64,000 nucleotides of DNA from Rhodoligotrophos appendicifer (GTDB taxonomy: Bacteria; Pseudomonadota; Alphaproteobacteria; Rhizobiales; Im1): the NCBI RefSeq assembly GCF_007474605.1, contig NZ_VHKL01000011.1, positions 1 through 64,000 of the forward strand, given 5' to 3'. Shown here piece after piece: positions 1 through 64,000 of this stretch (positions are counted from its first letter, which is position 1; the number at the start of each line of letters is the position of its first letter). The notes beneath the pieces are model-generated. The model was not told the DNA's origin. It saw only the letters and a list, made by a program, of their open reading frames with translations, and searched no databases. A program made the position numbers and the translations under genes.

Positions 1-88
1 GAGGCATTGATCCGCATTCCCGTGGCCATGTTCCTGGAAGATCTCGGGTGGCGAGTTTTTGAGGCAGGCAACGCCATTGAGGCGATAC
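1..88 (+). pseudogene. 5' fragment of an interrupted response-regulator receiver gene
   Basis: Frame 1 encodes the start-proximal part of a CheY-like receiver domain (IRIPVAMFLEDLGWRVFEAG), beginning before the window. The frame is cut at base 88, where an IS21-type element starts. Joining base 88 to base 2703 restores one uninterrupted frame through EAIRSLEQFG into the phosphoacceptor region, so the insertion is recent enough to leave the reading frame intact on both sides. The gene is almost certainly non-functional. Its partner kinase is not in the window. Confidence 0.75.
83..88 (+). repeat. Target-site duplication (left copy) of the IS21-type element
   Basis: CGATAC here is repeated at 2697-2702, directly outside the other IS end. 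Removing the element plus one copy restores the receiver reading frame. Confidence 0.8.
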
Positions 89-141
89 TGTCAACGGCGG
101 AGCAATTCCAGGCCACTGCGGCGGAGTAAAAGCAGGCCACT
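89..141 (+). repeat. Left terminal region of the IS with two IstA-binding-type repeats
   Basis: Two related 22-bp units start at 96 and 120 and share GGCGGAG and AGGCCACT. IS21-family elements carry such repeated end sequences as transposase binding sites. The right end has two related, inverted units. Confidence 0.7.
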
Positions 142-153
142 TGCGTGAGGGTG

Positions 154-201
154 CGCCGAAGCAGAGAAGGGTCCCGATCGGGACCCTTCTCTGCTTCGGC
201 G
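154..201. terminator. Perfect 48-bp palindrome downstream of istB
   Basis: Bases 154-177 are the exact reverse complement of 178-201 (centre CCCGATCGGG). It lies inside the IS, 19 bp beyond the istB stop, between the gene and the left terminus. It could act as a bidirectional terminator that insulates istAB from outside transcription, or fold as a cruciform. There is no clear T-run, so simple Rho-independent termination is uncertain. Confidence 0.5.
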
Positions 202-219
202 GCGTGTCGGGATCGAGGA

Positions 220-1092
220 TCAGGGCTTGCTGATCTCGCCGATCTCGGAGTTGGTGGTGTTGGCCTGGTTTCGCTCCGCCTCGGCCGCCGAGGCGATCGC
301 CCGGCGGTGGCCAGCGGATTGCTTGAGACGATAGCTGTCGCCATTCATGGTCAGGATATGAACGTGATGGGTCAGCCGGTCGAGCAGCGCGCCGGTGAGC
401 CGCTCGGACCCCAGGACCGACGTCCAGTCCTCGAAGGGCAAGTTCGAAGTGACGATGGTGGAGCCGCGCTCGTAGCGCTGCGAGAACACCTCGAACAGGA
501 GCTCGGCGCCCGTCGGCGACAACGGCACGTAGCCGAGTTCATCGACGACGAGCAGCTTCACCGCCTGCAGTTCGCGTTGCAGCTTCAGTAGACGTCTCTC
601 GTCACGTGCCTCCATGAGCTGATGAACCAGGGCCGCGGCAGTGGTGAAGGCGACGGGGAATCCCTTCTGACAGGCGGCAAGTCCAAGCGCGAGCGCGACA
701 TGGCTCTTGCCGGTGCCACTGTTGCCGAGAGCGATCACGTTCTCCCGGCGCAGGATGAATTCGCAGCGGGTTAGCTCCAGCACCAGCATCTTGTTGAGGC
801 TGGGGATCGCGGTGAAGTCGAAGGTGTCGAGGCTTTTGATCGCCGGGAACCTGGCCTGCCTGATGCGCCGCTCGACCACACGACGCTCCCGGTCGATCAA
901 CTCCAGCTCGACCAGGCGCAGTAGATAGCGGGGATGATCGACGCCGTCGCGGGCACACTCGCGGGCGACCTTGTCGTATTCCCGCAAGACTGTCGGCAGC
1001 TTCAGCTGCTTGAGGTGATGGCCAAGCAGCACCTGCGGCGTGCCGCTCGTCGTTCCAACCGGCATCGCATCGCCTGTCCCTTTGACGGTCAT
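220..1092 (-). CDS. istB: IS21-family helper ATPase IstB
   Basis: This 290-residue AAA+ ATPase assists the IstA transposase in target selection. Walker A is GNSGTGKS (about residues 123-130) and Walker B is LLVVDELG (about 180-187), followed by the conserved SNLPFEDW segment. The ATG at 1092 overlaps the istA stop as ATGA, the standard translational coupling of this family, so the much longer upstream extension of the open frame is rejected. Length is slightly above the usual 250-270 because of an N-terminal stretch. It appears intact. Confidence 0.93.
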   Translation of the reverse strand: MTVKGTGDAMPVGTTSGTPQVLLGHHLKQLKLPTVLREYDKVARECARDGVDHPRYLLRLVELELIDRERRVVERRIRQARFPAIKSLDTFDFTAIPSLNKMLVLELTRCEFILRRENVIALGNSGTGKSHVALALGLAACQKGFPVAFTTAAALVHQLMEARDERRLLKLQRELQAVKLLVVDELGYVPLSPTGAELLFEVFSQRYERGSTIVTSNLPFEDWTSVLGSERLTGALLDRLTHHVHILTMNGDSYRLKQSAGHRRAIASAAEAERNQANTTNSEIGEISKP

Positions 1093-2588
1093 GCCGCTCT
1101 CCCAGGAATGAGCACCGCGTAGTCGGCGGCCGATGTCGTCCTCACAGCCGTCTTCGGCAGGTGCGGGTAGGCGGCGAGATCGAGCCGCGCGGGACGACGC
1201 TCGACACGAGCCAGTGCGATCTGCTTGACCGCATCGAAGCCGATCGCGCCGAGCCGGATTGCCTCGGTGACGGCGCCGGCCACGATCTCCTTCGGGATCG
1301 CCTCCATCAGCCGCAGGACCTGGATGAACTCGCGCTTGCCGCGATTGCCCATGCGCGCCTCCATGAGATGGCGCAGATGCTGGAACGTCTCGGGAAGACC
1401 CCAATCCTTCAGCGGCGCCGCCTGATCGAGCGCGTTCGGCTTGGTCTCGATCAGCGCCAGATAGTGCAGCGGGTCGAAGATGAAGGTGCCCGAACCATAC
1501 GAACGTTGATGGCGGGCGATCTCTTCGCCGCCACACAGGATGACGACCTGGTCGACGAAGCCCTTCACCATCACCTCCTGGAAGCCGTGGCTGGTCGGCA
1601 CCGAGTAGTCGTTGCACCGGTAGCGCACCAGCGCCGTCGACGAGACGCGCGCCGCCCGCTTCTCGCAGGGCTCAAGCGGGACAGCGGGCATATCCCGGAA
1701 GGCCTCGAGATCGGCGCCAAGCCGTTCGCCGATGGTCGCGGCGTTGCGACCGGCACGTTCCGCCTGCCGCGCCCGGCACCGCTCGGCCAGCATAGCGTTG
1801 AGATCGTCGAAGCTCGCCGCCACCGGGATCGGCGTCATGAAGTTCGAGCGGGCATACTTCACCAGCCCCTCGACCTTGCCCTTGTCGTTCCCTTTGCCGG
1901 GTCGGCCGAACCTGTCGCTGAACAGATAATGGCTCACCAGTTCCGTGAACGCGCGCGTCCGCTCCCGCTTGCCGTCGCCGCAGATCTTTGCCACCGCGAT
2001 CTTCAGATTGTCGTAGAGCACCGACAGCGGCACGCCGCCGAAGAAGGCGAAGGCCGACACATGCCCGTCCAGGAACGCTTCCGTCGTCTCGGCCGGATAC
2101 GCCTTCACGAACGGGGCATCCGACTGCGGCAGGTCCATACAGAAGAAGTGGATCTTGCAGCGGACGCCGGCGATCACGCCGACCGCCTCGCCAAAATCCA
2201 CCTGCGCATGGCCGGGCGGATGCGACAGCGGCACGAAGGTCTCGCGCCCTCTGGCTCGGGCGATCCGGACATAGTCCTTCACCACCGTATAGCCGCCGCC
2301 AAACCCGTGCTCGTCGCGCAGCCGCTCGAAGATCCGCTTCGCCGTATGCCGCTGCTTCATCGGGCCAGTTCGGTCTGCCTCCAGGATCGCATCGATCACC
2401 GGCAACAACGCGCCCAGCTTCGGCTTCGTCACAGGCTTGGTGCGCGTGTAGCCCGGCGGCAACGAGAACCGGCACATCTTCAAAACCGTCTCGCGGCTCA
2501 GCCCGAAGACACGGGCCGCCTCACGACGGCTGTTGCCCTCGACAAACACAAAGCGCCGGACGGCAGCATAGACTTCCACGGAAAACAT
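1089..2588 (-). CDS. istA: IS21-family transposase IstA
   Basis: This 499-residue DDE recombinase cuts and joins the ends of the element. An N-terminal helix-turn-helix (SRREAARVFGLSRETVLKMC, about residues 20-39) is followed by an integrase core with D131 (QVDFGEAV), D193 (LYDNLKIAV) and E240 (GKVEGLVKYAR), all three catalytic acids being present. The ATG at 2588 lies about 110 bp inside the right terminus. Length and motif spacing fit a full-length IstA. Its stop overlaps the istB start by 4 bp. Confidence 0.95.
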   Translation of the reverse strand: MFSVEVYAAVRRFVFVEGNSRREAARVFGLSRETVLKMCRFSLPPGYTRTKPVTKPKLGALLPVIDAILEADRTGPMKQRHTAKRIFERLRDEHGFGGGYTVVKDYVRIARARGRETFVPLSHPPGHAQVDFGEAVGVIAGVRCKIHFFCMDLPQSDAPFVKAYPAETTEAFLDGHVSAFAFFGGVPLSVLYDNLKIAVAKICGDGKRERTRAFTELVSHYLFSDRFGRPGKGNDKGKVEGLVKYARSNFMTPIPVAASFDDLNAMLAERCRARQAERAGRNAATIGERLGADLEAFRDMPAVPLEPCEKRAARVSSTALVRYRCNDYSVPTSHGFQEVMVKGFVDQVVILCGGEEIARHQRSYGSGTFIFDPLHYLALIETKPNALDQAAPLKDWGLPETFQHLRHLMEARMGNRGKREFIQVLRLMEAIPKEIVAGAVTEAIRLGAIGFDAVKQIALARVERRPARLDLAAYPHLPKTAVRTTSAADYAVLIPGRAA

Positions 2589-2623
2589 TCCCGGCCGATC
2601 CCCAAAGGGACCAGCCTAGCCAA

Positions 2624-2696
2624 TGGACGGCTTTTACTCCGCCCGCACCGCCATCACGTCGGCGCTCCATGGCCTAATTTGTCACCGCCCTGCACA
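2624..2696 (-). repeat. Right terminal region of the IS with two inverted IstA-binding-type repeats
   Basis: Read on the minus strand, this region starts TGTGCAGGGCGGTGAC and contains units beginning GGCGGTGACAAATTAGGCC and GGCGGAGTAAAAGCCGTCC, related to the two units at the left end. Confidence 0.7.
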
Positions 2697-2702
2697 CGAT
2701 AC
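2697..2702 (+). repeat. Target-site duplication (right copy) of the IS21-type element
   Basis: CGATAC, identical to 83-88, directly adjoins the ...TGCACA terminus of the IS. Confidence 0.8.
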
Positions 2703-2788
2703 GCTCTTTGGAGCAGTTCGGCACCTCGATCCACGTGCTTTTCACGGACATTCACATGCCGGGCCCAATGGATGGGTTGGAACTCACG

Positions 2789-2876
2789 GAGCTTGCTCAC
2801 CGGCGTTGGCCACATCTTCAGCTCGTCGTGACTTCGGGAAGGTCGCGGATCTCTTCCAAGCAGGTCGCCGATGATG
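2789..2876 (+). repeat. 88-bp direct repeat, copy 1
   Basis: The segment from GAGCTTGCTCACCGG to GCCGATGATG is identical to 2965-3052, offset by exactly 176 bp. It is host receiver-gene sequence, not IS sequence. Confidence 0.9.
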
Positions 2877-2963
2877 TGTGCAGGGCGGTGACAAATTAGG
2901 CCATGGAGCGCCGACGTGATGGCGGTGCGGGCGGAGTAAAAGCCGTCCATTGGCTAGGCTGGT
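2877..2963 (-). repeat. 87-bp inverted copy of the IS right end
   Basis: This is the exact reverse complement of 2610-2696, beginning precisely at the IS terminus (TGTGCAGGGCGG). It contains no transposase sequence and no second terminus, so it cannot be a self-contained element. It sits between the two 88-bp direct repeats. Confidence 0.9.
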
Positions 2964-2964
2964 A

Positions 2965-3052
2965 GAGCTTGCTCACCGGCGTTGGCCACATCTTCAGCTC
3001 GTCGTGACTTCGGGAAGGTCGCGGATCTCTTCCAAGCAGGTCGCCGATGATG
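2965..3052 (+). repeat. 88-bp direct repeat, copy 2
   Basis: Identical to 2789-2876. From its end the host receiver gene continues normally (GGCAAGTTCATCC). Confidence 0.9.
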
Positions 3053-3145
3053 GCAAGTTCATCCCCAAGCCATACGACTTTGCTCAACTAGAGAAGGTCA
3101 TTCAGCGTACCAACAGCTGAGAACGATTGCTGATCTGTGTGAATC

Positions 3146-3592
3146 CTACCCAAGTTTCATGGGGAAGACCCCCTCGCGGCTTTCACATTGTGACGAAACC
3201 GCCTGCTTCTGGTTGTCGGATTGAAGTTTTGCGGCAGCCTCGTTTAGGGCCTCTCTGTCTGGGCCTAGCTCATCAATGAGGTGGCGTGCAACTGCTGTGG
3301 GCAACCGATGCTTTCTGGCGAGGTATTCAGGACCGTACCCTTGTGCACCGTGGGACCGTCCATCTGATCTCACCTTTGATAGCAATTTTTTTGGTACAGG
3401 ATCTTCGTCACTGGAAATGACTAAACTGCTCTCCTCTGCTACCCTTATAGATCCGTCCTTCAAGCTCCTGAGGACAAAGGATCGCTCAAGCGACTGAGCA
3501 TCAGGGCGTCTGCCAATAATCTCGAAGTCATCAGGTGGCAGTAGAACATAACTGGTTGAAACCAACCTTACCTTGTCTCCTATCTGAAACAA
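3146..3592 (-). CDS. Small hypothetical protein with a DUF3606-like segment
   Basis: The 148-residue protein starts with a compact beta-rich segment (FQIGDKVRLVSTSYVLLPPDDFEI). A helical segment around YLARKHRLPTAVARHLIDEL resembles the DUF3606 family of small alphaproteobacterial proteins, many of them stress-associated. Function is unknown. The start is a TTG at 3592, chosen because GAGGAG lies about 9 bases upstream on the minus strand and no ATG fits. It stands alone, convergent with the broken receiver gene. The family call is tentative. Confidence 0.55.
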   Translation of the reverse strand: MFQIGDKVRLVSTSYVLLPPDDFEIIGRRPDAQSLERSFVLRSLKDGSIRVAEESSLVISSDEDPVPKKLLSKVRSDGRSHGAQGYGPEYLARKHRLPTAVARHLIDELGPDREALNEAAAKLQSDNQKQAVSSQCESREGVFPMKLG

Positions 3593-4540
3593 CTTTGGAT
3601 CTCCTCTACACTGATACTCTCAACAAGCTAGAAACCGAACAGAGTATAATAAAACAGAAGAAATTATATCCTTGTGATCATTTGGTGGACGGTTGCGAGC
3701 GAACGCAGTTTTTTGACCTGAAAATTTAAACGACACCGCATCGCCTATAAAGCCTTGGTCGGAAAACGTACTAATTGAGTGCACGAAGACGCTAAAGTGC
3801 GCTCGCATACAGAACACATATGTCGAGAGAGCATCTGGTGCAGTCGGGACTGATCACAGCCTAAACCGAACTCTGTAACGGCAGCGGCTTCGACCGCCGC
3901 CCGGTATGCTGTGCGAAGGCGGTAAGCCAGTCGAGAAGCGAATGGGGATTGCTGACCAAAGCCCGAACCTACAGGGCCCAACTGCCCTTTTTTTCATCAT
4001 TGGCAATAGTGCGCGAGGGGGAACGATTTGTCTTCGGCGAAAGCGCGCTGCTGAGCTGCACTTAAGGCCCTTAAAGGCGACAATCAGCTTTATTACGTAA
4101 GCATTACTGAATTCGGCGTCGATATAGGACCACATCAAAGCGCGAAGTGGTCTGGAAGGTGCGATCGTCGAAGAGCGGAGTGGAGGTCGGCGGATTTGAA
4201 GGGGGCTACCGTCAAACCCAATCGGCTCCAGAACCCAGGATGTAGCGCTCGGCATGCAAGGGGGGCCGGAAAATGCCATTACCCTTCAACCCTCGCGCTG
4301 TCCGAAAGCGGTCCAAACCTCCACGCAGCAATTACGCGATTGTCCATCGCCGCCGTTCAGGACGAGGCTGGTCATGAGAGCTGAATCCTGCCCCAAGGGT
4401 GCTCCCGAAGGGGCGATAGAAGCCGAGCGGGAGAGGCCTGCAGATCGATGTCACCATTCTGCTCAAAACGAGGGATCCGTTCGGGAAGCATAGCTGTCAG
4501 CCGGTTGTTGTTGACGCTATCGGGCGCCTGCCGATCAGTG
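3593..4540. other. 948-bp stretch without a convincing gene
   Basis: Several open frames of 60-141 codons exist on both strands, but none has a ribosome binding site, recognisable family or codon pattern like the neighbours. The first part (3600-3830) is more AT-rich than its surroundings. The only structured signal seen is the hairpin with T-run at 3973-3994. Confidence 0.6.
3973..3994 (+). terminator. Orphan Rho-independent-type terminator
   Basis: AGGGC / GCCCT form a 5-bp GC-rich stem around CCAACT, followed directly by a run of seven T. No coding frame ends just upstream on the plus strand. It may end a small untranslated RNA starting somewhere around 3830-3900, or be a remnant. Confidence 0.4.
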
Positions 4541-5005
4541 TCACTGAGACGTGGCAATAAACCGAACGCCCCGCCCGAGGATCACACCGTTAGCACCAGC
4601 AACGCCCAGCTCAAGACTTTCTGCGATTCGCCGGGCTCGTTCAACGAAGTGATCGGCCGCTTTGCCGGGGCAAACCTCCTTCGCCGTTGCCTCGAATAGC
4701 GTAAGCCATCGATCGAAATGTCGGGCATCGATGGGCAATGGCAGATGCTTCTGCATTGGTTGCCCATGGTATCGTCCGGTCATCAAGGCGACCGATGACC
4801 AGAATGCGCACATCTGTTGAAGGTGCGGCTCCCAACTGGTGATGCGGGAGGCAAAAATCGGCCCCAGGATTGGATCGGCGCCTATACGGCTGTAGAAGGC
4901 CCGCACCAAGCGTTCAATCATAAGCTCGTCAATGCCGGTTTCCGCCTCAGTGCGTTTCGTGATCTCGGGTCGACGCGAAATTTCAGTCTTAGGGACGATG
5001 ATCAT
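4541..5005 (-). CDS. Group III truncated haemoglobin
   Basis: This 154-residue cytoplasmic haem protein belongs to the two-over-two globins. The diagnostic group III block is present: FYSRIGADPILGPIFA, then MCAFWSSVALMTGRYHGQPM, then KHLPLPIDARHFDRWLTLF with the proximal-histidine region. Group III globins are linked to micro-aerobic or nitrosative-stress physiology, though their reactions are poorly defined. The ATG at 5005 gives an N-terminal extension of about 25 residues. A TTTGAT-N6-ATCAAA palindrome lies about 60 bp upstream. The nearby NDUFA12 paralogue and FNR-type boxes fit a low-oxygen role. Confidence 0.9.
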   Translation of the reverse strand: MIIVPKTEISRRPEITKRTEAETGIDELMIERLVRAFYSRIGADPILGPIFASRITSWEPHLQQMCAFWSSVALMTGRYHGQPMQKHLPLPIDARHFDRWLTLFEATAKEVCPGKAADHFVERARRIAESLELGVAGANGVILGRGVRFIATSQ

Positions 5006-5709
5006 TGATCAGCCTCGATTACCATTCTTTCCCAACATATCGCAGTCGAACGCTGATTTTGATACATCCATCAAATTCGGCGGAACACAGGTTATCACCG
5101 TTTTGATGCCCACCAACTCTAACTGATGCAATTTTCAGGACCGATCCGCAACACGGCCGCTAATTTCTGCATCTTTCCCACTCTTACTCATCAAGCTGGC
5201 AGCGATCTTGAACAGCCTGAGAATAAGATGAGGCAGGTAGAAATGCGTGCCGGCAAGACCCATGGACAATGATGGAGACGGCCTTGCCGGCCGGCGCCGA
5301 TGCGGTGAGCGCCCTTGAAGAATTCGAGACAAGCCGGCAAGGTTTCAAAAAGGGATACAAAATAGAACACGATGCACTGTTTCAAAGGTGCTGGTACTGG
5401 AGGGCTGCACCGGCGCCCTCATCGGACGCTCTTCTGACGCTGGCAGAACGGGCAGATATAGTATCCACTGTAAGCTAGGACCAGAAAGAGCCGTTCGCAA
5501 TCGATTCCAGCAGCCGAACGGCTTACAGCTTTGCAGGAGCCATCGAGTAGCAGCCGCCTGGCAACTGCCGCACAGTTGGTCAAACGCTGGAAATGATCAG
5601 CGGATCTCCGGATTTTACCGCCGTCGGAAAGCCGGGCTCACTGCTCAGGCCTCCCTCGCTGTCCGGCTTCCATCGCCTCAATAAAATCGACTGATTACCC
5701 AGAGCTTGG
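5006..5709. other. 704-bp intergenic stretch
   Basis: This holds the upstream region of the haemoglobin gene (palindrome at 5058-5075) and short open frames without support. A minus-strand segment near 5425-5470 reads YYICPFCQR, recalling the zinc-finger end of Fpg/Nei glycosylases, but nothing else of such a gene is present. Confidence 0.5.
5058..5075. promoter_or_regulatory. Palindrome upstream of the truncated haemoglobin gene
   Basis: TTTGAT-ACATCC-ATCAAA is a perfect 6+6 inverted repeat about 60 bp before the start codon. The half sites match FNR/FixK (TTGAT...ATCAA), but the spacer is 6 rather than 4 bases, so binding by an FNR-type protein is doubtful. Confidence 0.35.
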
Positions 5710-6105
5710 TCAATCCGGCGTCCATGCCTCGTATTCTGCATCCATGGCAGGTGCATTTGCATTCAGGCCCCGCACGAGACTTCCCGCCGGAACGTTGATT
5801 GGCGTCACGCCGGTCGTGTTCGGCGCGTGAGGCTTCTGCCAGTATCGCGGTTCATAACGCTCTTCCGACGGCGGAGTATCGGTCCGTCCAGCCATCCAGC
5901 CATGCCAACCGGGCGCGATCTTGGAAGCATCAGCCTCACCATTGTAGACTATCCACCGCCTATCGCCGTTCCGTTGCTTGTAATATTTGTTGCCGAGCTC
6001 ATCCTCTCCTACGAACTCCCCATGTCTCGACACGAGCATATGGGTTCCCCAGGTTTCCCCATTCCACCAAGTAAAAGTTCGCAAGAGGAAATCTTTAAAG
6101 CGCAT
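5710..6105 (-). CDS. NDUFA12 (B17.2)-family complex I accessory protein, paralogue
   Basis: The 131-residue protein contains the family core: TWWNGETWGTH, then GEFVGEDELGNKYYKQ, RRWIVYNGEADASKIAPGWH and GWMAGRTDTPP. NDUFA12 homologues are peripheral supernumerary subunits of respiratory complex I in alphaproteobacteria and mitochondria. The gene is not beside any nuo gene here, so it may be a second, stress-related copy. The ATG at 6105 begins the conserved MRFKDFLLRTFTWW segment. A perfect FNR/FixK box (6298-6311) lies about 190 bp upstream. Confidence 0.85.
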   Translation of the reverse strand: MRFKDFLLRTFTWWNGETWGTHMLVSRHGEFVGEDELGNKYYKQRNGDRRWIVYNGEADASKIAPGWHGWMAGRTDTPPSEERYEPRYWQKPHAPNTTGVTPINVPAGSLVRGLNANAPAMDAEYEAWTPD

Positions 6106-6297
6106 GAGACCCTCATAGTTTTTGGCTCAACTCGCTGGTGCTTCGGTGGTTCCAGCTCTGTTCCCGGGCAATGGATCAGTCGCGGGACTTGGCTTTGTTG
6201 GACGTTGCAGTCCGCGAGAAAGCGGAGGGAAATGGCCCGCGGCTCTTGATGTGAGCGGCGAAAGGCTGGTTTACGACGCTCTCGCCCGTAATCTTGA

Positions 6298-6311
6298 TTG
6301 ATTTAAATCAA
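6298..6311. promoter_or_regulatory. FNR/FixK-type box
   Basis: TTGAT-TTAA-ATCAA is a perfect match to the FNR/FixK consensus TTGAT-N4-ATCAA. It lies upstream of the NDUFA12 gene (minus strand) and 530 bp before the antiporter (plus strand). Confidence 0.6.
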
Positions 6312-6638
6312 AACAACGATTGGCCTTGTACGAGCTCGCCCAGCTAGGCGTTCTTGCCTCCGACGCTCGCGATATCCTTGCGACCGACTTGTTCGAACCA
6401 GAGGATCGGATCGTCTGTCCAGGCATGAGCCCCACTCCCTTATTGACGACACCGCGACAGCCAGTGCCCACTGAGGACCGAGGATAGAAAGATCCCAAGG
6501 CGACGCCTTGACCTCGCGCAAATCCTTCGGGACGAGCACGAGTGGGAGCAGAGAGATGTAGTCGGCACCGTTTCAGAACTGTCCCTGCTGTGACGACAAG
6601 AATTGACGAGAGTGGCGCAAAGCTGTCGGGGTTTCGCT

Positions 6639-6652
6639 TTGACATCGATCAA
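6639..6652. promoter_or_regulatory. FNR/FixK-type box before the antiporter/ATPase genes
   Basis: TTGAC-ATCG-ATCAA matches the FNR/FixK consensus in 9 of 10 defined positions. It lies about 190 bp before the antiporter ATG. It is nested with a second inverted repeat, TTTGACA (6638-6644) and TGTCAAA (6654-6660). Confidence 0.5.
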
Positions 6653-6840
6653 TTGTCAAAGCGCAGCCTCTACTAGTATGGGCCACGATCGGGCAAAGGG
6701 AGCGATCCGATGCTGCGGCCCTCTGATGCGGGCAAGTCATTCCCCCATCGCCGCAAACAGCGCTGCGACGGTGCCGCGTCGCAGATCTTCCAACCTCGCC
6801 TTCTGAGACGGCGACGATCAAGGGAAACAGCAGGAACCTA

Positions 6841-8562
6841 ATGCTCTTTCCGATACTGAGCCCATTTGCCGAAGTGGCGCTGCTTCTCGTCTTGGCGACG
6901 GCGATCGGCCTTGTCGGCACGATCCTGCGGCAACCTCTCATCGTGAGCTTCATCGCCGTCGGCCTGATTGCCGGCCCTTCGGTCCTGGATGTGGTCCGTT
7001 CGGACGCGCAGATCGACCTTCTGGCCGAGCTCGGAATCGCGGTGCTGCTGTTTCTCGTGGGCCTCAAGCTCGACATTAAATTGGTCCGCTCGCTCGGAAC
7101 AGTGTCCTTGATGACGGGGCTCGGGCAGGTCGCTTTCACCTCCATCATCGGCTACGGGATCGGCCTTGCTCTCGGGCTGGACCATCTGACGAGCCTGTAT
7201 GTCGCCGTTGCGCTGACATTCTCATCGACGATCATCATCGTGAAGTTGCTCTCCGACAAGCGTGAGATCGACTCGCTTCATGGTCAGATCGCGCTGGGCT
7301 TCCTGATCGTTCAGGATCTGGTCGTCGTGCTGGCGATGATCGTGCTCTCTGCCATCGGCATCGGAGCGGCGGCGGACGGGCATGGTCCCGGTTCTGTCCC
7401 GAAAGTGCTCGCTTCAGGGCTTGCCATGGTGGTGTTGGTCGTCGCCTTCATCCGTTACATCGCCACGCCGCTGACGGAGAGGCTGGCACGCACGCCTGAG
7501 CTTCTGATGGTCTTTGCCATCGCCCAGGCGGCGATGTTCGCCGCTCTCTGTGACGTCATCGGCCTTGGGAAGGAAGTCGGCGGTCTCTTGGCCGGGGTCT
7601 CGCTCGCCTCGACGCCCTATCGCGAAGCCATTGCCGCGCGCTTGGCACCCTTGCGCGATTTTCTGCTGCTGTTCTTCTTCATCGCCCTGGGTGCGACCCT
7701 CGACCTTTCGCTTCTCGGCACCCATGTCACCGCCGCCATCATCTTTTCGCTCTTCGTCCTCATCGGCAATCCGCTGATCGTCCTCGTGATCATGGGAGCC
7801 ATGGGATACCGCAAGCGGACCGGGTTCCTCGCCGGCTTGACGGTGGCGCAGATCAGCGAGTTCTCTTTGATCTTCATCGCCATGGGGGTGAGCCTTGGGC
7901 ATGTGGACGAAGGTGCACTCGGGCTCGTGACCCTGGTCGGGCTGGTGACAATCGCGGCCTCGACCTACATGATCACATGGTCCCACCAGCTTTATGCGCT
8001 CTGTGAGCCCTTGCTGGGCATTTTCGAGCGCCGAGGAACCCCGCGCGAGGTCAGCGAGGCCGGTCGTCATCGGGACAGTTCCGGCCAGGTGATCCTGTTC
8101 GGGCTGGGACGCTTTGGCACTGCCATCGGCCTGCGCCTGAACAGGCAGGGGAAAAAGGTGTTCGGCGTGGATTTCAACCCGGCCGCCATACGCCGCTGGC
8201 GGGAGCTTGGCCTTGACGCGCAGTTTGGCGACGCAACCGATCCAGAGTTCCTGGCCGAACTTCCTTTGCAGCATGCGTCCTGGCTGGTCTTGACCGTTCC
8301 GCAGCAGATGACGGGCCTGACCCATGAGGACATGCGGACCACGTTGCTTCAAGTGGCGCGCTCTGCGGGGTTTCGAGGTCGAGTCGCCGTTGCCTCCCAC
8401 ACGGAGAAAGATACGAGCGCACTGCTGGCTTCGGGCGCCGACGTCGTGCTGGAGCCGTTTCAGGATGCTGCCGATCGGGCCGTCGAATTGCTGTGCGGCA
8501 GTCGGGAGGAGCGTCGGACGGTCATTCCCGAAATCGAGACTGAGGGCCGACAGATGAGCTGA
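6841..8562 (+). CDS. CPA2-family cation:proton antiporter with TrkA-N domain
   Basis: The 573-residue inner-membrane protein of the KefB/KefC type probably exchanges K+ or Na+ for protons. About twelve hydrophobic segments occupy residues 5-380, including the family signature region ALTFSSTIIIVKLLSDKREIDS and LIVQDLVVV. A cytoplasmic Rossmann domain begins at about residue 414 with GQVILFGLGRFGTAIG and continues into FGDATDPEFL, the NAD-binding TrkA-N module that gates such transporters. AGGAA precedes the ATG. The P-type ATPase follows after 75 bp, suggesting one ion-homeostasis operon, perhaps driven from the FNR-type box at 6639. Confidence 0.92.
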   Translation: MLFPILSPFAEVALLLVLATAIGLVGTILRQPLIVSFIAVGLIAGPSVLDVVRSDAQIDLLAELGIAVLLFLVGLKLDIKLVRSLGTVSLMTGLGQVAFTSIIGYGIGLALGLDHLTSLYVAVALTFSSTIIIVKLLSDKREIDSLHGQIALGFLIVQDLVVVLAMIVLSAIGIGAAADGHGPGSVPKVLASGLAMVVLVVAFIRYIATPLTERLARTPELLMVFAIAQAAMFAALCDVIGLGKEVGGLLAGVSLASTPYREAIAARLAPLRDFLLLFFFIALGATLDLSLLGTHVTAAIIFSLFVLIGNPLIVLVIMGAMGYRKRTGFLAGLTVAQISEFSLIFIAMGVSLGHVDEGALGLVTLVGLVTIAASTYMITWSHQLYALCEPLLGIFERRGTPREVSEAGRHRDSSGQVILFGLGRFGTAIGLRLNRQGKKVFGVDFNPAAIRRWRELGLDAQFGDATDPEFLAELPLQHASWLVLTVPQQMTGLTHEDMRTTLLQVARSAGFRGRVAVASHTEKDTSALLASGADVVLEPFQDAADRAVELLCGSREERRTVIPEIETEGRQMS

Positions 8563-8637
8563 GCGGGCCGGCGCCACCTCACGCGGGCGCTCCACCAAGT
8601 CTCACCGAGAAGCCGATGCAAGAGAATTTTCGCAGCC

Positions 8638-11268
8638 ATGTTGGAGACGCCCACCCCCATGCCCCTAACCGACCCTCATAGCCACTCCCCCGAAGCCTGC
8701 CTCACGGCGTTCAAGGCGGACGTCCAGGGTCTCACCGGGGCCGAGGCGGCGCGGCGGCTTGCGCAGCATGGGCCGAACCGGTTGCCTGAGGCCCAGGGGC
8801 GTGGGCCGGTGCTGAGGTTTCTTTCCCATTTTCATAATGTCTTGATCTACGTGCTGCTGGGCGCAGCCCTGGTGACGGGAGCGCTTCAGCACTGGGTCGA
8901 CACCGGGGTCATCCTTGCGGTGGTGCTGGCCAATGCGGTCATTGGCTTCCTGCAGGAGGGCAAGGCGGAGGCGGCGATGGCGGCGATCAGGGAGATGCTC
9001 GCCCCGCACGCGGCCGTCTTTCGCGATGGTGCGCGAATGACGGTGGACGGCGCCGATCTGGTGCCGGGGGACATCGTTCTTTTGGAGGCGGGCGACAAGG
9101 TGCCTGCCGACCTTCGCATCCTCGAAGCGCGCGGCCTGGCGGCACAGGAGGCGATCCTGACCGGCGAATCTGTGCCCGTGGAGAAGACCCCGGGGGCCGT
9201 CGCCGCCGATGCATCTTTGGGCGACCGGCGGTCGATGCTGTGGTCGGGAACGCTGGTCACCCAAGGCACCGCCCGCGGGCTGGTGGTCGCCACCGGCCCC
9301 GCGACCGAGATCGGGCGCATCGGCGGCCTCTTGGCAGGCGTTGAACAGCTCACGACGCCGCTTGTCGCGCAGATGGACCATTTCGCGCGTTGGTTGTCCT
9401 TCCTGATCCTCTTGGCCTCCGGACTCCTGCTGGTCTGGGGCTATTTCGTCGGCCATCACGACTTCTCCGAGATGTTCATGGCCGTCGTCGGGATCGCCGT
9501 TGCAGCGATCCCCGAAGGCCTGCCGGCGGTCATGACCATCACGCTCGCCATCGGCGTCCAGGCCATGGCCCGCCGCAACGCCATCGTCCGACGCCTGCCC
9601 GCCATCGAGGCGATCGGATCGGTTTCCGTCATCTGCACTGACAAGACGGGCACGCTGACCCGCAATGAGATGGTCGTCGCCGCGGCCGAGACCCAGGAGG
9701 GTATCTTCGAGATCACGGGCGAAGGCTATGCGCCCGAGGGGAATGTCACGCCTGCGGGAAACCTCGCGCGTCTCGCGCGTGCGGCTGCGCTCTGCAACGA
9801 TGCAGCCCTGTCGCAACGCGACGGGAGCTGGGTGGTTGAGGGTGATCCGATGGAAGGGGCCCTTCTCGCCTTCGCGGGCAAGGTGGCGGGGGATCTTCGC
9901 AGCGATGGGCGCAGGTTGGATGCCATCCCGTTCGATTCCCGCCACCGCTTCATGGCTGTGCTGACCGAAGGTGCGGAAGGCCGCCTGACCCACGTGAAGG
10001 GCGCCCCCGAGCGGGTTCTGCGGATGTGCAGCGATGTGAACGTGCCAGAATGGCTTGCGCGCGCCGATGAAATGGCGAGCCGCGGTCTGCGGGTGCTGGC
10101 CCTGGCCGAGCGGCCGGAGACGGATGAACGGATTGACCCGGCAGCCCTGGAGACCGGGCTGAGCTTCCTGGGCCTTGTCGGCCTGATCGACCCGCCGCGC
10201 CCGGAAGCCATTGCCGCTGTGGCGGAATGTCGGGCGGCGGGGATCCGCGTCAAGATGATCACCGGCGACCATGCTGGAACTGCCGCCGCCATCGCGGCTC
10301 AGATCGGCTTGGAGAACCCGCATCGGGTGCTGACGGGTGCCGATCTCGACCGGCTCGACGATGCTCAGCTCGCCCTGGAGGTCGCCAGCGTGGATATCTT
10401 TGCCCGCACCAGCCCTGAACACAAGCTGCGGCTGGTCACCGCCCTTCAGGCCAATGGGCTTTCCGTGGCCATGACCGGTGATGGGGTGAATGATGCGCCC
10501 GCTCTCAAACGGGCCGATGCCGGCATTGCCATGGGCCAGAAGGGCTCTGAAGCCGCCAAGGAGGCCGCCGATCTGGTGCTCGCCGACGACAACTTTGCAT
10601 CCCTCGCCGCCGCGGTGCGAGAGGGGCGGACCGTCTACGACAATCTCAAGAAGGTCATCAGCTGGACGCTTCCCACCAATGCCGGCGAGTCGATGACCGT
10701 GGTTCTGGCCCTGCTGCTGGGCCTGGCCCTTCCCGTGACGGCGGTGCAGATCCTGTGGATCAACCTGATCACAGGCATCACTCTCGGCATCGCCCTGGCC
10801 TTTGAGCCGACGGAGGTCGGCACTATGGCCCGCCCCCCGAGACCCCGCAATGCTCCGCTCTTGTCCGGGGAGCTCGTCTGGCACGTCGCACTGGTCGCCC
10901 TGTTGTTCCTGGCGGCGGTCTTCGGCATCTTCTCCTATGCGATGGACCGTGGCTATCCTCTCGCTTTGGCGCAGACCATGGCCATGAACACGTTGGTGGT
11001 GCTGGAGATCTTCCATCTCTTCTTCATCCGAAACATTCACAGCACCTCGCTGACCTGGGCGGCGGCGCGCGGCACGGGCATCGTCTGGATCGTGGTCGTG
11101 ACCATCACCGTCGCCCAGTTCGCCGTCACCTATCTGACGCCTCTGCAAATGCTCCTGGGCACGCGGCCCGTGCCACTGGCCGATGGCCTGCTAATCCTGG
11201 CGGTCGGGGCGGCCTTCTTCGCGATCATCGAGATCGAAAAGCAGATCAGGCTGGGCTTAAGAAGATAG
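8638..11268 (+). CDS. P-type cation-transporting ATPase (P2, Ca2+-ATPase-like)
   Basis: The 876-residue membrane pump has the full set of P-type elements. The actuator motif LTGES is at about 174-178, the transmembrane-4 ion site VAAIPEGLP at about 288-296, the phosphorylation site DKTGTLT at about 335-341, and TGDGVNDAPALKRADAGIAMG marks the end of the P domain. Cation_ATPase_N and C-terminal transmembrane domains are present. PEGLP with this layout is typical of P2A/P2B-like Ca2+ or Na+ pumps, but the ion cannot be fixed from sequence. The ATG at 8638 is used. The ATG at 8659 (MPLTDPHSH) is an alternative. It is probably co-transcribed with the antiporter. Confidence 0.93.
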   Translation: MLETPTPMPLTDPHSHSPEACLTAFKADVQGLTGAEAARRLAQHGPNRLPEAQGRGPVLRFLSHFHNVLIYVLLGAALVTGALQHWVDTGVILAVVLANAVIGFLQEGKAEAAMAAIREMLAPHAAVFRDGARMTVDGADLVPGDIVLLEAGDKVPADLRILEARGLAAQEAILTGESVPVEKTPGAVAADASLGDRRSMLWSGTLVTQGTARGLVVATGPATEIGRIGGLLAGVEQLTTPLVAQMDHFARWLSFLILLASGLLLVWGYFVGHHDFSEMFMAVVGIAVAAIPEGLPAVMTITLAIGVQAMARRNAIVRRLPAIEAIGSVSVICTDKTGTLTRNEMVVAAAETQEGIFEITGEGYAPEGNVTPAGNLARLARAAALCNDAALSQRDGSWVVEGDPMEGALLAFAGKVAGDLRSDGRRLDAIPFDSRHRFMAVLTEGAEGRLTHVKGAPERVLRMCSDVNVPEWLARADEMASRGLRVLALAERPETDERIDPAALETGLSFLGLVGLIDPPRPEAIAAVAECRAAGIRVKMITGDHAGTAAAIAAQIGLENPHRVLTGADLDRLDDAQLALEVASVDIFARTSPEHKLRLVTALQANGLSVAMTGDGVNDAPALKRADAGIAMGQKGSEAAKEAADLVLADDNFASLAAAVREGRTVYDNLKKVISWTLPTNAGESMTVVLALLLGLALPVTAVQILWINLITGITLGIALAFEPTEVGTMARPPRPRNAPLLSGELVWHVALVALLFLAAVFGIFSYAMDRGYPLALAQTMAMNTLVVLEIFHLFFIRNIHSTSLTWAAARGTGIVWIVVVTITVAQFAVTYLTPLQMLLGTRPVPLADGLLILAVGAAFFAIIEIEKQIRLGLRR

Positions 11269-11454
11269 ATGCGCGGGAGCCAATGCGCCACCGGCACCCC
11301 CCTGCATGGCGCGCCCGCCGGATCGTCGGCTTCGCACGGGCGGTCTTAAAGTCAAGGGTTCGACCAGCCGCCGTTCTAACCCTGGGGGCGGCCGAGCGAA
11401 ACGATCCGAGATCTATTCACATCTTGTTGAGAATTTAGATTGGTTTCGCTCAAA

Positions 11455-11468
11455 ATGATTTAGATCAA
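11455..11468 (+). promoter_or_regulatory. FNR/FixK-type box before the universal stress protein gene
   Basis: ATGAT-TTAG-ATCAA differs from the FNR/FixK consensus at one defined position. Its centre is 94 bp before the start codon. A site centred 41.5 bp upstream of transcription would put the RNA start near 11503. Confidence 0.5.
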
Positions 11469-11555
11469 TCTCCTCTCCAGTGGTTTGCAAACTATGCCCT
11501 CAAGAATAGACCCCTTGAAGGCAACATAAAGTTTGATTGATCTGGAGAAATACAA

Positions 11556-12395
11556 ATGCCGCAGGTCCGCATCGCCTACATGCCTTTGGTCACTTACCCC
11601 GAACCGGTTGAGGATGAGTCGATTCTGGCCACCACTGCGTTTGCCTCCGCACTGAAATGCATGCTTCATGTCACGGCATTCTCCGTTCACATTCCGCAGC
11701 TGAATTCACCTTTAGGCCAATTTCTTATCGACGTTCCTGGACTTGTCCGCGCCAGCGAGGAGAGGAGCAAGGCAGAGTGCCATCGGCTGCAAGGCTTAAT
11801 CGAAGAAGCCTCGAGACCGCACCTCGGCGTTCACTGCACCAGCCGGGAGATCGTGCTGGGCGGAGCGCTGAATTCAGCGGCTGCCGAAGCACGTTATTTC
11901 GATCTGACTTTGCTTCCCTGGTCCGACGAAATAGTAGGCTCAAAGGATATTGCGGAAGCCGTGGTCTTCGGATCGGGTCGGCCGGCGATCCTGATACCTG
12001 CTATACCCAGTCCCGCTTCTTTCGATCATCTTGCCATAGCCTGGGATGCAAGCCGGGTCGCCGCACGCGCCCTTGGTGATGCCCTGCCGCTACTGGTTGA
12101 CGGCGGCCGCATCTCGGTTCTGACGGTCAAGGACGAAAAACCTCTCAGCGGGCCAAACATTGCTGCAGCTCTTGCCTCCTCCCTAGAGAAGCGGGGATTT
12201 CGCGCCAAATCGATCGACATTGCACTCGGAGACAGGGCGATTGGGGAGGTGTTGCAGGAGACTGCGTTGTCGGAGGGGGCACAAATCCTGGCGATGGGAG
12301 GCTTCGGTCATTCCCGCATCCGTGATTTTATTCTTGGCGGTGCGACCAAGGGTGTTCTCAACGACCTCAGACTGCCGGTCCTCTTCTCGCACTGA
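11556..12395 (+). CDS. Universal stress protein with two Usp domains
   Basis: The 279-residue cytoplasmic protein has tandem UspA folds, about residues 1-150 and 155-279. The second domain keeps the nucleotide-binding signature in MGGFGHSRIRDFILGGATKG. The first looks degenerate. Usp proteins accumulate in energy or oxygen stress. GGAGAAATACAA precedes the ATG. The FNR-type box at 11455 and the position after two ion pumps fit a hypoxia or stress unit. Confidence 0.9.
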   Translation: MPQVRIAYMPLVTYPEPVEDESILATTAFASALKCMLHVTAFSVHIPQLNSPLGQFLIDVPGLVRASEERSKAECHRLQGLIEEASRPHLGVHCTSREIVLGGALNSAAAEARYFDLTLLPWSDEIVGSKDIAEAVVFGSGRPAILIPAIPSPASFDHLAIAWDASRVAARALGDALPLLVDGGRISVLTVKDEKPLSGPNIAAALASSLEKRGFRAKSIDIALGDRAIGEVLQETALSEGAQILAMGGFGHSRIRDFILGGATKGVLNDLRLPVLFSH

Positions 12396-12737
12396 TTGCA
12401 TAACGCCAATACCGCACTAACCCGATGTGAAGGTTCACGAAAGTAAAGTTCTCATTGACGACCAAATACTCTCTTATGGACGGCGGACGGCCAAAGTGCC
12501 GTTGGCGCAATCGACAAAAAGATCATTGCGGCCTTTGTTCGTCGAAGCGATCGTGAGCCATATTCCGCATGGCGTAAGCCGAGGCACTCACCCCTTGGCC
12601 GATAAGCCGGCGTACTGACGCGTGGCCGCATCGTCGTTTTCCATAGGGTGATCAAAGGCGTGCCCATCAACCTTACTTGAAGGAACTTTGACTCACTGTC
12701 GCTCTTACCCATCCGCGAGTGTGATCGCGGAGGTGGC
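12396..12737. other. 342-bp intergenic region
   Basis: No supported gene, repeat or clear operator is visible between the stress protein and the SDR gene. Open frames here are short and lack family features. Confidence 0.5.
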
Positions 12738-13742
12738 ATGTCAGACGGAATTGCGGTCGTCACAGGAGGAAGCGCCGGCATCGGCCTTGCAACGGCGCAG
12801 CGGCTAGCCCGCAACGGCTGGTCAGTGGCGATCCTGGCGAGAGATCAGACGAGGCTGGACGAGGCGGCGGGACTGTTGCGGGAGACGGGGGCTCGCGTGC
12901 TGCCGCTTTCAGTCGACATGGCTGATGCAGCGGGCGTCGGCAGAGCCGCCGACCAAATCGAGCAGGAGCTCGGCCCCATCCGGGTTTGGGTCAACAACGC
13001 GATGTCGACGGTCATTGCGCCGGCCGATGAAATCAGCGCTGACGACTATGCTCGCGTCACGGCTACGACGTATTTGAGCCAGGTTCATGGAACCCTGGCC
13101 GCACTTCGCTTCATGAAGCCGCGGAACCAGGGGCTGATCGTGCAGATCTCCTCCATACTCGGCTTCCGCGGCGTTCCCCTGCAGGCCCCCTACTGCGCCG
13201 CGAAATTTGCGGTGTCGGGCTTCACGGATGCTCTCCGCGCCGAGTTGATCGCAGATGAGATCAATGTGTCCCTCTCTGTTGTCTATCTGCCGGCGGTCAA
13301 CACCCCGCAATTCACCTGGTCCCGCAATCTCAGCGGCCGCGAGCAGATTGCTCCTGAGCCCATCTATGACCCGCGCGTCTGCGCGGAAGCCGTGCTTGCA
13401 ACCGTTCAGAACCCGACGCGTGAGGTATGGGTTGGCCGGCGGACCTTCGGTCTCGCAATAGGACAAGACCTGGCCCCGGCCTATGCAGACAGTGCAGCGA
13501 GCGGCTTCAAGGAAGATCAGCTTGGAGAGCGTGCTGACGACCGCCCTGGCAATTTATGTGACCCGGTCCCCGGGCCAGCCAAGATCGATGGTCCCTGGAC
13601 GCCGACCATCACCTCGGCTCCAGGACAGATCTTCACGAGCGGCCACCGCACCCTGGGCGATTTCGCGTTGGGAGCGCTGGCGGGCGGCCTTGCCACTGCG
13701 GGAGCGCTTGCCATATCAAAAATGATCCGTCAGCGGACATGA
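12738..13742 (+). CDS. SDR-family oxidoreductase with C-terminal hydrophobic tail
   Basis: This is a short-chain dehydrogenase/reductase of 334 residues. The NAD(P)-binding motif TGGSAGIG is at 9-16, NNAMS at 86-90, the catalytic serine in QISSILG near 138-139, and Y152/K156 in YCAAK. After a normal SDR core of about 250 residues there is a tail of about 80, ending in a hydrophobic, glycine/alanine-rich segment (FALGALAGGLATAGALAI) that may anchor it to the membrane. The substrate is unknown. GGAGGTGGC precedes the ATG. The downstream GH15 fragment overlaps its stop by ATGA. Confidence 0.88.
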   Translation: MSDGIAVVTGGSAGIGLATAQRLARNGWSVAILARDQTRLDEAAGLLRETGARVLPLSVDMADAAGVGRAADQIEQELGPIRVWVNNAMSTVIAPADEISADDYARVTATTYLSQVHGTLAALRFMKPRNQGLIVQISSILGFRGVPLQAPYCAAKFAVSGFTDALRAELIADEINVSLSVVYLPAVNTPQFTWSRNLSGREQIAPEPIYDPRVCAEAVLATVQNPTREVWVGRRTFGLAIGQDLAPAYADSAASGFKEDQLGERADDRPGNLCDPVPGPAKIDGPWTPTITSAPGQIFTSGHRTLGDFALGALAGGLATAGALAISKMIRQRT

Positions 13743-14416
13743 ACGAGCGCCCTGATTTTCAGGCAGAATCCTGCCCTCAACGGCTTGCCTTGCGTGACGA
13801 CGGTTACCTTCCGCTGGAACGCTACGCGGCGATCGGCGATGGTCGCTCTATCGCGCTGTGCGGAGCCGACGGATCCATCGACTGGTGGTGCGTGCCGGAG
13901 ATGGACTCACCTCCGTTGTTTGATCGCCTGTTATCACCTGAAGAGGGCGGTTTCTTCAGTCTCGCGCCCGACTTGCCCTTCAGGGTTCAGCAGCGCTACC
14001 GACACGATGGCAATGTGCACGAAACCCTGTTCACGACCGAGTCGGGCCAGGCCCTCCTCGTCGAGTCCCTCAATAGCGGTTCTGCAGGTCGCCTGCCGTG
14101 GACCGAACTGGCAAGACGCGTGGACGGTGTGGCCGGGACAATGCGTTTCCGGTTCGCATTGCGGCTTGGAACCATGGGGAATTCCGTGTCTCCCTATCTG
14201 ACCCATTCCGCTCACGGCACAGTGCTCCATGCCGGCGAGATTCTCGGTGCTTTGCGACACAGCGCAAATGTCACCCTGGTGAGCGAGGAGGATGGGCTTC
14301 TCACTGGCCACCTGACGGTCGCCCCTGGCGAGCGAGGACTGCTTGGGCTCGTCATCGGCAAGAACGAACCGCTGGTAGCGCGCGGGCTGCTTCCAATCGG
14401 GAACTTCATAAATTAA
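13739..14416 (+). pseudogene. Truncated GH15 (glucoamylase/trehalase-like) protein, N-terminal third only
   Basis: The 225 residues match the start of bacterial GH15-type proteins: LERYAAIGDGRSIALCGADGSIDWWCVPEMDSPPLFDRLL. Complete members are about 600 residues with the catalytic (alpha/alpha)6 barrel in the part missing here. The frame stops at TAA right where base composition drops sharply (14405 on), so the gene was cut by a rearrangement or insertion. The start overlaps the SDR stop (ATGA), indicating former translational coupling. A functional enzyme is unlikely. Confidence 0.8.
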
Positions 14417-14805
14417 ATAAAAGAAGAAAAAAGAAATTTAATCAAACCTATCTGTCATGGATGCTAAGAATAATATATTATCATTTAAGTGAAATACGTA
14501 ATATATACAAGGATATACTAAAGAGATTAATCGAAGATCTTCTGGATTCAACGCTTGGAAGACGCGTTTGCGCGTGGCGATGATGGCGTCGGGAACGTCG
14601 GGCTCTCGGCGCTCTCGATGAAATCCGCGGCAGCCGGTAATATCCGTCAGACTCAGAACACTCGGTCTGCAGAGTGCTGGATTAATGCAACAGTCCCACC
14701 CATAGGGTTCTGGTCCCGAATGGTGGGAGGTTAGAATAATTGAAGTCTTTACCAGGAGAAAGCTGCACCCAAACCACACTACGCAAGATCGGAGTAGGAA
14801 CTGGC
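14417..14805. other. AT-rich junction and intergenic region
   Basis: Bases 14410-14525 are markedly AT-rich (runs such as AAATAAAAGAAG and AATATATTATC) against GC-rich flanks. From 14530 composition is normal again, without a recognisable gene. The stretch marks the end of the broken GH15 gene and the start of the catabolic region, so it is a likely recombination junction. Confidence 0.6.
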
Positions 14806-16014
14806 ATGAAATCGATCGAAAAACCCCTAAACAGCCTGGCATTGGGACGCCGCAGCTTTCTAAATGCCTCGGCTGAACTTGGTGTTGGTGCCGGATTGTC
14901 CGCGCCCACCAGTGTCTCCCGCGCCGCAGCGACAGAGATTTCGGACATCTCGTTGCGAGACCAAGACCTGTCATTTATCGGCACGGAAGAGACCTTTTCC
15001 ACCCATGAGTTGATGGTGCTGAACAACAGGCTGTTCCTCGAGGATACCGGTCTTGCCGAAATCGGCCCGCGCCGCATCGGTGCAATGGATGAGGCGGGGA
15101 TCAAGGTTCAAATCCTCTCCGCAAATACGCCAGGCGTGCAGGATGTCCCCGGTCGGGAGGGCATCGATTTTGCGTATCGCCTCAACAAGATGCTTGTCGA
15201 TGGACCGATGGCCACCTATCCGGGGCGATTCCAGGGATTTGCAACCTTGCCGTTGCAGAGTCCGGAGGCCTCAGCGGACGAACTGGAACGCGCAGTTCGG
15301 GAAGATGGTTTGGTGGGAGCCCTGACCAACGGAATCATCGGGAAAAAATTCCTCGACCATCCCGATTTTGAGCCCGTGCTGGCGCGTGCCGAAGCCCTTG
15401 ATGTGCCGATATACATCCATCCAGGCATTCCACCAGACGAAGTTTTCCAAATCTACTACAGCAATATGCGGCCGGAATATCAGACGGAGTTCCAGGACCA
15501 GGTTCTCAGCATCTCAGCCTATGGATGGCACCAAGAAGTCGTCACTCAATGCCTTCGAATGATCACGTCAGGGGTATTTGACAGATTTCCCAATCTACAG
15601 ATCATTATCGGCCATATGGGAGAGGGCCTTCCGTTCTTCTACGAACGTATCGTGGAAAAGATGAGTGAAGTAACCAAAAGCACCCTGAATAAGCCGTTTG
15701 AGCAGTATTTCCATGATAACTTCTGGTTCACAACCAGCGCATTCTTCCAGGATGAACTGCTCCATCTCTTGCTGAAGTACATCAGCGTGGATCGGGTGAT
15801 GTTTGCAACCGACTACCCGTTTGTGAACATGAAAGACGGAACCGACTGGTTTCGAGCAGTCAATCTGCCGCGTGAAACCAAGGAAAAAATTGCGTTTCGA
15901 AATGCAGAAAAACTGTTCAGAATAAGTCATAAGAGAAATAGTGATCAGCATCTCCCGGGAGATGCTTTCTGGTTAGGGGTCTTGTGGTCCGTGATAGAAA
16001 TAGTGAGACGATAG
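14806..16014 (+). CDS. Amidohydrolase-2 (ACMSD/decarboxylase-like) protein with Tat signal
   Basis: The 402-residue TIM-barrel metal enzyme carries an N-terminal twin-arginine motif (LGRRSFLNAS, RR at 15-16), implying export. Likely metal or catalytic residues are in IGTEETF near the barrel start (where hydrolases have HxH), the histidine of IYIHPGIPP, the histidine of IIIGHMGEGLPFF and the aspartate of MFATDYPF. The TEExF form recalls non-hydrolytic decarboxylases such as gamma-resorcylate or 5-carboxyvanillate decarboxylases. GGAGTAGGAA precedes the ATG at 14806. The last 30 residues, after NAEKLF, are unlike the family and include a DNA palindrome. It stands alone on this strand. Confidence 0.82.
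   Translation: MKSIEKPLNSLALGRRSFLNASAELGVGAGLSAPTSVSRAAATEISDISLRDQDLSFIGTEETFSTHELMVLNNRLFLEDTGLAEIGPRRIGAMDEAGIKVQILSANTPGVQDVPGREGIDFAYRLNKMLVDGPMATYPGRFQGFATLPLQSPEASADELERAVREDGLVGALTNGIIGKKFLDHPDFEPVLARAEALDVPIYIHPGIPPDEVFQIYYSNMRPEYQTEFQDQVLSISAYGWHQEVVTQCLRMITSGVFDRFPNLQIIIGHMGEGLPFFYERIVEKMSEVTKSTLNKPFEQYFHDNFWFTTSAFFQDELLHLLLKYISVDRVMFATDYPFVNMKDGTDWFRAVNLPRETKEKIAFRNAEKLFRISHKRNSDQHLPGDAFWLGVLWSVIEIVRR
15947..15966. terminator. Perfect 20-bp palindrome at the 3' end of the amidohydrolase gene
   Basis: AGCATCTCCCGGGAGATGCT is a perfect inverted repeat followed by TTTCTGG. It sits within the final codons, just after the family core ends. It may be a terminator now inside the frame because an earlier stop was lost. 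Confidence 0.35.
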
Positions 16015-16128
16015 CCGTTATAAAAATACTGTAATGGTACGCTTTTACACTATTGGACAGCCTTCCCAGGTTCCTCCTGGCGGCTATGTACCAAGGCCGA
16101 CATTTACTAAATTGTCCACGCCGCCTGA

Positions 16129-17541
16129 TCACAGCTTCGGTGGGAGCAGTCGTTCGATCTGCCGTGAAAGCCGCAGGACCAGATCATCCCGTCCGGGTGG
16201 TGCAGCGATTTGGACGCCGATGGGGAGACCTTCCAGCGACAGCCCAGCCGGAACGGATGCGGCTGGCTGGCCTGTGGCATTGAAGATGTCAGTGAAGGGA
16301 GCGAACTGGACTCCCTGACTGCACCATTTTTCGTAATCAAAGGCATCAGTCCGTGTGTCGAACTCGCCTATCCGCGGCGCAAGAAGAGCGGTCGTGGGGG
16401 TAAGAACCGCATCGAATGGTGAGAACTCGGCAAGAATTTCGGCGCCGATACGATGCAGGCTGTAGCGCGCCTCGAGATAGTCGACCGCATCCAGCCCGCG
16501 CATGCGTTCTATGGCAAAGGCGGTGATCGCCTCCATCTCATTTGCGTTGGCTTCGCGACCCAGGGCTCTGGATCGTTGGCGCAAGAGAAGGACAATGTCC
16601 GCAAACCAACATTTTTCAGCTGCAAGCCCCAAGCAAGGCTTGTTTGGCAGAGCGATCTCTTCAAGGCGATGACCCGACGCACTCAGCAGTCCCGCAACAT
16701 GCCTGACTGCTTTCGCTATCTCGGCATCGATCCTGGTGCCATCCGGCCTCTCGGTCGCAAATCCAATGCGCAGAGGTCCGGGTGCATCGTCTGTCACTGC
16801 AAGGTAGGACGCGACGACAGGGTTGACTTGATATTGCGCTCCCGGTTCAGGGCCAGCCAGCACGTCGAGAAATGCTGCACTGTCCCTTACCGTCCGTGTC
16901 AACACGTGCTCGCTGTTAAGCCCAGCGGCAAGCTCCGGAAACGCTGGTCCGACGGGCACAAGTCCACGGCTCGGTTTCAGACCAAAGAGGCCGCACAGGG
17001 CGGCGGGAACGCGGATCGAACCCGCATTGTCGTTGCCATGGGCCACCGGGACCATGCCCCCCGCGACCGCTGCCGCCGATCCCCCGCTGGAGCCGCCCGG
17101 CGAGCGGTCAAGGTTCCACGGATTGCGCGTCGGGCCGCGCAGCGTCGGCTCTGTCGTCCAATCGGAAGCAAATTCGGGCGTGCTCGTCTTTCCGATCAGG
17201 ACCACCCCCGCTCGCCGCAGACGGCGGATATACTCGCTGTCAGGCAGCGGCGGGCTATCCTCAAGGAAACGACAAGAGAAAGTGGTCGGCCACCCTTCCA
17301 CAAAGAGATTATTGTCCTTCACGAGGAAGGGAACGCCGGCGAGGGGTGCTGTCCGATCCACCTTCCCAGCCGCCAAGAGGGCCTGATCTTCGTCAAGCAA
17401 GACCACGGCGTTGAGGTCGGGATTGCGGGCCTTGACGGTGGCGATCGCGCAGGCGGCGATGTCGCGCGGATCGCTCTCACCGCTGCGGACGCGCCGTGCG
17501 ATCTCCAAGGCGTCAAGGCGTCTGTAGGTCTCGATATCCAC
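16129..17541 (-). CDS. Amidase (amidase-signature family)
   Basis: The 470-residue cytoplasmic hydrolase has the Ser-cisSer-Lys triad: lysine in PFLVKDNN, cis-serine in SPGGSSGGSAAAVAGG and nucleophile serine in NAGSIRVPAALCGLFGLKPSRG. It would split a carboxamide to acid and ammonia/amine. The gene is last in a minus-strand operon behind a betaine-type ABC transporter (43 bp after the binding protein), so the natural substrate is probably an amide brought in by that transporter. The substrate is not predictable. The ATG at 17541 fits the family start. Confidence 0.9.
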   Translation of the reverse strand: MDIETYRRLDALEIARRVRSGESDPRDIAACAIATVKARNPDLNAVVLLDEDQALLAAGKVDRTAPLAGVPFLVKDNNLFVEGWPTTFSCRFLEDSPPLPDSEYIRRLRRAGVVLIGKTSTPEFASDWTTEPTLRGPTRNPWNLDRSPGGSSGGSAAAVAGGMVPVAHGNDNAGSIRVPAALCGLFGLKPSRGLVPVGPAFPELAAGLNSEHVLTRTVRDSAAFLDVLAGPEPGAQYQVNPVVASYLAVTDDAPGPLRIGFATERPDGTRIDAEIAKAVRHVAGLLSASGHRLEEIALPNKPCLGLAAEKCWFADIVLLLRQRSRALGREANANEMEAITAFAIERMRGLDAVDYLEARYSLHRIGAEILAEFSPFDAVLTPTTALLAPRIGEFDTRTDAFDYEKWCSQGVQFAPFTDIFNATGQPAASVPAGLSLEGLPIGVQIAAPPGRDDLVLRLSRQIERLLPPKL

Positions 17542-17584
17542 CTGGTCGTGTCCGCCTCCGCCCCTTCCCTCGGGACTGCAGATC

Positions 17585-18547
17585 CTATTTCAGCCAGGCA
17601 TCGACTGTAGCGGCGTGGTTTGCCACCCACTCGTCGGCGACCTCCTGCATATCGCGTCCCTTCACATCAACCTCCTCGGTTGCGCGACCAACATCGTCTG
17701 CAGAAAGGGTCAGTGCCTTCAGGATCGATCCCGCATAGGGGGTCTTCGCAATGAACTCCTTGTTCGCCAATTTGCCGATGGTGCCGGACTTGTAGCCACA
17801 GTCCCAAGTTGCTTTAGGATTCGTGCCCCAGGCGGGATCCGTGAAACAGGCATCTTCCGCTTTCGGGAACTCCACCCAGGCCCCATCATACTTCGTCGTC
17901 AGCCAATAAGGCGCATAACCCCAGGCGAGAATAGGCTCCTTTTTTTCCTCAGCACCGGTGATCGCAGCAGCAAGGGCGACAGGCGACCCAGCGGAGATAA
18001 TCTCGATATCAATCCCGAAGGCATCGGCTCGTTTGTCGACGTCCGTCGTCCAGTCTGCAGGAGCGTTGACGAAACGGGCTTTTGGGGCGGTCTCGGCCGT
18101 CGCCAGAGCCTTGATGCAATCGGGCTTCTTCAGCGCCTCATAATCGGGCAAGCCTGGGCACACCGATTCCATATATTTCGGATACCACCAGCCCTCCTGA
18201 ACCACGATCCCCGTGGAGCCGAAATCTGCAACCTTGCCGGAGGAGAGCGCATCCTGCACCGGGGCCGGCGTCGTGCCCCATGCCCCAGTGGTGATGGGGA
18301 AGTCACCGGTCACGACGCCTTGAAAATGAGCGGTATAATCAACCGTCGCGAATTCTACATTGTAGCCAGCCTTCTTCAGTGCAGCGCCATAGACCATGGA
18401 GACGAAGTCGAAATCCGACGAGTTTATGAGAGGAAGCCTGATTGGGTCCTTACTCTCAGCCTGTCCCGCCCAGGCAGACAGAGATGACAGCGCCAAGGCG
18501 CCACTGATCAAAGACGCCGTCAGTCCTTGGCTTACAGAAAATTTCAT
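17585..18547 (-). CDS. Glycine-betaine/proline-type ABC substrate-binding protein
   Basis: The 320-residue periplasmic protein has a clear signal peptide (to about ALSSLSAWAGQA) and an OpuAC domain. Tryptophans and tyrosines typical of quaternary-amine binding occur in WGTTPAP, GWWYPKY and WGYAPYWLTT. The start MKFSVSQ at 18547 is preferred because GGAGGGGAG lies 2-10 bases upstream; the alternative ATG at 18559 has no such site. It is third in the operon, 60 bp after the permease. The ligand could be a betaine or another cationic amine. Confidence 0.9.
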   Translation of the reverse strand: MKFSVSQGLTASLISGALALSSLSAWAGQAESKDPIRLPLINSSDFDFVSMVYGAALKKAGYNVEFATVDYTAHFQGVVTGDFPITTGAWGTTPAPVQDALSSGKVADFGSTGIVVQEGWWYPKYMESVCPGLPDYEALKKPDCIKALATAETAPKARFVNAPADWTTDVDKRADAFGIDIEIISAGSPVALAAAITGAEEKKEPILAWGYAPYWLTTKYDGAWVEFPKAEDACFTDPAWGTNPKATWDCGYKSGTIGKLANKEFIAKTPYAGSILKALTLSADDVGRATEEVDVKGRDMQEVADEWVANHAATVDAWLK

Positions 18548-18607
18548 TCTCCCCTCCATTTTGCTTCTTTCTGGCTTCCTCTCAGAAGAGGCAGCTCCGC
18601 AAGAATG

Positions 18608-20617
18608 TCAAGGCGCCTCGGCGCCCCTTGGTGCCAAGGTTTCAGCATGCGGCGACCGGGCGGCGAGCGCGCCCAACAAGCGGGCGCAGACGATGGTGAG
18701 CGCAACGAGTGAAAGCCCGGCCAGGAGACCCTCTCCCGTATCAATCTTGCCGAGTGCGGTCAGAGTATTCGCCTCCAAGCCGCGGGTGCCAACCATCGCG
18801 GTGACGACAAGCATGCCGAAGGCCATGATCATCGTCTGGTTCAGCCCAAGCAGCAGGTCGCGTCGCGCTATCGGCAGCTGAACCAGGAACAGCCGTTGCC
18901 ACCGGCTACACCCGCTCATTGTCGCCGCCTCCATTATGCTTTTTCCTGTTTGCAACAGGCCCGTCTGCGTGAAGCGGATGGCGGGGGCAATCGCATAAAT
19001 GGCAATAGCCGCCAGGGCTGGCACGTCGCCAATGCCGAGGATCATCATGGCCGGAACAAGATAAACGAAGGTGGGCAGGGTCTGGATCAGATCGACCACA
19101 AGGTTATTCACCATGGCGATGCGCGGGTTCAAGGCGCCGAGCATCCCAAGGGGAAAGCCTATCAGTGCGGCAATCAACGCTCCAAGAGAGGCCAGGTAGA
19201 GCGACGTCATCGCCGGAGACCAGTAGCCGGCAATCACCACGAAGGCGAGGAGCATGCCTAGCTTGGCCGCAAGCCGGACCCCCCCAGCATAAAAGCCAGC
19301 GCATATGGTTGCAGCGACAAACAACGACCATGGAATGGCGTGGAGGGCATCTTTGTAGGGCCGCAGAATGGATATGATCAACCAGTCGCGCAGGCTGCTC
19401 ACTTCGTCGCCAACAGCCGCATTGATGGCAGACACCAGCATATTGAACCAGCTGCTGGTCTTGATGATAAAGTCGGCGGGAAATCGAGTGAGCGCCGGAT
19501 CTATGGCCGTTGCCAGGATTGAGAGCGCGAGCACCCCCAGTATCGCAGTGATCCGCGGATGCCGCCGGTGAAATCCCGACGGCTTCGCGACGACATGGAT
19601 CGTGGGCTTGAGCGCCACTGCCCGGCACAGCCGATCCAGGCTTATTGCCAGGAGCGTAAGGGCAAGCCCGGCCTCGAGAGCCGGCCCCAACCGCAATGAT
19701 TTCAGGGCTGCAAAAAGATCGTTCCCGAGGCCTCCTCCACCGATGACCGCCGCGAAAGCGGCCACGGCGAACGACAGGTTCACAACCTGATTGAGACCGA
19801 CAAGCAGATTAGCGCGCGCTGCAGGAAGGCAGACGATCGTGATCTTCTGCCATGTGGTGCAGCCATTGATCTCTGCGAGCTCAAGGGTGCTGCAGGGCAA
19901 TTTCTGCAAAGCGAGGGTGGTGACCCGGGCCATGGGGGGCATGGCGAAGATGACGGTCGCAATGAGGCCCGACAGCGGACCAAACCCGAACAGGACGACG
20001 ATGGGCAAAAGATAGGAAAAGATCGGCAGGACCTGCAGCAGATCGTAAACGGGTGTGAGGACGCGCCCCATGGCCGGCCTCCGCCACGCCAGCACGCCCA
20101 GGGCGATGCCAAGCACCGCTCCCACCGCCACGGAGGTCGTGACCAGCGCCATGGTCATCATGGCGCTCTCCCACAGACCGAACATCAGCAGATATATCCC
20201 CGTCCCCGCCAGCAAGCTCGCAAGCCGCCATCCACCCGCCCATTGCGCGAGGGTGATCGTGGCCCCTAAAGTCACGAACCAGGACAGCGGTGGCATCATC
20301 CCATCGGCAACGATCCATGTCGGCACCTTGAGCCCGGAGGCGAGAAGTCCCTGGAGAAAAACCATCGGCCACTCGATGACCTTTGCGGCACCGCGCAGCA
20401 AGGTGCCGACCTCCACCCCCCCGATTGTTGCGTCACGCGCGAACCACTTGAATGATTCCGTGATGACCGGGGCGACGGCGGGAACCCATTCCTTTGGCCA
20501 GATCCGTCCCCAGTCGAAGGTGGATGCCAGTATTGCGACCAGAATTACTACAAGGGGCACGACATGACGAAAATTCTGGCGTCCCGGCATGACTATGGAC
20601 CCTGCGTCCATGGTCAT
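18608..20617 (-). CDS. Fused double permease of the betaine-type ABC transporter
   Basis: The 669-residue inner-membrane protein contains two ProW-like permease domains in tandem, about residues 135-345 and 425-650. Each carries the EAA-type loop: CSTLELAEINGCTTWQKI in the first and SIMEAATMSGCSRWQRL in the second. Most relatives use a single-domain permease as a dimer, so here the dimer is covalent. The ATG at 20617 overlaps the upstream ATPase stop (ATGA). It partners with the ATPase and binding protein of the same operon. Confidence 0.9.
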   Translation of the reverse strand: MTMDAGSIVMPGRQNFRHVVPLVVILVAILASTFDWGRIWPKEWVPAVAPVITESFKWFARDATIGGVEVGTLLRGAAKVIEWPMVFLQGLLASGLKVPTWIVADGMMPPLSWFVTLGATITLAQWAGGWRLASLLAGTGIYLLMFGLWESAMMTMALVTTSVAVGAVLGIALGVLAWRRPAMGRVLTPVYDLLQVLPIFSYLLPIVVLFGFGPLSGLIATVIFAMPPMARVTTLALQKLPCSTLELAEINGCTTWQKITIVCLPAARANLLVGLNQVVNLSFAVAAFAAVIGGGGLGNDLFAALKSLRLGPALEAGLALTLLAISLDRLCRAVALKPTIHVVAKPSGFHRRHPRITAILGVLALSILATAIDPALTRFPADFIIKTSSWFNMLVSAINAAVGDEVSSLRDWLIISILRPYKDALHAIPWSLFVAATICAGFYAGGVRLAAKLGMLLAFVVIAGYWSPAMTSLYLASLGALIAALIGFPLGMLGALNPRIAMVNNLVVDLIQTLPTFVYLVPAMMILGIGDVPALAAIAIYAIAPAIRFTQTGLLQTGKSIMEAATMSGCSRWQRLFLVQLPIARRDLLLGLNQTMIMAFGMLVVTAMVGTRGLEANTLTALGKIDTGEGLLAGLSLVALTIVCARLLGALAARSPHAETLAPRGAEAP

Positions 20618-21642
20618 GGTCTCTTGTGCCGCTCAGCCAGGATATCGATCACAGTGCCCGGCTTGAGTTCCCCGAGAACTCGTCCCGCGTCGTCCGCGAC
20701 GGCCAGCGGGTGCCCGGCATCGAGCACAGGGATGGCGACATCTCGGATCCGCGCGGACGGGTGCAGAATTTCACCGTCGGTGTCATCACTTGCCGCTGTC
20801 ATCGCCGTGCGTACTGTCATGACGTCGGCCAGGGCGACCTTGCTCGTAAACCGCGCCACATAATCATCGACAGGATTGAGCACGAGATCTTCCGGAGTGG
20901 CAACCTGCACCACTTCGCCGTCTCTCATGATCGCAATGCGGCTGGCCAGACGAATGGCCTCGTCGAAGTCGTGGGTGATGAACACGATCGTCTTGTGAAG
21001 GATCGATTGAAGGCGGAGAAGCTCGTCCTGCATGTCCTGACGGATGAGTGGATCCAGGGCTGAGAATGGTTCGTCCAGAAACCAGACTTGCGGATCAGTG
21101 GTGAGGCTGCGCGCGATGCCAACGCGCTGCTGCTGACCGCCCGACAATTCATGGGGATAATAACTCTCCCGGTCTCCCAGGCCGACAAGGGTCACCATCT
21201 CGCGCGCCCGATCCTCGCGCTGTCGCCGCGCATGGCCGCGCACCCGCAGTGGAAAAGCGACATTCTCCAGCACGGTGAGATGGGGCAGCAGTGCAAAATC
21301 CTGGAAAACCATCGAAATTTTTTCACGACGAAGATTTCGCAATTCAGCAATGCCTGCCTTCGTGATGTTGGTGCCGAGGAGGTCGATAGCGCCGCGGGTT
21401 GGAGGGACAAGTCCGGTCATGCAGCGAACCAATGTCGACTTTCCGGAGCCCGACAGGCCCATGATGCAGAAAATCTCACCTTGCGAAACCGACAGTGATA
21501 CATCGCGTACCGCTGCTGCGAGAGTAAGGGTGTCTGTTTCCGCAGCCTTGGAAAGCATCTCCGCTCCGGGGCCGAAAACCTTCCAAACACGGTCGCAGGT
21601 CAGCAGGGGACTCTGCGCCGCGGTCGGTTTGGTGTCTCTCAT
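20614..21642 (-). CDS. Glycine-betaine/proline-type ABC ATPase
   Basis: The 342-residue ProV-like ATPase has Walker A GLSGSGKST (about 62-70), the Q-loop VFQDFALLPHLTV, signature LSGGQQQR, Walker B VWFLDEP and switch histidine in FITHDFDEA. A C-terminal region of about 90 residues resembles a degenerate CBS pair, used in the family for osmotic regulation. It is first in the operon ATPase - permease - binding protein - amidase. The 289-bp region upstream (21643-21931) is the expected promoter, but no operator was recognised. Confidence 0.92.
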   Translation of the reverse strand: MRDTKPTAAQSPLLTCDRVWKVFGPGAEMLSKAAETDTLTLAAAVRDVSLSVSQGEIFCIMGLSGSGKSTLVRCMTGLVPPTRGAIDLLGTNITKAGIAELRNLRREKISMVFQDFALLPHLTVLENVAFPLRVRGHARRQREDRAREMVTLVGLGDRESYYPHELSGGQQQRVGIARSLTTDPQVWFLDEPFSALDPLIRQDMQDELLRLQSILHKTIVFITHDFDEAIRLASRIAIMRDGEVVQVATPEDLVLNPVDDYVARFTSKVALADVMTVRTAMTAASDDTDGEILHPSARIRDVAIPVLDAGHPLAVADDAGRVLGELKPGTVIDILAERHKRP

Positions 21643-21931
21643 TCAGCTCAACCTCTGTTTTTGCTCGTCACAAAGATGCCCAAGATGATTGGCGCTTCTT
21701 TGCGTGCCGACCTTCGGCGCTGAGACGCGCACCTTAAAGAGCACGGAGTGAGAAACAGCGAAAGTGGGGTGTGTCAGCCATACCAATCGCTCATATCACT
21801 TAAGGTCGCCCCTTCAACTCTGAACGGCGAGATACAGCTTGCGGGAGCACGCGGTCGCCAGGGGGGCAGAGGGAGGTCAGCTCAGGGTGTTCGAAGTGGC
21901 CTGCAGGCGACATCGCATGACGGTGAGAACC

Positions 21932-22531
21932 TCATCTCAAGGCGAACCTGGCTTCGAGGGCGCTGATTTGGAGGTTCGTCAGCTGCTGAATTCGAAGGCC
22001 CTTCGTCAATATTGAAAGCTTGGCGGTCTCCTCCAGCTCTTCTGATGCAAATACCGCCTCGTCCAGTGTCCGGCCGCATACCACAGAGCCGTGATTGGCG
22101 AGGAGCAGAGCGGCATGGGTGGGCGCTCTCGCCCGAACAAGCGGTTCTATTTCGGACGACCCCGGCATCGTGTAGGGGAGCAGGGGAACACGACCGACGC
22201 GCATGACCATGTAGGGGGTGATGGGCTGAATGGCGTTCTCCGGATCGATGTCGGCAAGGCACGATATGGCCGTCGCGTATGTCGAATGAAGATGGACTAC
22301 CGCCCGGGTATCAGGGCGGCCCCGGTAGAAACCGCGATGAAGCGGCAGTTCCTTTGTCGGGGGAGCGCCTGCGATGTGGTTCCAGTCGACGTCGAGTTTG
22401 GAGAGTTCCGGCGCTTCCAAAAGGCCCAGGCAGGCATTGGTCGGGGTTACGAGGAAACCGTCCTCCAGGCGTACGGAGATATTTCCGGAGGATCCAACAG
22501 TAAAACCGCGGCCGAATAGTAGGCGGCCCAT
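21932..22531 (-). CDS. otnC: 3-oxo-tetronate 4-phosphate decarboxylase (class II aldolase), N-terminal frameshift
   Basis: The class II aldolase/adducin-type enzyme would decarboxylate 3-oxo-tetronate 4-phosphate to dihydroxyacetone phosphate. Zinc ligands are visible in VVHLHSTY and LLANHGSVV, with GSSGNISVRL near the start. The in-frame ATG at 22531 gives 199 residues beginning at MGRLLFGRG. An ATG at 22566, overlapping the otnK stop as ATGA, opens MNETELRERICL, the expected family N-terminus, but reaches this frame only if one base is added near 22531. It is either a true frameshift mutation with internal re-initiation or a sequencing error. Confidence 0.82.
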   Translation of the reverse strand: MGRLLFGRGFTVGSSGNISVRLEDGFLVTPTNACLGLLEAPELSKLDVDWNHIAGAPPTKELPLHRGFYRGRPDTRAVVHLHSTYATAISCLADIDPENAIQPITPYMVMRVGRVPLLPYTMPGSSEIEPLVRARAPTHAALLLANHGSVVCGRTLDEAVFASEELEETAKLSILTKGLRIQQLTNLQISALEARFALR

Positions 22532-22562
22532 AGGCAGATCCGTTCGCGAAGTTCGGTTTCGT

Positions 22563-23822
22563 TCATGGTGCTGCCAGGGCTCGCAGTGCTTTGGCGTAGA
22601 AATCCGGGGCTCCGAAATTGCCGCTCTTCAGAGCCAGACGGATATCCCGGGCCCCGGCTTTCGCGGCCAAGGCGGGGATGCCGGGATCGATCTCGGGGCC
22701 GATCTCCAATGACCGCAGACCAAGGGCCGTGACGACGGCGCCGGACGTCTCGCCGCCGCCGATGGCCAGACGTTCGACGCCATTGGCAACGAGTTCCACG
22801 GCAAGCGTGCCGAAGAACTCCTCGATCCTCGCGGCCAACGCTTCTCGGCCATAGCGAGCCTGGGCCTCTGCCACAGTTTGCGGATCGGCAGTCGAATAGA
22901 CGATGGGGGCTGCCGCCTGATGGGAACGAACGAAGTGCAGGGCATCGGCCACCGTGAGCGTCGCCCCCATCAAGGTTGTCGGCTCGACGGCCAGTCCCGG
23001 ATGATCTTCGAGGTGGCGGGCGAGCTGGGCGCGGGAGGCTGGCGAGCAGGAGCCGGAGAGGGCGATTCCGGGCCCTGCCAGGCCAGAAAAGCTCCGACGC
23101 CCGGCACCGAGCCTGGCTTCCTTTCGAAAGTTATCCGGGATGCCGACAGCGATTCCGGAGCCGCCGGTGACCAGCCTGTGGCCGGCGATGGCGGCCCCAA
23201 TGGCGCGCAGGTCAGCGGGGGTGATCGCATCGACGACGACGAGGCGGCGGCCGGAGGCGGACTCCTGGGCCAGGGCCGCATCGATGGCTGCGGACCCGCG
23301 GCGCACAATTTCATAGGGAACGAGGCCAATCTCGCCTCTGGTCTGGCGGCGGAGCCAGCGGCGGATATCCGGGTCCGTCATGGGATTCAGCGGATGATGT
23401 TCCATGCCCGACTGGTCCAGCAGCCGGTCGCCGATGAAGAGGTGACCCTGGTAAAGGGTGCGGCCCGTCTCGGGAAAGACAGGGCAGACCACGGCGATTT
23501 CGGCGCCGAGCGCGTCAGCGAGCGCCTCGGCCACCGGGCCGATGTTTCCCTCGGGCGTGGAATCGAAGGTCGAGCAGTATTTGAACAGAATTTGGGTGCA
23601 GCCCTGGCGCTGTAGCCAGTGCAGCGCCGCCAGGGATTGCTCGACGGCGGCAGACGGGGCAATCGACCTCGTCTTAAGGGCGACCACGCCAGCCTCGCAG
23701 CCAATCGCGGCCTCGTCCGACGGGATGCCGACGAACTGGGTGGTCGCCATGCCACCCTTGGCCAGAGTGTTCGCCAGGTCGCTCGCGCCGGTAAAATCAT
23801 CCGCTATACAACCGAGAAGCAT
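22563..23822 (-). CDS. otnK: 3-oxo-tetronate kinase / four-carbon acid sugar kinase
   Basis: The 419-residue protein of the former DUF1537 family phosphorylates four-carbon acid sugars such as 3-oxo-tetronate. Family markers are IADDFTGASDLANTLAKGGM at the N-terminus, LFKYCSTFDSTPEGNIGPVAEAL, the ATP-site block IALSGSCSPASRAQL and the C-terminal GGGETSGAVVTALG. The next gene encodes the matching decarboxylase, a pairing known from tetronate and threonate catabolism. It lies 19 bp after the aldehyde dehydrogenase in a six-gene operon. Confidence 0.93.
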   Translation of the reverse strand: MLLGCIADDFTGASDLANTLAKGGMATTQFVGIPSDEAAIGCEAGVVALKTRSIAPSAAVEQSLAALHWLQRQGCTQILFKYCSTFDSTPEGNIGPVAEALADALGAEIAVVCPVFPETGRTLYQGHLFIGDRLLDQSGMEHHPLNPMTDPDIRRWLRRQTRGEIGLVPYEIVRRGSAAIDAALAQESASGRRLVVVDAITPADLRAIGAAIAGHRLVTGGSGIAVGIPDNFRKEARLGAGRRSFSGLAGPGIALSGSCSPASRAQLARHLEDHPGLAVEPTTLMGATLTVADALHFVRSHQAAAPIVYSTADPQTVAEAQARYGREALAARIEEFFGTLAVELVANGVERLAIGGGETSGAVVTALGLRSLEIGPEIDPGIPALAAKAGARDIRLALKSGNFGAPDFYAKALRALAAP

Positions 23823-23841
23823 TGGGTCGCCGCCTCACAGG

Positions 23842-25338
23842 TCAGGACAGGGAAAACCAAAGTGTCTTCGTCTGCAGATACTGATCCATGGCTTCCAGAC
23901 CTTTATCCCGCGCGAGAGACCCCGACCTCTTATAGCCGCCAAAGGGCGTCTTCACATCGCCTTCGCTGAAGCCGTTGATGGAGATGGTCCCGCAGGGAAG
24001 CAGACGGCCGAGCCTGAAGGCCTTGTCGATGCTCTTGGTGAAGACCGTCGCATGCAGGCCGTAGTCTGTATCGAGGGCGAGTTCGAGCGCCTCCTCAAAG
24101 CTCGCGACTTCCATCACCCCCAGAACTGGACCAAAGATTTCCTCCTGGGCAATGCGCATGTTGCCTTGAACACCCTCGAAGACGGCAGGATTGATGAAAA
24201 AGCCCCGGTCGTGGCCTTCTGAGTGGCCTCCATGCAGGAGACTGGCGCCTTCACCACGGCCGATTTCGATGTAGTTGCGGACACGCTCGAAATGCTCCTG
24301 GGTGACCATCGCGCCAATGGCTGTGTCAGGATCGAGGGGATTGCCCACCACCATCGTCTTCGTCTTCGCAATAACCTTATGAAGGAACTCATCCTTCAGT
24401 TTGCGATGGACGATCTGGCGCATATTCGCAGAGCAGTTCTGGCCGCCGTTCCAGAAGGCTGCATTCACTGCACTCTCGACAAGATTGTCGGTGATGTCGG
24501 CATCCTCGAGGATGATGAAAGGGCTCTTGCCGCCCATCTCCAGGCCGATTGGCTTGAGATTGCTTTCGGAGGAATATTTCAGAAAGTGGCGCCCTACTTC
24601 GGTCGATCCGGTGAAGGAGACAATGTCGATGTCGGAATGGCGACCGATGGCCTGGCCTGTGGTCTCCCCTAGGCCTGGCAACACGCTTAACACGCCGGGC
24701 GGTACGCCGGCCTCCGTCGCCAGGGCGGCGAGGCGCAGCGCCGTCAAGGGCGTCTGCTCTGCGGGTTTCACGATTGCCGAGCAGCCAGAGGCGAGTGCGG
24801 GTGCGAGCTTCCAAGCGCACATCAGGAGCGGGAAATTCCAGGGGAGGACCAGTCCCACAACGCCGGCTGGCTCCTTCACGATGAAGGATGCCACGGTTTC
24901 ACCGGTGGGAACGACCTTGCCGAAAACCTTGTCGATGGCCTCGGCATACCATTGAAAAAAGGTCGGCACTTCGTTGCCGATCTCATGCAGACAATCCTTG
25001 ATCGTTTTTCCGCTGTCCACGGATTCAAGGACAGCCAGCTCCTCTTTATTCTCGCGGACCAAGGCAGCGAGCTTCAGCAGCACTTCCTTGCGAAATTCGG
25101 GAGCCGAACGCGACCACGTGCCCGCCTTGAACACGGCGCGGGCAGATGCAACGGCCCGGTCAACGTCCTGGATACTGCAGTCGCGTACAGTTCCCAGGAT
25201 TTCGCCGGTGGCGGGATTGACGTTCTCGAACACGTCGCTGCCCCCTGACGTGTAATCACCATCGATGAAGGCCTGGGAGTGAAAGGTCAGGGATGAGGCT
25301 ATGCGTCGATAGTGATCATGCGAACTCAAGGATGACAT
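23842..25338 (-). CDS. NAD(P)-dependent aldehyde dehydrogenase
   Basis: This 498-residue ALDH-superfamily enzyme carries the catalytic cysteine in NGGQNCSAN, the general base in GLEMGGKSP, PWNFPL and the Rossmann motif FTGSTEVG. It resembles gamma-glutamyl-aminobutyraldehyde and related semialdehyde dehydrogenases, but specificity is open. It lies 36 bp downstream of the ABC ATPase in the operon that also holds an aldolase and tetronate enzymes, so an aldehyde released by the HpcH-type aldolase is a plausible substrate. Confidence 0.92.
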   Translation of the reverse strand: MSSLSSHDHYRRIASSLTFHSQAFIDGDYTSGGSDVFENVNPATGEILGTVRDCSIQDVDRAVASARAVFKAGTWSRSAPEFRKEVLLKLAALVRENKEELAVLESVDSGKTIKDCLHEIGNEVPTFFQWYAEAIDKVFGKVVPTGETVASFIVKEPAGVVGLVLPWNFPLLMCAWKLAPALASGCSAIVKPAEQTPLTALRLAALATEAGVPPGVLSVLPGLGETTGQAIGRHSDIDIVSFTGSTEVGRHFLKYSSESNLKPIGLEMGGKSPFIILEDADITDNLVESAVNAAFWNGGQNCSANMRQIVHRKLKDEFLHKVIAKTKTMVVGNPLDPDTAIGAMVTQEHFERVRNYIEIGRGEGASLLHGGHSEGHDRGFFINPAVFEGVQGNMRIAQEEIFGPVLGVMEVASFEEALELALDTDYGLHATVFTKSIDKAFRLGRLLPCGTISINGFSEGDVKTPFGGYKRSGSLARDKGLEAMDQYLQTKTLWFSLS

Positions 25339-25374
25339 TGGCTTTCCTCAGTTTGGCTCGTTCCCGCGTTTCGG

Positions 25375-26484
25375 TCAGGCAATGACAAGATCGGTGGCCG
25401 TATCGATCAGCAGGCAACGGTTGAGATCTATGTCGATGTCGAGGGATGTCTTGGCACCGCCCAGTTGGTTCGAAGGCAATTCGGCAGTCGTGACACTCCC
25501 GCCCAGCTTGAAGGACGCATATGAGCGGGAGCCGGTCGGCTGGAGGATGTCGATTACGATCGTACGGCGCACCACACCCTCGGACGGTGGCGTCGATGAG
25601 GATCGGGACATATGATCAGGCCGGATCCCAATCTGCACAGCTGCGCCCTCCGCTAAACCCAAGTCTCTCGTTTTGGCCCTGGGCAGGGGAAAGATGTCGC
25701 CGTCGGTCATGCGGATCGTGATGTCATCCGGAGCTGGTCCGTGCGACAGGGTTCCGCTCAGAAAATTGATCGTTGGGGTGCCAAGGAAGCTTGCTACGAA
25801 CTTCGTTCGCGGCTTGTTGTAGAGCTCGAGCGGCGTTCCAATCTGCTCAATTCGACCCGCGCGCATCAGCAGGATGCGGTCCGCCAAGGTCATTGCTTCC
25901 ACCTGGTCGTGAGTCACATAGATCATCGTCTGGCGCAGTTCGCCGTGCAGTCGCTTGATCTCTGTCCTCATCTCCTCGCGCAGCTGGGCATCCAAATTCG
26001 ACAAGGGCTCGTCGAAAAGGAATACCCGGGCATGGCGGACGATTGCGCGACCAATGGCAACGCGCTGGCGCTGGCCGCCGGAGAGCTGCTTGGGAAGGCG
26101 GTCCAGATAAGGGGTGAGTGCAAGCAACGCGGCCGCCTCCCTTACCCGGGAGTCGAGCTGATCTTTGGGGAATTTACGGGCTCGAAGGCCGAATGCAATG
26201 TTCTCATAAACGTTCAAGAACGGGTAGAGGGCGTAGCTCTGAAAGACCATAGCGACGTCGCGGTCACGCGGACTGAGGCGGTTGACCGCCTTGCCGTCGA
26301 TCTCAATGGTCCCCGCATCGATCGGTTCCAGGCCGGCAATGGATCGGAGTAGCGTGCTCTTGCCGCATCCCGAAGGTCCGACAATGACCACGAACTCGCC
26401 ATCGCCTACCTCAAGATCCACATCATCGACGACACGAAGATCGCCGAAGCTCTTACGGATGCCGCTCAGCCTGACTGTCCCCAT
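25375..26484 (-). CDS. CUT1-type ABC transporter ATPase (UgpC/MalK-like)
   Basis: The 369-residue protein has Walker A GPSGCGKST (36-44), Q-loop VFQSYALYP, signature LSGGQRQR, Walker B VFLFDEPLSNLDA, switch histidine YVTHDQVEA and a C-terminal TOBE-type domain. No permease or binding protein lies in this operon. The importer at 33717-36968 lacks an ATPase and is of the matching CUT1 type, and both sit under similar GGTATA sites, so this is probably its energy subunit. Confidence 0.92.
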   Translation of the reverse strand: MGTVRLSGIRKSFGDLRVVDDVDLEVGDGEFVVIVGPSGCGKSTLLRSIAGLEPIDAGTIEIDGKAVNRLSPRDRDVAMVFQSYALYPFLNVYENIAFGLRARKFPKDQLDSRVREAAALLALTPYLDRLPKQLSGGQRQRVAIGRAIVRHARVFLFDEPLSNLDAQLREEMRTEIKRLHGELRQTMIYVTHDQVEAMTLADRILLMRAGRIEQIGTPLELYNKPRTKFVASFLGTPTINFLSGTLSHGPAPDDITIRMTDGDIFPLPRAKTRDLGLAEGAAVQIGIRPDHMSRSSSTPPSEGVVRRTIVIDILQPTGSRSYASFKLGGSVTTAELPSNQLGGAKTSLDIDIDLNRCLLIDTATDLVIA

Positions 26485-26504
26485 AACCGGTGCGCCTGAC
26501 TTGT

Positions 26505-27599
26505 TTAGAGATCAACCGACTTAGGTTCATCAGCACCCGCCCCGAACCGCTCGGCATTGCGCTGCAGCTTCAACCGCCATTGCGGATCATCAACCACCGA
26601 CCTGTTCACAATTGAGGAAGGAAGGCGACCGCCGAGCGCCTCAAGCACCGCCCTCACATCCGCTGCGCCATTACCGGCGATGCATTCGTTGGTCCAGCAG
26701 AGCGCGTGAGGGCTGAGCACGACATTGTCGAGCTTCAGGATGGGGTCGTCATCGGCTGGAGGTTCCTGGGCAAAGACGTCGAGGCCGGCGCCTGCGATTG
26801 CTCCTTGCTGCAGTGCCTCGGTCAGGGCGACCTGGTCCACGATGCGCCCGCGCGCAGTGTTGATGAGCAGGGCCGTGGGCTTCATGAGACCTATCGCACG
26901 GCGATTGATGAGCTTCTCGGTGGCGGCATTGAGCGGACAATTGATGACGAGAATGTCCGCCTGTCCGAGGACATCGTCGAAATCGAGAAGGTCCACGCCG
27001 AGCGCTGCTGCCTGTTCCGTGCTCGCATAGGGGTCGTGGGCGATCATCCGCAGATCGAAGGGCTTCAGCAGCCGGAACATCTCCGATCCGATGTTGCCGA
27101 GGCCGATCGACCCTAAGGTCTTTCCAACAAGTCCAGTGCCGACGAAACTTCCCTTTTCTGCAAAGCCTCGGGCTCCCCGTCGCGCGAGACGGTCCTTCTC
27201 CAGCAGCTTCAGGGTCAGCGCCAGGATCAAGGCAATGATCGAGGTTGCAACCGGCCTGCGAACGCCATCAGGCGTATTGACCAAGGCAATTGAGCGGCGC
27301 GTGAGGGCATCCACGTCGACGCTGTCGAAGCCGACACCGAAACGGGCGACGAGGGCCAAGCGATCGCCATCGGGGAGGCTTTCGGCCGTTACGAGAGGAT
27401 CATCTACAATGAGGGCATCCACGCCCTCAAGGTCCGCGGATTCGATCCTATTGCGCATTGGCAGGAAGCGGATCGCGATGCGGGGGTCACCGCTCAGCGG
27501 AGACAGATCAAAATCCGGATAAGCGAACTCACCCGCATCGTTCAGAAAGTCACCGCTGAGGGCCACGACGAAGCGCTCATCGCCATGCGGGACGCTCAT
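26505..27599 (-). CDS. D-2-hydroxyacid dehydrogenase
   Basis: The 364-residue NAD-dependent enzyme has Rossmann motif GSIGLGNIGSEM, substrate-binding arginine in NTARGRIVD, the glutamate in GLDVFAQEP and the catalytic histidine in VVLSPHALCWTNEC. It would interconvert a D-2-hydroxy acid and its 2-oxo acid. The ATG at 27599 overlaps the aldolase stop (ATGA). The long arginine-rich extension further upstream is a shadow of the aldolase gene. Pairing with an HpcH/HpaI aldolase suggests handling of pyruvate-like or longer 2-oxo acids. Confidence 0.9.
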   Translation of the reverse strand: MSVPHGDERFVVALSGDFLNDAGEFAYPDFDLSPLSGDPRIAIRFLPMRNRIESADLEGVDALIVDDPLVTAESLPDGDRLALVARFGVGFDSVDVDALTRRSIALVNTPDGVRRPVATSIIALILALTLKLLEKDRLARRGARGFAEKGSFVGTGLVGKTLGSIGLGNIGSEMFRLLKPFDLRMIAHDPYASTEQAAALGVDLLDFDDVLGQADILVINCPLNAATEKLINRRAIGLMKPTALLINTARGRIVDQVALTEALQQGAIAGAGLDVFAQEPPADDDPILKLDNVVLSPHALCWTNECIAGNGAADVRAVLEALGGRLPSSIVNRSVVDDPQWRLKLQRNAERFGAGADEPKSVDL

Positions 27600-28375
27600 A
27601 TGCCGGTCTTCTCGCGGACCTGCTGGATCGCATCGGTCAAGGCGCTCTGCAGGAGCCATACGTCGCCGGAATAACAGAGGAAATCGACGCCAGCCTGACG
27701 GAGCCGAACGCCGGCAGCAACGTCTTGGACGAGGTAGCCGAAAGACTTGCCGTGCTTCTTGCATGCATCGGCCACGCGCTTTTCGGCGGCGATGAAGGTG
27801 GGATGATCGAACTGACCGGGAATGCCCATGGAGCAAGTCAGATCGAAGTGCCCGATCCAGAGACAATCCACGCCCTCCAGGGCGGCCAAGGCGTCTGCAT
27901 TCTCGACGCCCAAGGCCGTTTCGATCTGGGGGAAGAAGGCAGTCTTCCTATTGGCCTTGTCGAGCTTTTCCAGAACAGGGCCACCAGAGTAGCGATCATG
28001 GGCGATGCGCAAAGCAACGCCCCGCTTGCCCGTCGGCACGTATTTCATGGAGTCGATAATGCTCTTCGCCTCTTCGACGGTCTCGACCATTGGCACCATG
28101 ATGCCTTCGGCGCCCATGTCGCATGCCCGAGCAACGTGATCGTAGCGTTTGGACGGGATGCGCACGATGCTTGGCACATTGCCCGCCTGAAGATACCGAA
28201 GCATCGATTTCAACGTCTCGAAGGAAAAGCCGCTGTGCTCGAGGTCGACGAAGGCGAACTGGCAGCCCGTGGCGGCAAGGATCTGGCCGATTCCAGGGGT
28301 GGAGAATTCGACCAAGAAGGTGCCGATCTTGAGGTCCTTGGTCTCCAGCAGTTCACGAATCGTGGCGCCCGACAT
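27596..28375 (-). CDS. HpcH/HpaI-family aldolase
   Basis: The 259-residue class II (metal-dependent) aldolase of the HpcH/HpaI fold typically makes or cleaves 4-hydroxy-2-oxo acids. Conserved blocks are FVDLEHSGFSFE, VRIPSKRYDHVARACDMGAEGIMVPMVET, PQIETALGVENADAL and WIGHFDLTCSMGIPGQF. GAGGGAGGAAAG precedes the ATG. It is the first gene of the minus-strand operon, 30 bp downstream of the ATG-CA-GGTATACC-AA-CAT palindrome and divergent from hyuA. Confidence 0.92.
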   Translation of the reverse strand: MSGATIRELLETKDLKIGTFLVEFSTPGIGQILAATGCQFAFVDLEHSGFSFETLKSMLRYLQAGNVPSIVRIPSKRYDHVARACDMGAEGIMVPMVETVEEAKSIIDSMKYVPTGKRGVALRIAHDRYSGGPVLEKLDKANRKTAFFPQIETALGVENADALAALEGVDCLWIGHFDLTCSMGIPGQFDHPTFIAAEKRVADACKKHGKSFGYLVQDVAAGVRLRQAGVDFLCYSGDVWLLQSALTDAIQQVREKTGI

Positions 28376-28404
28376 GAACTTTCCTCCCTCTGCAAAAACC
28401 TATC

Positions 28405-28422
28405 ATGCAGGTATACCAACAT
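28405..28422. promoter_or_regulatory. Putative NanR-type operator 1 (aldolase operon)
   Basis: ATG-CA-GGTATACC-AA-CAT is an 18-bp inverted repeat containing GGTATA on both strands, 30 bp before the aldolase start. It shares the GGTATA core with three other sites at units around the NanR-like regulator gene. Confidence 0.5.
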
Positions 28423-28484
28423 AAACTCGACTGCGTCAATCAGACTGGCTCGAGGGTGAGCGAGCGTTGACCGTATAATATGAA

Positions 28485-28503
28485 TGGTATAACAGGTATG
28501 CCA
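28485..28503 (+). promoter_or_regulatory. Putative NanR-type operator 2 (hyuAB promoter)
   Basis: TGGTATAACAGGTATGCCA combines the direct repeat GGTATA-N3-GGTATG with inverted arms TGGTAT/ATGCCA. A perfect TATAAT (28474-28479) lies just upstream, so the site probably overlaps the transcription start of hyuAB. It matches the site before the regulator gene in 17 of 19 positions. Confidence 0.6.
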
Positions 28504-28552
28504 AAGTGTCGGTCTTTTGCGGCTGTGCTGCCCTCGAGGAAGGCGATCGAGA

Positions 28553-30583
28553 ATGAGCTATATCGTTGGGGTCGATATCGGTGGGACATTCACCGATTTT
28601 GTCGCTTATGATCGATCAGCGGGCACAATCCGCGCCTGGAAGACTTTGAGTACACCGGAAAATCCTTCCGCTGCCGTTCTCAACGGCCTGTCGAGCTTAG
28701 GCTCACTTGCCAGCGTCGACTATCTCAAACTCGGGACCACAGCGGCCACAAATGCTCTGTTGGAAAGCAAGGGCGCGCAGGTCGCCTATGTCACCACCAA
28801 GGGGTTCCGCGATGTTCCGTTCATTCAGCGCGGCGGCCGTCGCTCCCATTACGACCTCGGTTGGCGCAAGCCGAAGCCGCTGTGTCTGCGGCAGAATTCA
28901 GTCGAGATCGACGAGCGGATCACGTCCGACGGCAGTGTCATCAAGGAGTTGGACCTGGATTCGGCCCGGCTGACACTGGAAAATCTGTTGAGCCAGGGCA
29001 CGATTGAAGCCGTTGCCGTCAATCTTCTCTTTTCCTATGCAAATCCGGCGCATGAATTCGCTTTGCGGACCCTATTGTCCGATCTTGCTCCCGACCTCCC
29101 GGTGTCGATCTCCTATGATGTCCTGCCGAAATGGAAGGAATATGAGCGGGCCTCGACGACGATCGCCGATGCGTTCATCAAACCTTTGATCACCCGCCAG
29201 ATGACTTCGATGGAGAGGCGCCTGAAGGACGAGGGATTCACGGGGCGGTTCGTCGTCATTCGCTCCAATGGCGGCGAGATGACGGCGGATGCCGCATCGA
29301 AGCTGCCGGTCCACCTCGCCCTGTCCGGGCCCACGGGCGGCGTCATTGCCTCGCGGGTCATGGCGAAGCTGCTCGACATCGAAAATGTCGTCACGCTCGA
29401 CATGGGAGGAACGTCGACAGACGTCGCGACGGTGATCGGTGGACGAGAGCGCTTCACGACCGAGTTCCAGATCGAATATGGCAAGCCGATCCAGATCCCG
29501 ATGATCGACATCCGCACGATCGGCGCCGGCGGAGGCTCCATCGCTTGGATGGACAAAGCGGGCATGCTTCACGTCGGTCCGCAAAGCGCAGGCGCCAATC
29601 CGGGGCCGGCCTGCTACGGGTTCGGCGGCACCGAGGCGACCGTGACGGACGCAAATGTCGTGCTGGGGCGGATCAGTCCGAGCAACTTCCTTGGCGGCGG
29701 CATGCGACTCGACGCGGAGGCCGCTGCGCAAGTGGTGAGCAATGTCGCCGACAGGATCGGTCTGAGCCTCGAAGACACGGCGCTCTCCATCGTGCGGATC
29801 GCAAACAACAACATGGTGGGTGCTCTGCGGGCCGCACTCATCGAAGAGGGGCTGGATCCGCGTGAATTCACGCTTGCAGCCTTTGGCGGGGCAGGTCCTG
29901 TCCACATCGCCGATTTGATGCGGGAGGCGAACATCCCGACCGGCATCGTGCCGAATTTTCCCGGGCAGTTCTCGGCCTATGGATTTACCCTGACTGACGG
30001 CCGAGTGGATCGTCATCGTTCTGTGCCGATGCTGTCCCGGACATTCGACACGGAGCGGGCGAACGCCGTGCTGCGGCAGCTTTCCGATGATTGCAGCGAC
30101 GATCTTGCGGGGCAGGGTTATGGTGCCGGTATCACCGTGTCCAATGCCCTGGAAATGCGTTACTTCGGGCAGAACCACGAGCTTGACGTCGAGATCGGGA
30201 CGCAGACTTTCGGTCCCGACACCATCGACGGGCTCTGGGAGGCCTTCCACCGAATCCATGAGAGCCGCTACGGCTATCGGATTCCTGGAGAGATGATCGA
30301 GGTCGTGAATTTCAAATCCACCGCCATCGCCCAGACGGACAAGCCCGACATTCCAAGACTCCCGGAGGCGGACGGGCCACCGGAACCGGTAGGGACGCGG
30401 TGGGTGACCTTCGACAGCCGGCTGGAGACGCGGATCTTTAACCGGTCTTCGCTGAGGGCAGGACATCACATCATCGGCCCCGCGATCATCGAGGAGAGCG
30501 CATCGGTCACGCCCTTGCCTCCAGGACAGACGGCCCGTGTGGATGCCTACGGCAATCTCATCATTTCCTTTTCGCAGTCATAG
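28553..30583 (+). CDS. hyuA: Hydantoinase/oxoprolinase subunit A (HyuA)
   Basis: The 676-residue ATP-dependent subunit of the hydantoinase/oxoprolinase family couples ATP hydrolysis to opening a cyclic amide. The ASKHA-type nucleotide motif GVDIGGTFTDF is at residues 5-15. TLDMGGTSTDVA and GAGGGSIAW follow, with GPQSAGANPGPACYG typical of the family. GAGGAAGG precedes the ATG at 28553; the 12-codon upstream extension is rejected. It is transcribed divergently from the aldolase operon and followed after 11 bp by hyuB. Confidence 0.92.
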   Translation: MSYIVGVDIGGTFTDFVAYDRSAGTIRAWKTLSTPENPSAAVLNGLSSLGSLASVDYLKLGTTAATNALLESKGAQVAYVTTKGFRDVPFIQRGGRRSHYDLGWRKPKPLCLRQNSVEIDERITSDGSVIKELDLDSARLTLENLLSQGTIEAVAVNLLFSYANPAHEFALRTLLSDLAPDLPVSISYDVLPKWKEYERASTTIADAFIKPLITRQMTSMERRLKDEGFTGRFVVIRSNGGEMTADAASKLPVHLALSGPTGGVIASRVMAKLLDIENVVTLDMGGTSTDVATVIGGRERFTTEFQIEYGKPIQIPMIDIRTIGAGGGSIAWMDKAGMLHVGPQSAGANPGPACYGFGGTEATVTDANVVLGRISPSNFLGGGMRLDAEAAAQVVSNVADRIGLSLEDTALSIVRIANNNMVGALRAALIEEGLDPREFTLAAFGGAGPVHIADLMREANIPTGIVPNFPGQFSAYGFTLTDGRVDRHRSVPMLSRTFDTERANAVLRQLSDDCSDDLAGQGYGAGITVSNALEMRYFGQNHELDVEIGTQTFGPDTIDGLWEAFHRIHESRYGYRIPGEMIEVVNFKSTAIAQTDKPDIPRLPEADGPPEPVGTRWVTFDSRLETRIFNRSSLRAGHHIIGPAIIEESASVTPLPPGQTARVDAYGNLIISFSQS

Positions 30584-30594
30584 GAGAGGCTCCC

Positions 30595-32472
30595 ATGAAG
30601 TTCTCCGCGAACAAGCTGTATATCGAAAAGTACGTCAAATGCGCCAATTGCGGTGTGCTGATCTACGGGCCGTCCATCGCGGCGCGGGATGGAAGCGGGG
30701 ACGTATTCTGTTCGGACTGGTGTGTCGACTGGAAGGCCGCGCGGGCTGCAAGCGATGCAGAACCGCGGCTGCCATTGCCGCGTGAGGCACGCGAGCCAAG
30801 CCTTCAGGGCCGCGACATGGTGGCCATGAAAATTCTCGAGGGCAATCTGGTCTCGATCTGCCGAGACATGGGCATCACGTTGATGAAGACGGCCTATTCG
30901 ACGATCTTCAGTGAGTCGCTCGACTTCACCTGCGGCCTCTTCGCGGCCAATGGCGACATGATTGCTGTGGGCGAATTCTGCCCGTCGATGATCTCGGGTA
31001 TGCCGATGATCATCAAGACCGTCATCCAGGAGATCGAGCCCGGGGAGATGGAGGAGGGCGACATCCTGCTCCACAACGATCCGTATCGGGGCGGCATGCA
31101 TACGCCGGAGCATCTGTTCTTCAAGCCGATCTTCTTCGAGGGTGAGCTGGTCGGCTTTTCAGGGGCGATCGGCCATGTCGCCGAGATCGGAGGCGTGGCT
31201 CCGGGGAGCTTCTACGCTGAAGCGCGCGACATCTTTGCGGAAGGTCTGCGCGTCCCGCCGGTCAAGATCAAACGGCGCGGCGAGGACAATATCGACGTCT
31301 GGAAGATCCTCCTCGCCAATGTGCGCACACCGCGGACGAATCATGGAGATTACCGCGCGTTGATCGCGGCGGTCGATCTGGGCGAGCGGCGCACAATCGA
31401 ACTGCTGCAGAAGTATGGCAAAGAACATTTCACGCAGATCACCTCCAGTCTGATGGACTATGCCGAAGAGAGGATGCGCGCGGAGATCAGCGACATTCCA
31501 GACGGGCACTATTCATTTCAAGATTTCATGGAGGATGATGGTCTGGTCGACCAAGAACTGCGCATCCATGTAGACCTGTTCGTCCAGGGAGACGAGATCG
31601 TTGCCGATTTCAGCAAGAGCTCACCGCAGGCGAAAGGGCCCATCAACACGCCCTTGAGCATTCCCACGGCGGCCACCCAAAACGCAATCCTTCAGTTGAC
31701 CGACGGTTCGATTCCGAAAAATTCGGGCTGCTTCCGTCCGATCAAGATCATCGCGCCGCCCGGTTCGTTGCTGAACGTGAACTATCCCGCCCCCGAAGTC
31801 GGGGGAAACACCGAATGTCATCCGAGGATTGCCTATACGGTGTTGGGTGCATTGGCCACGTGCCTGCCGGGCAGGGTGCCTGCTGCGGATGGTTCTACTT
31901 GGTCGAACTTCCTGTTCGGCGGAACCGACCCGAGAACCGGAGAATATTACTGCTGCTACGACGTGCATATCGTCGGCTGGGGTGGATCGGCCTCGGGAGA
32001 TGGGAACAGCGCTGTCGGCAGCATCAACGGGAATTGTCCCATGGTGCCCATCGAAGTTTATGAAACGCGATTTCCATGGATTGTGGAAGAGTACTCCCTG
32101 GTGCCGGATTCCGGGGGAGCGGGACAGTTTCGTGGTGGGCTCGGCGTCAGGAAAGTTGTGCGGTGCGATGCCGACGAAATCACCTTCAGCCATATGGGCG
32201 ATCGCCACAAGCGGGGTTCCTGGGGCCTCAATGATGGGGAAGAGGGCCAGCCCGGCTCATTCCTCTTCGAAGAGGCGGGCACGCAGGGCTGGAAGCCGGT
32301 CACGCAAGTGTTCAACAAGGTGTCTTCAAGCAAGTTCGCCAACCTGACCGCGCATCGCGGCGATCGAATTCAGATCACCACACCAGGCGGCGGCGGCTAC
32401 GGCCTGCCGAGCGACAGAGAGACTGCATCCACAGCGGAGGACTTTTCGGAGGGATTCGTGTCGCGACCGTAA
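30595..32472 (+). CDS. hyuB: Hydantoinase/oxoprolinase subunit B (HyuB) with N-terminal zinc ribbon
   Basis: The 625-residue partner of HyuA carries the family core from about residue 72: LEGNLVSICRDMGITLMKTAYSTIFSES, then LHNDPYRGGMHTPEH, GHVAEIGG and the C-terminal TPGGGGYG. Unlike the two other HyuB proteins in this window, it begins with a Cys4 module (C16-x2-C19, C39-x3-C43) that should bind zinc. Acetone and acetophenone carboxylases, relatives of this family, use separate small zinc subunits, so this may be a fused equivalent. GGAGAGGCTCCC precedes the ATG. Confidence 0.9.
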   Translation: MKFSANKLYIEKYVKCANCGVLIYGPSIAARDGSGDVFCSDWCVDWKAARAASDAEPRLPLPREAREPSLQGRDMVAMKILEGNLVSICRDMGITLMKTAYSTIFSESLDFTCGLFAANGDMIAVGEFCPSMISGMPMIIKTVIQEIEPGEMEEGDILLHNDPYRGGMHTPEHLFFKPIFFEGELVGFSGAIGHVAEIGGVAPGSFYAEARDIFAEGLRVPPVKIKRRGEDNIDVWKILLANVRTPRTNHGDYRALIAAVDLGERRTIELLQKYGKEHFTQITSSLMDYAEERMRAEISDIPDGHYSFQDFMEDDGLVDQELRIHVDLFVQGDEIVADFSKSSPQAKGPINTPLSIPTAATQNAILQLTDGSIPKNSGCFRPIKIIAPPGSLLNVNYPAPEVGGNTECHPRIAYTVLGALATCLPGRVPAADGSTWSNFLFGGTDPRTGEYYCCYDVHIVGWGGSASGDGNSAVGSINGNCPMVPIEVYETRFPWIVEEYSLVPDSGGAGQFRGGLGVRKVVRCDADEITFSHMGDRHKRGSWGLNDGEEGQPGSFLFEEAGTQGWKPVTQVFNKVSSSKFANLTAHRGDRIQITTPGGGGYGLPSDRETASTAEDFSEGFVSRP

Positions 32473-32531
32473 TGCGCGGGAGCATGGTCAGATCGGCCAA
32501 TAGATTTAAGGCCGTGACCTCTGAAAACTGG

Positions 32532-32825
32532 TTATTGCACCAGAGAACCGATTGTGACTTCTTTCACCTTGACCATGTCGGACGTGGCAAGGTCGAAACT
32601 CACGAAATGCTGAGTTTCAAGGTGCAATTTAAAGGCGGATTCGTCGGAATACACTTCGTACAGCAAAAACATAGACTCGTTATCGACTGTTCGAACCACG
32701 TCGAATCGATGGCAGCCCTCTTCAAGTCGCAAAGAATCCCTGGCGTTCTCTGTCACCAGTTTTGAAAACGCCTCTATCATGCCGTCGTGAACCGTGAATT
32801 GAACAATCACTACGAAGTCCGACAT
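32532..32825 (-). CDS. Antibiotic-biosynthesis-monooxygenase (ABM) domain protein
   Basis: The 97-residue ferredoxin-like dimeric alpha-beta barrel protein contains FVVIVQFTVHDGMIEAFSKLV, EEGCHRFDVV and FLLYEVYSDESAFKLHLETQHF, the usual ABM layout as in LsrG-type isomerases. The ATG at 32825 matches the family start; the ribosome site is weak. It is divergent from the regulator gene, with operator 3 between them, and convergent with hyuB. Possible roles are isomerisation or cofactor-free oxidation of a pathway intermediate. Confidence 0.85.
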   Translation of the reverse strand: MSDFVVIVQFTVHDGMIEAFSKLVTENARDSLRLEEGCHRFDVVRTVDNESMFLLYEVYSDESAFKLHLETQHFVSFDLATSDMVKVKEVTIGSLVQ

Positions 32826-32895
32826 GAGTACATTCCGCTTGGCGAGCAGTCGACGCCGGAGGACGGCATGGACAGAACGTTCAGAGAGTGGCAAG

Positions 32896-32914
32896 TGGTA
32901 TAACAGGCATACCA
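32896..32914 (+). promoter_or_regulatory. Putative NanR-type operator 3 (regulator/ABM divergent promoter)
   Basis: TGGTATAACAGGCATACCA has TGGTAT/ATACCA arms around 7 bases and the direct repeat GGTATA-N3-GGCATA. It lies between the divergent ABM and regulator genes, so it probably mediates autoregulation. Confidence 0.6.
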
Positions 32915-32984
32915 TTAAGGTATCGACCTATTGGTCCAAAGTCAACGAAGCAGCCTTCGTCGCTGGCAAAATCATGGAAGTTCA

Positions 32985-33713
32985 ATGACCCAGGAAATCA
33001 CTCGTCCTTCAGAGCAGATCGAGCGTCGGCGCCTTTCTGACGAGGTCCGCGAACGCTTTCAGAAAATGATCGCTTCGGGTGAATATGCTGCGGGAGACAT
33101 CCTGCCGTCTGAACGTGAATTGATGGAGCGTTTCGGAGTGGGGCGGCCCGCAATCCGGGAGGCGCTTTTCTCCCTGCAGAGGATGGGACTGGTCGCGCTG
33201 ACGAGCGGAGCGCGCGCTCGGGTCACCGTTCCCTCGGCGGATCGGCTCATTCATGAGCTGTCGGGTGCGGCTGCGCATATGCTGTCTACAGGCGAAGGCG
33301 AGCGGGCATTTCAGGACGCCCGATTGTTCTTCGAGGTGGGACTTGCGCGGCATGCGGCGCAGTTCGCCAGCGAAAGCGATGTCGAGGGCCTAAAGGCCGC
33401 TCTCGATGCCAACGAGGCGGCGCTCGATGACATCGAGACCTTCCAGCGTACCGACGTCGATTTTCACAGGCACCTCGCGATGATTCCCCGTAACCCGATC
33501 TTCAAAGCCATACACGATGGTCTCGAGACGTGGCTGACCAAGCAACGGACGGTATCCCTGATGGTCCCGGGGGCCTCTCATGTTGCAAACCGTTACCATC
33601 AGCAAATATATCGTGCCGTCGCCGATCGGGCGCCGGACCGCGCCGAACAGGCTATGCGAGACCATTTGCTGAGCGTTTCGGAGCTCTATTGGCAGTCAAC
33701 GCGGCGGAAGTGA
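32985..33713 (+). CDS. GntR/FCD-family regulator, NanR-like
   Basis: The 242-residue DNA-binding protein has an N-terminal winged helix (LPSERELMERFGVGRPAIREALFSLQRMGLV) and a C-terminal FCD ligand domain. Segments GARARVTVPSADRLIHELSG, TDVDFHRHLAMIPRNPIF and AEQAMRDHLLSVSE closely recall E. coli NanR, the sialic-acid repressor, which binds GGTATA repeats. GGAAG precedes the ATG at 32985. GGTATA-type sites occur before this gene, hyuAB, the aldolase operon and the ABC importer. No sialic-acid catabolic genes are present, so its inducer is probably different. Confidence 0.88.
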   Translation: MTQEITRPSEQIERRRLSDEVRERFQKMIASGEYAAGDILPSERELMERFGVGRPAIREALFSLQRMGLVALTSGARARVTVPSADRLIHELSGAAAHMLSTGEGERAFQDARLFFEVGLARHAAQFASESDVEGLKAALDANEAALDDIETFQRTDVDFHRHLAMIPRNPIFKAIHDGLETWLTKQRTVSLMVPGASHVANRYHQQIYRAVADRAPDRAEQAMRDHLLSVSELYWQSTRRK

Positions 33714-33716
33714 TCT

Positions 33717-34547
33717 TCAGCCTTTGACGGCACCCATGCTAATCCCGCGAACGATGAATCGTTGCAGGGTCGCCACGGCAAGGAACGCGGGCAGGACTCC
33801 TAGTACCGACATGGCGGAGATCTTCGCCCAGAAGGTGGACTGGGCGCCGAAATACTGTGTGACTTGAACGGGGAAGGTGATCACGTTCGACCGCGTGAGA
33901 ATAAGGGCGAACAGGAACTCGTTCCAGGCGAAGATAAAGGTGAACATGGCGGTCGCGAACAGACCTCCGGTGGTCATCGGGATGACGACCTTTGCCAAGA
34001 TCTGCCAATGGTTCAGACCATCCACAAGCGCGCTGTCCTCCAGGTCCAGGGGGACATCCTTAATGTAGCCGCGCATCATCCAGATTACATAGGGAAGATT
34101 AAACGCGGTGTAGATCAGGATCAGGCCGAAATATGTGTCGGATATTCGAAGCGCCGAGTAGAGCAGGAATATGGGAAAGGCGATTGCGACCGGGGGCAGG
34201 AGACGCTGACTGATGATCCAGGTCGACAGGTTCTCGCCGCCCGTTTTGAACCGGGCGATGCTGTAGGCGGCAATCGTGCCCATGACCATGGCAAGGATGG
34301 TGCTCACGCCGGCGATGACGATGCTATTGCCGATGGCGCGCACATCTCCGCCTCTGAAAAGCTGAATGAAATTGTCGAAGCTCAGACTCGAAGGAAGCCA
34401 TGTCGGCGGATAAGAGAAGATCTCGTCCGGAGTCTTGAAAGAGACTGCAAAGAGCCAATAGATCGGAAACAGAAAGACAACCGTCACCGCCAAGGCGAGG
34501 AACGTGTTCAGAAGCTTGCCAATGAGGCTGCCGTCGCCGTGGGTCAT
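33717..34547 (-). CDS. CUT1-type ABC permease (MalG-like)
   Basis: The 276-residue inner-membrane permease has about six transmembrane helices and the EAA loop in PLDLEDSALVDGLNHWQIL. The N-terminal MalG-type region reads FPIYWLFAVSFKTPDEIF. The ATG at 34547 overlaps the stop of the partner permease (ATGA). It is last in the minus-strand operon binding protein - MalF-like - MalG-like. No ATPase is encoded here. Confidence 0.9.
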   Translation of the reverse strand: MTHGDGSLIGKLLNTFLALAVTVVFLFPIYWLFAVSFKTPDEIFSYPPTWLPSSLSFDNFIQLFRGGDVRAIGNSIVIAGVSTILAMVMGTIAAYSIARFKTGGENLSTWIISQRLLPPVAIAFPIFLLYSALRISDTYFGLILIYTAFNLPYVIWMMRGYIKDVPLDLEDSALVDGLNHWQILAKVVIPMTTGGLFATAMFTFIFAWNEFLFALILTRSNVITFPVQVTQYFGAQSTFWAKISAMSVLGVLPAFLAVATLQRFIVRGISMGAVKG

Positions 34548-35437
34548 GAGGCGATCCTGAGGCGCTTGATCGCAATGATCACGCCGATCGAGAACAGGAC
34601 GGCCATGAGGATCGTCAAGGCGCCGGTATAGCTGGTGGAGAAGGCACTGAACCCCTGAAGGTAGACATAGATCGAAATGGTCTCGCTCATTGAGCCGGGA
34701 CCGCCCCGGGTCATGACCCAGACGATGTCGAAGAGCCGGATGAGGTCCAGGCCCCGAATAAGGACAGCCACAGCCAGAATTGGTGCAATCGACGGGATCA
34801 CTACGCGCCGGAAGATCCGCCAAGCAGAGGCGCCGTCAACACGGGCCGCTTCCAGCAGGCTTTGATCGACGGTGCTCAAGGCGGCGATCGAGAGGAGAAG
34901 CATGAATGGCGTCCACTGCCACACTTCGGCGATCAGGATCGCGGGATAGATCCATTCAGGCTTCACCGTCCAGAGAATGTTTACCGGCTCACCAGCAAGG
35001 AAAGTGAGGATCTGGTTCACGGGACCGAAGCGGTCATTGAACATCAGGCGCCACATCGCACCGGCGACGATGGGAGCGATGACCGTCGGCATGATCAACA
35101 GGCCGAGCAGTATGGGGCGGCCGAACATAGGCCGCTGGAAAAGGAGCGCTCCCGCAAGACCAAGGATTGTCTCCACAGGCAGTGCGATGGCGGTGATGAA
35201 GAGGGTATGCCCAAAGGCAGCCCAGAGACGAGTATCGCCCAGCATCCGGGAGTAATTCCTGAGACCGACAAAGCTCGTCTGGCCCGAGGTCATCGTGATG
35301 TTCTGAAAGCTGACGACTAGGCTGTAGATCAGGGGAAACAAGCCGATGGCCAAGAGCACCAGGGTTGCTGGAAGCACGAAGGCCCATCGGTTTCCCTTGC
35401 CTATGGTCCAGCTCACCTCAGAGGTCGACCCTGCCAT
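34544..35437 (-). CDS. CUT1-type ABC permease (MalF-like)
   Basis: The 297-residue membrane protein has the MalF-type pattern (FPLIYSLVVSFQNI near the start) and EAA loop LLEAARVDGASAWRIFRRVVIPS. The ATG at 35437 is preferred: the longer frame to 35500 would run into the hairpin at 35488-35517, which lies between this gene and the binding-protein gene. It works with the downstream MalG-like permease. Confidence 0.88.
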   Translation of the reverse strand: MAGSTSEVSWTIGKGNRWAFVLPATLVLLAIGLFPLIYSLVVSFQNITMTSGQTSFVGLRNYSRMLGDTRLWAAFGHTLFITAIALPVETILGLAGALLFQRPMFGRPILLGLLIMPTVIAPIVAGAMWRLMFNDRFGPVNQILTFLAGEPVNILWTVKPEWIYPAILIAEVWQWTPFMLLLSIAALSTVDQSLLEAARVDGASAWRIFRRVVIPSIAPILAVAVLIRGLDLIRLFDIVWVMTRGGPGSMSETISIYVYLQGFSAFSTSYTGALTILMAVLFSIGVIIAIKRLRIAS

Positions 35438-35487
35438 CGCGTGCTCATGTGTGAGGGCCTCAATCAACACCAGATTAAAAGATCGCA

Positions 35488-35517
35488 GGCGCCGGAACAA
35501 AGGTTTGTTCCGGCGCC
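35488..35517. terminator. Intercistronic hairpin between binding protein and permease genes
   Basis: GGCGCCGGAACAAA pairs with TTTGTTCCGGCGCC over 14 bp with a 2-base centre. It begins 11 bp after the binding-protein stop (minus-strand direction). Such structures often stabilise or partly terminate transcripts so that the binding protein is made in excess over the permeases. Confidence 0.6.
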
Positions 35518-35528
35518 GCAGCGATCAT

Positions 35529-36968
35529 TTACTTTGGATAGGCGTTCGGCTTCGACGACCAATCCTTGTAGGCGGCGGTCTGAGCTTCCAGGCCGATCGA
35601 CTCGGTGATCTCATCCCATTCCTTGGCTGCCAGATCCAATGCCTCCTTTGGGTCGGTCCCGGACAGCCCCGACTGAATGGCCCGCGCGAGGGCATCCTGG
35701 TACTGGAAGGTACCTTTGATGGAGAGATCAAGCAGACCTTTGGTGCCACCCTCCTTCAGCATGTCGAGATACTGGCCGGCCTGTGGCCAGCGGGACCGGT
35801 ATTCGGCACTCGCGTAATGGGAAGTCCTGAAAGGATCACGCTGAGCATAGGGCAGCTGGACGCGCTCCAGACTGGTTTGCATGCTGTTCATCCATTGGGC
35901 AAACAGATAGGCCGCTTCCTTGTTCTTGCTGGTGGAGGGAACGGCTAGAATCATGCCGGCTGCAAGTTCGGGTGCATCCCCCGGCGGCAGCGCATACCCC
36001 ACCTTTCCAGCAATCTGCGTCTTGGGAACCCAGTTCAGCTCCTTGCGGTCCAGGCCATAGCCTGCCGACCAGCGGCCATAAGGAGGCCAGGACATCGTCA
36101 TGGCGAGATCGCCGGCAAGCCATGCGCTGAGGACCTCAGTGTAGCCCCAGTCCTGGACACCGGGAGGTTGGCACTTGGTTTCCTTCACCAGATCGGTCAG
36201 AGCCTTGATGCCCTGCTCGCTGTTGATCGTGGCCTTCATCGTGTTGGGGTCGAAAAACTTTCCGCCTTCGACTCTAAAGCGCGACATGAAGCCATACTCG
36301 ACCTGACCGCGACTCAGGATCATGCCCGCGCCATAGACCTTCGGGCCGAGCTTTTCTGTGAAAAACTCACAGATGTTGTTGAACTCTTCCCAGGTCTTGG
36401 GCGGGGCTAGGTCTGCATTATACTTAGCCTTATACGCTTCCTTATTGGCAGCGTCGCCGAAGAGGTCTGTGCGGTAATAGAGAAGATGGACGTCGCCATC
36501 ATCGGGGAGTCCGTAAATCTTGCCCTGATAAGTCATCCAGCTGTCGCGGAATGCCGGAGCAATGTCCTGAATTTCCTGCCGATAGCCAAACTTGTCGATG
36601 AAGGCATCCAGAGGCTCGAGCGCGCCCGCGCTCGCCATATCAGTGAGCCAAGCCGGCACTAAATTGATCAGGTCGTAGGCGCCAGTGCCAGCCTGGTGTT
36701 CAGCCATGACCTTGGTGAACATTTCAGTGTGGGGCAGTTCGATTACATTGATCTTGATGCCCGTCAGCTTCTCAAAAAGGGGGCCCGAAAAATCAATGGG
36801 GTCGAGGGCTTGAAGTCCCGCTTCCGAGGTATAGTTCAGTGTTGTTCCGGAAAATTTCTTTGCTTCCGTAAGGGCAATATCCGTGGGGCTCTGTGCCCAG
36901 GCCGCGCCAATCACACCCAGTGTTATAAGTGGCGTCAGACAGCTCGCTAGAAGATACCTTCGAAACAT
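35529..36968 (-). CDS. Extracellular solute-binding protein, CUT1/family 1
   Basis: The 479-residue periplasmic protein has a signal peptide ending near IGAAWAQS, followed by a family-1 binding fold. Visible markers are PAWLTDMASAGALEPLDAFI, YGLPDDGDVHLLYYRTDLF, PKTWEEFNNI and MSWPPYGRWS. The size is typical of binders for sugars, polyols or glycosides. It is first in the transporter operon, about 90 bp downstream of GGTATA-type operator 4. The ATPase is probably the one at 25375-26484. Confidence 0.9.
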   Translation of the reverse strand: MFRRYLLASCLTPLITLGVIGAAWAQSPTDIALTEAKKFSGTTLNYTSEAGLQALDPIDFSGPLFEKLTGIKINVIELPHTEMFTKVMAEHQAGTGAYDLINLVPAWLTDMASAGALEPLDAFIDKFGYRQEIQDIAPAFRDSWMTYQGKIYGLPDDGDVHLLYYRTDLFGDAANKEAYKAKYNADLAPPKTWEEFNNICEFFTEKLGPKVYGAGMILSRGQVEYGFMSRFRVEGGKFFDPNTMKATINSEQGIKALTDLVKETKCQPPGVQDWGYTEVLSAWLAGDLAMTMSWPPYGRWSAGYGLDRKELNWVPKTQIAGKVGYALPPGDAPELAAGMILAVPSTSKNKEAAYLFAQWMNSMQTSLERVQLPYAQRDPFRTSHYASAEYRSRWPQAGQYLDMLKEGGTKGLLDLSIKGTFQYQDALARAIQSGLSGTDPKEALDLAAKEWDEITESIGLEAQTAAYKDWSSKPNAYPK

Positions 36969-37301
36969 GTGCCTCTCCCCTGCCGATGATCAGCCGCGTG
37001 GGTTGCTCCATAGGGCTCTCAGGAGGTCCCGCCCGCAAAGCTATCCACCTTTTAAGCTATACACCTAGTATACCAAACACTGCAAGATTTGATGCGGGGC
37101 GGGAGAGGGACTGGCTGCATGTGAGGTGAACCGCAGATCCACCAGACCCGTCACTTGAGAGAGCAATTATGGGGAGCCACATAAAAAAATATAATCTTCG
37201 AAAGAAAAGTGAGTCATCGGATGTCAGATCACATTCGCCGAGGCGGTCTGAGAATGCCGGCGGGCGCACCTTGCGTGGATCATAAAAGGGGGATGGACCC
37301 T
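36969..37301. other. Divergent intergenic region (333 bp)
   Basis: This separates the binding-protein gene (minus) from the frameshifted DUF3616 gene (plus). It contains operator 4 at 37057-37075. No gene is apparent. Confidence 0.6.
37057..37075 (-). promoter_or_regulatory. Putative NanR-type operator 4 (ABC importer)
   Basis: On the minus strand this reads TGGTATACTAGGTGTATAG, with direct repeat GGTATA-N3-GGTGTA at the same spacing as in operators 2 and 3. It lies about 90 bp before the binding-protein start. The second half is degenerate, so this is the weakest member. Confidence 0.45.
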
Positions 37302-38403
37302 ATGCGTGTTGCGAGGGCGCTGATCGCGCTGGGTTTCGCCGCAGTCGGTTGCGGCGTTGCCGATCTGACGGCGAAGCCTGCGGGGTGGAATTTCGTGTCC
37401 ACCCTGCACGGCAAGACGAAGGGCGGGGAGATCAAACCGGCCAAGGACGTCAGCGGCATGGCTTGCGCGCCGGAGGAGGGTGGCAGGCGTCTTTGTCTGC
37501 TTGTGGACGACGAGACGCAGGGGGTGCAGGTGGTGGTTCTTGATCGGGCCGCACGGACCCTTTCGCCAGGCGATTACATTCCCCTGATTCAGGACGAGTT
37601 CGACGGAACCCGTGGAACTCGACGCAGAGGGCGCCGCCTATGGAGGGGGAGCCTTTTATGTGATCGGCTCGCATGGTCGTCCCCGTCACGAGAAGAAGGG
37701 CGACGAGGAGAAGAATCTCGCACGCCAGTCGGCGAGCAGCCACATCTTCCGTATCCAATTCGAGAGGGGCGCCGTCGACATTGCGACGGGTTCCGTCCGG
37801 ACGCCGCCGGTGATCGAGGACTCCGCCGCGCTGTCCGGGTTCCTTCCAGTCGGCTCAATTCTCCAGCAGCAGGCGGGCATTCCGCTCGACGACAACGGCA
37901 TGACAGTGGAGGCCTTCGCCATACGCGGCACGGACGGCCTGATCGGCTTCAGGGCGCCTATCGAGGGGAGTGACGCACTGCTCCTGGAGATACCGCTCTC
38001 GCATCTCTTCGAGGGAGCGGGCAGGCACGGCACGGTGAGGCGGCTGTGCCTCGGTCCCGACAGTCAGGGGAGGCCGCGCGGGATTCGGGACCTTGCCGCG
38101 GTTGGGACTACGGTCTACGGCATAGCGGGGCCCGTCAACGACCCGGCCAAGGACGCGGTGACCGCGGACTACGCCGTCTTCTCCCTGACGGAGGATGGGC
38201 AACCGACGCTGCTCGCCCTCGACGACAGAGTGGCCACGGTGAAGCCTGAGGCACTGGTCCCGCTGTCGGACGTTCCGGGACGCTTCGAAGGGCTCCTGCT
38301 CTATGATGGCGTCGCCTATGGGACGCGTCAGTCGCGGGCGGTCCGGTCCGTTTCGCTCGACTTCACCAAGGGAGAGATCCCGACTTGTGCCGCCCCGCGT
38401 TAG
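37302..38403 (+). pseudogene. DUF3616 protein gene with a frameshift
   Basis: The N-terminal frame (signal peptide RALIALGFAAVGCG, then KDVSGMACAP, CLLVDDETQGVQVVVL, YIPLIQDEFDG) stops matching at about 37608. The matching continuation (ELDAEGAAYGGGAFYVIGSH to the stop at 38403) lies one frame later, from 37612. The junction is a CCC run at 37609-37611, consistent with one extra C. The reconstructed product is about 366 residues, normal for DUF3616, a family of secreted proteins of unknown function. AAAGGGGG precedes the ATG at 37302. It could be a recent mutation or a sequencing error. Confidence 0.8.
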
Positions 38404-38456
38404 GCAAGAAACGATACTCGCTCCCGCGAAACAACGGCCGCCAGTGGCGGGTCGGT

Positions 38457-39173
38457 CTAGAGGTAGAGCTTGCGGACCAGATCATTCTCGATCAGCTCAG
38501 CCGAGGACCCTTTGGCGACGATGCTCCCCTTTATGATGAGGTAGCCGCTGTGGGCAATCGAGAGAGCGGTCTCGGCATTCTGCTCGATCAACAGGATGCT
38601 GGTTCCGCCACGGTTTATCTCGGCGACAATCTCGAAGTACTCGTCGATGAGCTTGGGCGATAGTCCCAAAGAGGGCTCGTCCATGATCAGCAGCTTTGGA
38701 GTTCCGATCACGGCACGGGCGAGGGCGACCATGGCTTGTTCACCGCCGGAGAGGGTGCCGGCTTGTTGCCGAAGCTTTCCCTTGATGTGAGGAAACAATT
38801 CCGACACGGCCATGAGCCTTGTGCTGAAAACATCCATGCTGCCGGAGGCATCGAAGCCAAGGCGGATGTTTTCGACGACGCTGAGGTCCGGAAAAAGCCG
38901 CCGACCCTCCGGGACGAAGCCAATGCCCCGTGGGGCCAGAGCCTCGGTGCGCAGCGTCGAGATATCGGCGCCCATGACGTGAATTTTTCCTCCGACAAGC
39001 GGAAGCAGCCCGGCAATGGCTCGAAAGGTGGTTGTCTTTCCCGCTCCGTTTGGACCAAGGAGGCACGTCAATTCGCCCTGCTGAAGCGTCAATGACACGT
39101 CGCGCAACATCGCGACGACACCGTAATTGGTGCTGACGGAGTCCAGCTTGAGCATGAATTTCGTTTCACCCAT
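38457..39173 (-). CDS. livF: Branched-chain amino-acid-type ABC ATPase LivF
   Basis: The 238-residue ATPase has Walker A GPNGAGKTT, signature LSGGEQAM, Walker B LLIMDEPSLGLSP and the LivF-specific short C-terminus. The ATG at 39173 overlaps the livG stop by 8 bp; ATG 39155 (MLKLDSV) is an equally usable start. Last gene of livHMGF on the minus strand. It energises uptake together with LivG. Confidence 0.92.
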   Translation of the reverse strand: MGETKFMLKLDSVSTNYGVVAMLRDVSLTLQQGELTCLLGPNGAGKTTTFRAIAGLLPLVGGKIHVMGADISTLRTEALAPRGIGFVPEGRRLFPDLSVVENIRLGFDASGSMDVFSTRLMAVSELFPHIKGKLRQQAGTLSGGEQAMVALARAVIGTPKLLIMDEPSLGLSPKLIDEYFEIVAEINRGGTSILLIEQNAETALSIAHSGYLIIKGSIVAKGSSAELIENDLVRKLYL

Positions 39174-39960
39174 GGGTGGAGGCTTTTCGGCCAAGATAGG
39201 CTTCCTGCACGCGCGGTAGGAGCCGCACCTCCTCGAACTTCCCCTCGGCGATCTTCTTTCCGTAGTCGATGACCATGACCCGGTGCGGCAGTTCGGCGAC
39301 CAGACGCATGTCATGCTCGATGATCATGACGGCAAGCTCGGGGTTGAGCGCAGTCACGGTCCGGATATCGTCGATCAGCGCGTCCGTATCCCGATCGTCC
39401 ATGCCCGATGAGGGTTCGTCCAGCAGCAGGACCTGCGGCTTGGAGGCCAGCGCCCGGGCGATTTCCAGGCGCCGGCGATCGGCCTGGGCCAGCTCGCCGG
39501 CGGGCTTATGGCGCTGGTCGTGGAGATCGCTTGAAACGGATCGGAGCAATTCACCGGCCCGCTCAGCCGCCCGATCGAGTTCGCGACGGGATTTGCTGGG
39601 CCGCAGCAGGGCGTCGAAGACACCGCAGCGGGTCTGGGTATGCATCCCGATGACGACATTATCGAGCACGCTCAGATCCGTGAACAGGCGGCTCGACTGA
39701 AACGTACGGGCGATGCCGAGCCTCACGATGCGGTGCGCCGACACGCCGATCAGGCTCTTCGAGTTCAGGACCACGCTGCCGGCACTGGCGCGGTAGAGGC
39801 CGGTGATCATGTTGAACAGAGTGGACTTTCCCGCCCCATTCGGGCCGATGATGCCGAGGATCTCCCCTTTGGAGAGTGTGAAATCGACGGAATCAATGGC
39901 GACGAGCCCGCCGAAGCGCATGGAGAGACCCTCGCCGGAAAGGATCGCCTCGGTGCTCAT
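39166..39960 (-). CDS. livG: Branched-chain amino-acid-type ABC ATPase LivG
   Basis: The 264-residue ATPase has Walker [10 protein letters not shown], Walker [14 protein letters not shown] and switch histidine IIEHDM. The ABC signature is the variant [15 protein letters not shown] instead of LSxGxxRRL, a form seen in some LivG subfamilies. The ATG overlaps the livM stop (ATGA). Confidence 0.92.
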
Positions 39961-41096
39961 GAATCACCGCCATAGCGGCGAAGGCGCTGGGGAAACAGCC
40001 CCTGCGGGCGGATGATCAGGAACAGGATCACGACGACCCCGAAGAACAGGATGCGGTAATCCGAGAACGCTCGCAGCTTTTCGGGCAGGAGCGTCAGCAG
40101 GAAGGCGCCGACGATGACGCCGAGGATATTGTCCATGCCGCCGACGATGACCATCGTCATGATGGTCACCGAGACCAGGAAGGTGAAATTGTCGGGCGAG
40201 ATGAAGCTCACGTAGAAGGCGTAGATCGTGCCTGCGAACCCGGCGAGAAAGGCGTCCACGGCAAACGCGAGGACCTTGTACCAGACGACGTTGATGCCTT
40301 GGCACCGGGCGGCGAGCTCGTCGGCGCGCAAAGCGTTCCAGGCAAGGCCGATGCGAGAGGAATGGAGCCGGTTTGCGGTGACGATCGCGATCACCAACAA
40401 CAGGGCTGACAAAAAGTAGAAATTGGCCTGGCTTGGCAGCGAAAGCCCGAAGAGCTTGATCGGAGAAGAGAAGGAGTGCCCGAACAGGCTCGGTGCCGGA
40501 ATGCCCACCACACCGTTGGGTCCGCCGGTCCACTCGAAATTGTTCAGCAGTTGATGGACTACGACCCCGAAGGCGATGGTGACGAGCGCGAGATAGCTCT
40601 CCCGCGTACGCATCGAAGGAAGGCCGAGCGCGAAACCGAAAAGCGTTGCCACCAGCGCGGAGAAGGGGAGGGCCACCCAGAAGCTGACGCCGTAATTGAT
40701 GGCCAGCAGGGCCGAGGCATAGGCGCCGATGCCGTAGGATGCGCCCGTGGCGAAGTTGGGGATATTGGCGCTGCCCAGCTGGAAGTTCAGCGCCAGCGCC
40801 AGGACCGAATAGATGAGCGCCAGGATCAGGAGGTGGATGGCGTAGCTGTTGCCCCCCAAGGCGGCAGGAAACCCGATGGCGAGGACGACGCCGATGATCA
40901 CGGCAAGCCGGCGATGCTCCCTGAAGGCGTCGGCGATCTTCTGCTCGATCGCGGGACGAAGCTGCATCAGCCCGAACAGGGCGCCGAACAGCACCAGAAT
41001 TCCGACAACGACGCGCCAGTCCTCGGCCAGAAGAAACTGCCGCAGCGCTGCGGCTGCAATGAACTCGACGGCAATGACGATGAAGAGGGGTGCCAT
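39957..41096 (-). CDS. livM: Branched-chain amino-acid-type ABC permease LivM
   Basis: The 379-residue membrane protein has an N-terminal region with two extra hydrophobic segments (about residues 1-75). The LivM core follows, with [25 protein letters not shown] and [21 protein letters not shown]. The ATG at 41096 lies 5 bp after the livH stop; the much longer open frame upstream is a livH shadow. It forms the channel with LivH. Confidence 0.9.
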
Positions 41097-41101
41097 GGCC
41101 G

Positions 41102-42022
41102 TCAGACCTTTTCGACCACGGTGCGGCCGAAGAGACCCGCCGGCCTGAACACCAGGACCATGATGACCAGAACGAAGGCGAAGACCAGACGATAGGCGGC
41201 GCCGTTGGGGATGGTCGCCTGGATGACGGTATCGAGGCCGGCGATCAGCAGGCTGCCGACGATCGCCCCGCTCATGCTTCCAAGCCCGCCGACGACGGCC
41301 GCAGAAAAGCCGATCAGCCCGGCTTGAATGCCGAAATCGAACCGGACCACGCCGGCATAGCTGGCGAAGAACAGGCCGCCGATGCCGCCCACGGCGGATG
41401 CGATGAAGAAGGTGGCAAAGAAGATCCGCCGTGGATCGATCGCCATGAGCCGCGCCGCGTCCCGATCCTGCGACACCGCGCGGATCCGCATGCCCAGGCG
41501 GGTCCTGTGGAGAACGAAGAACAGGATGGCGACCGCGGCAACCGAAATCGCAATGGCAAGAAGGCTGAAGGCGGGGACCTGAATGCCGTCTCCCAATGTC
41601 ACCTGGGATTGCACGAGTTGAGGAAAAGCGTGCGGATTGCTCCCATTGGGGAAGAGATGCCGGATCAGCTCGCGCAAGACGATGCCGAGAGCGACCGTCG
41701 CCACGAGCGCCATCATGGCGGGCGCCGTCCGAAACCTCTGGATGACCAGAACGTCCAGCAGCACGCCGATGAACCCGGTCATGATGATGGCGACGGCGCA
41801 ACCGAGCAGCAAGCTTCCCGCGCCCAGCTCAGCCGAGGTCGCACCAATGACCCCCTGTATCGTCGCCAGAGCGATGAACGGGGCGACCAGCGAGACGTCG
41901 CCATGCGAGAAATGGATGACCTTCAAAACGCCGAACAACAGGCTGAAACCAAGGGCGATCAGCGCATAGGTTGCCCCCAAGGTCAGCCAGTTCAGGCCTT
42001 GCTGCAGCAGTTCGCCTGCCAT
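41102..42022 (-). CDS. livH: Branched-chain amino-acid-type ABC permease LivH
   Basis: The 306-residue membrane protein has the LivH pattern GLNWLTLGATYALIALGFSLLFGVLKVIHFSHGD near the start, AVSQDRDAARLMAIDPRR and GGLGSMSGAIVGSLLIAGL. First gene of the minus-strand transporter operon, divergent from the binding-protein gene. Confidence 0.92.
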   Translation of the reverse strand: MAGELLQQGLNWLTLGATYALIALGFSLLFGVLKVIHFSHGDVSLVAPFIALATIQGVIGATSAELGAGSLLLGCAVAIIMTGFIGVLLDVLVIQRFRTAPAMMALVATVALGIVLRELIRHLFPNGSNPHAFPQLVQSQVTLGDGIQVPAFSLLAIAISVAAVAILFFVLHRTRLGMRIRAVSQDRDAARLMAIDPRRIFFATFFIASAVGGIGGLFFASYAGVVRFDFGIQAGLIGFSAAVVGGLGSMSGAIVGSLLIAGLDTVIQATIPNGAAYRLVFAFVLVIMVLVFRPAGLFGRTVVEKV

Positions 42023-42203
42023 TCCCCACCCGCTGTTTTTTGCAAGTCGGCGAGTGTGGTCATTTTCCCGAAGAAACTCCAGATCCTATTGATGTGGAAA
42101 TTCCGGGGTGCTGGTTCTTAAAATCCGATTTTCCTGCGTCTTTACGTCATTGCAGGCTCGTCCTTCACGCTATCCGGCGCAAGATCCAAAATGGAGGGGT
42201 ACA

Positions 42204-43343
42204 ATGGGGAATCCTAAGACTTTCAAGCCGATGACGAGACGCTTCTTTACCGCACTGGCGACGGCTGCCGTCATGGGCGCAGCATCATTCGGATCGGCCA
42301 CCGCCCAGGAGACCATAAAGATCGGCTTCATCGGACCGGTCAGCGGTGGCAATGCACAGCAGGGATTGGGCGCGCGCAATGGTTTCCTCCTCGCGGTCGA
42401 GCAGGCCAATGCCGGGGGCTATCCGTATAAAATCGAGCCGGTTGCTCTTGATGATGCCTCCGATCCGCAGACCGGCGTATCCGCCGCGCTGAAGCTGGTG
42501 AATGATCCGGGCGTCGTCGGCGCCATCGGCCATTGGAACAGCCCGGTCGCCCTTGCCACGATCCCTGTCTTCAATCGCTATCAGATGCCCTTCATCGTCT
42601 GGGGTGCCATCAGCCCGAAGATCACCGAGCAGAACCTTCCCGTCGTGACGCGGGTGACACCCACACTGGTCAACGAGAACATGCCCTTGGCGACTTGGGT
42701 GGCAAAGGACCTCAAGGCAACCAAGATCGCCATCGTCTCCGATACCAACGACTATGGTAAGGCGAACACCGATAGCTTCAGCGAATTCTTCAAGAACGAC
42801 GGCGGCGAAATTCTTGCCTCCGAGGCGGTGCCGGTCGGAACGACCGACTTCCGTGCCATCCTCACCCGGATCAAAGGATTGTCGCCTGAGGCCATCTATT
42901 TCGGAGGCGTCATCACCGAGGCGGGAATTCTGCGCAAACAGATGAGCGAGCTCGGGCTCGATATCCCACTGGTCGGAATTTCCGGCTTCTACGATCCCGA
43001 ATTCATCAAGATCGCTGGGGATGCCGCCAACGGCACCTTGGTCAGCTATCCCAAGGCCGCGACCAACCCGAAGCAGGAGGCAATGTATAAGGCTTATGAG
43101 GAGCGGAAATTTGCCGAACCCACAAGCCCCTATACGAAATACGCCTTCGACGCGACGAACATCCTGCTTCAGGCCATCAAGGAAAAAGGCATCGAGGACA
43201 AGGCCGCCATTGCCGAGGCCATCCGGGCCATCAAGTATGATGGCGTGCTGGGTGTCACGACCTTCGACGAGAATGGTCAGACCCAGGTGCCTGTCGAAAT
43301 CCAGATCAAGGAGGTCAAAGGCGGAGCCTGGACGGATCGCTGA
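42204..43343 (+). CDS. Branched-chain amino-acid-type ABC substrate-binding protein
   Basis: The 379-residue periplasmic LivJ/AmiC-type binding protein has a signal peptide with a double arginine (MTRRFFTALATAAVMGAASFGSATAQ region) and the type-I fold: IKIGFIGPVSGGNAQQG, LNDPG-like VNDPGVVGAIGHWNS, SDTNDYGKANTDSF and YAFDATNILLQAI. GGAGGGG precedes the ATG at 42204. Divergent from livHMGF. Transporters of this type carry amino acids, amides or aromatic acids. A terminator follows at 43379. Confidence 0.92.
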   Translation: MGNPKTFKPMTRRFFTALATAAVMGAASFGSATAQETIKIGFIGPVSGGNAQQGLGARNGFLLAVEQANAGGYPYKIEPVALDDASDPQTGVSAALKLVNDPGVVGAIGHWNSPVALATIPVFNRYQMPFIVWGAISPKITEQNLPVVTRVTPTLVNENMPLATWVAKDLKATKIAIVSDTNDYGKANTDSFSEFFKNDGGEILASEAVPVGTTDFRAILTRIKGLSPEAIYFGGVITEAGILRKQMSELGLDIPLVGISGFYDPEFIKIAGDAANGTLVSYPKAATNPKQEAMYKAYEERKFAEPTSPYTKYAFDATNILLQAIKEKGIEDKAAIAEAIRAIKYDGVLGVTTFDENGQTQVPVEIQIKEVKGGAWTDR

Positions 43344-43378
43344 GCCGGTCCGGCCATTCGGATCGGGTCCATAGATCG

Positions 43379-43403
43379 AAACGGCAGCCGCACGCTGCCG
43401 TTT
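43379..43403 (+). terminator. Hairpin terminator after the Liv binding-protein gene
   Basis: AAACGGCAGC and GCTGCCGTTT form a 10-bp stem with a 5-base loop, 35 bp after the stop. The TTT is part of the stem base, and the tail is not a long T-run. Confidence 0.65.
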
Positions 43404-43462
43404 CATGCCTTGTCTTCCCGCACCTCTCGCCTGGATAGAAAAAACTGAACCAAAAGTTCGTA

Positions 43463-43478
43463 TGGTTTTATTTTACCA
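43463..43478. promoter_or_regulatory. Candidate operator before the monooxygenase operon
   Basis: TGGT-TTTATTTT-ACCA is an AT-rich inverted repeat 55 bp upstream of the flavin-reductase start. It could be a site for the LysR regulator encoded at the end of the same operon. Confidence 0.3.
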
Positions 43479-43532
43479 ATTCAGTGCGCTCCGTATGCTG
43501 TCGAAGCGAAATTGAGCTGAAAAGGCTATATC

Positions 43533-44099
43533 ATGTCGATGAACGTATATGCGGTGCACGACCGGGATGGGATGGCCGGAGACTTCATGCAGCCCTTGCC
43601 TTCGGTTGATCGAAACGCTTTTGTCGAAGCGATGAGCGGAGCGGTGACCGGGGTGACGGTGGTCACGACCGACGGCCCGGCCGGACAGTTTGGCTTAACG
43701 GTGAGCGCCGTCGCCTCAGTCTCCGCCGATCCGCCGATGGTACTGACCTGCGTCAACCGCAGGAGCCCGGCCGCCGCTGCCATCAACGATAATGGCGTGT
43801 TCTGCGTCAACATGCTGGCACAGCATCATTGGGAGCTCTCCAATACTTTCGCGGGGCGTCCCGCAGAGGGTGAGCCGTTTGATTTTTCATGCGCGGACTG
43901 GCACCGCACACCGACGGGGTCGTCGCGGCTGCCCGATGCGGTCGCGAGCTTCGACTGCGAGGTCTTCATGGCACGCGATGCCGGGTCGCATATCATTTTC
44001 GTGGGGCGCGTCGTCGATGCGACGGCGGCCGACCATGCGCCGCTGGCCCATTCGCGCCGCGCTTACTGCACGACATCACAGATCCCGACGGATCGCTGA
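43533..44099 (+). CDS. Flavin reductase-like protein
   Basis: The 188-residue FMN-binding split-barrel protein of the flavin reductase family reduces FMN or FAD with NAD(P)H and hands it to a partner oxygenase. Typical blocks are AMSGAVTGVTVVTTDGPAGQFGLTVSAVASVSADPPMVLTCVN, GVFCVNMLAQHHWELSNTFAG and IIFVGRVVDA. First gene of a five-gene operon, 18 bp before the HpaB-type oxygenase, an arrangement that defines a two-component monooxygenase. Confidence 0.92.
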   Translation: MSMNVYAVHDRDGMAGDFMQPLPSVDRNAFVEAMSGAVTGVTVVTTDGPAGQFGLTVSAVASVSADPPMVLTCVNRRSPAAAAINDNGVFCVNMLAQHHWELSNTFAGRPAEGEPFDFSCADWHRTPTGSSRLPDAVASFDCEVFMARDAGSHIIFVGRVVDATAADHAPLAHSRRAYCTTSQIPTDR

Positions 44100-44117
44100 G
44101 GACAAGGGTTCAGGGAA

Positions 44118-45584
44118 ATGATCAGGACAGGACAGGAATACCGCGACTCGCTGCGCGACGGCCGTCGGATCTGGATCAATGGCGAGCGGGTGAATGATGT
44201 CACCACGCATCATATGTTCAAGCCGCTGGTGGATATTCGTGCCCGTATCTACGACATGGCGCATGAGGAGCGCTACCGTGAGACCATGACCTATGAGGAA
44301 GATGGCGAGCGCTTCGCCATCGGCCTCAAGCTGCCCTACAGCCAGGCGGATTGGCACGCCAAGCGGCTGGCGACGGACACGGTCCTCGAAGAGGTCAAAG
44401 GTGTGGTGACCCGCGTCGGCGACGAGACTGTCGGCGAGATGTGGTCGCTTTTCGACGGTCAGGACGTGTTGAACGAGGTCGATCCACGCTTCTCCGAAAA
44501 CATCCGGCGGCATATCGACCTGTCGATCAAGAACGATCCGTTCCATGTCTCCGCCAACACCGATCCCAAGGGCGACCGCTCCAAGCGACCTCAGGATCAG
44601 GACCCCGACATGCTGCTGCATGTTGTCAAGGAGACCGATGCGGGGATCGTGGTCCGTGGAGCGAAATACGAAACCGCGGCCGCCTATGCCAATCAGGCCT
44701 TTACCAAGCCGACCATCGCGAATTGGGGCGACGATAAGCTCTCCGAATATGCAGTCGGCTTCATCTGCGACTTCTCATCGCCCGATCTCAAATTCATCGC
44801 CCGGACCGGGTTCGCGGGCCGCGCGCCGATCGAGGACTATCCGCTGTCGAACCGGTTCGACGAGGTCGACTCGCTCGTCGTCTACGACAATGTGCTGATC
44901 CCATGGGAGAACGTTCTGTTCTATCAGCACACGCGTGCCGCGGCGTTCATCCGGGCCACTCTGCATCGCTACTCGGCCTTTGCCTTCGTGCAGCGCAACC
45001 TGAAGCTGGCAGACATGATGATCGGCGCCGCGCTTTGGAACGTGAAGCAGACCGGACTTGAAAAGCAGCAGGCGGTGCAGGAGAAGCTTGCCCAGCTCGC
45101 CTGCTATCGGGAAGGGATCAACGCCCATCTGACGGCCTCGATCGCGACGGCGGAGACCAGCCCCGCGGGCCTCACCATGCCGAACCAGTCTCTGCTGATG
45201 ACGGGCCGCGTGTTTGCCTGCTCGCAACTCCATCTGATGATGCACCTCGCCCGCGAGCTCTGCGGAGGCCAGATCTGCATCACGCCGGATGCTGCAAGCT
45301 TTCGGGATCCGGAGGCGGGCAAGTGGCTCGACAAGTTCTACACGCTCAACGACAATTGGCAGTCGGATGACCGTCGCAAGTTGCTGGCCTTTGCACGCGA
45401 TCTGCTGAATTCGGATTATGCTGGCCACAGGCTCACATTCCAACTGTTTGCGCAGTCACCGCCCTTCGCCCATCTCGCCGCTGTCTACCGCAATTTCGAT
45501 TGGGACGATTCGCTCCGATTCACCAAGGAAGCTGCGGGTCTTTCGGATCGTATTTATGGACACAAGGCCATGGCGGCTGAGTAA
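44118..45584 (+). CDS. HpaB-family flavin-dependent monooxygenase, oxygenase component
   Basis: The 488-residue protein matches the 4-hydroxyphenylacetate 3-monooxygenase family (HpaB N, M and C regions). Visible segments are RTGQEYRDSLRDGRRIWINGE, ENIRRHIDLSIKNDP, LSNRFDEVDSLVVYDNVLIPWENV and LARELCGGQICITPDA. It uses reduced FAD from the reductase to hydroxylate a phenolic or related substrate. Since no ring-cleavage genes follow but a RidA protein does, the true substrate may be a nitrogen-containing compound rather than hydroxyphenylacetate. Confidence 0.9.
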   Translation: MIRTGQEYRDSLRDGRRIWINGERVNDVTTHHMFKPLVDIRARIYDMAHEERYRETMTYEEDGERFAIGLKLPYSQADWHAKRLATDTVLEEVKGVVTRVGDETVGEMWSLFDGQDVLNEVDPRFSENIRRHIDLSIKNDPFHVSANTDPKGDRSKRPQDQDPDMLLHVVKETDAGIVVRGAKYETAAAYANQAFTKPTIANWGDDKLSEYAVGFICDFSSPDLKFIARTGFAGRAPIEDYPLSNRFDEVDSLVVYDNVLIPWENVLFYQHTRAAAFIRATLHRYSAFAFVQRNLKLADMMIGAALWNVKQTGLEKQQAVQEKLAQLACYREGINAHLTASIATAETSPAGLTMPNQSLLMTGRVFACSQLHLMMHLARELCGGQICITPDAASFRDPEAGKWLDKFYTLNDNWQSDDRRKLLAFARDLLNSDYAGHRLTFQLFAQSPPFAHLAAVYRNFDWDDSLRFTKEAAGLSDRIYGHKAMAAE

Positions 45585-45610
45585 GTGCAGAAGAAAGAGA
45601 TCAGGGGACC

Positions 45611-46024
45611 ATGACACACAAGCGTATCCGGCCTTTCAACACCAAGGAAACCTATCCCGAGCAGAAGCTCGACAATGATCTGTGCCAGGCCGTGGTCGCC
45701 CGGGGAACCATGGTGTTCCTGCGCGGACAGGTGGCGCAGGATCTCGACAGCCGGCAGAGCCTGCATGTCGGCGACGCGGCCCGCCAGACCGCGAAGGCCA
45801 TGGCCAACATCAAGATGCTGCTGGAGGAATCCGGCAGCGAAATGGGGCATATCTGTCGGATCGTCGTCTATCTGACGGACATCCGCTATCGCGAGGCCGT
45901 CTATCAGGAAATGGGCAAATGGCTGAAGGGTGTGTTCCCGTGCTCGACCGGCCTCGTCGTGCCGGCGCTGGCGCGGCCGGAATGGGTCGTCGAAATCGAG
46001 GTGACAGCCGTCATTCCTGACTAA
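45611..46024 (+). CDS. RidA/YjgF/YER057c-family protein
   Basis: The 137-residue member of the Rid family has TMVFLRGQVAQDLDSR, NIKMLLEESGSEMGHICRIVVYLTDIRYREAVYQEM and FPCSTGLVVPALARPEWVVEIEVTAV. The arginine in the archetypal IPxAR-like active site appears replaced in this VVPALARPEW version, so it belongs to a non-RidA subfamily whose role may be hydrolysis of a pathway imine or enamine. It lies between the monooxygenase and DUF1028 genes. Confidence 0.9.
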   Translation: MTHKRIRPFNTKETYPEQKLDNDLCQAVVARGTMVFLRGQVAQDLDSRQSLHVGDAARQTAKAMANIKMLLEESGSEMGHICRIVVYLTDIRYREAVYQEMGKWLKGVFPCSTGLVVPALARPEWVVEIEVTAVIPD

Positions 46025-46069
46025 GACGGCGGCGATGCCATCCATTTTCCAAGGTGTGAGGGAGAGGTC

Positions 46070-46747
46070 ATGACGTTTTCGGTATCCGGGCGCTGTGCGC
46101 GCACGGGAATGTTCGGGATTGCGGTGTCGTCATCCTCGCCCTGCGTTGCGGCGCGTTGCGCGCATGCCCGGGCGGGTGTCGGCGCAGTCGCGACGCAGAA
46201 CATCACGGATCCGACGCTCGGACGCCGGGGGTTGGACCTGATGCAGTCCGGGCTGTCGGCGGCTGAAGCTTTGGAGAAGATCACGGCCGATGCGCCGCAT
46301 ATCGCCTATCGCCAGCTGGCCCTGATCGATTCCAGAGGCCAGAGCGCGGGCTATTCGGGCGACAAGACCCTGGGGCTTCACGCGGTGGCCAAGGGCACGG
46401 ATGTTATCGCGGCCGGCAATCTGCTGGCGGTTACGGCCGTACCCCAGGCCATGGTGGCGGCCTTCGAGGCTTCCGCGGCGGATGATCTCGGCGACCGGCT
46501 GATTGCGGCCATGCAGGCCGGACTCGACGCCGGTGGCGAGGAAGGAACGGTTCACTCGGCCGGCATGCTCCTGGTCGACAAGGTCGAGTGGCCGGTTGCG
46601 GATCTGCGGCTGGATTGGCACGAGACCGACCCCATCGGATCTCTGGCCGAGCTGTGGCATCTCTGGAAGCCGCAGATGCGAGATTACATCACGCGCGCCC
46701 TCGATCCGGGGACGGCACCCACTTATGGCGTGCCTGGAGATCTTTGA
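46070..46747 (+). CDS. DUF1028-family protein
   Basis: The 225-residue protein has the family start (FSVSGRCARTGMFGIAVSSSSPCVAARCAHARAGVGAVATQN) followed by ALIDSRGQSAGYSGDKTL and AAGNLLAVTAVPQAM. The fold is thought to be Ntn-hydrolase-like, but no activity is established. DUF1028 genes are known to co-occur with Rid-family genes, as here. GGGAGAGGTC precedes the ATG. Confidence 0.9.
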   Translation: MTFSVSGRCARTGMFGIAVSSSSPCVAARCAHARAGVGAVATQNITDPTLGRRGLDLMQSGLSAAEALEKITADAPHIAYRQLALIDSRGQSAGYSGDKTLGLHAVAKGTDVIAAGNLLAVTAVPQAMVAAFEASAADDLGDRLIAAMQAGLDAGGEEGTVHSAGMLLVDKVEWPVADLRLDWHETDPIGSLAELWHLWKPQMRDYITRALDPGTAPTYGVPGDL

Positions 46748-46808
46748 CGCGGGATCTCTGAAAAAAATCGCATAGACTGCCGCCCTTGTATCAGGGAGAT
46801 CGGCATCG

Positions 46809-47738
46809 ATGCGGTTCACGCTCAGGCAGCTCGCCTATTTCGTTGCGGCGGGAGAGACAGGAAGCGTCACACTGGCTTCCGAGCGGGTGAACATCTCGCA
46901 GCCCTCGATCTCTGCTGCTATTGCGCAGTTGGAGGCCGAGTTCGGGCTGCAGCTCTTCGTGCGACACCACGCACAGGGGCTCTCCCTGACGGCCTCCGGC
47001 GAGCGTTTCCTCCAAGCGGCCAAGGCGCTGCTTCATCAGGCCGAGGAGCTGCACGACCTTGCCGACGAGGTTGCGGGCGCAGTGGCGGGGCCGCTGCAGA
47101 TCGGCTCGTTTCGAACATTGTCGCCGCTTCTTGTGCCCGGGCTCGCGCGGGGATTTCTGGACCTCTATCCGCGGGTGAAGCTCAGCGTCATGGAAGGCGA
47201 CGAGGCCGAGTTGCTGGTTCGGCTGCGGCGCGCCGAGATTTCACTCGCGTTGACTTACGTGCTCAACATTACCGACGAAGTTGAATTCGAACCGCTGGCG
47301 GAGCTGCCGACCTACATCCTCCTGTCCGCCGATCATCCCTTCGCCCAGCATCGTTCGATTGCTCTGCGCGATCTCATGCATGAGCCCTTTATTCTCCTGG
47401 ATATGCCGCTGAGCCGAGAATATTTCCTGTCATTGTTCCAGCGCGAGGGCCTGACCCCCACCATCGCCGCCCGGTCGGATTATCCAGAGACGGTGCGCAG
47501 TTATGTGGCCAGTGGGTTCGGGTTTTCCCTGTTGACGGCACGACCCGCCAACAAGGCCGCCCTCGATGGAAAGCCGCTCGCCTATGTCGCCTTGGAAGGA
47601 GACTACAACCCCATGGTGCTTGGGATCGCGAGCCTGAAAGGCTTGCGCAAAACCCAATCGGCTCGGGTCTTCGAAGCCTATTGCCGCTCGGTCATTTCGA
47701 CGGAACGGCTGCCTGGCACTGCCGTTCTGGGAGAGTGA
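46809..47738 (+). CDS. LysR-family transcriptional regulator
   Basis: The 309-residue protein has an N-terminal HTH (LRQLAYFVAAGETGSVTLASERVNISQPSISAAIAQLEAEFGLQLF) and a type-2 periplasmic-binding-like effector domain. It lies 61 bp after the DUF1028 gene in the same direction, so it is probably co-transcribed with the operon it controls, an unusual position, as most LysR genes are divergent. The AT-rich inverted repeat at 43463 is a possible site. Confidence 0.92.
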   Translation: MRFTLRQLAYFVAAGETGSVTLASERVNISQPSISAAIAQLEAEFGLQLFVRHHAQGLSLTASGERFLQAAKALLHQAEELHDLADEVAGAVAGPLQIGSFRTLSPLLVPGLARGFLDLYPRVKLSVMEGDEAELLVRLRRAEISLALTYVLNITDEVEFEPLAELPTYILLSADHPFAQHRSIALRDLMHEPFILLDMPLSREYFLSLFQREGLTPTIAARSDYPETVRSYVASGFGFSLLTARPANKAALDGKPLAYVALEGDYNPMVLGIASLKGLRKTQSARVFEAYCRSVISTERLPGTAVLGE

Positions 47739-48099
47739 CGAGGGAAAACTCGAGCTGAGTGCAGTCACCATCCTGCCTGGCTTGCCTCTTGCAGGCTTGG
47801 CAGCTCATCGCGTGGGATGCCAGTATTGCGGCTTGAACCGTGGCTGCACTTGCCATGATGGGGAACTTCGACACGTCGTGGAGCATGAACGTGTTGCTGA
47901 CGAGAGTGACGGCCATCCCGTATTGGGGAGCTGCACAGGCAACAAAGGCCGGATATGTTTTACAAAGTCAGGTTCTGGGCCACGGCCTTCGTGGTCGCGT
48001 TCATCGGCTGGATGTTGCTGAGGTTCGTGTTGGGTCTGTTTCGGCTTGCGTGACGTCGTGGCGTGCGCACTCCTGATCAGCCGCAAGGTACAATTCTGG
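47739..48099. other. Convergent intergenic region (361 bp) with one small ORF
   Basis: This lies between the LysR gene (plus) and the transketolase C-terminal gene (minus). It contains the small ORF at 47955-48053. No strong terminator was recognised. Confidence 0.5.
47955..48053 (+). CDS. Possible 32-residue single-span membrane protein
   Basis: The ORF encodes MFYKVRFWATAF followed by a hydrophobic stretch and ends LLRFVLGLFRLA. One transmembrane helix (about residues 7-28) with a positively charged start is predicted by eye. AAAGG lies 6 bases before the ATG. It has no family assignment. It could be real or chance. Confidence 0.35.
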   Translation: MFYKVRFWATAFVVAFIGWMLLRFVLGLFRLA

Positions 48100-49077
48100 C
48101 TATGAGCTCAGCATTTCTCTCGCGACTGTTTCGATGCCGGGAGCATCGAGACGATAGTGCGCGTAGAGGTGGCTCGGGGGGGCGATGAGGCTGTACTCAT
48201 CCTTGATCCCGTGGCGAAGCAGGCGTGCCTGACCGCCAAATTCGCTCATGACTTCGGCCACCGCTCCGCCCAGGCCGCCCAGGATGTTGTGCTCCTCGAC
48301 GGTCAGGATCATTCTCGATCTCATGGCAGAGACGACGGCATCGCGGTCAAGCGGCTTGACCGTATGCATGTCGATGAAGCCGATCTCCAGACCCTGGCTG
48401 CGCAAGCTCTTCGTGGCCGTCAAGGCAGGATGCACCGTGGACCCGGTGGCAATGATGGTGAGGTCCTTGCCCTGGAAATGCGTCACTGCCTTGCCGAAGC
48501 GGAATTCCTCCATGGTGTCATAGACCTGGGGGTCGTGCCCGCGGCCGATGCGGAAATAAATCGGCTGGGGATGCGTCATCGAGGCGCGAATGGCGGCCGC
48601 AAACTGAACGCCGTCTGCCGGTGCGACCACGGTCAGATCCGCAATCGAGCGCATGATGGCAAGGTCCTCGGTCGCGTGATGCGAGGTGCCATAGAAACCC
48701 ATGGCAATGCCGGTGTGGTGGCCGACAAGGCGGACGGGCAGGGCGGAGTAGGCGATATCGGTGCGGATCTGTTCGCAGCAGAGCAGGGAGAGGAAGGACG
48801 CAAAGGTGGCAACGAAGGGCATGATGCCCGTGGTCGCCAACCCTGCGGCGGCCGAGACCATATTCTGTTCGGAAATGCCGAATTGGAGAAACCGCTCGGG
48901 GTTCGCGCGGGCAAACTCCACCAGGCCGTTGGAATATTGAAGATCGGCGGTGCAAGCCGCGACCGGGTACCCCTCGGCGGCCAGCTCATTCAGCGTGTCG
49001 GCGAGCACGCGCAGGGTGGGGGCGCGTTCGTTGATCTGACGGTAGTGCCAGGAGCCGGGATCGATCGGACCCTTCAT
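48100..49077 (-). CDS. Transketolase, C-terminal subunit
   Basis: The 325-residue half-transketolase provides the pyrimidine-binding and C-terminal domains. The conserved glutamate is in RFLQFGISEQNMVSAAAGLA, and SHHATEDLAIMRSI and DMHTVKPLDRDAV are typical. The ATG at 49077 overlaps the N-terminal subunit stop (ATGA). With the partner it should transfer a two-carbon ketol unit between sugars in a catabolic, not housekeeping, context. Confidence 0.92.
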   Translation of the reverse strand: MKGPIDPGSWHYRQINERAPTLRVLADTLNELAAEGYPVAACTADLQYSNGLVEFARANPERFLQFGISEQNMVSAAAGLATTGIMPFVATFASFLSLLCCEQIRTDIAYSALPVRLVGHHTGIAMGFYGTSHHATEDLAIMRSIADLTVVAPADGVQFAAAIRASMTHPQPIYFRIGRGHDPQVYDTMEEFRFGKAVTHFQGKDLTIIATGSTVHPALTATKSLRSQGLEIGFIDMHTVKPLDRDAVVSAMRSRMILTVEEHNILGGLGGAVAEVMSEFGGQARLLRHGIKDEYSLIAPPSHLYAHYRLDAPGIETVAREMLSS

Positions 49078-49940
49078 CGGGACAGGCCCTTCCTCAGTTC
49101 TTCCATCGCCAAGGCTTCGTCCTTCGGACCCAAGAAGCCGAGGTGCCAGCCAGGCTCGGTTTCCATGTAGCTGATGCCCTTGCCCTTTACCGTATGTGCA
49201 ATGACGCAGACCGGTCGGAGACGATCGCGATTTGCCTTGATTTCGCGAAAGGTGGACACGACGGAGGCGATGTCGTGGCCCTCCACTTCCACCACGTCCC
49301 AACCGAAGGCCCGCCATTTCTCAGGCAAGGGCTCGATGGCCAGAATGTCGTCCACAGTGCCGTCCAGTTGCACGACGTTGCGATCCACGATGGCGACGAG
49401 ATTGCCGGCGCGATGATGGCTGGCCGCCATCGCCGCGGCCCAGACCTGGCCCTCCTGCATCTCGCCGTCGCCGAGCAGGACGAAGGTGTCAAAGTTCCTA
49501 CCGGTCATGCGGGCGCCGAGCGCCATTCCCAGGCCGGCGGAGAGAGCATGGCCAATCGATCCCGAGCTGAAGTCGACGCCTTTCACCAGCCGCATATCGG
49601 GATGATCGCCCAACGGACTGCCGAGCCGCGTGTAATTATCCAGCAAATCCTTCGGAAAGAAATCCAAGTCCGCAAGGATCGGAAAGAGGCCGACGGCCGC
49701 ATGTCCCTTGCCCATGAGAAAGCGATCCCGATCGGGCCAGTCCGGCTCTCCGCGGCGGAGACGCATGGTGTCGTAATAGAGGGCGGCGAAAATCTCGGCA
49801 CAGGAGAAGACCGAGGCGTAGTGGCCGACCTTGGCGATCGAGATCAGCCGCACCGTCTCCAGGCGCACGAACAAGGCGCGGTCGGTCAGGAATTCGAGCT
49901 CCTGGCTCGACGGTGTCAGATCAGTTTGCGGCGACGCCAC
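49074..49940 (-). CDS. Transketolase, N-terminal (TPP-binding) subunit
   Basis: The 288-residue subunit carries the thiamine-diphosphate motif beginning LLGDGEMQEGQVWAAA (about 155-170) and ending IVDRNVVQLDG, plus DFSSGSIGHALSAGLGMALG. Split transketolases are common in catabolic operons. A TGTTATATCAT-type site lies 26 bp upstream. Confidence 0.92.
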   Translation of the reverse strand: MASPQTDLTPSSQELEFLTDRALFVRLETVRLISIAKVGHYASVFSCAEIFAALYYDTMRLRRGEPDWPDRDRFLMGKGHAAVGLFPILADLDFFPKDLLDNYTRLGSPLGDHPDMRLVKGVDFSSGSIGHALSAGLGMALGARMTGRNFDTFVLLGDGEMQEGQVWAAAMAASHHRAGNLVAIVDRNVVQLDGTVDDILAIEPLPEKWRAFGWDVVEVEGHDIASVVSTFREIKANRDRLRPVCVIAHTVKGKGISYMETEPGWHLGFLGPKDEALAMEELRKGLSR

Positions 49941-49965
49941 CTCAGCCTCCGGAGTTTTACGATAT

Positions 49966-49977
49966 ATGTTATATCAT
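49966..49977. promoter_or_regulatory. Putative GntR operator A (transketolase operon)
   Basis: ATGTTATATCAT matches ATGATATATCAT at 11 of 12 positions and lies 26 bp before the transketolase N-subunit start. It is one of four similar sites in this region. Confidence 0.5.
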
Positions 49978-50030
49978 AATGTTGAGCGCAAATGAAGACG
50001 GGTTTGGCCTCTCCCCGCCGTGAAATGAAC

Positions 50031-51896
50031 CTAATGCATGGCGTGGACCAGGCCGGTCACGATCCACGGAAAGAACACCATCAGCAGAATGCCGAACAGG
50101 ATGGCGATCGTGAACGGCGTCACGGCGCGGAACACAGCGGAGACCTTCGCGCCCGTCATGGATGCGCTCATATAGACCATGAGGCCGACGGGCGGCGTGA
50201 TGGAGCCGACCAGAAGCGTGACCACGATAATGACGCCGACATGGGTCGGATCGAACCCCAGATGCAATAGGAGCGGCATCACGAGCGGAACCAGGACAAG
50301 GATCGATACGGAGAGGTCAAGGATCGTGCCGAGGGCAAGCCCCACACCGATGACCGAAAAAAGGACCGCCATGGGCGAGGCGGCATCGCTCAAGACCATG
50401 CCGATGATCTTTTGCGGCACCGACTGCGCGTAGAGAATATTGATGAAGGGCCGCGCAGCACTGATCAGGAGGCCGATGATCGCAGCATCCATGGCGGCGG
50501 TCTTGAGGAAGCCGACCAACGTGGTCCATGAGAGCTTCCGGTGCGGGAAAATCGACAGCGCGAGAGCGTAGACGACGGCGACGCCACCGGCCTCGACGGG
50601 CGTGAAGACGCCGGACCGGATGCCGACGATGATGGCTACGGCCAGGCCGAGGATGGGGATCGCGCTCATCAGCGCCCGGAGAAAGCCGACGCGCACGGTC
50701 GGCATATCGAGATCGCCATAGCCTTTGCGGACGCAAATTGCGTAAACCGTTATCATCATCAAGGCGGTCAGAAGGATGCCGGGTCCGATTCCGCCAATGA
50801 ACAGGTCGATCACCGATACTCCCGTGATCTCGGCAAATATCAGCATGGCGGTGGACGGCGGGACCACGTTGGTCAGGATCGAGGACGCGCTGGTGACGGC
50901 GCAGCAGAATTCCTTCGGGTAGCCGCGCTTGATCATCTCCGGCACCAGGATCTTCGAATCCAGGGCCACGTCAGCGCTGGCCGAGCCAGAAATGCCGCCG
51001 AACATGAAGCTGAGCAGAACGTTGACCTGGGCCAGGCCACCGCGCGCCCGGCCAACAAGAAGCTGGGCGATGTCCAGGAGCCGCTTTGCGAGACCGCCCT
51101 CCACCATCACGACGCCGGCGAAGATGAACAATGGAATGGCCAGCAGGAGGAAGCTGCCGGTGCCAGAAACAATGTTCTGGACGATTGCCGCCGGCGGCAG
51201 AACCATGCCAGCGAAATTTGCGACGAGGGCCGCAGCGAGCATGGAGTAAACGACCGGAACGCCGAGCAATAGGGTTGTCGCGAAGACCAGCGACATAAGA
51301 AGGCTGGGGTCGATCCCCGGGAACAGTCTGGGCACCGTCGGAAACATCAGGACGATGGTGGCTGCGCCGGTGAGAATGGCGAGGAGCGTCAAGAGGGGTG
51401 AGCGGCCCGCCTCGAGGCAACGGGTGAACTGGAAAAACAGCGCAATCGCCATGGTGACCGGAATGACGCCGATCTTCAGCCACAGGGGCAGTTCGATCAG
51501 GGCCTCGTTGCCCCGGACGAAGAATGTCAGTTTGTAGCCGAACACGATCAGGGCGCACAGGACTGCAGCCGTGATCGCCTCGATGACGAAATTGAGCACG
51601 CGGCGCAGCGGCGGGGGGGAGAGGGTGGCCGCAATCTCCAGAGCAATGTGACGTCCGTGACGCTCGGCAAGACAGGCGCCCACAAAGATCAGGTACAACA
51701 GAAGCCACCGGCCTGCGGCTTCCGTCCACTGTATCGACGTGTTGAGCAGATATCGGAAGACGACGCCCAGCACCACGTCGACCACTATGGCGGCCATCAA
51801 AGTGACGGCGAGAGCCGAGACCCCTTGCTCAAGAGCGGCATCCATGCGGAAGAGTGCGCGCCTCAACGTGCTTTGGGAATGTGCGGCTTCTGCCAT
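50031..51896 (-). CDS. TRAP transporter fused permease (DctQ-DctM)
   Basis: The 621-residue inner-membrane protein has a DctQ-like small permease of about 160 residues (VDVVLGVVFRYLLNTSIQWTEAAGRWLL) fused to a DctM-like large permease (FGGISGSASADVALDSKILVPEMIKRGYPKEF, VPPSTAMLIFAEITGVSV, GSITPPVGLMVYM). It imports a solute with Na+ or H+ using the binding protein encoded 70 bp upstream. The ATG at 51896 starts MAEAAHSQS; the upstream extension overlaps the binding-protein gene. Confidence 0.92.
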   Translation of the reverse strand: MAEAAHSQSTLRRALFRMDAALEQGVSALAVTLMAAIVVDVVLGVVFRYLLNTSIQWTEAAGRWLLLYLIFVGACLAERHGRHIALEIAATLSPPPLRRVLNFVIEAITAAVLCALIVFGYKLTFFVRGNEALIELPLWLKIGVIPVTMAIALFFQFTRCLEAGRSPLLTLLAILTGAATIVLMFPTVPRLFPGIDPSLLMSLVFATTLLLGVPVVYSMLAAALVANFAGMVLPPAAIVQNIVSGTGSFLLLAIPLFIFAGVVMVEGGLAKRLLDIAQLLVGRARGGLAQVNVLLSFMFGGISGSASADVALDSKILVPEMIKRGYPKEFCCAVTSASSILTNVVPPSTAMLIFAEITGVSVIDLFIGGIGPGILLTALMMITVYAICVRKGYGDLDMPTVRVGFLRALMSAIPILGLAVAIIVGIRSGVFTPVEAGGVAVVYALALSIFPHRKLSWTTLVGFLKTAAMDAAIIGLLISAARPFINILYAQSVPQKIIGMVLSDAASPMAVLFSVIGVGLALGTILDLSVSILVLVPLVMPLLLHLGFDPTHVGVIIVVTLLVGSITPPVGLMVYMSASMTGAKVSAVFRAVTPFTIAILFGILLMVFFPWIVTGLVHAMH

Positions 51897-51925
51897 GCTC
51901 ACGCTGTGTCCCCTGCAGGCGAGAT

Positions 51926-51949
51926 GGGAGCAGCCTCCCCGGCTGCCCC
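51926..51949. terminator. Intercistronic hairpin between TRAP binding protein and permease
   Basis: GGGAGCAGCC and GGCTGCCCC form a 9-bp stem with one bulged A and a 5-base loop in the 70-bp gap. It may reduce expression of the permease relative to the binding protein. Confidence 0.45.
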
Positions 51950-51966
51950 ACCTTGGACGAACCAGA

Positions 51967-52971
51967 TTATTTGCCGGCGGCGACGACTGCGTCGATGAGC
52001 TCCTGACCACCAGACACTTCGGCAGCCCAGCTTGTCCAAAGCGGCTTCATCTTCTCCACATAGGGGGTCAGGTCGGCAATCTCACCGATCTTGGCGCCGC
52101 CCTGTGATGCGGCCCGCAAGGGTCCTTTGACCGCTTCAAGTTCCATCAGATGATGGGTGACGGGGGCCATTTCACGTGCCGTCTCATCGATGATCTTCTG
52201 ATACTCAGCCGGCAGCTGATCCCACCACGCCTTCGAGAATGCAATCGTGTAGACGACGTAAGTCATGGGAAGCTTGGTGTAATAAGGTGCCGCTTCGTAG
52301 AGTTTCAGATCCCAATAGGCGGAGCCGGTCGTGTCATAGCCGTCGATCGTCTTGGTCAGGAGGGCATTCTGGACCTCGCCCCATGCCATGGGGGTCGGAT
52401 TGGCGCCAATGGCTTCCCACATGGCGACGGAAAGCTTGCTCTCCTTCACCCGGATCTTCTTGCCCTTCACGTCATCCATGGTGGCGATGGGAAAGGTGCC
52501 CACGGGATTGCGAAATCCATAGTCCCACAAGGCCGCAAGATGAAGGTCGGCCTCGTCATAATATTTGCTCAGCATATCGAAGGCCTTGCCATTGGTGGCA
52601 GCCAAGGCCTGATCCGAGCTGGTCATCAGGAAGGGGAGGTCGAGGACGAGGACCTGAGGAATGAGGCTTCCGCTGCCCGCAGTCGTCACATAGGCGGCCT
52701 GTATGGAGCCAAGGCGGACATTTTCGAGCATTTCCGGTTCGCTGCCAAACTGGGAGCCGAACAGAGGCTCAATCTCCACTGCGCCCTTGGTGCGCTCCTT
52801 CACGAGCTGCGCCATCCGAAGCAGCGTCGCGTTCTCGAGAGATTCAGCGTTTCCCGCGGCCTTGACGATCTTGGCCACGAATTGCGGAGACTGGGCGCGA
52901 GCTGTTGCGAATGGCAGAGCGGTGCAAAGAATAGCCATCCCCGTAAGAGTGAGTGCAAGTCTGCGAAGCAT
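51967..52971 (-). CDS. TRAP transporter substrate-binding protein (DctP family)
   Basis: The 334-residue periplasmic protein has a signal peptide ending near FATARAQS and the DctP fold: ERTKGAVEIEPLFGSQFGSEPEMLENVRLGSI, the selectivity-helix region KGKKIRVKESKLSVAMWEAIGANPTPMAWGEVQNAL, and YVVYTIAFSKAWWDQLP. The arginine in IRVKES usually binds a carboxylate, so the solute is probably an organic acid. The site at 53161-53172 lies upstream. Confidence 0.92.
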   Translation of the reverse strand: MLRRLALTLTGMAILCTALPFATARAQSPQFVAKIVKAAGNAESLENATLLRMAQLVKERTKGAVEIEPLFGSQFGSEPEMLENVRLGSIQAAYVTTAGSGSLIPQVLVLDLPFLMTSSDQALAATNGKAFDMLSKYYDEADLHLAALWDYGFRNPVGTFPIATMDDVKGKKIRVKESKLSVAMWEAIGANPTPMAWGEVQNALLTKTIDGYDTTGSAYWDLKLYEAAPYYTKLPMTYVVYTIAFSKAWWDQLPAEYQKIIDETAREMAPVTHHLMELEAVKGPLRAASQGGAKIGEIADLTPYVEKMKPLWTSWAAEVSGGQELIDAVVAAGK

Positions 52972-53160
52972 GGTCAAACTCCTGTCCTTAAAAAGGCTTC
53001 CTTGGGTGTCGGGCCAATAGCTCGCATCCTGCCGAGATTGGGCAGCACTGAACCGTGCCATGCCCCCGCCAGGCGCAGCATCGCCGTGATCCTTGTTTTC
53101 GTGGTCCGTTTTCGACGATCTGTGCGCGTCGTACAAACCCTCACCTGATCAAAGCGTATT

Positions 53161-53172
53161 TTGATATATCAT
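53161..53172. promoter_or_regulatory. Putative GntR operator B (TRAP operon)
   Basis: TTGATATATCAT contains the perfect palindrome TGATATATCA and matches the 60724 site in 11 of 12 positions. It lies 190 bp before the TRAP binding-protein start, between that gene and the aminotransferase. Confidence 0.5.
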
Positions 53173-53185
53173 ATAATGTCAATGC

Positions 53186-54436
53186 TTAATTCTCTTGAAA
53201 AACTTCTTCGTTCTGCAAAGATTTCACCAGTTGCTGCATGGCGAAATCAGCAGCATCAAGGACGCGGTCGATGTCCTGCTCCGTGTGAGCGCCCGACAGA
53301 AACATATTATGCTTTGGGTGCAGGTAAGCGCCCCGAGAGAGAGCCGCATCGCAGAAGAGGAAGCCTTTTCTGAAATCGGGGTCATCTTCGAAAAGAACCA
53401 TGGGCATCTGAACCGGACCCGTCTGACGAATACCAATTCCATGGGATCTCGACAGGGCTTCGAAGCCGTTGCGCAGCCGCTCGCCCATCTTGACCATGTG
53501 GCCGATGACGCCGTCTTCCTCCAGCACCGACAATGTCGCCAGCGCCGCGGCCATGGAAGTTGCGCCGTACCAGAAGGAGCCGGTGACATATATGGACGCG
53601 GCCGCCTCGCGGAACCGATCATTGCCGGTGACCGAGGCGAGCGGGAAGCCATTGGCTATGGCCTTCGACCATGCCGCCAGATCCGGGCGGACGCCCAGGG
53701 GTTCCCAGCTCCCGCCGAGATCAATACGGCAGCCGGCGCGGACGTCATCGAGGATGAGCGCGGCATCCGACCTGTCGCAGACCGCCCGCAGCTTTTCCGC
53801 GAAGGCCTGTGTCGGAAGCTGTTGGTCGCGACCAAGATCGTGGCGAAAGGCGGTCACGATGATGCCGGCCAGATCATTTCCGGCCTGTTGCACGGCGGCT
53901 TCCAGGCTCGGGATGTCATTGTATTCGAACTGAATCACATGGGCGCGATCTTCGGAGGTCACGCCCACCAAAGACGGGCTGCACCAGGGGACGGCGCCGT
54001 GATAGGAGCCGCGGGCCGCAAGGATCTTACGGCGCCCGGTGCCGGCGCGCGCGATGGTCACGCAGGATGTCGTGGCATCGGAACCGTTCTTCTGGAACAT
54101 GGCCCAATCCGCATGCGGGATCAGTTCGATCATCCGTTCCGCCAAATCGACGACCAACGGGGAGGGGCCGTTCATGCAGTCGCCCTCGGCGAGCTGCTTC
54201 ATGGCAGCCGCCTGGACGACGGGGTGCCGGTGGCCCAGAACCATGGGCCCCCAACTGCACATCAGGTCGATATATTCATTGCCGTCGACGTCCCACAAAT
54301 GACAGCCCTCGCCGCGGGCGAAGAATTGCGGATAGCTTTCTGGCAAGAGACGAGCACTCATATGCCCCCACATGCCGCCAGGGATGGCTCGAGCCGCCCG
54401 CTGTCTGATCTGCTGGTCCAGGGAGTTATGGCGCAT
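53186..54436 (-). CDS. Class-III aminotransferase (glutamate-1-semialdehyde aminomutase-like)
   Basis: The 416-residue PLP enzyme of fold type I has the Schiff-base lysine K258 in AAWSKAIANG, cofactor aspartate D230 in ALILDDVRAG, and DGNEYIDLMCSWGPMVLGHRHP near the start. It is related to glutamate-1-semialdehyde 2,1-aminomutase but lies in a catabolic cluster, so it is probably a transaminase acting on a pathway amine or amino acid. The ATG at 54436 is chosen for the CGGGAG 7 bases upstream; ATG 54451 is an alternative. Confidence 0.9.
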   Translation of the reverse strand: MRHNSLDQQIRQRAARAIPGGMWGHMSARLLPESYPQFFARGEGCHLWDVDGNEYIDLMCSWGPMVLGHRHPVVQAAAMKQLAEGDCMNGPSPLVVDLAERMIELIPHADWAMFQKNGSDATTSCVTIARAGTGRRKILAARGSYHGAVPWCSPSLVGVTSEDRAHVIQFEYNDIPSLEAAVQQAGNDLAGIIVTAFRHDLGRDQQLPTQAFAEKLRAVCDRSDAALILDDVRAGCRIDLGGSWEPLGVRPDLAAWSKAIANGFPLASVTGNDRFREAAASIYVTGSFWYGATSMAAALATLSVLEEDGVIGHMVKMGERLRNGFEALSRSHGIGIRQTGPVQMPMVLFEDDPDFRKGFLFCDAALSRGAYLHPKHNMFLSGAHTEQDIDRVLDAADFAMQQLVKSLQNEEVFQEN

Positions 54437-54458
54437 ACTTCGCTCCCGCATATGATGC

Positions 54459-54470
54459 TTGATATATTCT
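54459..54470. promoter_or_regulatory. Putative GntR operator C (aminotransferase), weak
   Basis: TTGATATATTCT keeps TGATATAT but is degenerate in the right half (9 of 12 against ATGATATATCAT). It lies 23 bp before the aminotransferase start. Confidence 0.3.
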
Positions 54471-54505
54471 AAAGGAGTGCAGGACGTGTCCGTTGAGCGG
54501 CATGA

Positions 54506-55777
54506 TCAGTGTGCTCCCGATGCAAACCGCTCGATGGCGTAAGGTGCGAGATCGATGCCGGCGGGCCTGTTCGCGATCTGGTCGGCAATGATCCTCGCGG
54601 TCGGAGCCGAGCCGATCAGACCCATATGTCCGTGGCCGAAAGCGCAGTACAGATTTCGGTGACTTGCGGTTCTGCCGATCACGGGAAGACTGTCGGGCAG
54701 ACAGGGACGGTGGCCCATCCACTCCGTGTGCGCGGCGGTGGCGAGACCAGGGATCAGCTCACGGCCCAACTTCAAGAATTGCTGGGCGCGGCGGTAGTCC
54801 GGCATCGCATCCAGCCCGGCGAATTCGACCATGCCGCCAATTCTCAGGCCTTGAGACATGGGCGTTATGGCGACCTTCCTGTCGATGACGAGGCACATGG
54901 TGCTCAGCTGAATGCGTGCTTCCGGTATGGTCACGTGATATCCGCGATGGCTCTCGAGAGGGATGCGAAAGCCGAGGGACTCGGCAAGGTGTCGAGACCA
55001 CATGCCCGCGGCGAGGACGACCGCGGAGGGCTTGATGATGCCGCGATCCGTCTCGATGCCGGTAATGGTGCCGCCATCATGATGCAATCGACTGACGTCG
55101 GCATTCACGTAGGTCGCGCCTTCCGATGTCGCCTTCGCCAGCAGGCCCTTGGTCAGGGCATAGGGATCGCTGCAATAACCGTTGCCCGGGATCTCGGGAC
55201 CGATTTCGAAGGCTTTCGAGAGTGCAGGTTCGCGCTCGTGAATTTCGGCTGCGGACACCTCGCGAAAGGACTGGCCCGTCGCGTCCAGGAGGCTGCGCGA
55301 GAACGTGCTGCGGTCATAATATGTCCGGTCGGTCCAGAGGTAGAATTGTCCAGGAATGTGCAGGAGATGTTCGAGACCGGCCCATTTCGCCAAATCACGA
55401 TGGCAATCAACGGAATTGCGGTTCAGTGCATCCAACGCTTTAGCGTTCCGGATCGCTCTTTCCGGCGTTGACTGGCGCCAGAACCTGTAGAGCCACGGTG
55501 CCGCTTTTGCTGCATATGATGGTCGAACATGCAAAGGCGCGTCCGGCTCGGTCAACCAGCGCGGAACATCCTTAAGCATGCCCGGCATGGCAATCGGGAG
55601 CGTCGCCAAGTTCTGGATGCCGCCGAGATTGCCGAATGACGTCATCTCGCCTGGACCCCGCCGGTCGAGGATGACCACGGGCACTCCTTCCCGAACGAGA
55701 TAGGCAGCACAGCACACCCCCAAGATGCCGGCGCCAATAATGACAACGGGCGCTGAGGAGCTTGGGGGCGATTTCAT
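54506..55777 (-). CDS. FAD-dependent D-amino-acid dehydrogenase-like oxidoreductase (DAO fold)
   Basis: The 423-residue flavoprotein has the dinucleotide motif VVIIGAGILGVCCAAYLVREG (GAGILG at 15-20), TSFGNLGGIQ and the C-terminal GHGHMGLIGSAPTARIIADQI. DadA-type enzymes oxidise amino acids or N-alkyl amino acids to imines. The next gene downstream in the cluster is the class-III aminotransferase, and a RidA gene precedes it by 23 bp, fitting imine hydrolysis after oxidation. Confidence 0.9.
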   Translation of the reverse strand: MKSPPSSSAPVVIIGAGILGVCCAAYLVREGVPVVILDRRGPGEMTSFGNLGGIQNLATLPIAMPGMLKDVPRWLTEPDAPLHVRPSYAAKAAPWLYRFWRQSTPERAIRNAKALDALNRNSVDCHRDLAKWAGLEHLLHIPGQFYLWTDRTYYDRSTFSRSLLDATGQSFREVSAAEIHEREPALSKAFEIGPEIPGNGYCSDPYALTKGLLAKATSEGATYVNADVSRLHHDGGTITGIETDRGIIKPSAVVLAAGMWSRHLAESLGFRIPLESHRGYHVTIPEARIQLSTMCLVIDRKVAITPMSQGLRIGGMVEFAGLDAMPDYRRAQQFLKLGRELIPGLATAAHTEWMGHRPCLPDSLPVIGRTASHRNLYCAFGHGHMGLIGSAPTARIIADQIANRPAGIDLAPYAIERFASGAH

Positions 55778-55800
55778 GTGAGGACTCCGCAGCGGCGCGA

Positions 55801-56145
55801 TCAGATCGCAGCTACAGCAGTGATCTCAATCAGGACATTCGGGCCGAGATCGTTAACGCCGATCGTGGCCCGTGCAGGCAGCTGTGCCGGGTCAAGCCAT
55901 TCGGCCCATGCCTCATTCATCAAAGGACGCTGATTGAGGTCGGTCACAAAGATGGTCGCCGACAGGAGGCGATCCTTGGAGGTGCCATGCTCTGCCAGGA
56001 CCGCATCGATCTTCTCAGCGATCTGCTTCGTCTGACCCTTCATGTCCAAGGTCAGATCGTTGGCTATCACGCCGCCGACATAGACCGTCTTTCCATATTC
56101 AACACCCTTGTGGCCGATCTTCATCGGGCCGCTGCGTTTAATCAC
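55801..56145 (-). CDS. RidA-family imine/enamine deaminase
   Basis: The 114-residue protein has VYVGGVIANDLTLDMKGQTKQIAEKIDAVL, SATIFVTDLNQRPLMNEAWAEWLDP and LPARATIGVNDLGPNVLIEITAVA. The catalytic-type arginine in LPARATIGV is present, as in true 2-imino-acid deaminases. The start is GTG at 56145 with GGAGG 6 bases upstream. It lies directly before the DadA-like gene, which produces imines. Confidence 0.92.
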   Translation of the reverse strand: MIKRSGPMKIGHKGVEYGKTVYVGGVIANDLTLDMKGQTKQIAEKIDAVLAEHGTSKDRLLSATIFVTDLNQRPLMNEAWAEWLDPAQLPARATIGVNDLGPNVLIEITAVAAI

Positions 56146-56169
56146 TCGAACCTCCAGTTCATTGAATGG

Positions 56170-56895
56170 TTATGCCTGGGCAGCCGCAAGCTGCTCCTCT
56201 TCAAGCCGTTGAAGATAGAGCATCAGGGACTTGCCTCCCTCATCGAGATCCGCCTGGATCGCGGCGCGGACACGGGCTGCACTTCGCTTCCGCAGCCCGT
56301 CTATGACATTGAGGTGCTGATGGCGCTTCGCGTAAGTCGGCTTCGCATGCGGATAGAGGAAATTCATCAGCGGGCCGTTGCGGAGCCAGATGCCCTCGAG
56401 GATGGCAAGCAACTCCGGCATCTCGGCCTTCCGGAACAACATGAAGTGGAAGTGCCAGTTCGCCCGGACGGCCTCGCGCCATTCACCGCTCGCTTCGGCG
56501 GCAACGAGGCGCTTATGGGCGGCCTCCAGCTCTGCGATATCATCCTCGGTGATATTGGCCACTGCGCGTTCGGCAGCAAGCCCTTCGAGCTGCATCCGGA
56601 TCTCGCGCAGTTCCACGTATTGACGATAGGTGAGGGTCGCGACCGTGATCGACCTCGATGCCTGCATGTCCAGACCACGCTCGCAGACCAGCTGCATCAG
56701 CGCTTCGCGGATGGGTGTTTCGGAGACCCCCATGCTTTCTGCCAGATCCCGGATCTTGAAGCGGTGACCGGGCTTGAACTGTCCCTCCATCAGTGCGGTG
56801 CGCAGCTGGGCATAGACACGTTGCGTGAGGTTGTCCCGGCTGACAGCGGCAAGTGGTTCGATCTTCACAACATTGCCCTCGCGGCGGTTAGCCAT
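56170..56895 (-). CDS. GntR/FCD-family transcriptional regulator
   Basis: The 241-residue protein has an N-terminal winged helix (FKIRDLAESMGVSETPIREALMQLVCERGL) and FCD domain (VELREIRMQLEGLAAERAV, ANWHFHFMLFRKAEMPELLAILEG, with histidines for metal binding). The ATG at 56895 is chosen because GGAGTG lies 8 bases upstream. It sits inside the operon between hyuB and ridA. The ATGATATATCAT palindromes at four nearby promoters are its likely targets. Confidence 0.9.
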   Translation of the reverse strand: MANRREGNVVKIEPLAAVSRDNLTQRVYAQLRTALMEGQFKPGHRFKIRDLAESMGVSETPIREALMQLVCERGLDMQASRSITVATLTYRQYVELREIRMQLEGLAAERAVANITEDDIAELEAAHKRLVAAEASGEWREAVRANWHFHFMLFRKAEMPELLAILEGIWLRNGPLMNFLYPHAKPTYAKRHQHLNVIDGLRKRSAARVRAAIQADLDEGGKSLMLYLQRLEEEQLAAAQA

Positions 56896-56939
56896 TGACG
56901 TCACTCCGCGTTGTTAACGCTCTCTGCCGAGCCTTGTCA

Positions 56940-58637
56940 TCAGCCGTTTGCTGGCGCACCCGTCTTGCGATCAGCGAAATCACGATCGAGGAGAGCTCCA
57001 GAACGCTTGGCGACGGCGCCAAATCCACCTCCGCCCGCCGTCTTGACGACGAGGCGATCTCCCCGTCCGACATGCAGAACCGATTTTGACTTGATCACAT
57101 CACGACTGCCATCGGGCCTTTGAAGATAGGCCTCGGACATCTTGCCGTCGCCTCCTTCGAGCTGACCCTTGGCCGGGGTGAAATGGCGCTCGCCCCGAAA
57201 GGTGACGGTGATCCCGTCAGCGAGGAACTCGTATTCGACGTCCAGTCCCAGGCCTCCGCGATGCTCCCCGGCGCCACCAGAGCCTGTCCAAAGACCTGCA
57301 CGGTTCACCCGAATGGGCGCGTCCATCTCAAAGGCCTCGGTCGGGATGTTCATGCAGTTCGTGGTGTCGCTCTCGATGGCGTCCACACCGTCGCGGTCGG
57401 AGGCGGCGCCGCCGCCCCCCACAAGGATCTGGGAGGTGACGAAGGTCTTGCCGTCGGCATTCCGACCGCCGAAATGGATGAGGAGCTCGACGCTGGCATG
57501 ATCAGCCGGCACACGTTCCGGCGCCGCCTTCCGAAGCGCACCCAGAATGCAGGTCGCGATGCGCTTGATGGTCGAGGCCCGGCACCCGATCGCAGCACCG
57601 CGGCCCGGGTTCACCACTGTATCGGCCGGCAACTCCAGCTCGAAATTGCGGAAGCAGCCGCCATTGATCGGGATCTCGCCCTTCGGGTCCGTGAAGGACT
57701 TCAGGGCAAAGCAGGCGGCGGCGTGAACGCCGGCAGGGACGCAGTTGAACGGGCCGCGGACCTGAGGGCTGGACCCATCAAAATTGAGGGTCAAGCGGCC
57801 ATTGCTCACGTGAACACGGGTCGCGATCTTGATGCGCTTGTCGAGGTCGACGCCGTCATTGTCCATGAAGTCGACATTCTCGTAGATCCCTTCCGGGATC
57901 TTGGCGATGGCGGCCGTCATCATCCTCTCGGAGTGATCAAGAAGGCTCTCAAAGTAGAGGCGGAGAGTTTCGGAGTCGTATCGCTCAGCAAGCTCATGAA
58001 GCCGACGCTTGCAGATCTCGCAGGCTGCGATCTGGGCCCAGATGTCGCCCTCAAACAAGGAGGGGACGCGACTGTTGCTGCGCAGCAGCTTCAGAATGTC
58101 GGTCTTGACCTCGCCGTTCTCAGCCAGCTTGATCAAGGGAATCCTGATGCCTTCCTGAAAGATCTCCGTGGCATTCGTCGGCGTTGAGCCGGGGGCCATG
58201 CCGCCGATATCCTGATGATGCGTGAGGACCGCCGCCACGGCGATCAGCCTGCCATGAGCCATGATCGGCGCGAAGAGCGAGAAGTCCGGCAAGTGGCTGC
58301 TGCCATAATCCGGATCGTTCGTCAGATAGATGTCACCTTCCTTCATGTCCTCCAGGGGAACGTCGCGCATGAAGGCCTTCATCATGGGCATCAGCGTGCC
58401 CAGATGGGTCGGATTCGCCACGGACTGTGCCAGTGTCTCGCCGGTCACCGTGAAGATGCTGGCCGACGCGTCCAGGCCTTCCTTCACGATGGTCGAGAAG
58501 GCGCTGCGGATCAGCGTGATCTCCATCTCTTCGGCGATCCCATCCACTTTGTGACGGATCACCTCGCGGGTGATGGGATCCAATGTGTCGAGCGTCGAAG
58601 CCGGCACAGGAGGACGTATCGCGAGAGCAGCTTCCAT
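56940..58637 (-). CDS. hyuB: Hydantoinase/oxoprolinase subunit B (HyuB)
   Basis: The 565-residue subunit has ITREVIRHKVDGIAEEMEITLIRSAFSTIVKEGLD, LTNDPDYGSSHLPD, HHQDIGGMAPGSTPTNATEIFQEG and TAGGGGFG near the end. There is no N-terminal zinc module. It starts 3 bp after the hyuA stop with GGAGAGG inside the hyuA end, so the two are tightly coupled. Together they should open a cyclic amide or similar ring at the cost of ATP. Confidence 0.93.
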   Translation of the reverse strand: MEAALAIRPPVPASTLDTLDPITREVIRHKVDGIAEEMEITLIRSAFSTIVKEGLDASASIFTVTGETLAQSVANPTHLGTLMPMMKAFMRDVPLEDMKEGDIYLTNDPDYGSSHLPDFSLFAPIMAHGRLIAVAAVLTHHQDIGGMAPGSTPTNATEIFQEGIRIPLIKLAENGEVKTDILKLLRSNSRVPSLFEGDIWAQIAACEICKRRLHELAERYDSETLRLYFESLLDHSERMMTAAIAKIPEGIYENVDFMDNDGVDLDKRIKIATRVHVSNGRLTLNFDGSSPQVRGPFNCVPAGVHAAACFALKSFTDPKGEIPINGGCFRNFELELPADTVVNPGRGAAIGCRASTIKRIATCILGALRKAAPERVPADHASVELLIHFGGRNADGKTFVTSQILVGGGGAASDRDGVDAIESDTTNCMNIPTEAFEMDAPIRVNRAGLWTGSGGAGEHRGGLGLDVEYEFLADGITVTFRGERHFTPAKGQLEGGDGKMSEAYLQRPDGSRDVIKSKSVLHVGRGDRLVVKTAGGGGFGAVAKRSGALLDRDFADRKTGAPANG

Positions 58638-58640
58638 TGA

Positions 58641-60698
58641 TCAGATCCTCTCCAGTATCAGCAGCCCTTCGGTATTCACCCGACCTTTCCAGCCGGGCTC
58701 GACGATGGTGGTGGTGTCCGGCTGCTCGACGATCGCCGGACCCTTGAAGGTGAACCCCACGGGCAGCGCCAGACGGTCGTAAATCAGCGTCGGCAGGCGC
58801 TCCCCATGGCCGATGAAACGGACTTGGCGCTCGGATTTCACCGGGTCCTTGCCATTGGGCATGTAGACATCATCGGCATCGATTTCGCTGGAGGGACTTT
58901 CGTGAATGCATCGAATGTTGATGAGCTTCACCTCGTGTCGGGCGGCATAGCCATAAATGCGCGTATGCTCCTCAAGGAAGCGGTTGCGCAGAACCGATCG
59001 ATCAATGTCCTTGCCGGGGCCGCCGGGGATGCGGACCTCCACGTAGTAGGACTGACCCTCGAAGCACATGTCAAAGCAGAAGGTCGTCGACGTGATCGCG
59101 CGGCCATCGGTCTCGCGCCGCAACTGCTCGGCGCCCGTCTTGTCAATGGCGGCGAGAATCTCCTGGAACTGCTCATCCGACAAAGCCGACAGACGCTCCG
59201 AGACCGTCGCCGCGGTTTCCTGCTGCATGTTTGCTGTAAGCAGGCCTTGCGCAGCCAGAACCCCCGGGCGCCGTGGCACGACCACCGATCCAATGTGAAG
59301 CTCGGAGGCCAACGCCGTGGCATGGACCGCGCCGCCGCCGCCAAACGGCATCAGGCTGAAGTCGCGGACATCATAGCCGCGCTTCACGGACACCAGTTTG
59401 ATCCCTTCCGCCATCTGCGCATTGAGCACCCGGTGGATTCCGAGGGCCGCCTCCTCGAGGGAAAGACCCAGCGGCTTGGCGACATGCTCACGAATGGCCT
59501 TTTCCGAGAGCTCCGGCTGGAGGGGGATGGTGCCGCCGGCGAAGTATGCAGGGTCCAAAAAGCCGAGAACGATGGAGGCATCCGTCACGGCCGGCAGTTG
59601 GCCACCCTTACCATAGCAAGCCGGACCGGGATCGGCGCCTGCGCTTTGCGGCCCCACATGAAGGCCGCCCGCCTGGTCCAACCAGGCAATGGATCCGCCG
59701 CCAGCGCCTATGGCGTTCACATCGACGGAGGGAACGCGGACGGTAAAGCCGTCAATCAGGCTTTCCTGCTTGATCTCGGGCTCACCATCCCGGATGAGGG
59801 CGATGTCACAGCTGGTGCCGCCGATGTCGACGGTGATGATGTTCCTGACGCCCGAAGCAGCACCAATGGAGGATGCCCCCGCGACGCCAGCTGCAGGTCC
59901 TGAGAGAAACAGGCGGACCGGCCGATGGCGCGCCACGCGAGAAGATGCGAGACCGCCGCGCGACTGCATGATCTTCAGCTCGCAATGAAGGCCATTGTCA
60001 CGGATCTGGTTCTCCACTCGCGAGAGATAGGTATCGACGACCGATTTCATGTAGGCGTCGAAGGACGTGACGACGGTGCGTTCATACTCCCGGAAGATCG
60101 GATCAACCTCATGGGAGACGGAGAGCTTCAGCTCCGGAAACTCGGCTTCGATGATCTCCTTCGTGCGAAGCTCGTGCACGGGATTGCGAAAGGAGAACAG
60201 GTAGCAGACCGCTACGGCCTGAACGCCGCGGGCCACAAGATCGCGAAGCTCGATGCGGAGCTGGTCCTCATCGAGGGGGGTGAGAACTTCTCCGGAGGCT
60301 GAGATCCGCTCCCGAATGCCACGGCGGTATTCGCCGGTTGCCAGAAAGATCGGCGTCTGAGGGGTCAGAATGGACGCATAGAGAATGTCGCGCGAGAGGC
60401 GCCATTGCCGGCCGATTTCCAGTGTGTCCTCGAAGCCGGAGGTGGAAAGCACGCCGAGGCGGGCCCCCGACCGCTCGAGGATCGCGTTTGTCGCCACGGT
60501 GGTTCCGTGGAGAAACTGGGATATATCGCTGGGGTCGATGTCGAGCTCTTTGCGCAGCAACGTGATCGCGTCGGCGACCGCAAGGCTTGGATCGGCGCGC
60601 GAGCTCATGACCTTGGCGGAATGGTTCGTGCCATCGCTGCTGCGGCAGACGATGTCGGTAAAGGTGCCGCCGATATCGACGCCGATCTCGTAGTTCAT
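58641..60698 (-). CDS. hyuA: Hydantoinase/oxoprolinase subunit A (HyuA)
   Basis: The 685-residue subunit has the ATP-site motif IGVDIGGTFTDIV near the start, TVDIGGTSCDIALI, GAGGGSIAWLDQAGG and GPQSAGADPGPACYG. The start MNYEIGVD at 60698 has GAGG upstream; the extra MRGV codons are rejected. The perfect 14-bp palindrome at 60724-60737 lies 26 bp before the start, marking a promoter internal to the hyu gene run. Confidence 0.93.
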   Translation of the reverse strand: MNYEIGVDIGGTFTDIVCRSSDGTNHSAKVMSSRADPSLAVADAITLLRKELDIDPSDISQFLHGTTVATNAILERSGARLGVLSTSGFEDTLEIGRQWRLSRDILYASILTPQTPIFLATGEYRRGIRERISASGEVLTPLDEDQLRIELRDLVARGVQAVAVCYLFSFRNPVHELRTKEIIEAEFPELKLSVSHEVDPIFREYERTVVTSFDAYMKSVVDTYLSRVENQIRDNGLHCELKIMQSRGGLASSRVARHRPVRLFLSGPAAGVAGASSIGAASGVRNIITVDIGGTSCDIALIRDGEPEIKQESLIDGFTVRVPSVDVNAIGAGGGSIAWLDQAGGLHVGPQSAGADPGPACYGKGGQLPAVTDASIVLGFLDPAYFAGGTIPLQPELSEKAIREHVAKPLGLSLEEAALGIHRVLNAQMAEGIKLVSVKRGYDVRDFSLMPFGGGGAVHATALASELHIGSVVVPRRPGVLAAQGLLTANMQQETAATVSERLSALSDEQFQEILAAIDKTGAEQLRRETDGRAITSTTFCFDMCFEGQSYYVEVRIPGGPGKDIDRSVLRNRFLEEHTRIYGYAARHEVKLINIRCIHESPSSEIDADDVYMPNGKDPVKSERQVRFIGHGERLPTLIYDRLALPVGFTFKGPAIVEQPDTTTIVEPGWKGRVNTEGLLILERI

Positions 60699-60723
60699 GA
60701 CGCCTCGCAAAAGGATCTCGATT

Positions 60724-60737
60724 TATGATATATCATA
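60724..60737. promoter_or_regulatory. Putative GntR operator D (hyuAB operon)
   Basis: TATGATATATCATA is a perfect 14-bp palindrome in the 92-bp gap before hyuA. It is the best member of the four-site set in this region. Confidence 0.6.
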
Positions 60738-60790
60738 CATTTGATTTGTCGAGAGAGCATGTGTCAGTTTTTTGGTCGGAGCGATCGGGC

Positions 60791-62545
60791 TCAGCGCTCT
60801 GCCAAGACGTAGTCTCCAGTGGCCGCATCCAAGGTGACCGAAAGACCATATGCCCGTTCAGCCATTTCCGGCGACAACCAACGACGATTTATCGAGGCCA
60901 GGACGCGGGCTGGATTGCGGCGAGACGGATCACCGTAGCCGCCTCCACCCGACGTCTGGAAGACCATCTTCTCGCCGGCTCGGCAAAGCTCCTCATTGAA
61001 GGCCGGCAAGGTGACGCGCTCGCCGCCGGGTAATTGCTTCTCACTGCGGACGGGGCGCGCCGCTGCGCCCGACAGCACACCCTTCGCGGGGTTCGTGGTG
61101 GCATCGGCGGCGTAGATCACCGTCATCGTGTGATCCACGGGATAGAAGACGCCCGAGACGCCAGGCGCCCCCTCGAACTGCCCGAAGCCTTGGCTGTCCG
61201 GCGCCACGCCCCGCGACTCTATGATGATGGGATACATGGATTCGTCGACTTCCACAGAATCGAGAAAGATCATTCCCCCATTCGCGGCACCACAATAGGT
61301 CAACCAGCCGTCATGGCCGTGGAGCGCGCCCCCGCCGGCGTATCCAATAAAGACCTGATTGACGTAGGTGCGGCCTTCCTTGAAGGGATCGGCACCGGAG
61401 ATGACAGCGATCCCGACAGGGAGATGCGGACCTCCCTCCGCCTGTCCATAGGGCTCGCCCATCTCCGCGAAGACGCAGTTCGCGGCCATGATCAAACGGT
61501 CGTTGACGTTCGTGGTCGCTACAGACGTGCCGACCGGATATTTCGGTCTTCCGACGACGCTTCCCTCGCGCATCAGAACCTCGACGCGGCTGAGACTGCC
61601 GTGATTGTGCGGGACCGAGGCGTCGAGATTATTGAAGACCCCGATGCGGCTGGCGCCGCGACAGGTGTTCTCTGAAAGATTGAGGCCACCGGGAACGTTG
61701 TCGATATTGTCCCTGAGATCGATGACAATCCGCCCCTCATCCGGCAGCACCGTCATCTTCACCCGCACAGGGATCCCATCGTCGGCGACGCCCGGAACAG
61801 GGTCGTGACGCGTTTCATATTCGAAAGTGCCGGCAGGGAGCTTGCGGATCTCGGCGATGGCGCGGCGCTCGCCATAGGCAAACCATTCTTCGACAAAATC
61901 GGCGATCACTTCCCGACCGTAACGACCAACGACGTCGCGGAGCCGCGTCTCCGCAGTGCGGCAGGCACCGATTTGCGCACGCAGATCTCCGAGCCAGATG
62001 TCGGATGCGCGGATCTTGTAGAGGCCCATGCGCAGGATATCCTGGTGCGGCTTGTGGTTCCGCCCGATCCGCACGCAGGGGAAATGCATGCCCTCCTCAT
62101 AGATGGTCTTCGCGTAAGGAAGGTAGGTGCTGGCGACGGGTGCGCCGATGTCGGCATGGTGGGACAGCGCCACAGCCCAGAACAGCGGCCTGCCATCGAC
62201 AAAGACGGGTTGCGCGAGGATCAGATCGGCATGGTGAGTGCCGCCGGTATAGGGACAATTGTTGAGAAAGAGGTCTCCTTCCTCGATATCGTCGAAGAGC
62301 TCGACGATATGAGAAATCGCGGTCTCCATGGACATGACATGGATGGCCAAAGCGTCTTCGATGGACACAAGCCGGCAGTCATAGGTGAGAAGCGCGCAGG
62401 AAAAATCCCGCGCGTTCTTGATGACGGCCGAACGGCTTGCCTTCAGCACCACCAGAGTCATCTCACGGACGATGGCCTCCAGCCTGCTCTTGAGCACCGA
62501 CAGGAGAAAAGGGTCCAGTTTCGACGTGTCGCTTCCCGATGTCAT
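60791..62545 (-). CDS. hyuB: Hydantoinase/oxoprolinase subunit B (HyuB)
   Basis: The 584-residue subunit has LSVLKSRLEAIVREMTLVVLKASRSAVIKNARDFS, LNNCPYTGGTHHADLIL, SHHADIGAP and TSGGGGYGDPSRRNPARV. It is clearly different from the HyuB at 56940, so it is a separate system rather than a duplication. The ATG overlaps the stop of the hyuA gene at the window edge (ATGA). Confidence 0.93.
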   Translation of the reverse strand: MTSGSDTSKLDPFLLSVLKSRLEAIVREMTLVVLKASRSAVIKNARDFSCALLTYDCRLVSIEDALAIHVMSMETAISHIVELFDDIEEGDLFLNNCPYTGGTHHADLILAQPVFVDGRPLFWAVALSHHADIGAPVASTYLPYAKTIYEEGMHFPCVRIGRNHKPHQDILRMGLYKIRASDIWLGDLRAQIGACRTAETRLRDVVGRYGREVIADFVEEWFAYGERRAIAEIRKLPAGTFEYETRHDPVPGVADDGIPVRVKMTVLPDEGRIVIDLRDNIDNVPGGLNLSENTCRGASRIGVFNNLDASVPHNHGSLSRVEVLMREGSVVGRPKYPVGTSVATTNVNDRLIMAANCVFAEMGEPYGQAEGGPHLPVGIAVISGADPFKEGRTYVNQVFIGYAGGGALHGHDGWLTYCGAANGGMIFLDSVEVDESMYPIIIESRGVAPDSQGFGQFEGAPGVSGVFYPVDHTMTVIYAADATTNPAKGVLSGAAARPVRSEKQLPGGERVTLPAFNEELCRAGEKMVFQTSGGGGYGDPSRRNPARVLASINRRWLSPEMAERAYGLSVTLDAATGDYVLAER

Positions 62546-64000
62546 CGCTGTGCCTCGACGGAAGAGAGGGACGCCACGGTGACGTGGACATTGCCATGGA
62601 GATCCACAGCCGCGTCATTGCCGCGCTTGAGCACGGCCGTGAATGTCGGCGCCTCGAGGATGCATGGTCCGGCCAGCCTGGCTCCTGCCCCGAGGGACGG
62701 GGCGTCATAAATGGGGAGCTGGACGGAGCCGCCCTCTTCATGGAGATAGACCGCGCGAGATCCCTTGGCCCGGGGCTCGCCGTCCTGCTGTGTGATGGTG
62801 AAGTCGCGCCAGGCGTTCTGTCGCAAGCGATGGCCCTTGGCGCGGACTTTCCACGCCGTGAATTCGATCAGATCGGCGTCGGCACGGATCGAATAGATCC
62901 TCTCATGCATCTGGTGAAAGCCTTCCAACAGCATCGGAATGTCGGCCGGCGTCAGTTCGCCTTCCCTCAAATTCACCGGAACCTCGATCTCCCAGGACTG
63001 GTATTCGTAGCGCCCCATGACGGCGTATTCGAAGCTCCGGCGTTCAGAGGGTATCTGGGCTGAGGCGAGAAAGTCCTCACCGGCGTCGCGAAGACGGCGC
63101 AGGAGGGCATTGACCCCAGCCAAATCAAACTGCGCGCCATCGGTTTGGAGCACGCCGTTCTGCTCCCAGCGAATGTCGGAAATCAAGCCGCCAAAGGCGC
63201 TCAGACCGGCGGTGAACCGTGGGATCATGTAGCGCTTTAGGCCGAGAATGTCGGCCATCTCGGCGATATGGGCCGCGGTGCCACCACCCCCGCAGACAAA
63301 ATAGCTGTCGCGCGGGTTCAAGCCTTCGCGGATGGTGATCTCCTCAATGGCCGTGACCATGTTGTGGTTGCTCGTCGTGTAGATCGCGTGCGCGGCCTGT
63401 TCGAGGCTGGTGTTCATCTGTGCAGCGATCCTCGCGATGGCCGCTTCCGCCAGGTCGCGACGGAGCACCATTCGCCCCCCGAGGAAGTAGTGCGGATCAA
63501 TCAGACCGAGCACGACGTTCGCGTCGGTGACCGTCGCCTCAGTGCCGCCGAGGCCATAGCAGGCCGGGCCCGGCCTGGCTCCGGCGCTGCGCGGACCGAC
63601 ATGCAGGAAGCCGCCCTCGTCGACCATGGCAATCGAGCCGCCGCCGGCGCCGACCGAGCGCACGTCAACCTTCGGAATCCCCAAGGAGTCCTGATGGATC
63701 ATGGAGTCCGGCGTGACGATGAGCTGATGGTTGCGCAGGGCCGAAACATCGAAAGTGGTGCCCCCCATGTCACCCACGATGATGTCCGGCTCCTCGCTGA
63801 GGGCCAAAGCGGCCATGGGTGCCAAGGTCGGGCCCGACATCACGCTGTAGATGGGCTTTCGCAGCATGTCCGCGACGGGCATCATTCCGCCCAGGCAATT
63901 CGCAAGAAGTAACTTGCCTGCAAACCCTTCCTGCGCGAGCGCCTGCTCAAGATCTTGAACATAGGCCTTGATGATCGGACTGATGGAGGCATCGATAGCG
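62542..64000 (-). CDS. hyuA: Hydantoinase/oxoprolinase subunit A (HyuA), partial
   Basis: The 3' 485 or so codons of a hyuA gene whose start lies beyond base 64000. The open frame continues through the window edge with IDASISPIIKAYVQDLEQAL, a typical HyuA middle segment. IVGDMGGTTFDVSAL, VRSVGAGGGSIAMVDEGG and GPRSAGARPGPACYG follow. The apparent start at 63885 is internal and not used. It pairs with the hyuB at 60791. Confidence 0.92.
   Translation of the reverse strand, partial: AIDASISPIIKAYVQDLEQALAQEGFAGKLLLANCLGGMMPVADMLRKPIYSVMSGPTLAPMAALALSEEPDIIVGDMGGTTFDVSALRNHQLIVTPDSMIHQDSLGIPKVDVRSVGAGGGSIAMVDEGGFLHVGPRSAGARPGPACYGLGGTEATVTDANVVLGLIDPHYFLGGRMVLRRDLAEAAIARIAAQMNTSLEQAAHAIYTTSNHNMVTAIEEITIREGLNPRDSYFVCGGGGTAAHIAEMADILGLKRYMIPRFTAGLSAFGGLISDIRWEQNGVLQTDGAQFDLAGVNALLRRLRDAGEDFLASAQIPSERRSFEYAVMGRYEYQSWEIEVPVNLREGELTPADIPMLLEGFHQMHERIYSIRADADLIEFTAWKVRAKGHRLRQNAWRDFTITQQDGEPRAKGSRAVYLHEEGGSVQLPIYDAPSLGAGARLAGPCILEAPTFTAVLKRGNDAAVDLHGNVHVTVASLSSVEAQR

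Follow-up and report, generated by a model that had tools for sequence, protein, structure and literature searches.

The window, i.e. the whole stretch of 64,000 nucleotides of Rhodoligotrophos appendicifer that was analysed, holds an island of catabolic, transport and regulatory genes together with several candidate operator sites (Table 1). The gene calls of the first-pass annotation for the HyuA/HyuB subunits, the HpaI-type aldolase, OtnK, OtnC and the ABC importer all held in NCBIfam and Pfam scans. The two tetronate enzymes, OtnK and OtnC, both passed their NCBIfam equivalog cut-offs, and the HyuB-type subunit is extended at its N-terminus by about 73 residues, which contain CxxC motifs. 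The hpaI-2hadh-ATPase-aldh-otnK-otnC run, the importer operon, the ABM gene and the regulator gene are distributed over promoters that carry the sites.

Table 1. Genes and candidate operator sites of the island (positions in the window)
Feature	Position	Strand	Support
OtnC, Aldolase_II type	21932..22531	-	NF043034, 269 bits (cut-off 250)
OtnK, 3-oxo-tetronate kinase	22563..23822	-	NF043035, 544 bits (cut-off 350)
Aldehyde dehydrogenase	23842..25338	-	PF00171; below specific NCBIfam cut-offs
UgpC/MalK-type ABC ATPase	25375..26484	-	NF008653, 433 bits (cut-off 432)
D-2-hydroxyacid dehydrogenase (2HADH)	26505..27599	-	PF02826/PF00389; NCBIfam below cut-offs; predicted ATG at 27599, family scans covering 26505-27566
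HpaI/HpcH-type class II 2-oxo-acid aldolase	27596..28375	-	PF03328; PDB HpcH/HpaI aldolases; below specific NCBIfam cut-offs
Weak site, perfect right half and degenerate left half, 25 bp upstream of hpaI	28400..28418	+	matrix 8.2
Operator TGGTATAACAGGTATGCCA, divergent promoter region hpaI (-)/hyuA (+)	28485..28503	+	scans, matrix, nanA operator match
HyuA-type subunit	28553..30583	+	PF01968/PF05378; CapA model 515 bits (cut-off 1000)
HyuB-type subunit	30595..32472	+	PF02538 from residue 74
ABM-domain small protein, distantly LsrG-like	32532..32825	-	PF03992; NF007791, 44.9 bits (cut-off 135)
Operator TGGTATAACAGGCATACCA, between ABM (-) and regulator (+)	32896..32914	+	window scan, genome scan, matrix
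Possible alternative in-frame TTG start of the regulator	32931	+	
NanR-subfamily GntR/FCD regulator	32985..33713	+	NF003011; Pfam GntR and FCD; PDB 6on4
MalG-type permease	33717..34547	-	PF00528
MalF-type permease	34544..35437	-	operon position; 35-59 % identity to permeases of loci L149-L157 and L168
CUT1-type sugar-binding protein	35529..36968	-	PF01547; sugar-binding PDB relatives, best 9e-16
Weaker site TGGTATACTAGGTGTATAG, upstream of the gene for the binding protein	37057..37075	-	matrix 10.3; 1 mismatch to GGTATA-N3-GGTATA

The FCD regulator, which had been likened to E. coli NanR, is indeed a member of this subfamily: it scored 277 bits against NF003011 (cut-off 260), with LldR as the runner-up model at 81 bits, E. 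coli NanR itself reaching 409 bits and an FCD paralog (L012) 142 bits. Its closest PDB match was 6on4, E. coli NanR (E 3.4e-53), followed by a match at 2.6e-12. A regulator tree was built on 72 rows (48 of 120 were dropped beforehand as redundant, and long branches were flagged). The NanR family, including all its branches, formed a single clade (63 rows, 99/97), within which three subclades were resolved: a marked sialate one of 5 rows (100/97), an apionate-type one of 30 rows (99/87) and one of 9 rows for the HpaI cassette (96/87). The window regulator has no firm branching place at the base; it lies outside the sialate rows and in no marked subclade, and by path it is nearest to the HpaI/ABM-cassette rows. 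As the two congeneric genomes compared hold no close copy of it (best identity 31 %), the island looks accessory.

The residues of the E. coli NanR pocket are named in section 9 of PMC8012715. The window regulator keeps the metal ligands D172, H176, H222 and H244 and the carboxylate-binding R128 and R203. Other FCD paralogs of these genomes have all four metal positions in 8/9 cases, R128 in 7/9 and R203 in 5/9, so that the metal ligands and the two arginines are by themselves no proof of a NanR-like ligand; judged from its residues, the kept set would say that the ligand is a carboxylate, not which one. At the Neu5Ac-contact positions N165, H214, N215, S218 and Q221, the window protein has I, A, S, A and Y (positions 214-215 were gapped in an earlier alignment). 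N165, H214 and Q221 vary in sialate-type relatives as well; N215 and S218 are present in all five sialate-type rows and absent from the window regulator.

Ahead of the Ser33 column there are 17 residues in the window regulator, 32 in E. coli NanR and 9-11 in eight relatives, and in 8/9 relatives an in-frame start codon lies 0-2 bases past the operator. According to PMC8012715 (Horne et al.), three dimers assemble cooperatively through the 32-residue N-terminal extension of E. coli NanR, and a truncated version of the protein binds as a single dimer. Since the window N-terminus is short compared with this extension, a single regulator dimer per 19-bp site would be the natural reading.

The long sites proposed at 28485 and 32896 were correctly placed. 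TGGTATAACAGGTATACCA at up to 3 mismatches was found only at these two positions of the window and never in 100 shuffles, and they are the only exact occurrences of TGGTATAACAGGYATRCCA in the genome of 5,593,515 bases, where one further place appeared at 3 mismatches (the reversed control gave 3 matches at the same threshold). With a scoring matrix made from nine sites of other genomes (maximum 32.8), they scored 28.2 and 28.1, the next non-overlapping place of the window reaching 10.7. Both have TGGTATAACAGG in common with the nanA operator of E. coli K-12, which reads TGGTATAACAGGTATAAAGGTATA in the genome record; the 28485 site repeats its first 15 bases in a row and the 32896 site its first 12. 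Candidate NanR-type operators thus stand at the predicted target promoters. The 28485 operator also overlaps a 10-of-12 sigma70-like match directed to hpaI, although such matches are no commoner than in shuffles (4 vs 3.0).

The other two of the four sites first listed fared less well: the one at 37057 is weaker, and the one at 28405 is a half-site, whose right half CAGGTATACCA is perfect and the best half-site of the window, with a poor score over its full length. A genome scan for GGTATA-N3-GGTATA, suggested in the same annotation, gave 8 places with no more than 1 mismatch, and 3 of the 8 are promoters of the island; the reversed control gave 18, and the pattern as such is therefore not enriched genome-wide. 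A place at 11993, with 1 mismatch to the direct repeat, lies inside an open reading frame and was taken as chance. Likewise, TGGTAT-N7-ATACCA at up to 2 mismatches occurred at 45 places of the genome vs 58 for the control, and no genome-wide regulon was found. The third-best matrix place of the window (21767-21785, 10.7) lies 125 bp before an operon encoding an OpuAC-type ABC system and an amidase (16129-21642).

Across the order (397 genomes), TGGTATNACAGGTATACCA with no more than 1 mismatch occurred 12 times, in 11 genomes (reversed control, 3), and 11 of the 12 occurrences, two of them in the window, were at NanR-like loci. The exception, in G220, lies on a contig piece with an ABC-type match only and was taken as chance. 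Since these very loci supplied the pattern, what is informative is its rarity elsewhere. The motif stands 15-34 bp before the regulator match in all nine loci L149-L157; L158 has a 2-mismatch form, and the rest of L158-L168 has none near the gene at that threshold. Upstream of the regulator in five loci close in regulator or context (L039, L040, L044, L045 and L073), no operator was seen even with 2 mismatches allowed.

In its treatment of NanR, PMC4494728 sets this regulator aside as a non-palindromic exception that binds direct repeats TGGTATAW. Here, the operator fits GGTATA-N3-GGTATA and the 19-bp inverted repeat TGGTAT-N7-ATACCA equally, and the data do not separate them; the direct-repeat picture of the first-pass annotation is one of two equal readings. 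The inverted repeat (up to 1 mismatch, within 450 bp before the gene) was present in 28/81 loci, many of which are close relatives and hence not independent, and every other spacer from 0 to 15 gave 0/81. In the 300 bp upstream of the regulator, the inverted repeat (7-base spacer) was found in 37 of 98 loci and the direct repeat (3-base spacer) in 20 when 1 mismatch was allowed; with 2 allowed, the numbers were 43 and 64, respectively. The direct repeat matches more loci at 2 mismatches because GGTATACC is its own palindrome, and this speaks against a simple palindrome. The sites behind the operator column counts were picked for resembling the inverted repeat, and these counts are no proof for it. 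An inverted repeat with a 15-base spacer was frequent at 2 mismatches (33/81 and 35/98 loci; L039-L118, L149-L168), perhaps as a second half-site.

Related loci were surveyed for their gene content. Of the 174 relatives, 80 loci were kept: 64 contain OiaX-like genes (48 of them also ApnL-like genes), 3 contain nanA (all Escherichia), 4 contain HpaI plus 2HADH and 9 none of these. Two loci were tested against NCBIfam, and ApnL and OiaX in L042 and OiaX in L085 were over cut-off. The regulators of L042 and L085 also exceed the NanR cut-off of 260 (333 and 354 bits); together with 62 further loci (L039-L118), they lie near D-apionate genes. Across the order, 73/397 genomes have a NanR-like gene with an E-value no worse than 1e-40, and an HpaI-like gene (at least 35 % identity) stands beside it in 10 of 29 short loci from those genomes. 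When the loci of relatives were extended, a NanR-ABM-HpaI-2HADH-SBP-MalF-MalG-ATPase cassette appeared, with gaps where the choice of open reading frames failed; in high-GC loci this choice was a rough coding score, and some calls are probably in the wrong frame. In G227 (L152/L169), the cassette continues with an ApnL-like lactonase, OtnK (51 %), OtnC (50 %) and an L-threonate dehydrogenase (over cut-off, 439/350). Because this genome carries most of the set in one run, the separate operons of the window can be read as one set, the window having an aldehyde dehydrogenase and hyuAB in place of the ApnL-like gene of the cassette.

ApnL-like genes were found in L151-L155, L157, L167 and L168. 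The cassette proteins score 590-703 (493 for the L167 one) vs a cut-off of 750, and being below it they are relatives rather than proven apionate lactonases; an OiaX-like RuBisCO-like protein in L154 also remains below its equivalog cut-off. L151 and L154 have a molybdopterin aldehyde-oxidase-type gene set (seen by domain scan in L151) with an ApnL-like gene, divergent from the NanR-like gene.

The absence of a sialate aldolase, stated in the first-pass annotation, was confirmed: no NanA was over cut-off in the whole genome (best of 4 matches, 101.7 bits vs 382). For the epimerase and kinase, also listed there as absent, E. coli NanE, NanK and NanQ had no match at E 1e-15 among the open reading frames called in window positions 20001-44000. 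A true sialate regulon with its nan genes in another part of the chromosome or on another contig would suit the NCBIfam name and the 15 bases shared with the nanA operator, but is hardly credible given the genome-wide NanA result, the position of the regulator outside the sialate clade and the other catabolic genes held by the loci of its relatives. The gene context of the related loci points the same way, with ApnL and/or OiaX in 64/80 and nanA in 3/80. The cyclic amide also put forward as a substrate found no support. A cyclic amide or hydantoin regulon, in which HyuAB would be the key enzyme and the sugar genes would be passengers, draws on the best-scoring operator lying 50 bp before hyuAB and on a close HyuB occurring in 5/397 genomes, 4 of them operator genomes (P 1e-6, which includes our own genome, the source of the query; without it, 3/4, P 3e-5). 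We nevertheless judge it very unlikely: HyuAB is below every specific NCBIfam cut-off (515/1000 and 315/1000 bits against equivalogs of known function, i.e. caprolactamase/hydantoinase), the close HyuB of the four other genomes lies apart from NanR in other contexts without the operator, and the nine operator loci L149-L157 are built on HpaI, 2HADH and a sugar importer, with no HyuAB match. HyuAB as a substitute for the ApnL-like lactonase was considered as well, HyuAB being present in G000, G120 and G051, all without a full ApnL-like gene; this idea was rejected, as the two occur together in G016 and the remaining HyuAB loci differ in context.

Apionate is a branched aldonate, and an ApnL/OiaX-type route for D-apiose and D-apionate is known. 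Could D-apiose or D-apionate proper be the substrate, via this route? The ApnL-like genes of the cassette loci, the OiaX-like protein of L154 and the apionate branch within the same regulator family all speak for it. We regard it as unlikely, however, since the window is without ApnL, OiaX and OiaK as scored and the ApnL-like and OiaX-like proteins of the relatives fall below the equivalog cut-offs. No ApnL-like match was found in the R. appendicifer genome; the same search, with relatives included, gave matches in 7/8 genomes (2 with low scores only). Genome-wide, neither OtnI (2-oxo-tetronate isomerase; best 284/325) nor LtnD (L-threonate dehydrogenase; best 187/350) was over cut-off.

The locus is thus a genuine NanR-type regulon, local in extent and probably directed at a substrate other than sialate, whose operator and cassette are conserved. 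The central guess of the first-pass annotation, a NanR branch re-used for another acid sugar, stands, supported by the non-sialate island, the NanR-type operator and the relatives near apionate genes. Given the cassette, the threonate and ApnL-like genes and the 64/80 loci near D-apionate genes, we place the regulator in a sugar-acid (apionate/tetronate-type) branch of NanR. Its natural substrate is probably a sugar acid of the apionate or tetronate type, or the corresponding parent sugar, and not sialic acid. We consider it likely that a NanR-family repressor and NanR-type operators run a sugar-acid island, in which induction by such a substrate turns on the importer and the HpaI/OtnKC enzymes. 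Points against this are the pocket residues shared with other FCD paralogs, the lack of a marked subclade for the window regulator, the five related loci without an operator, the missing ApnL-like, LtnD and OtnI genes of the genome and the ApnL-like cassette proteins that fall below their cut-off. Repression, effector and order of reactions would be as follows. A repressor dimer would bind the operator before its own gene and that of the divergent hpaI/hyuA promoter and, perhaps more weakly, the promoter of the ABC importer. A sugar acid in the metal-containing FCD pocket would release it, and the sugar importer, aldehyde dehydrogenase, 2-hydroxyacid dehydrogenase, HpaI aldolase and OtnK/OtnC would be expressed, the last two feeding DHAP. 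With both of these enzymes over cut-off, a route ending in 3-oxo-tetronate and DHAP is likely.

A bolder joint reading, quite unlikely as a whole, is that NanR-type repressors mainly sense plant-type sugar acids, with one dimer on a palindromic operator; the sialate NanR of E. coli, long at the N-terminus and acting on three direct repeats, would be an offshoot, and the window regulon would serve an aldonate route to DHAP. An apionate-type branched aldonate would be oxidised at C2 by 2HADH, the HpaI aldolase would split off formaldehyde in a retro-aldol step to give 2-oxo-tetronate, this would be isomerised, perhaps by the ABM protein, and OtnK/OtnC would finish to DHAP. As described in PMC7610986, HpcH/HpaI aldolases take hydroxypyruvate as nucleophile, and the member RhmA takes formaldehyde as electrophile. 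Within the openly licensed literature searched, which makes for weak evidence, we found neither a description of this 2HADH/HpaI/OtnKC route nor a link between apionate and a GntR regulator.

Compared with E. coli NanR, which acts on (GGTATA)3 operators, the window system shares the NCBIfam subfamily, the FCD fold, the TGGTATAACAGG core and the 3-base spacing of the first two repeats, but has no sialate genes, a shorter N-terminus and a single 19-bp site instead of three repeats, the third E. coli repeat having no counterpart. NanR-named regulators of D-apionate clusters (rhizobia, Aureimonas) are alike in family and in the TGGTAT-N7-ATACCA operator type. Those clusters have ApnL/OiaX whereas the window has HpaI/2HADH/OtnKC, and the R203 position, kept in the window, is His in 10/10 apionate rows among those listed. 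Bacterial tetronate catabolism, as given in PMC12540250 (LtnD, OtnI, OtnK and OtnC), uses an Aldolase_II-type OtnC with OtnI in a four-step route. The window resembles it in having OtnK and an OtnC of this type over cut-off and differs in lacking LtnD and OtnI from the island and in standing under a NanR-type regulator.

The NanR regulator family is therefore wider than its name, and as NCBI gives it automatically to regulators of apionate and HpaI/OtnKC clusters too, the name by itself is a poor guide to the use of sialic acid by soil and plant bacteria. With the relatives, which offer many natural operators and pockets, it can be asked how one family changed its ligand and whether the direct-repeat grammar that PMC4494728 gives for NanR is general or special to E. 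coli. In L164, a nanA-bearing locus of the order, TGGTATAAC-N9-GTTATACCA stands before NanR, a spacing unlike that of E. coli and of the window. Mesorhizobium loci (e.g. L085, at 19079) have a second inverted-repeat site about 9 kb from the regulator, which in L085 stands 54 bp upstream of a further cluster gene.
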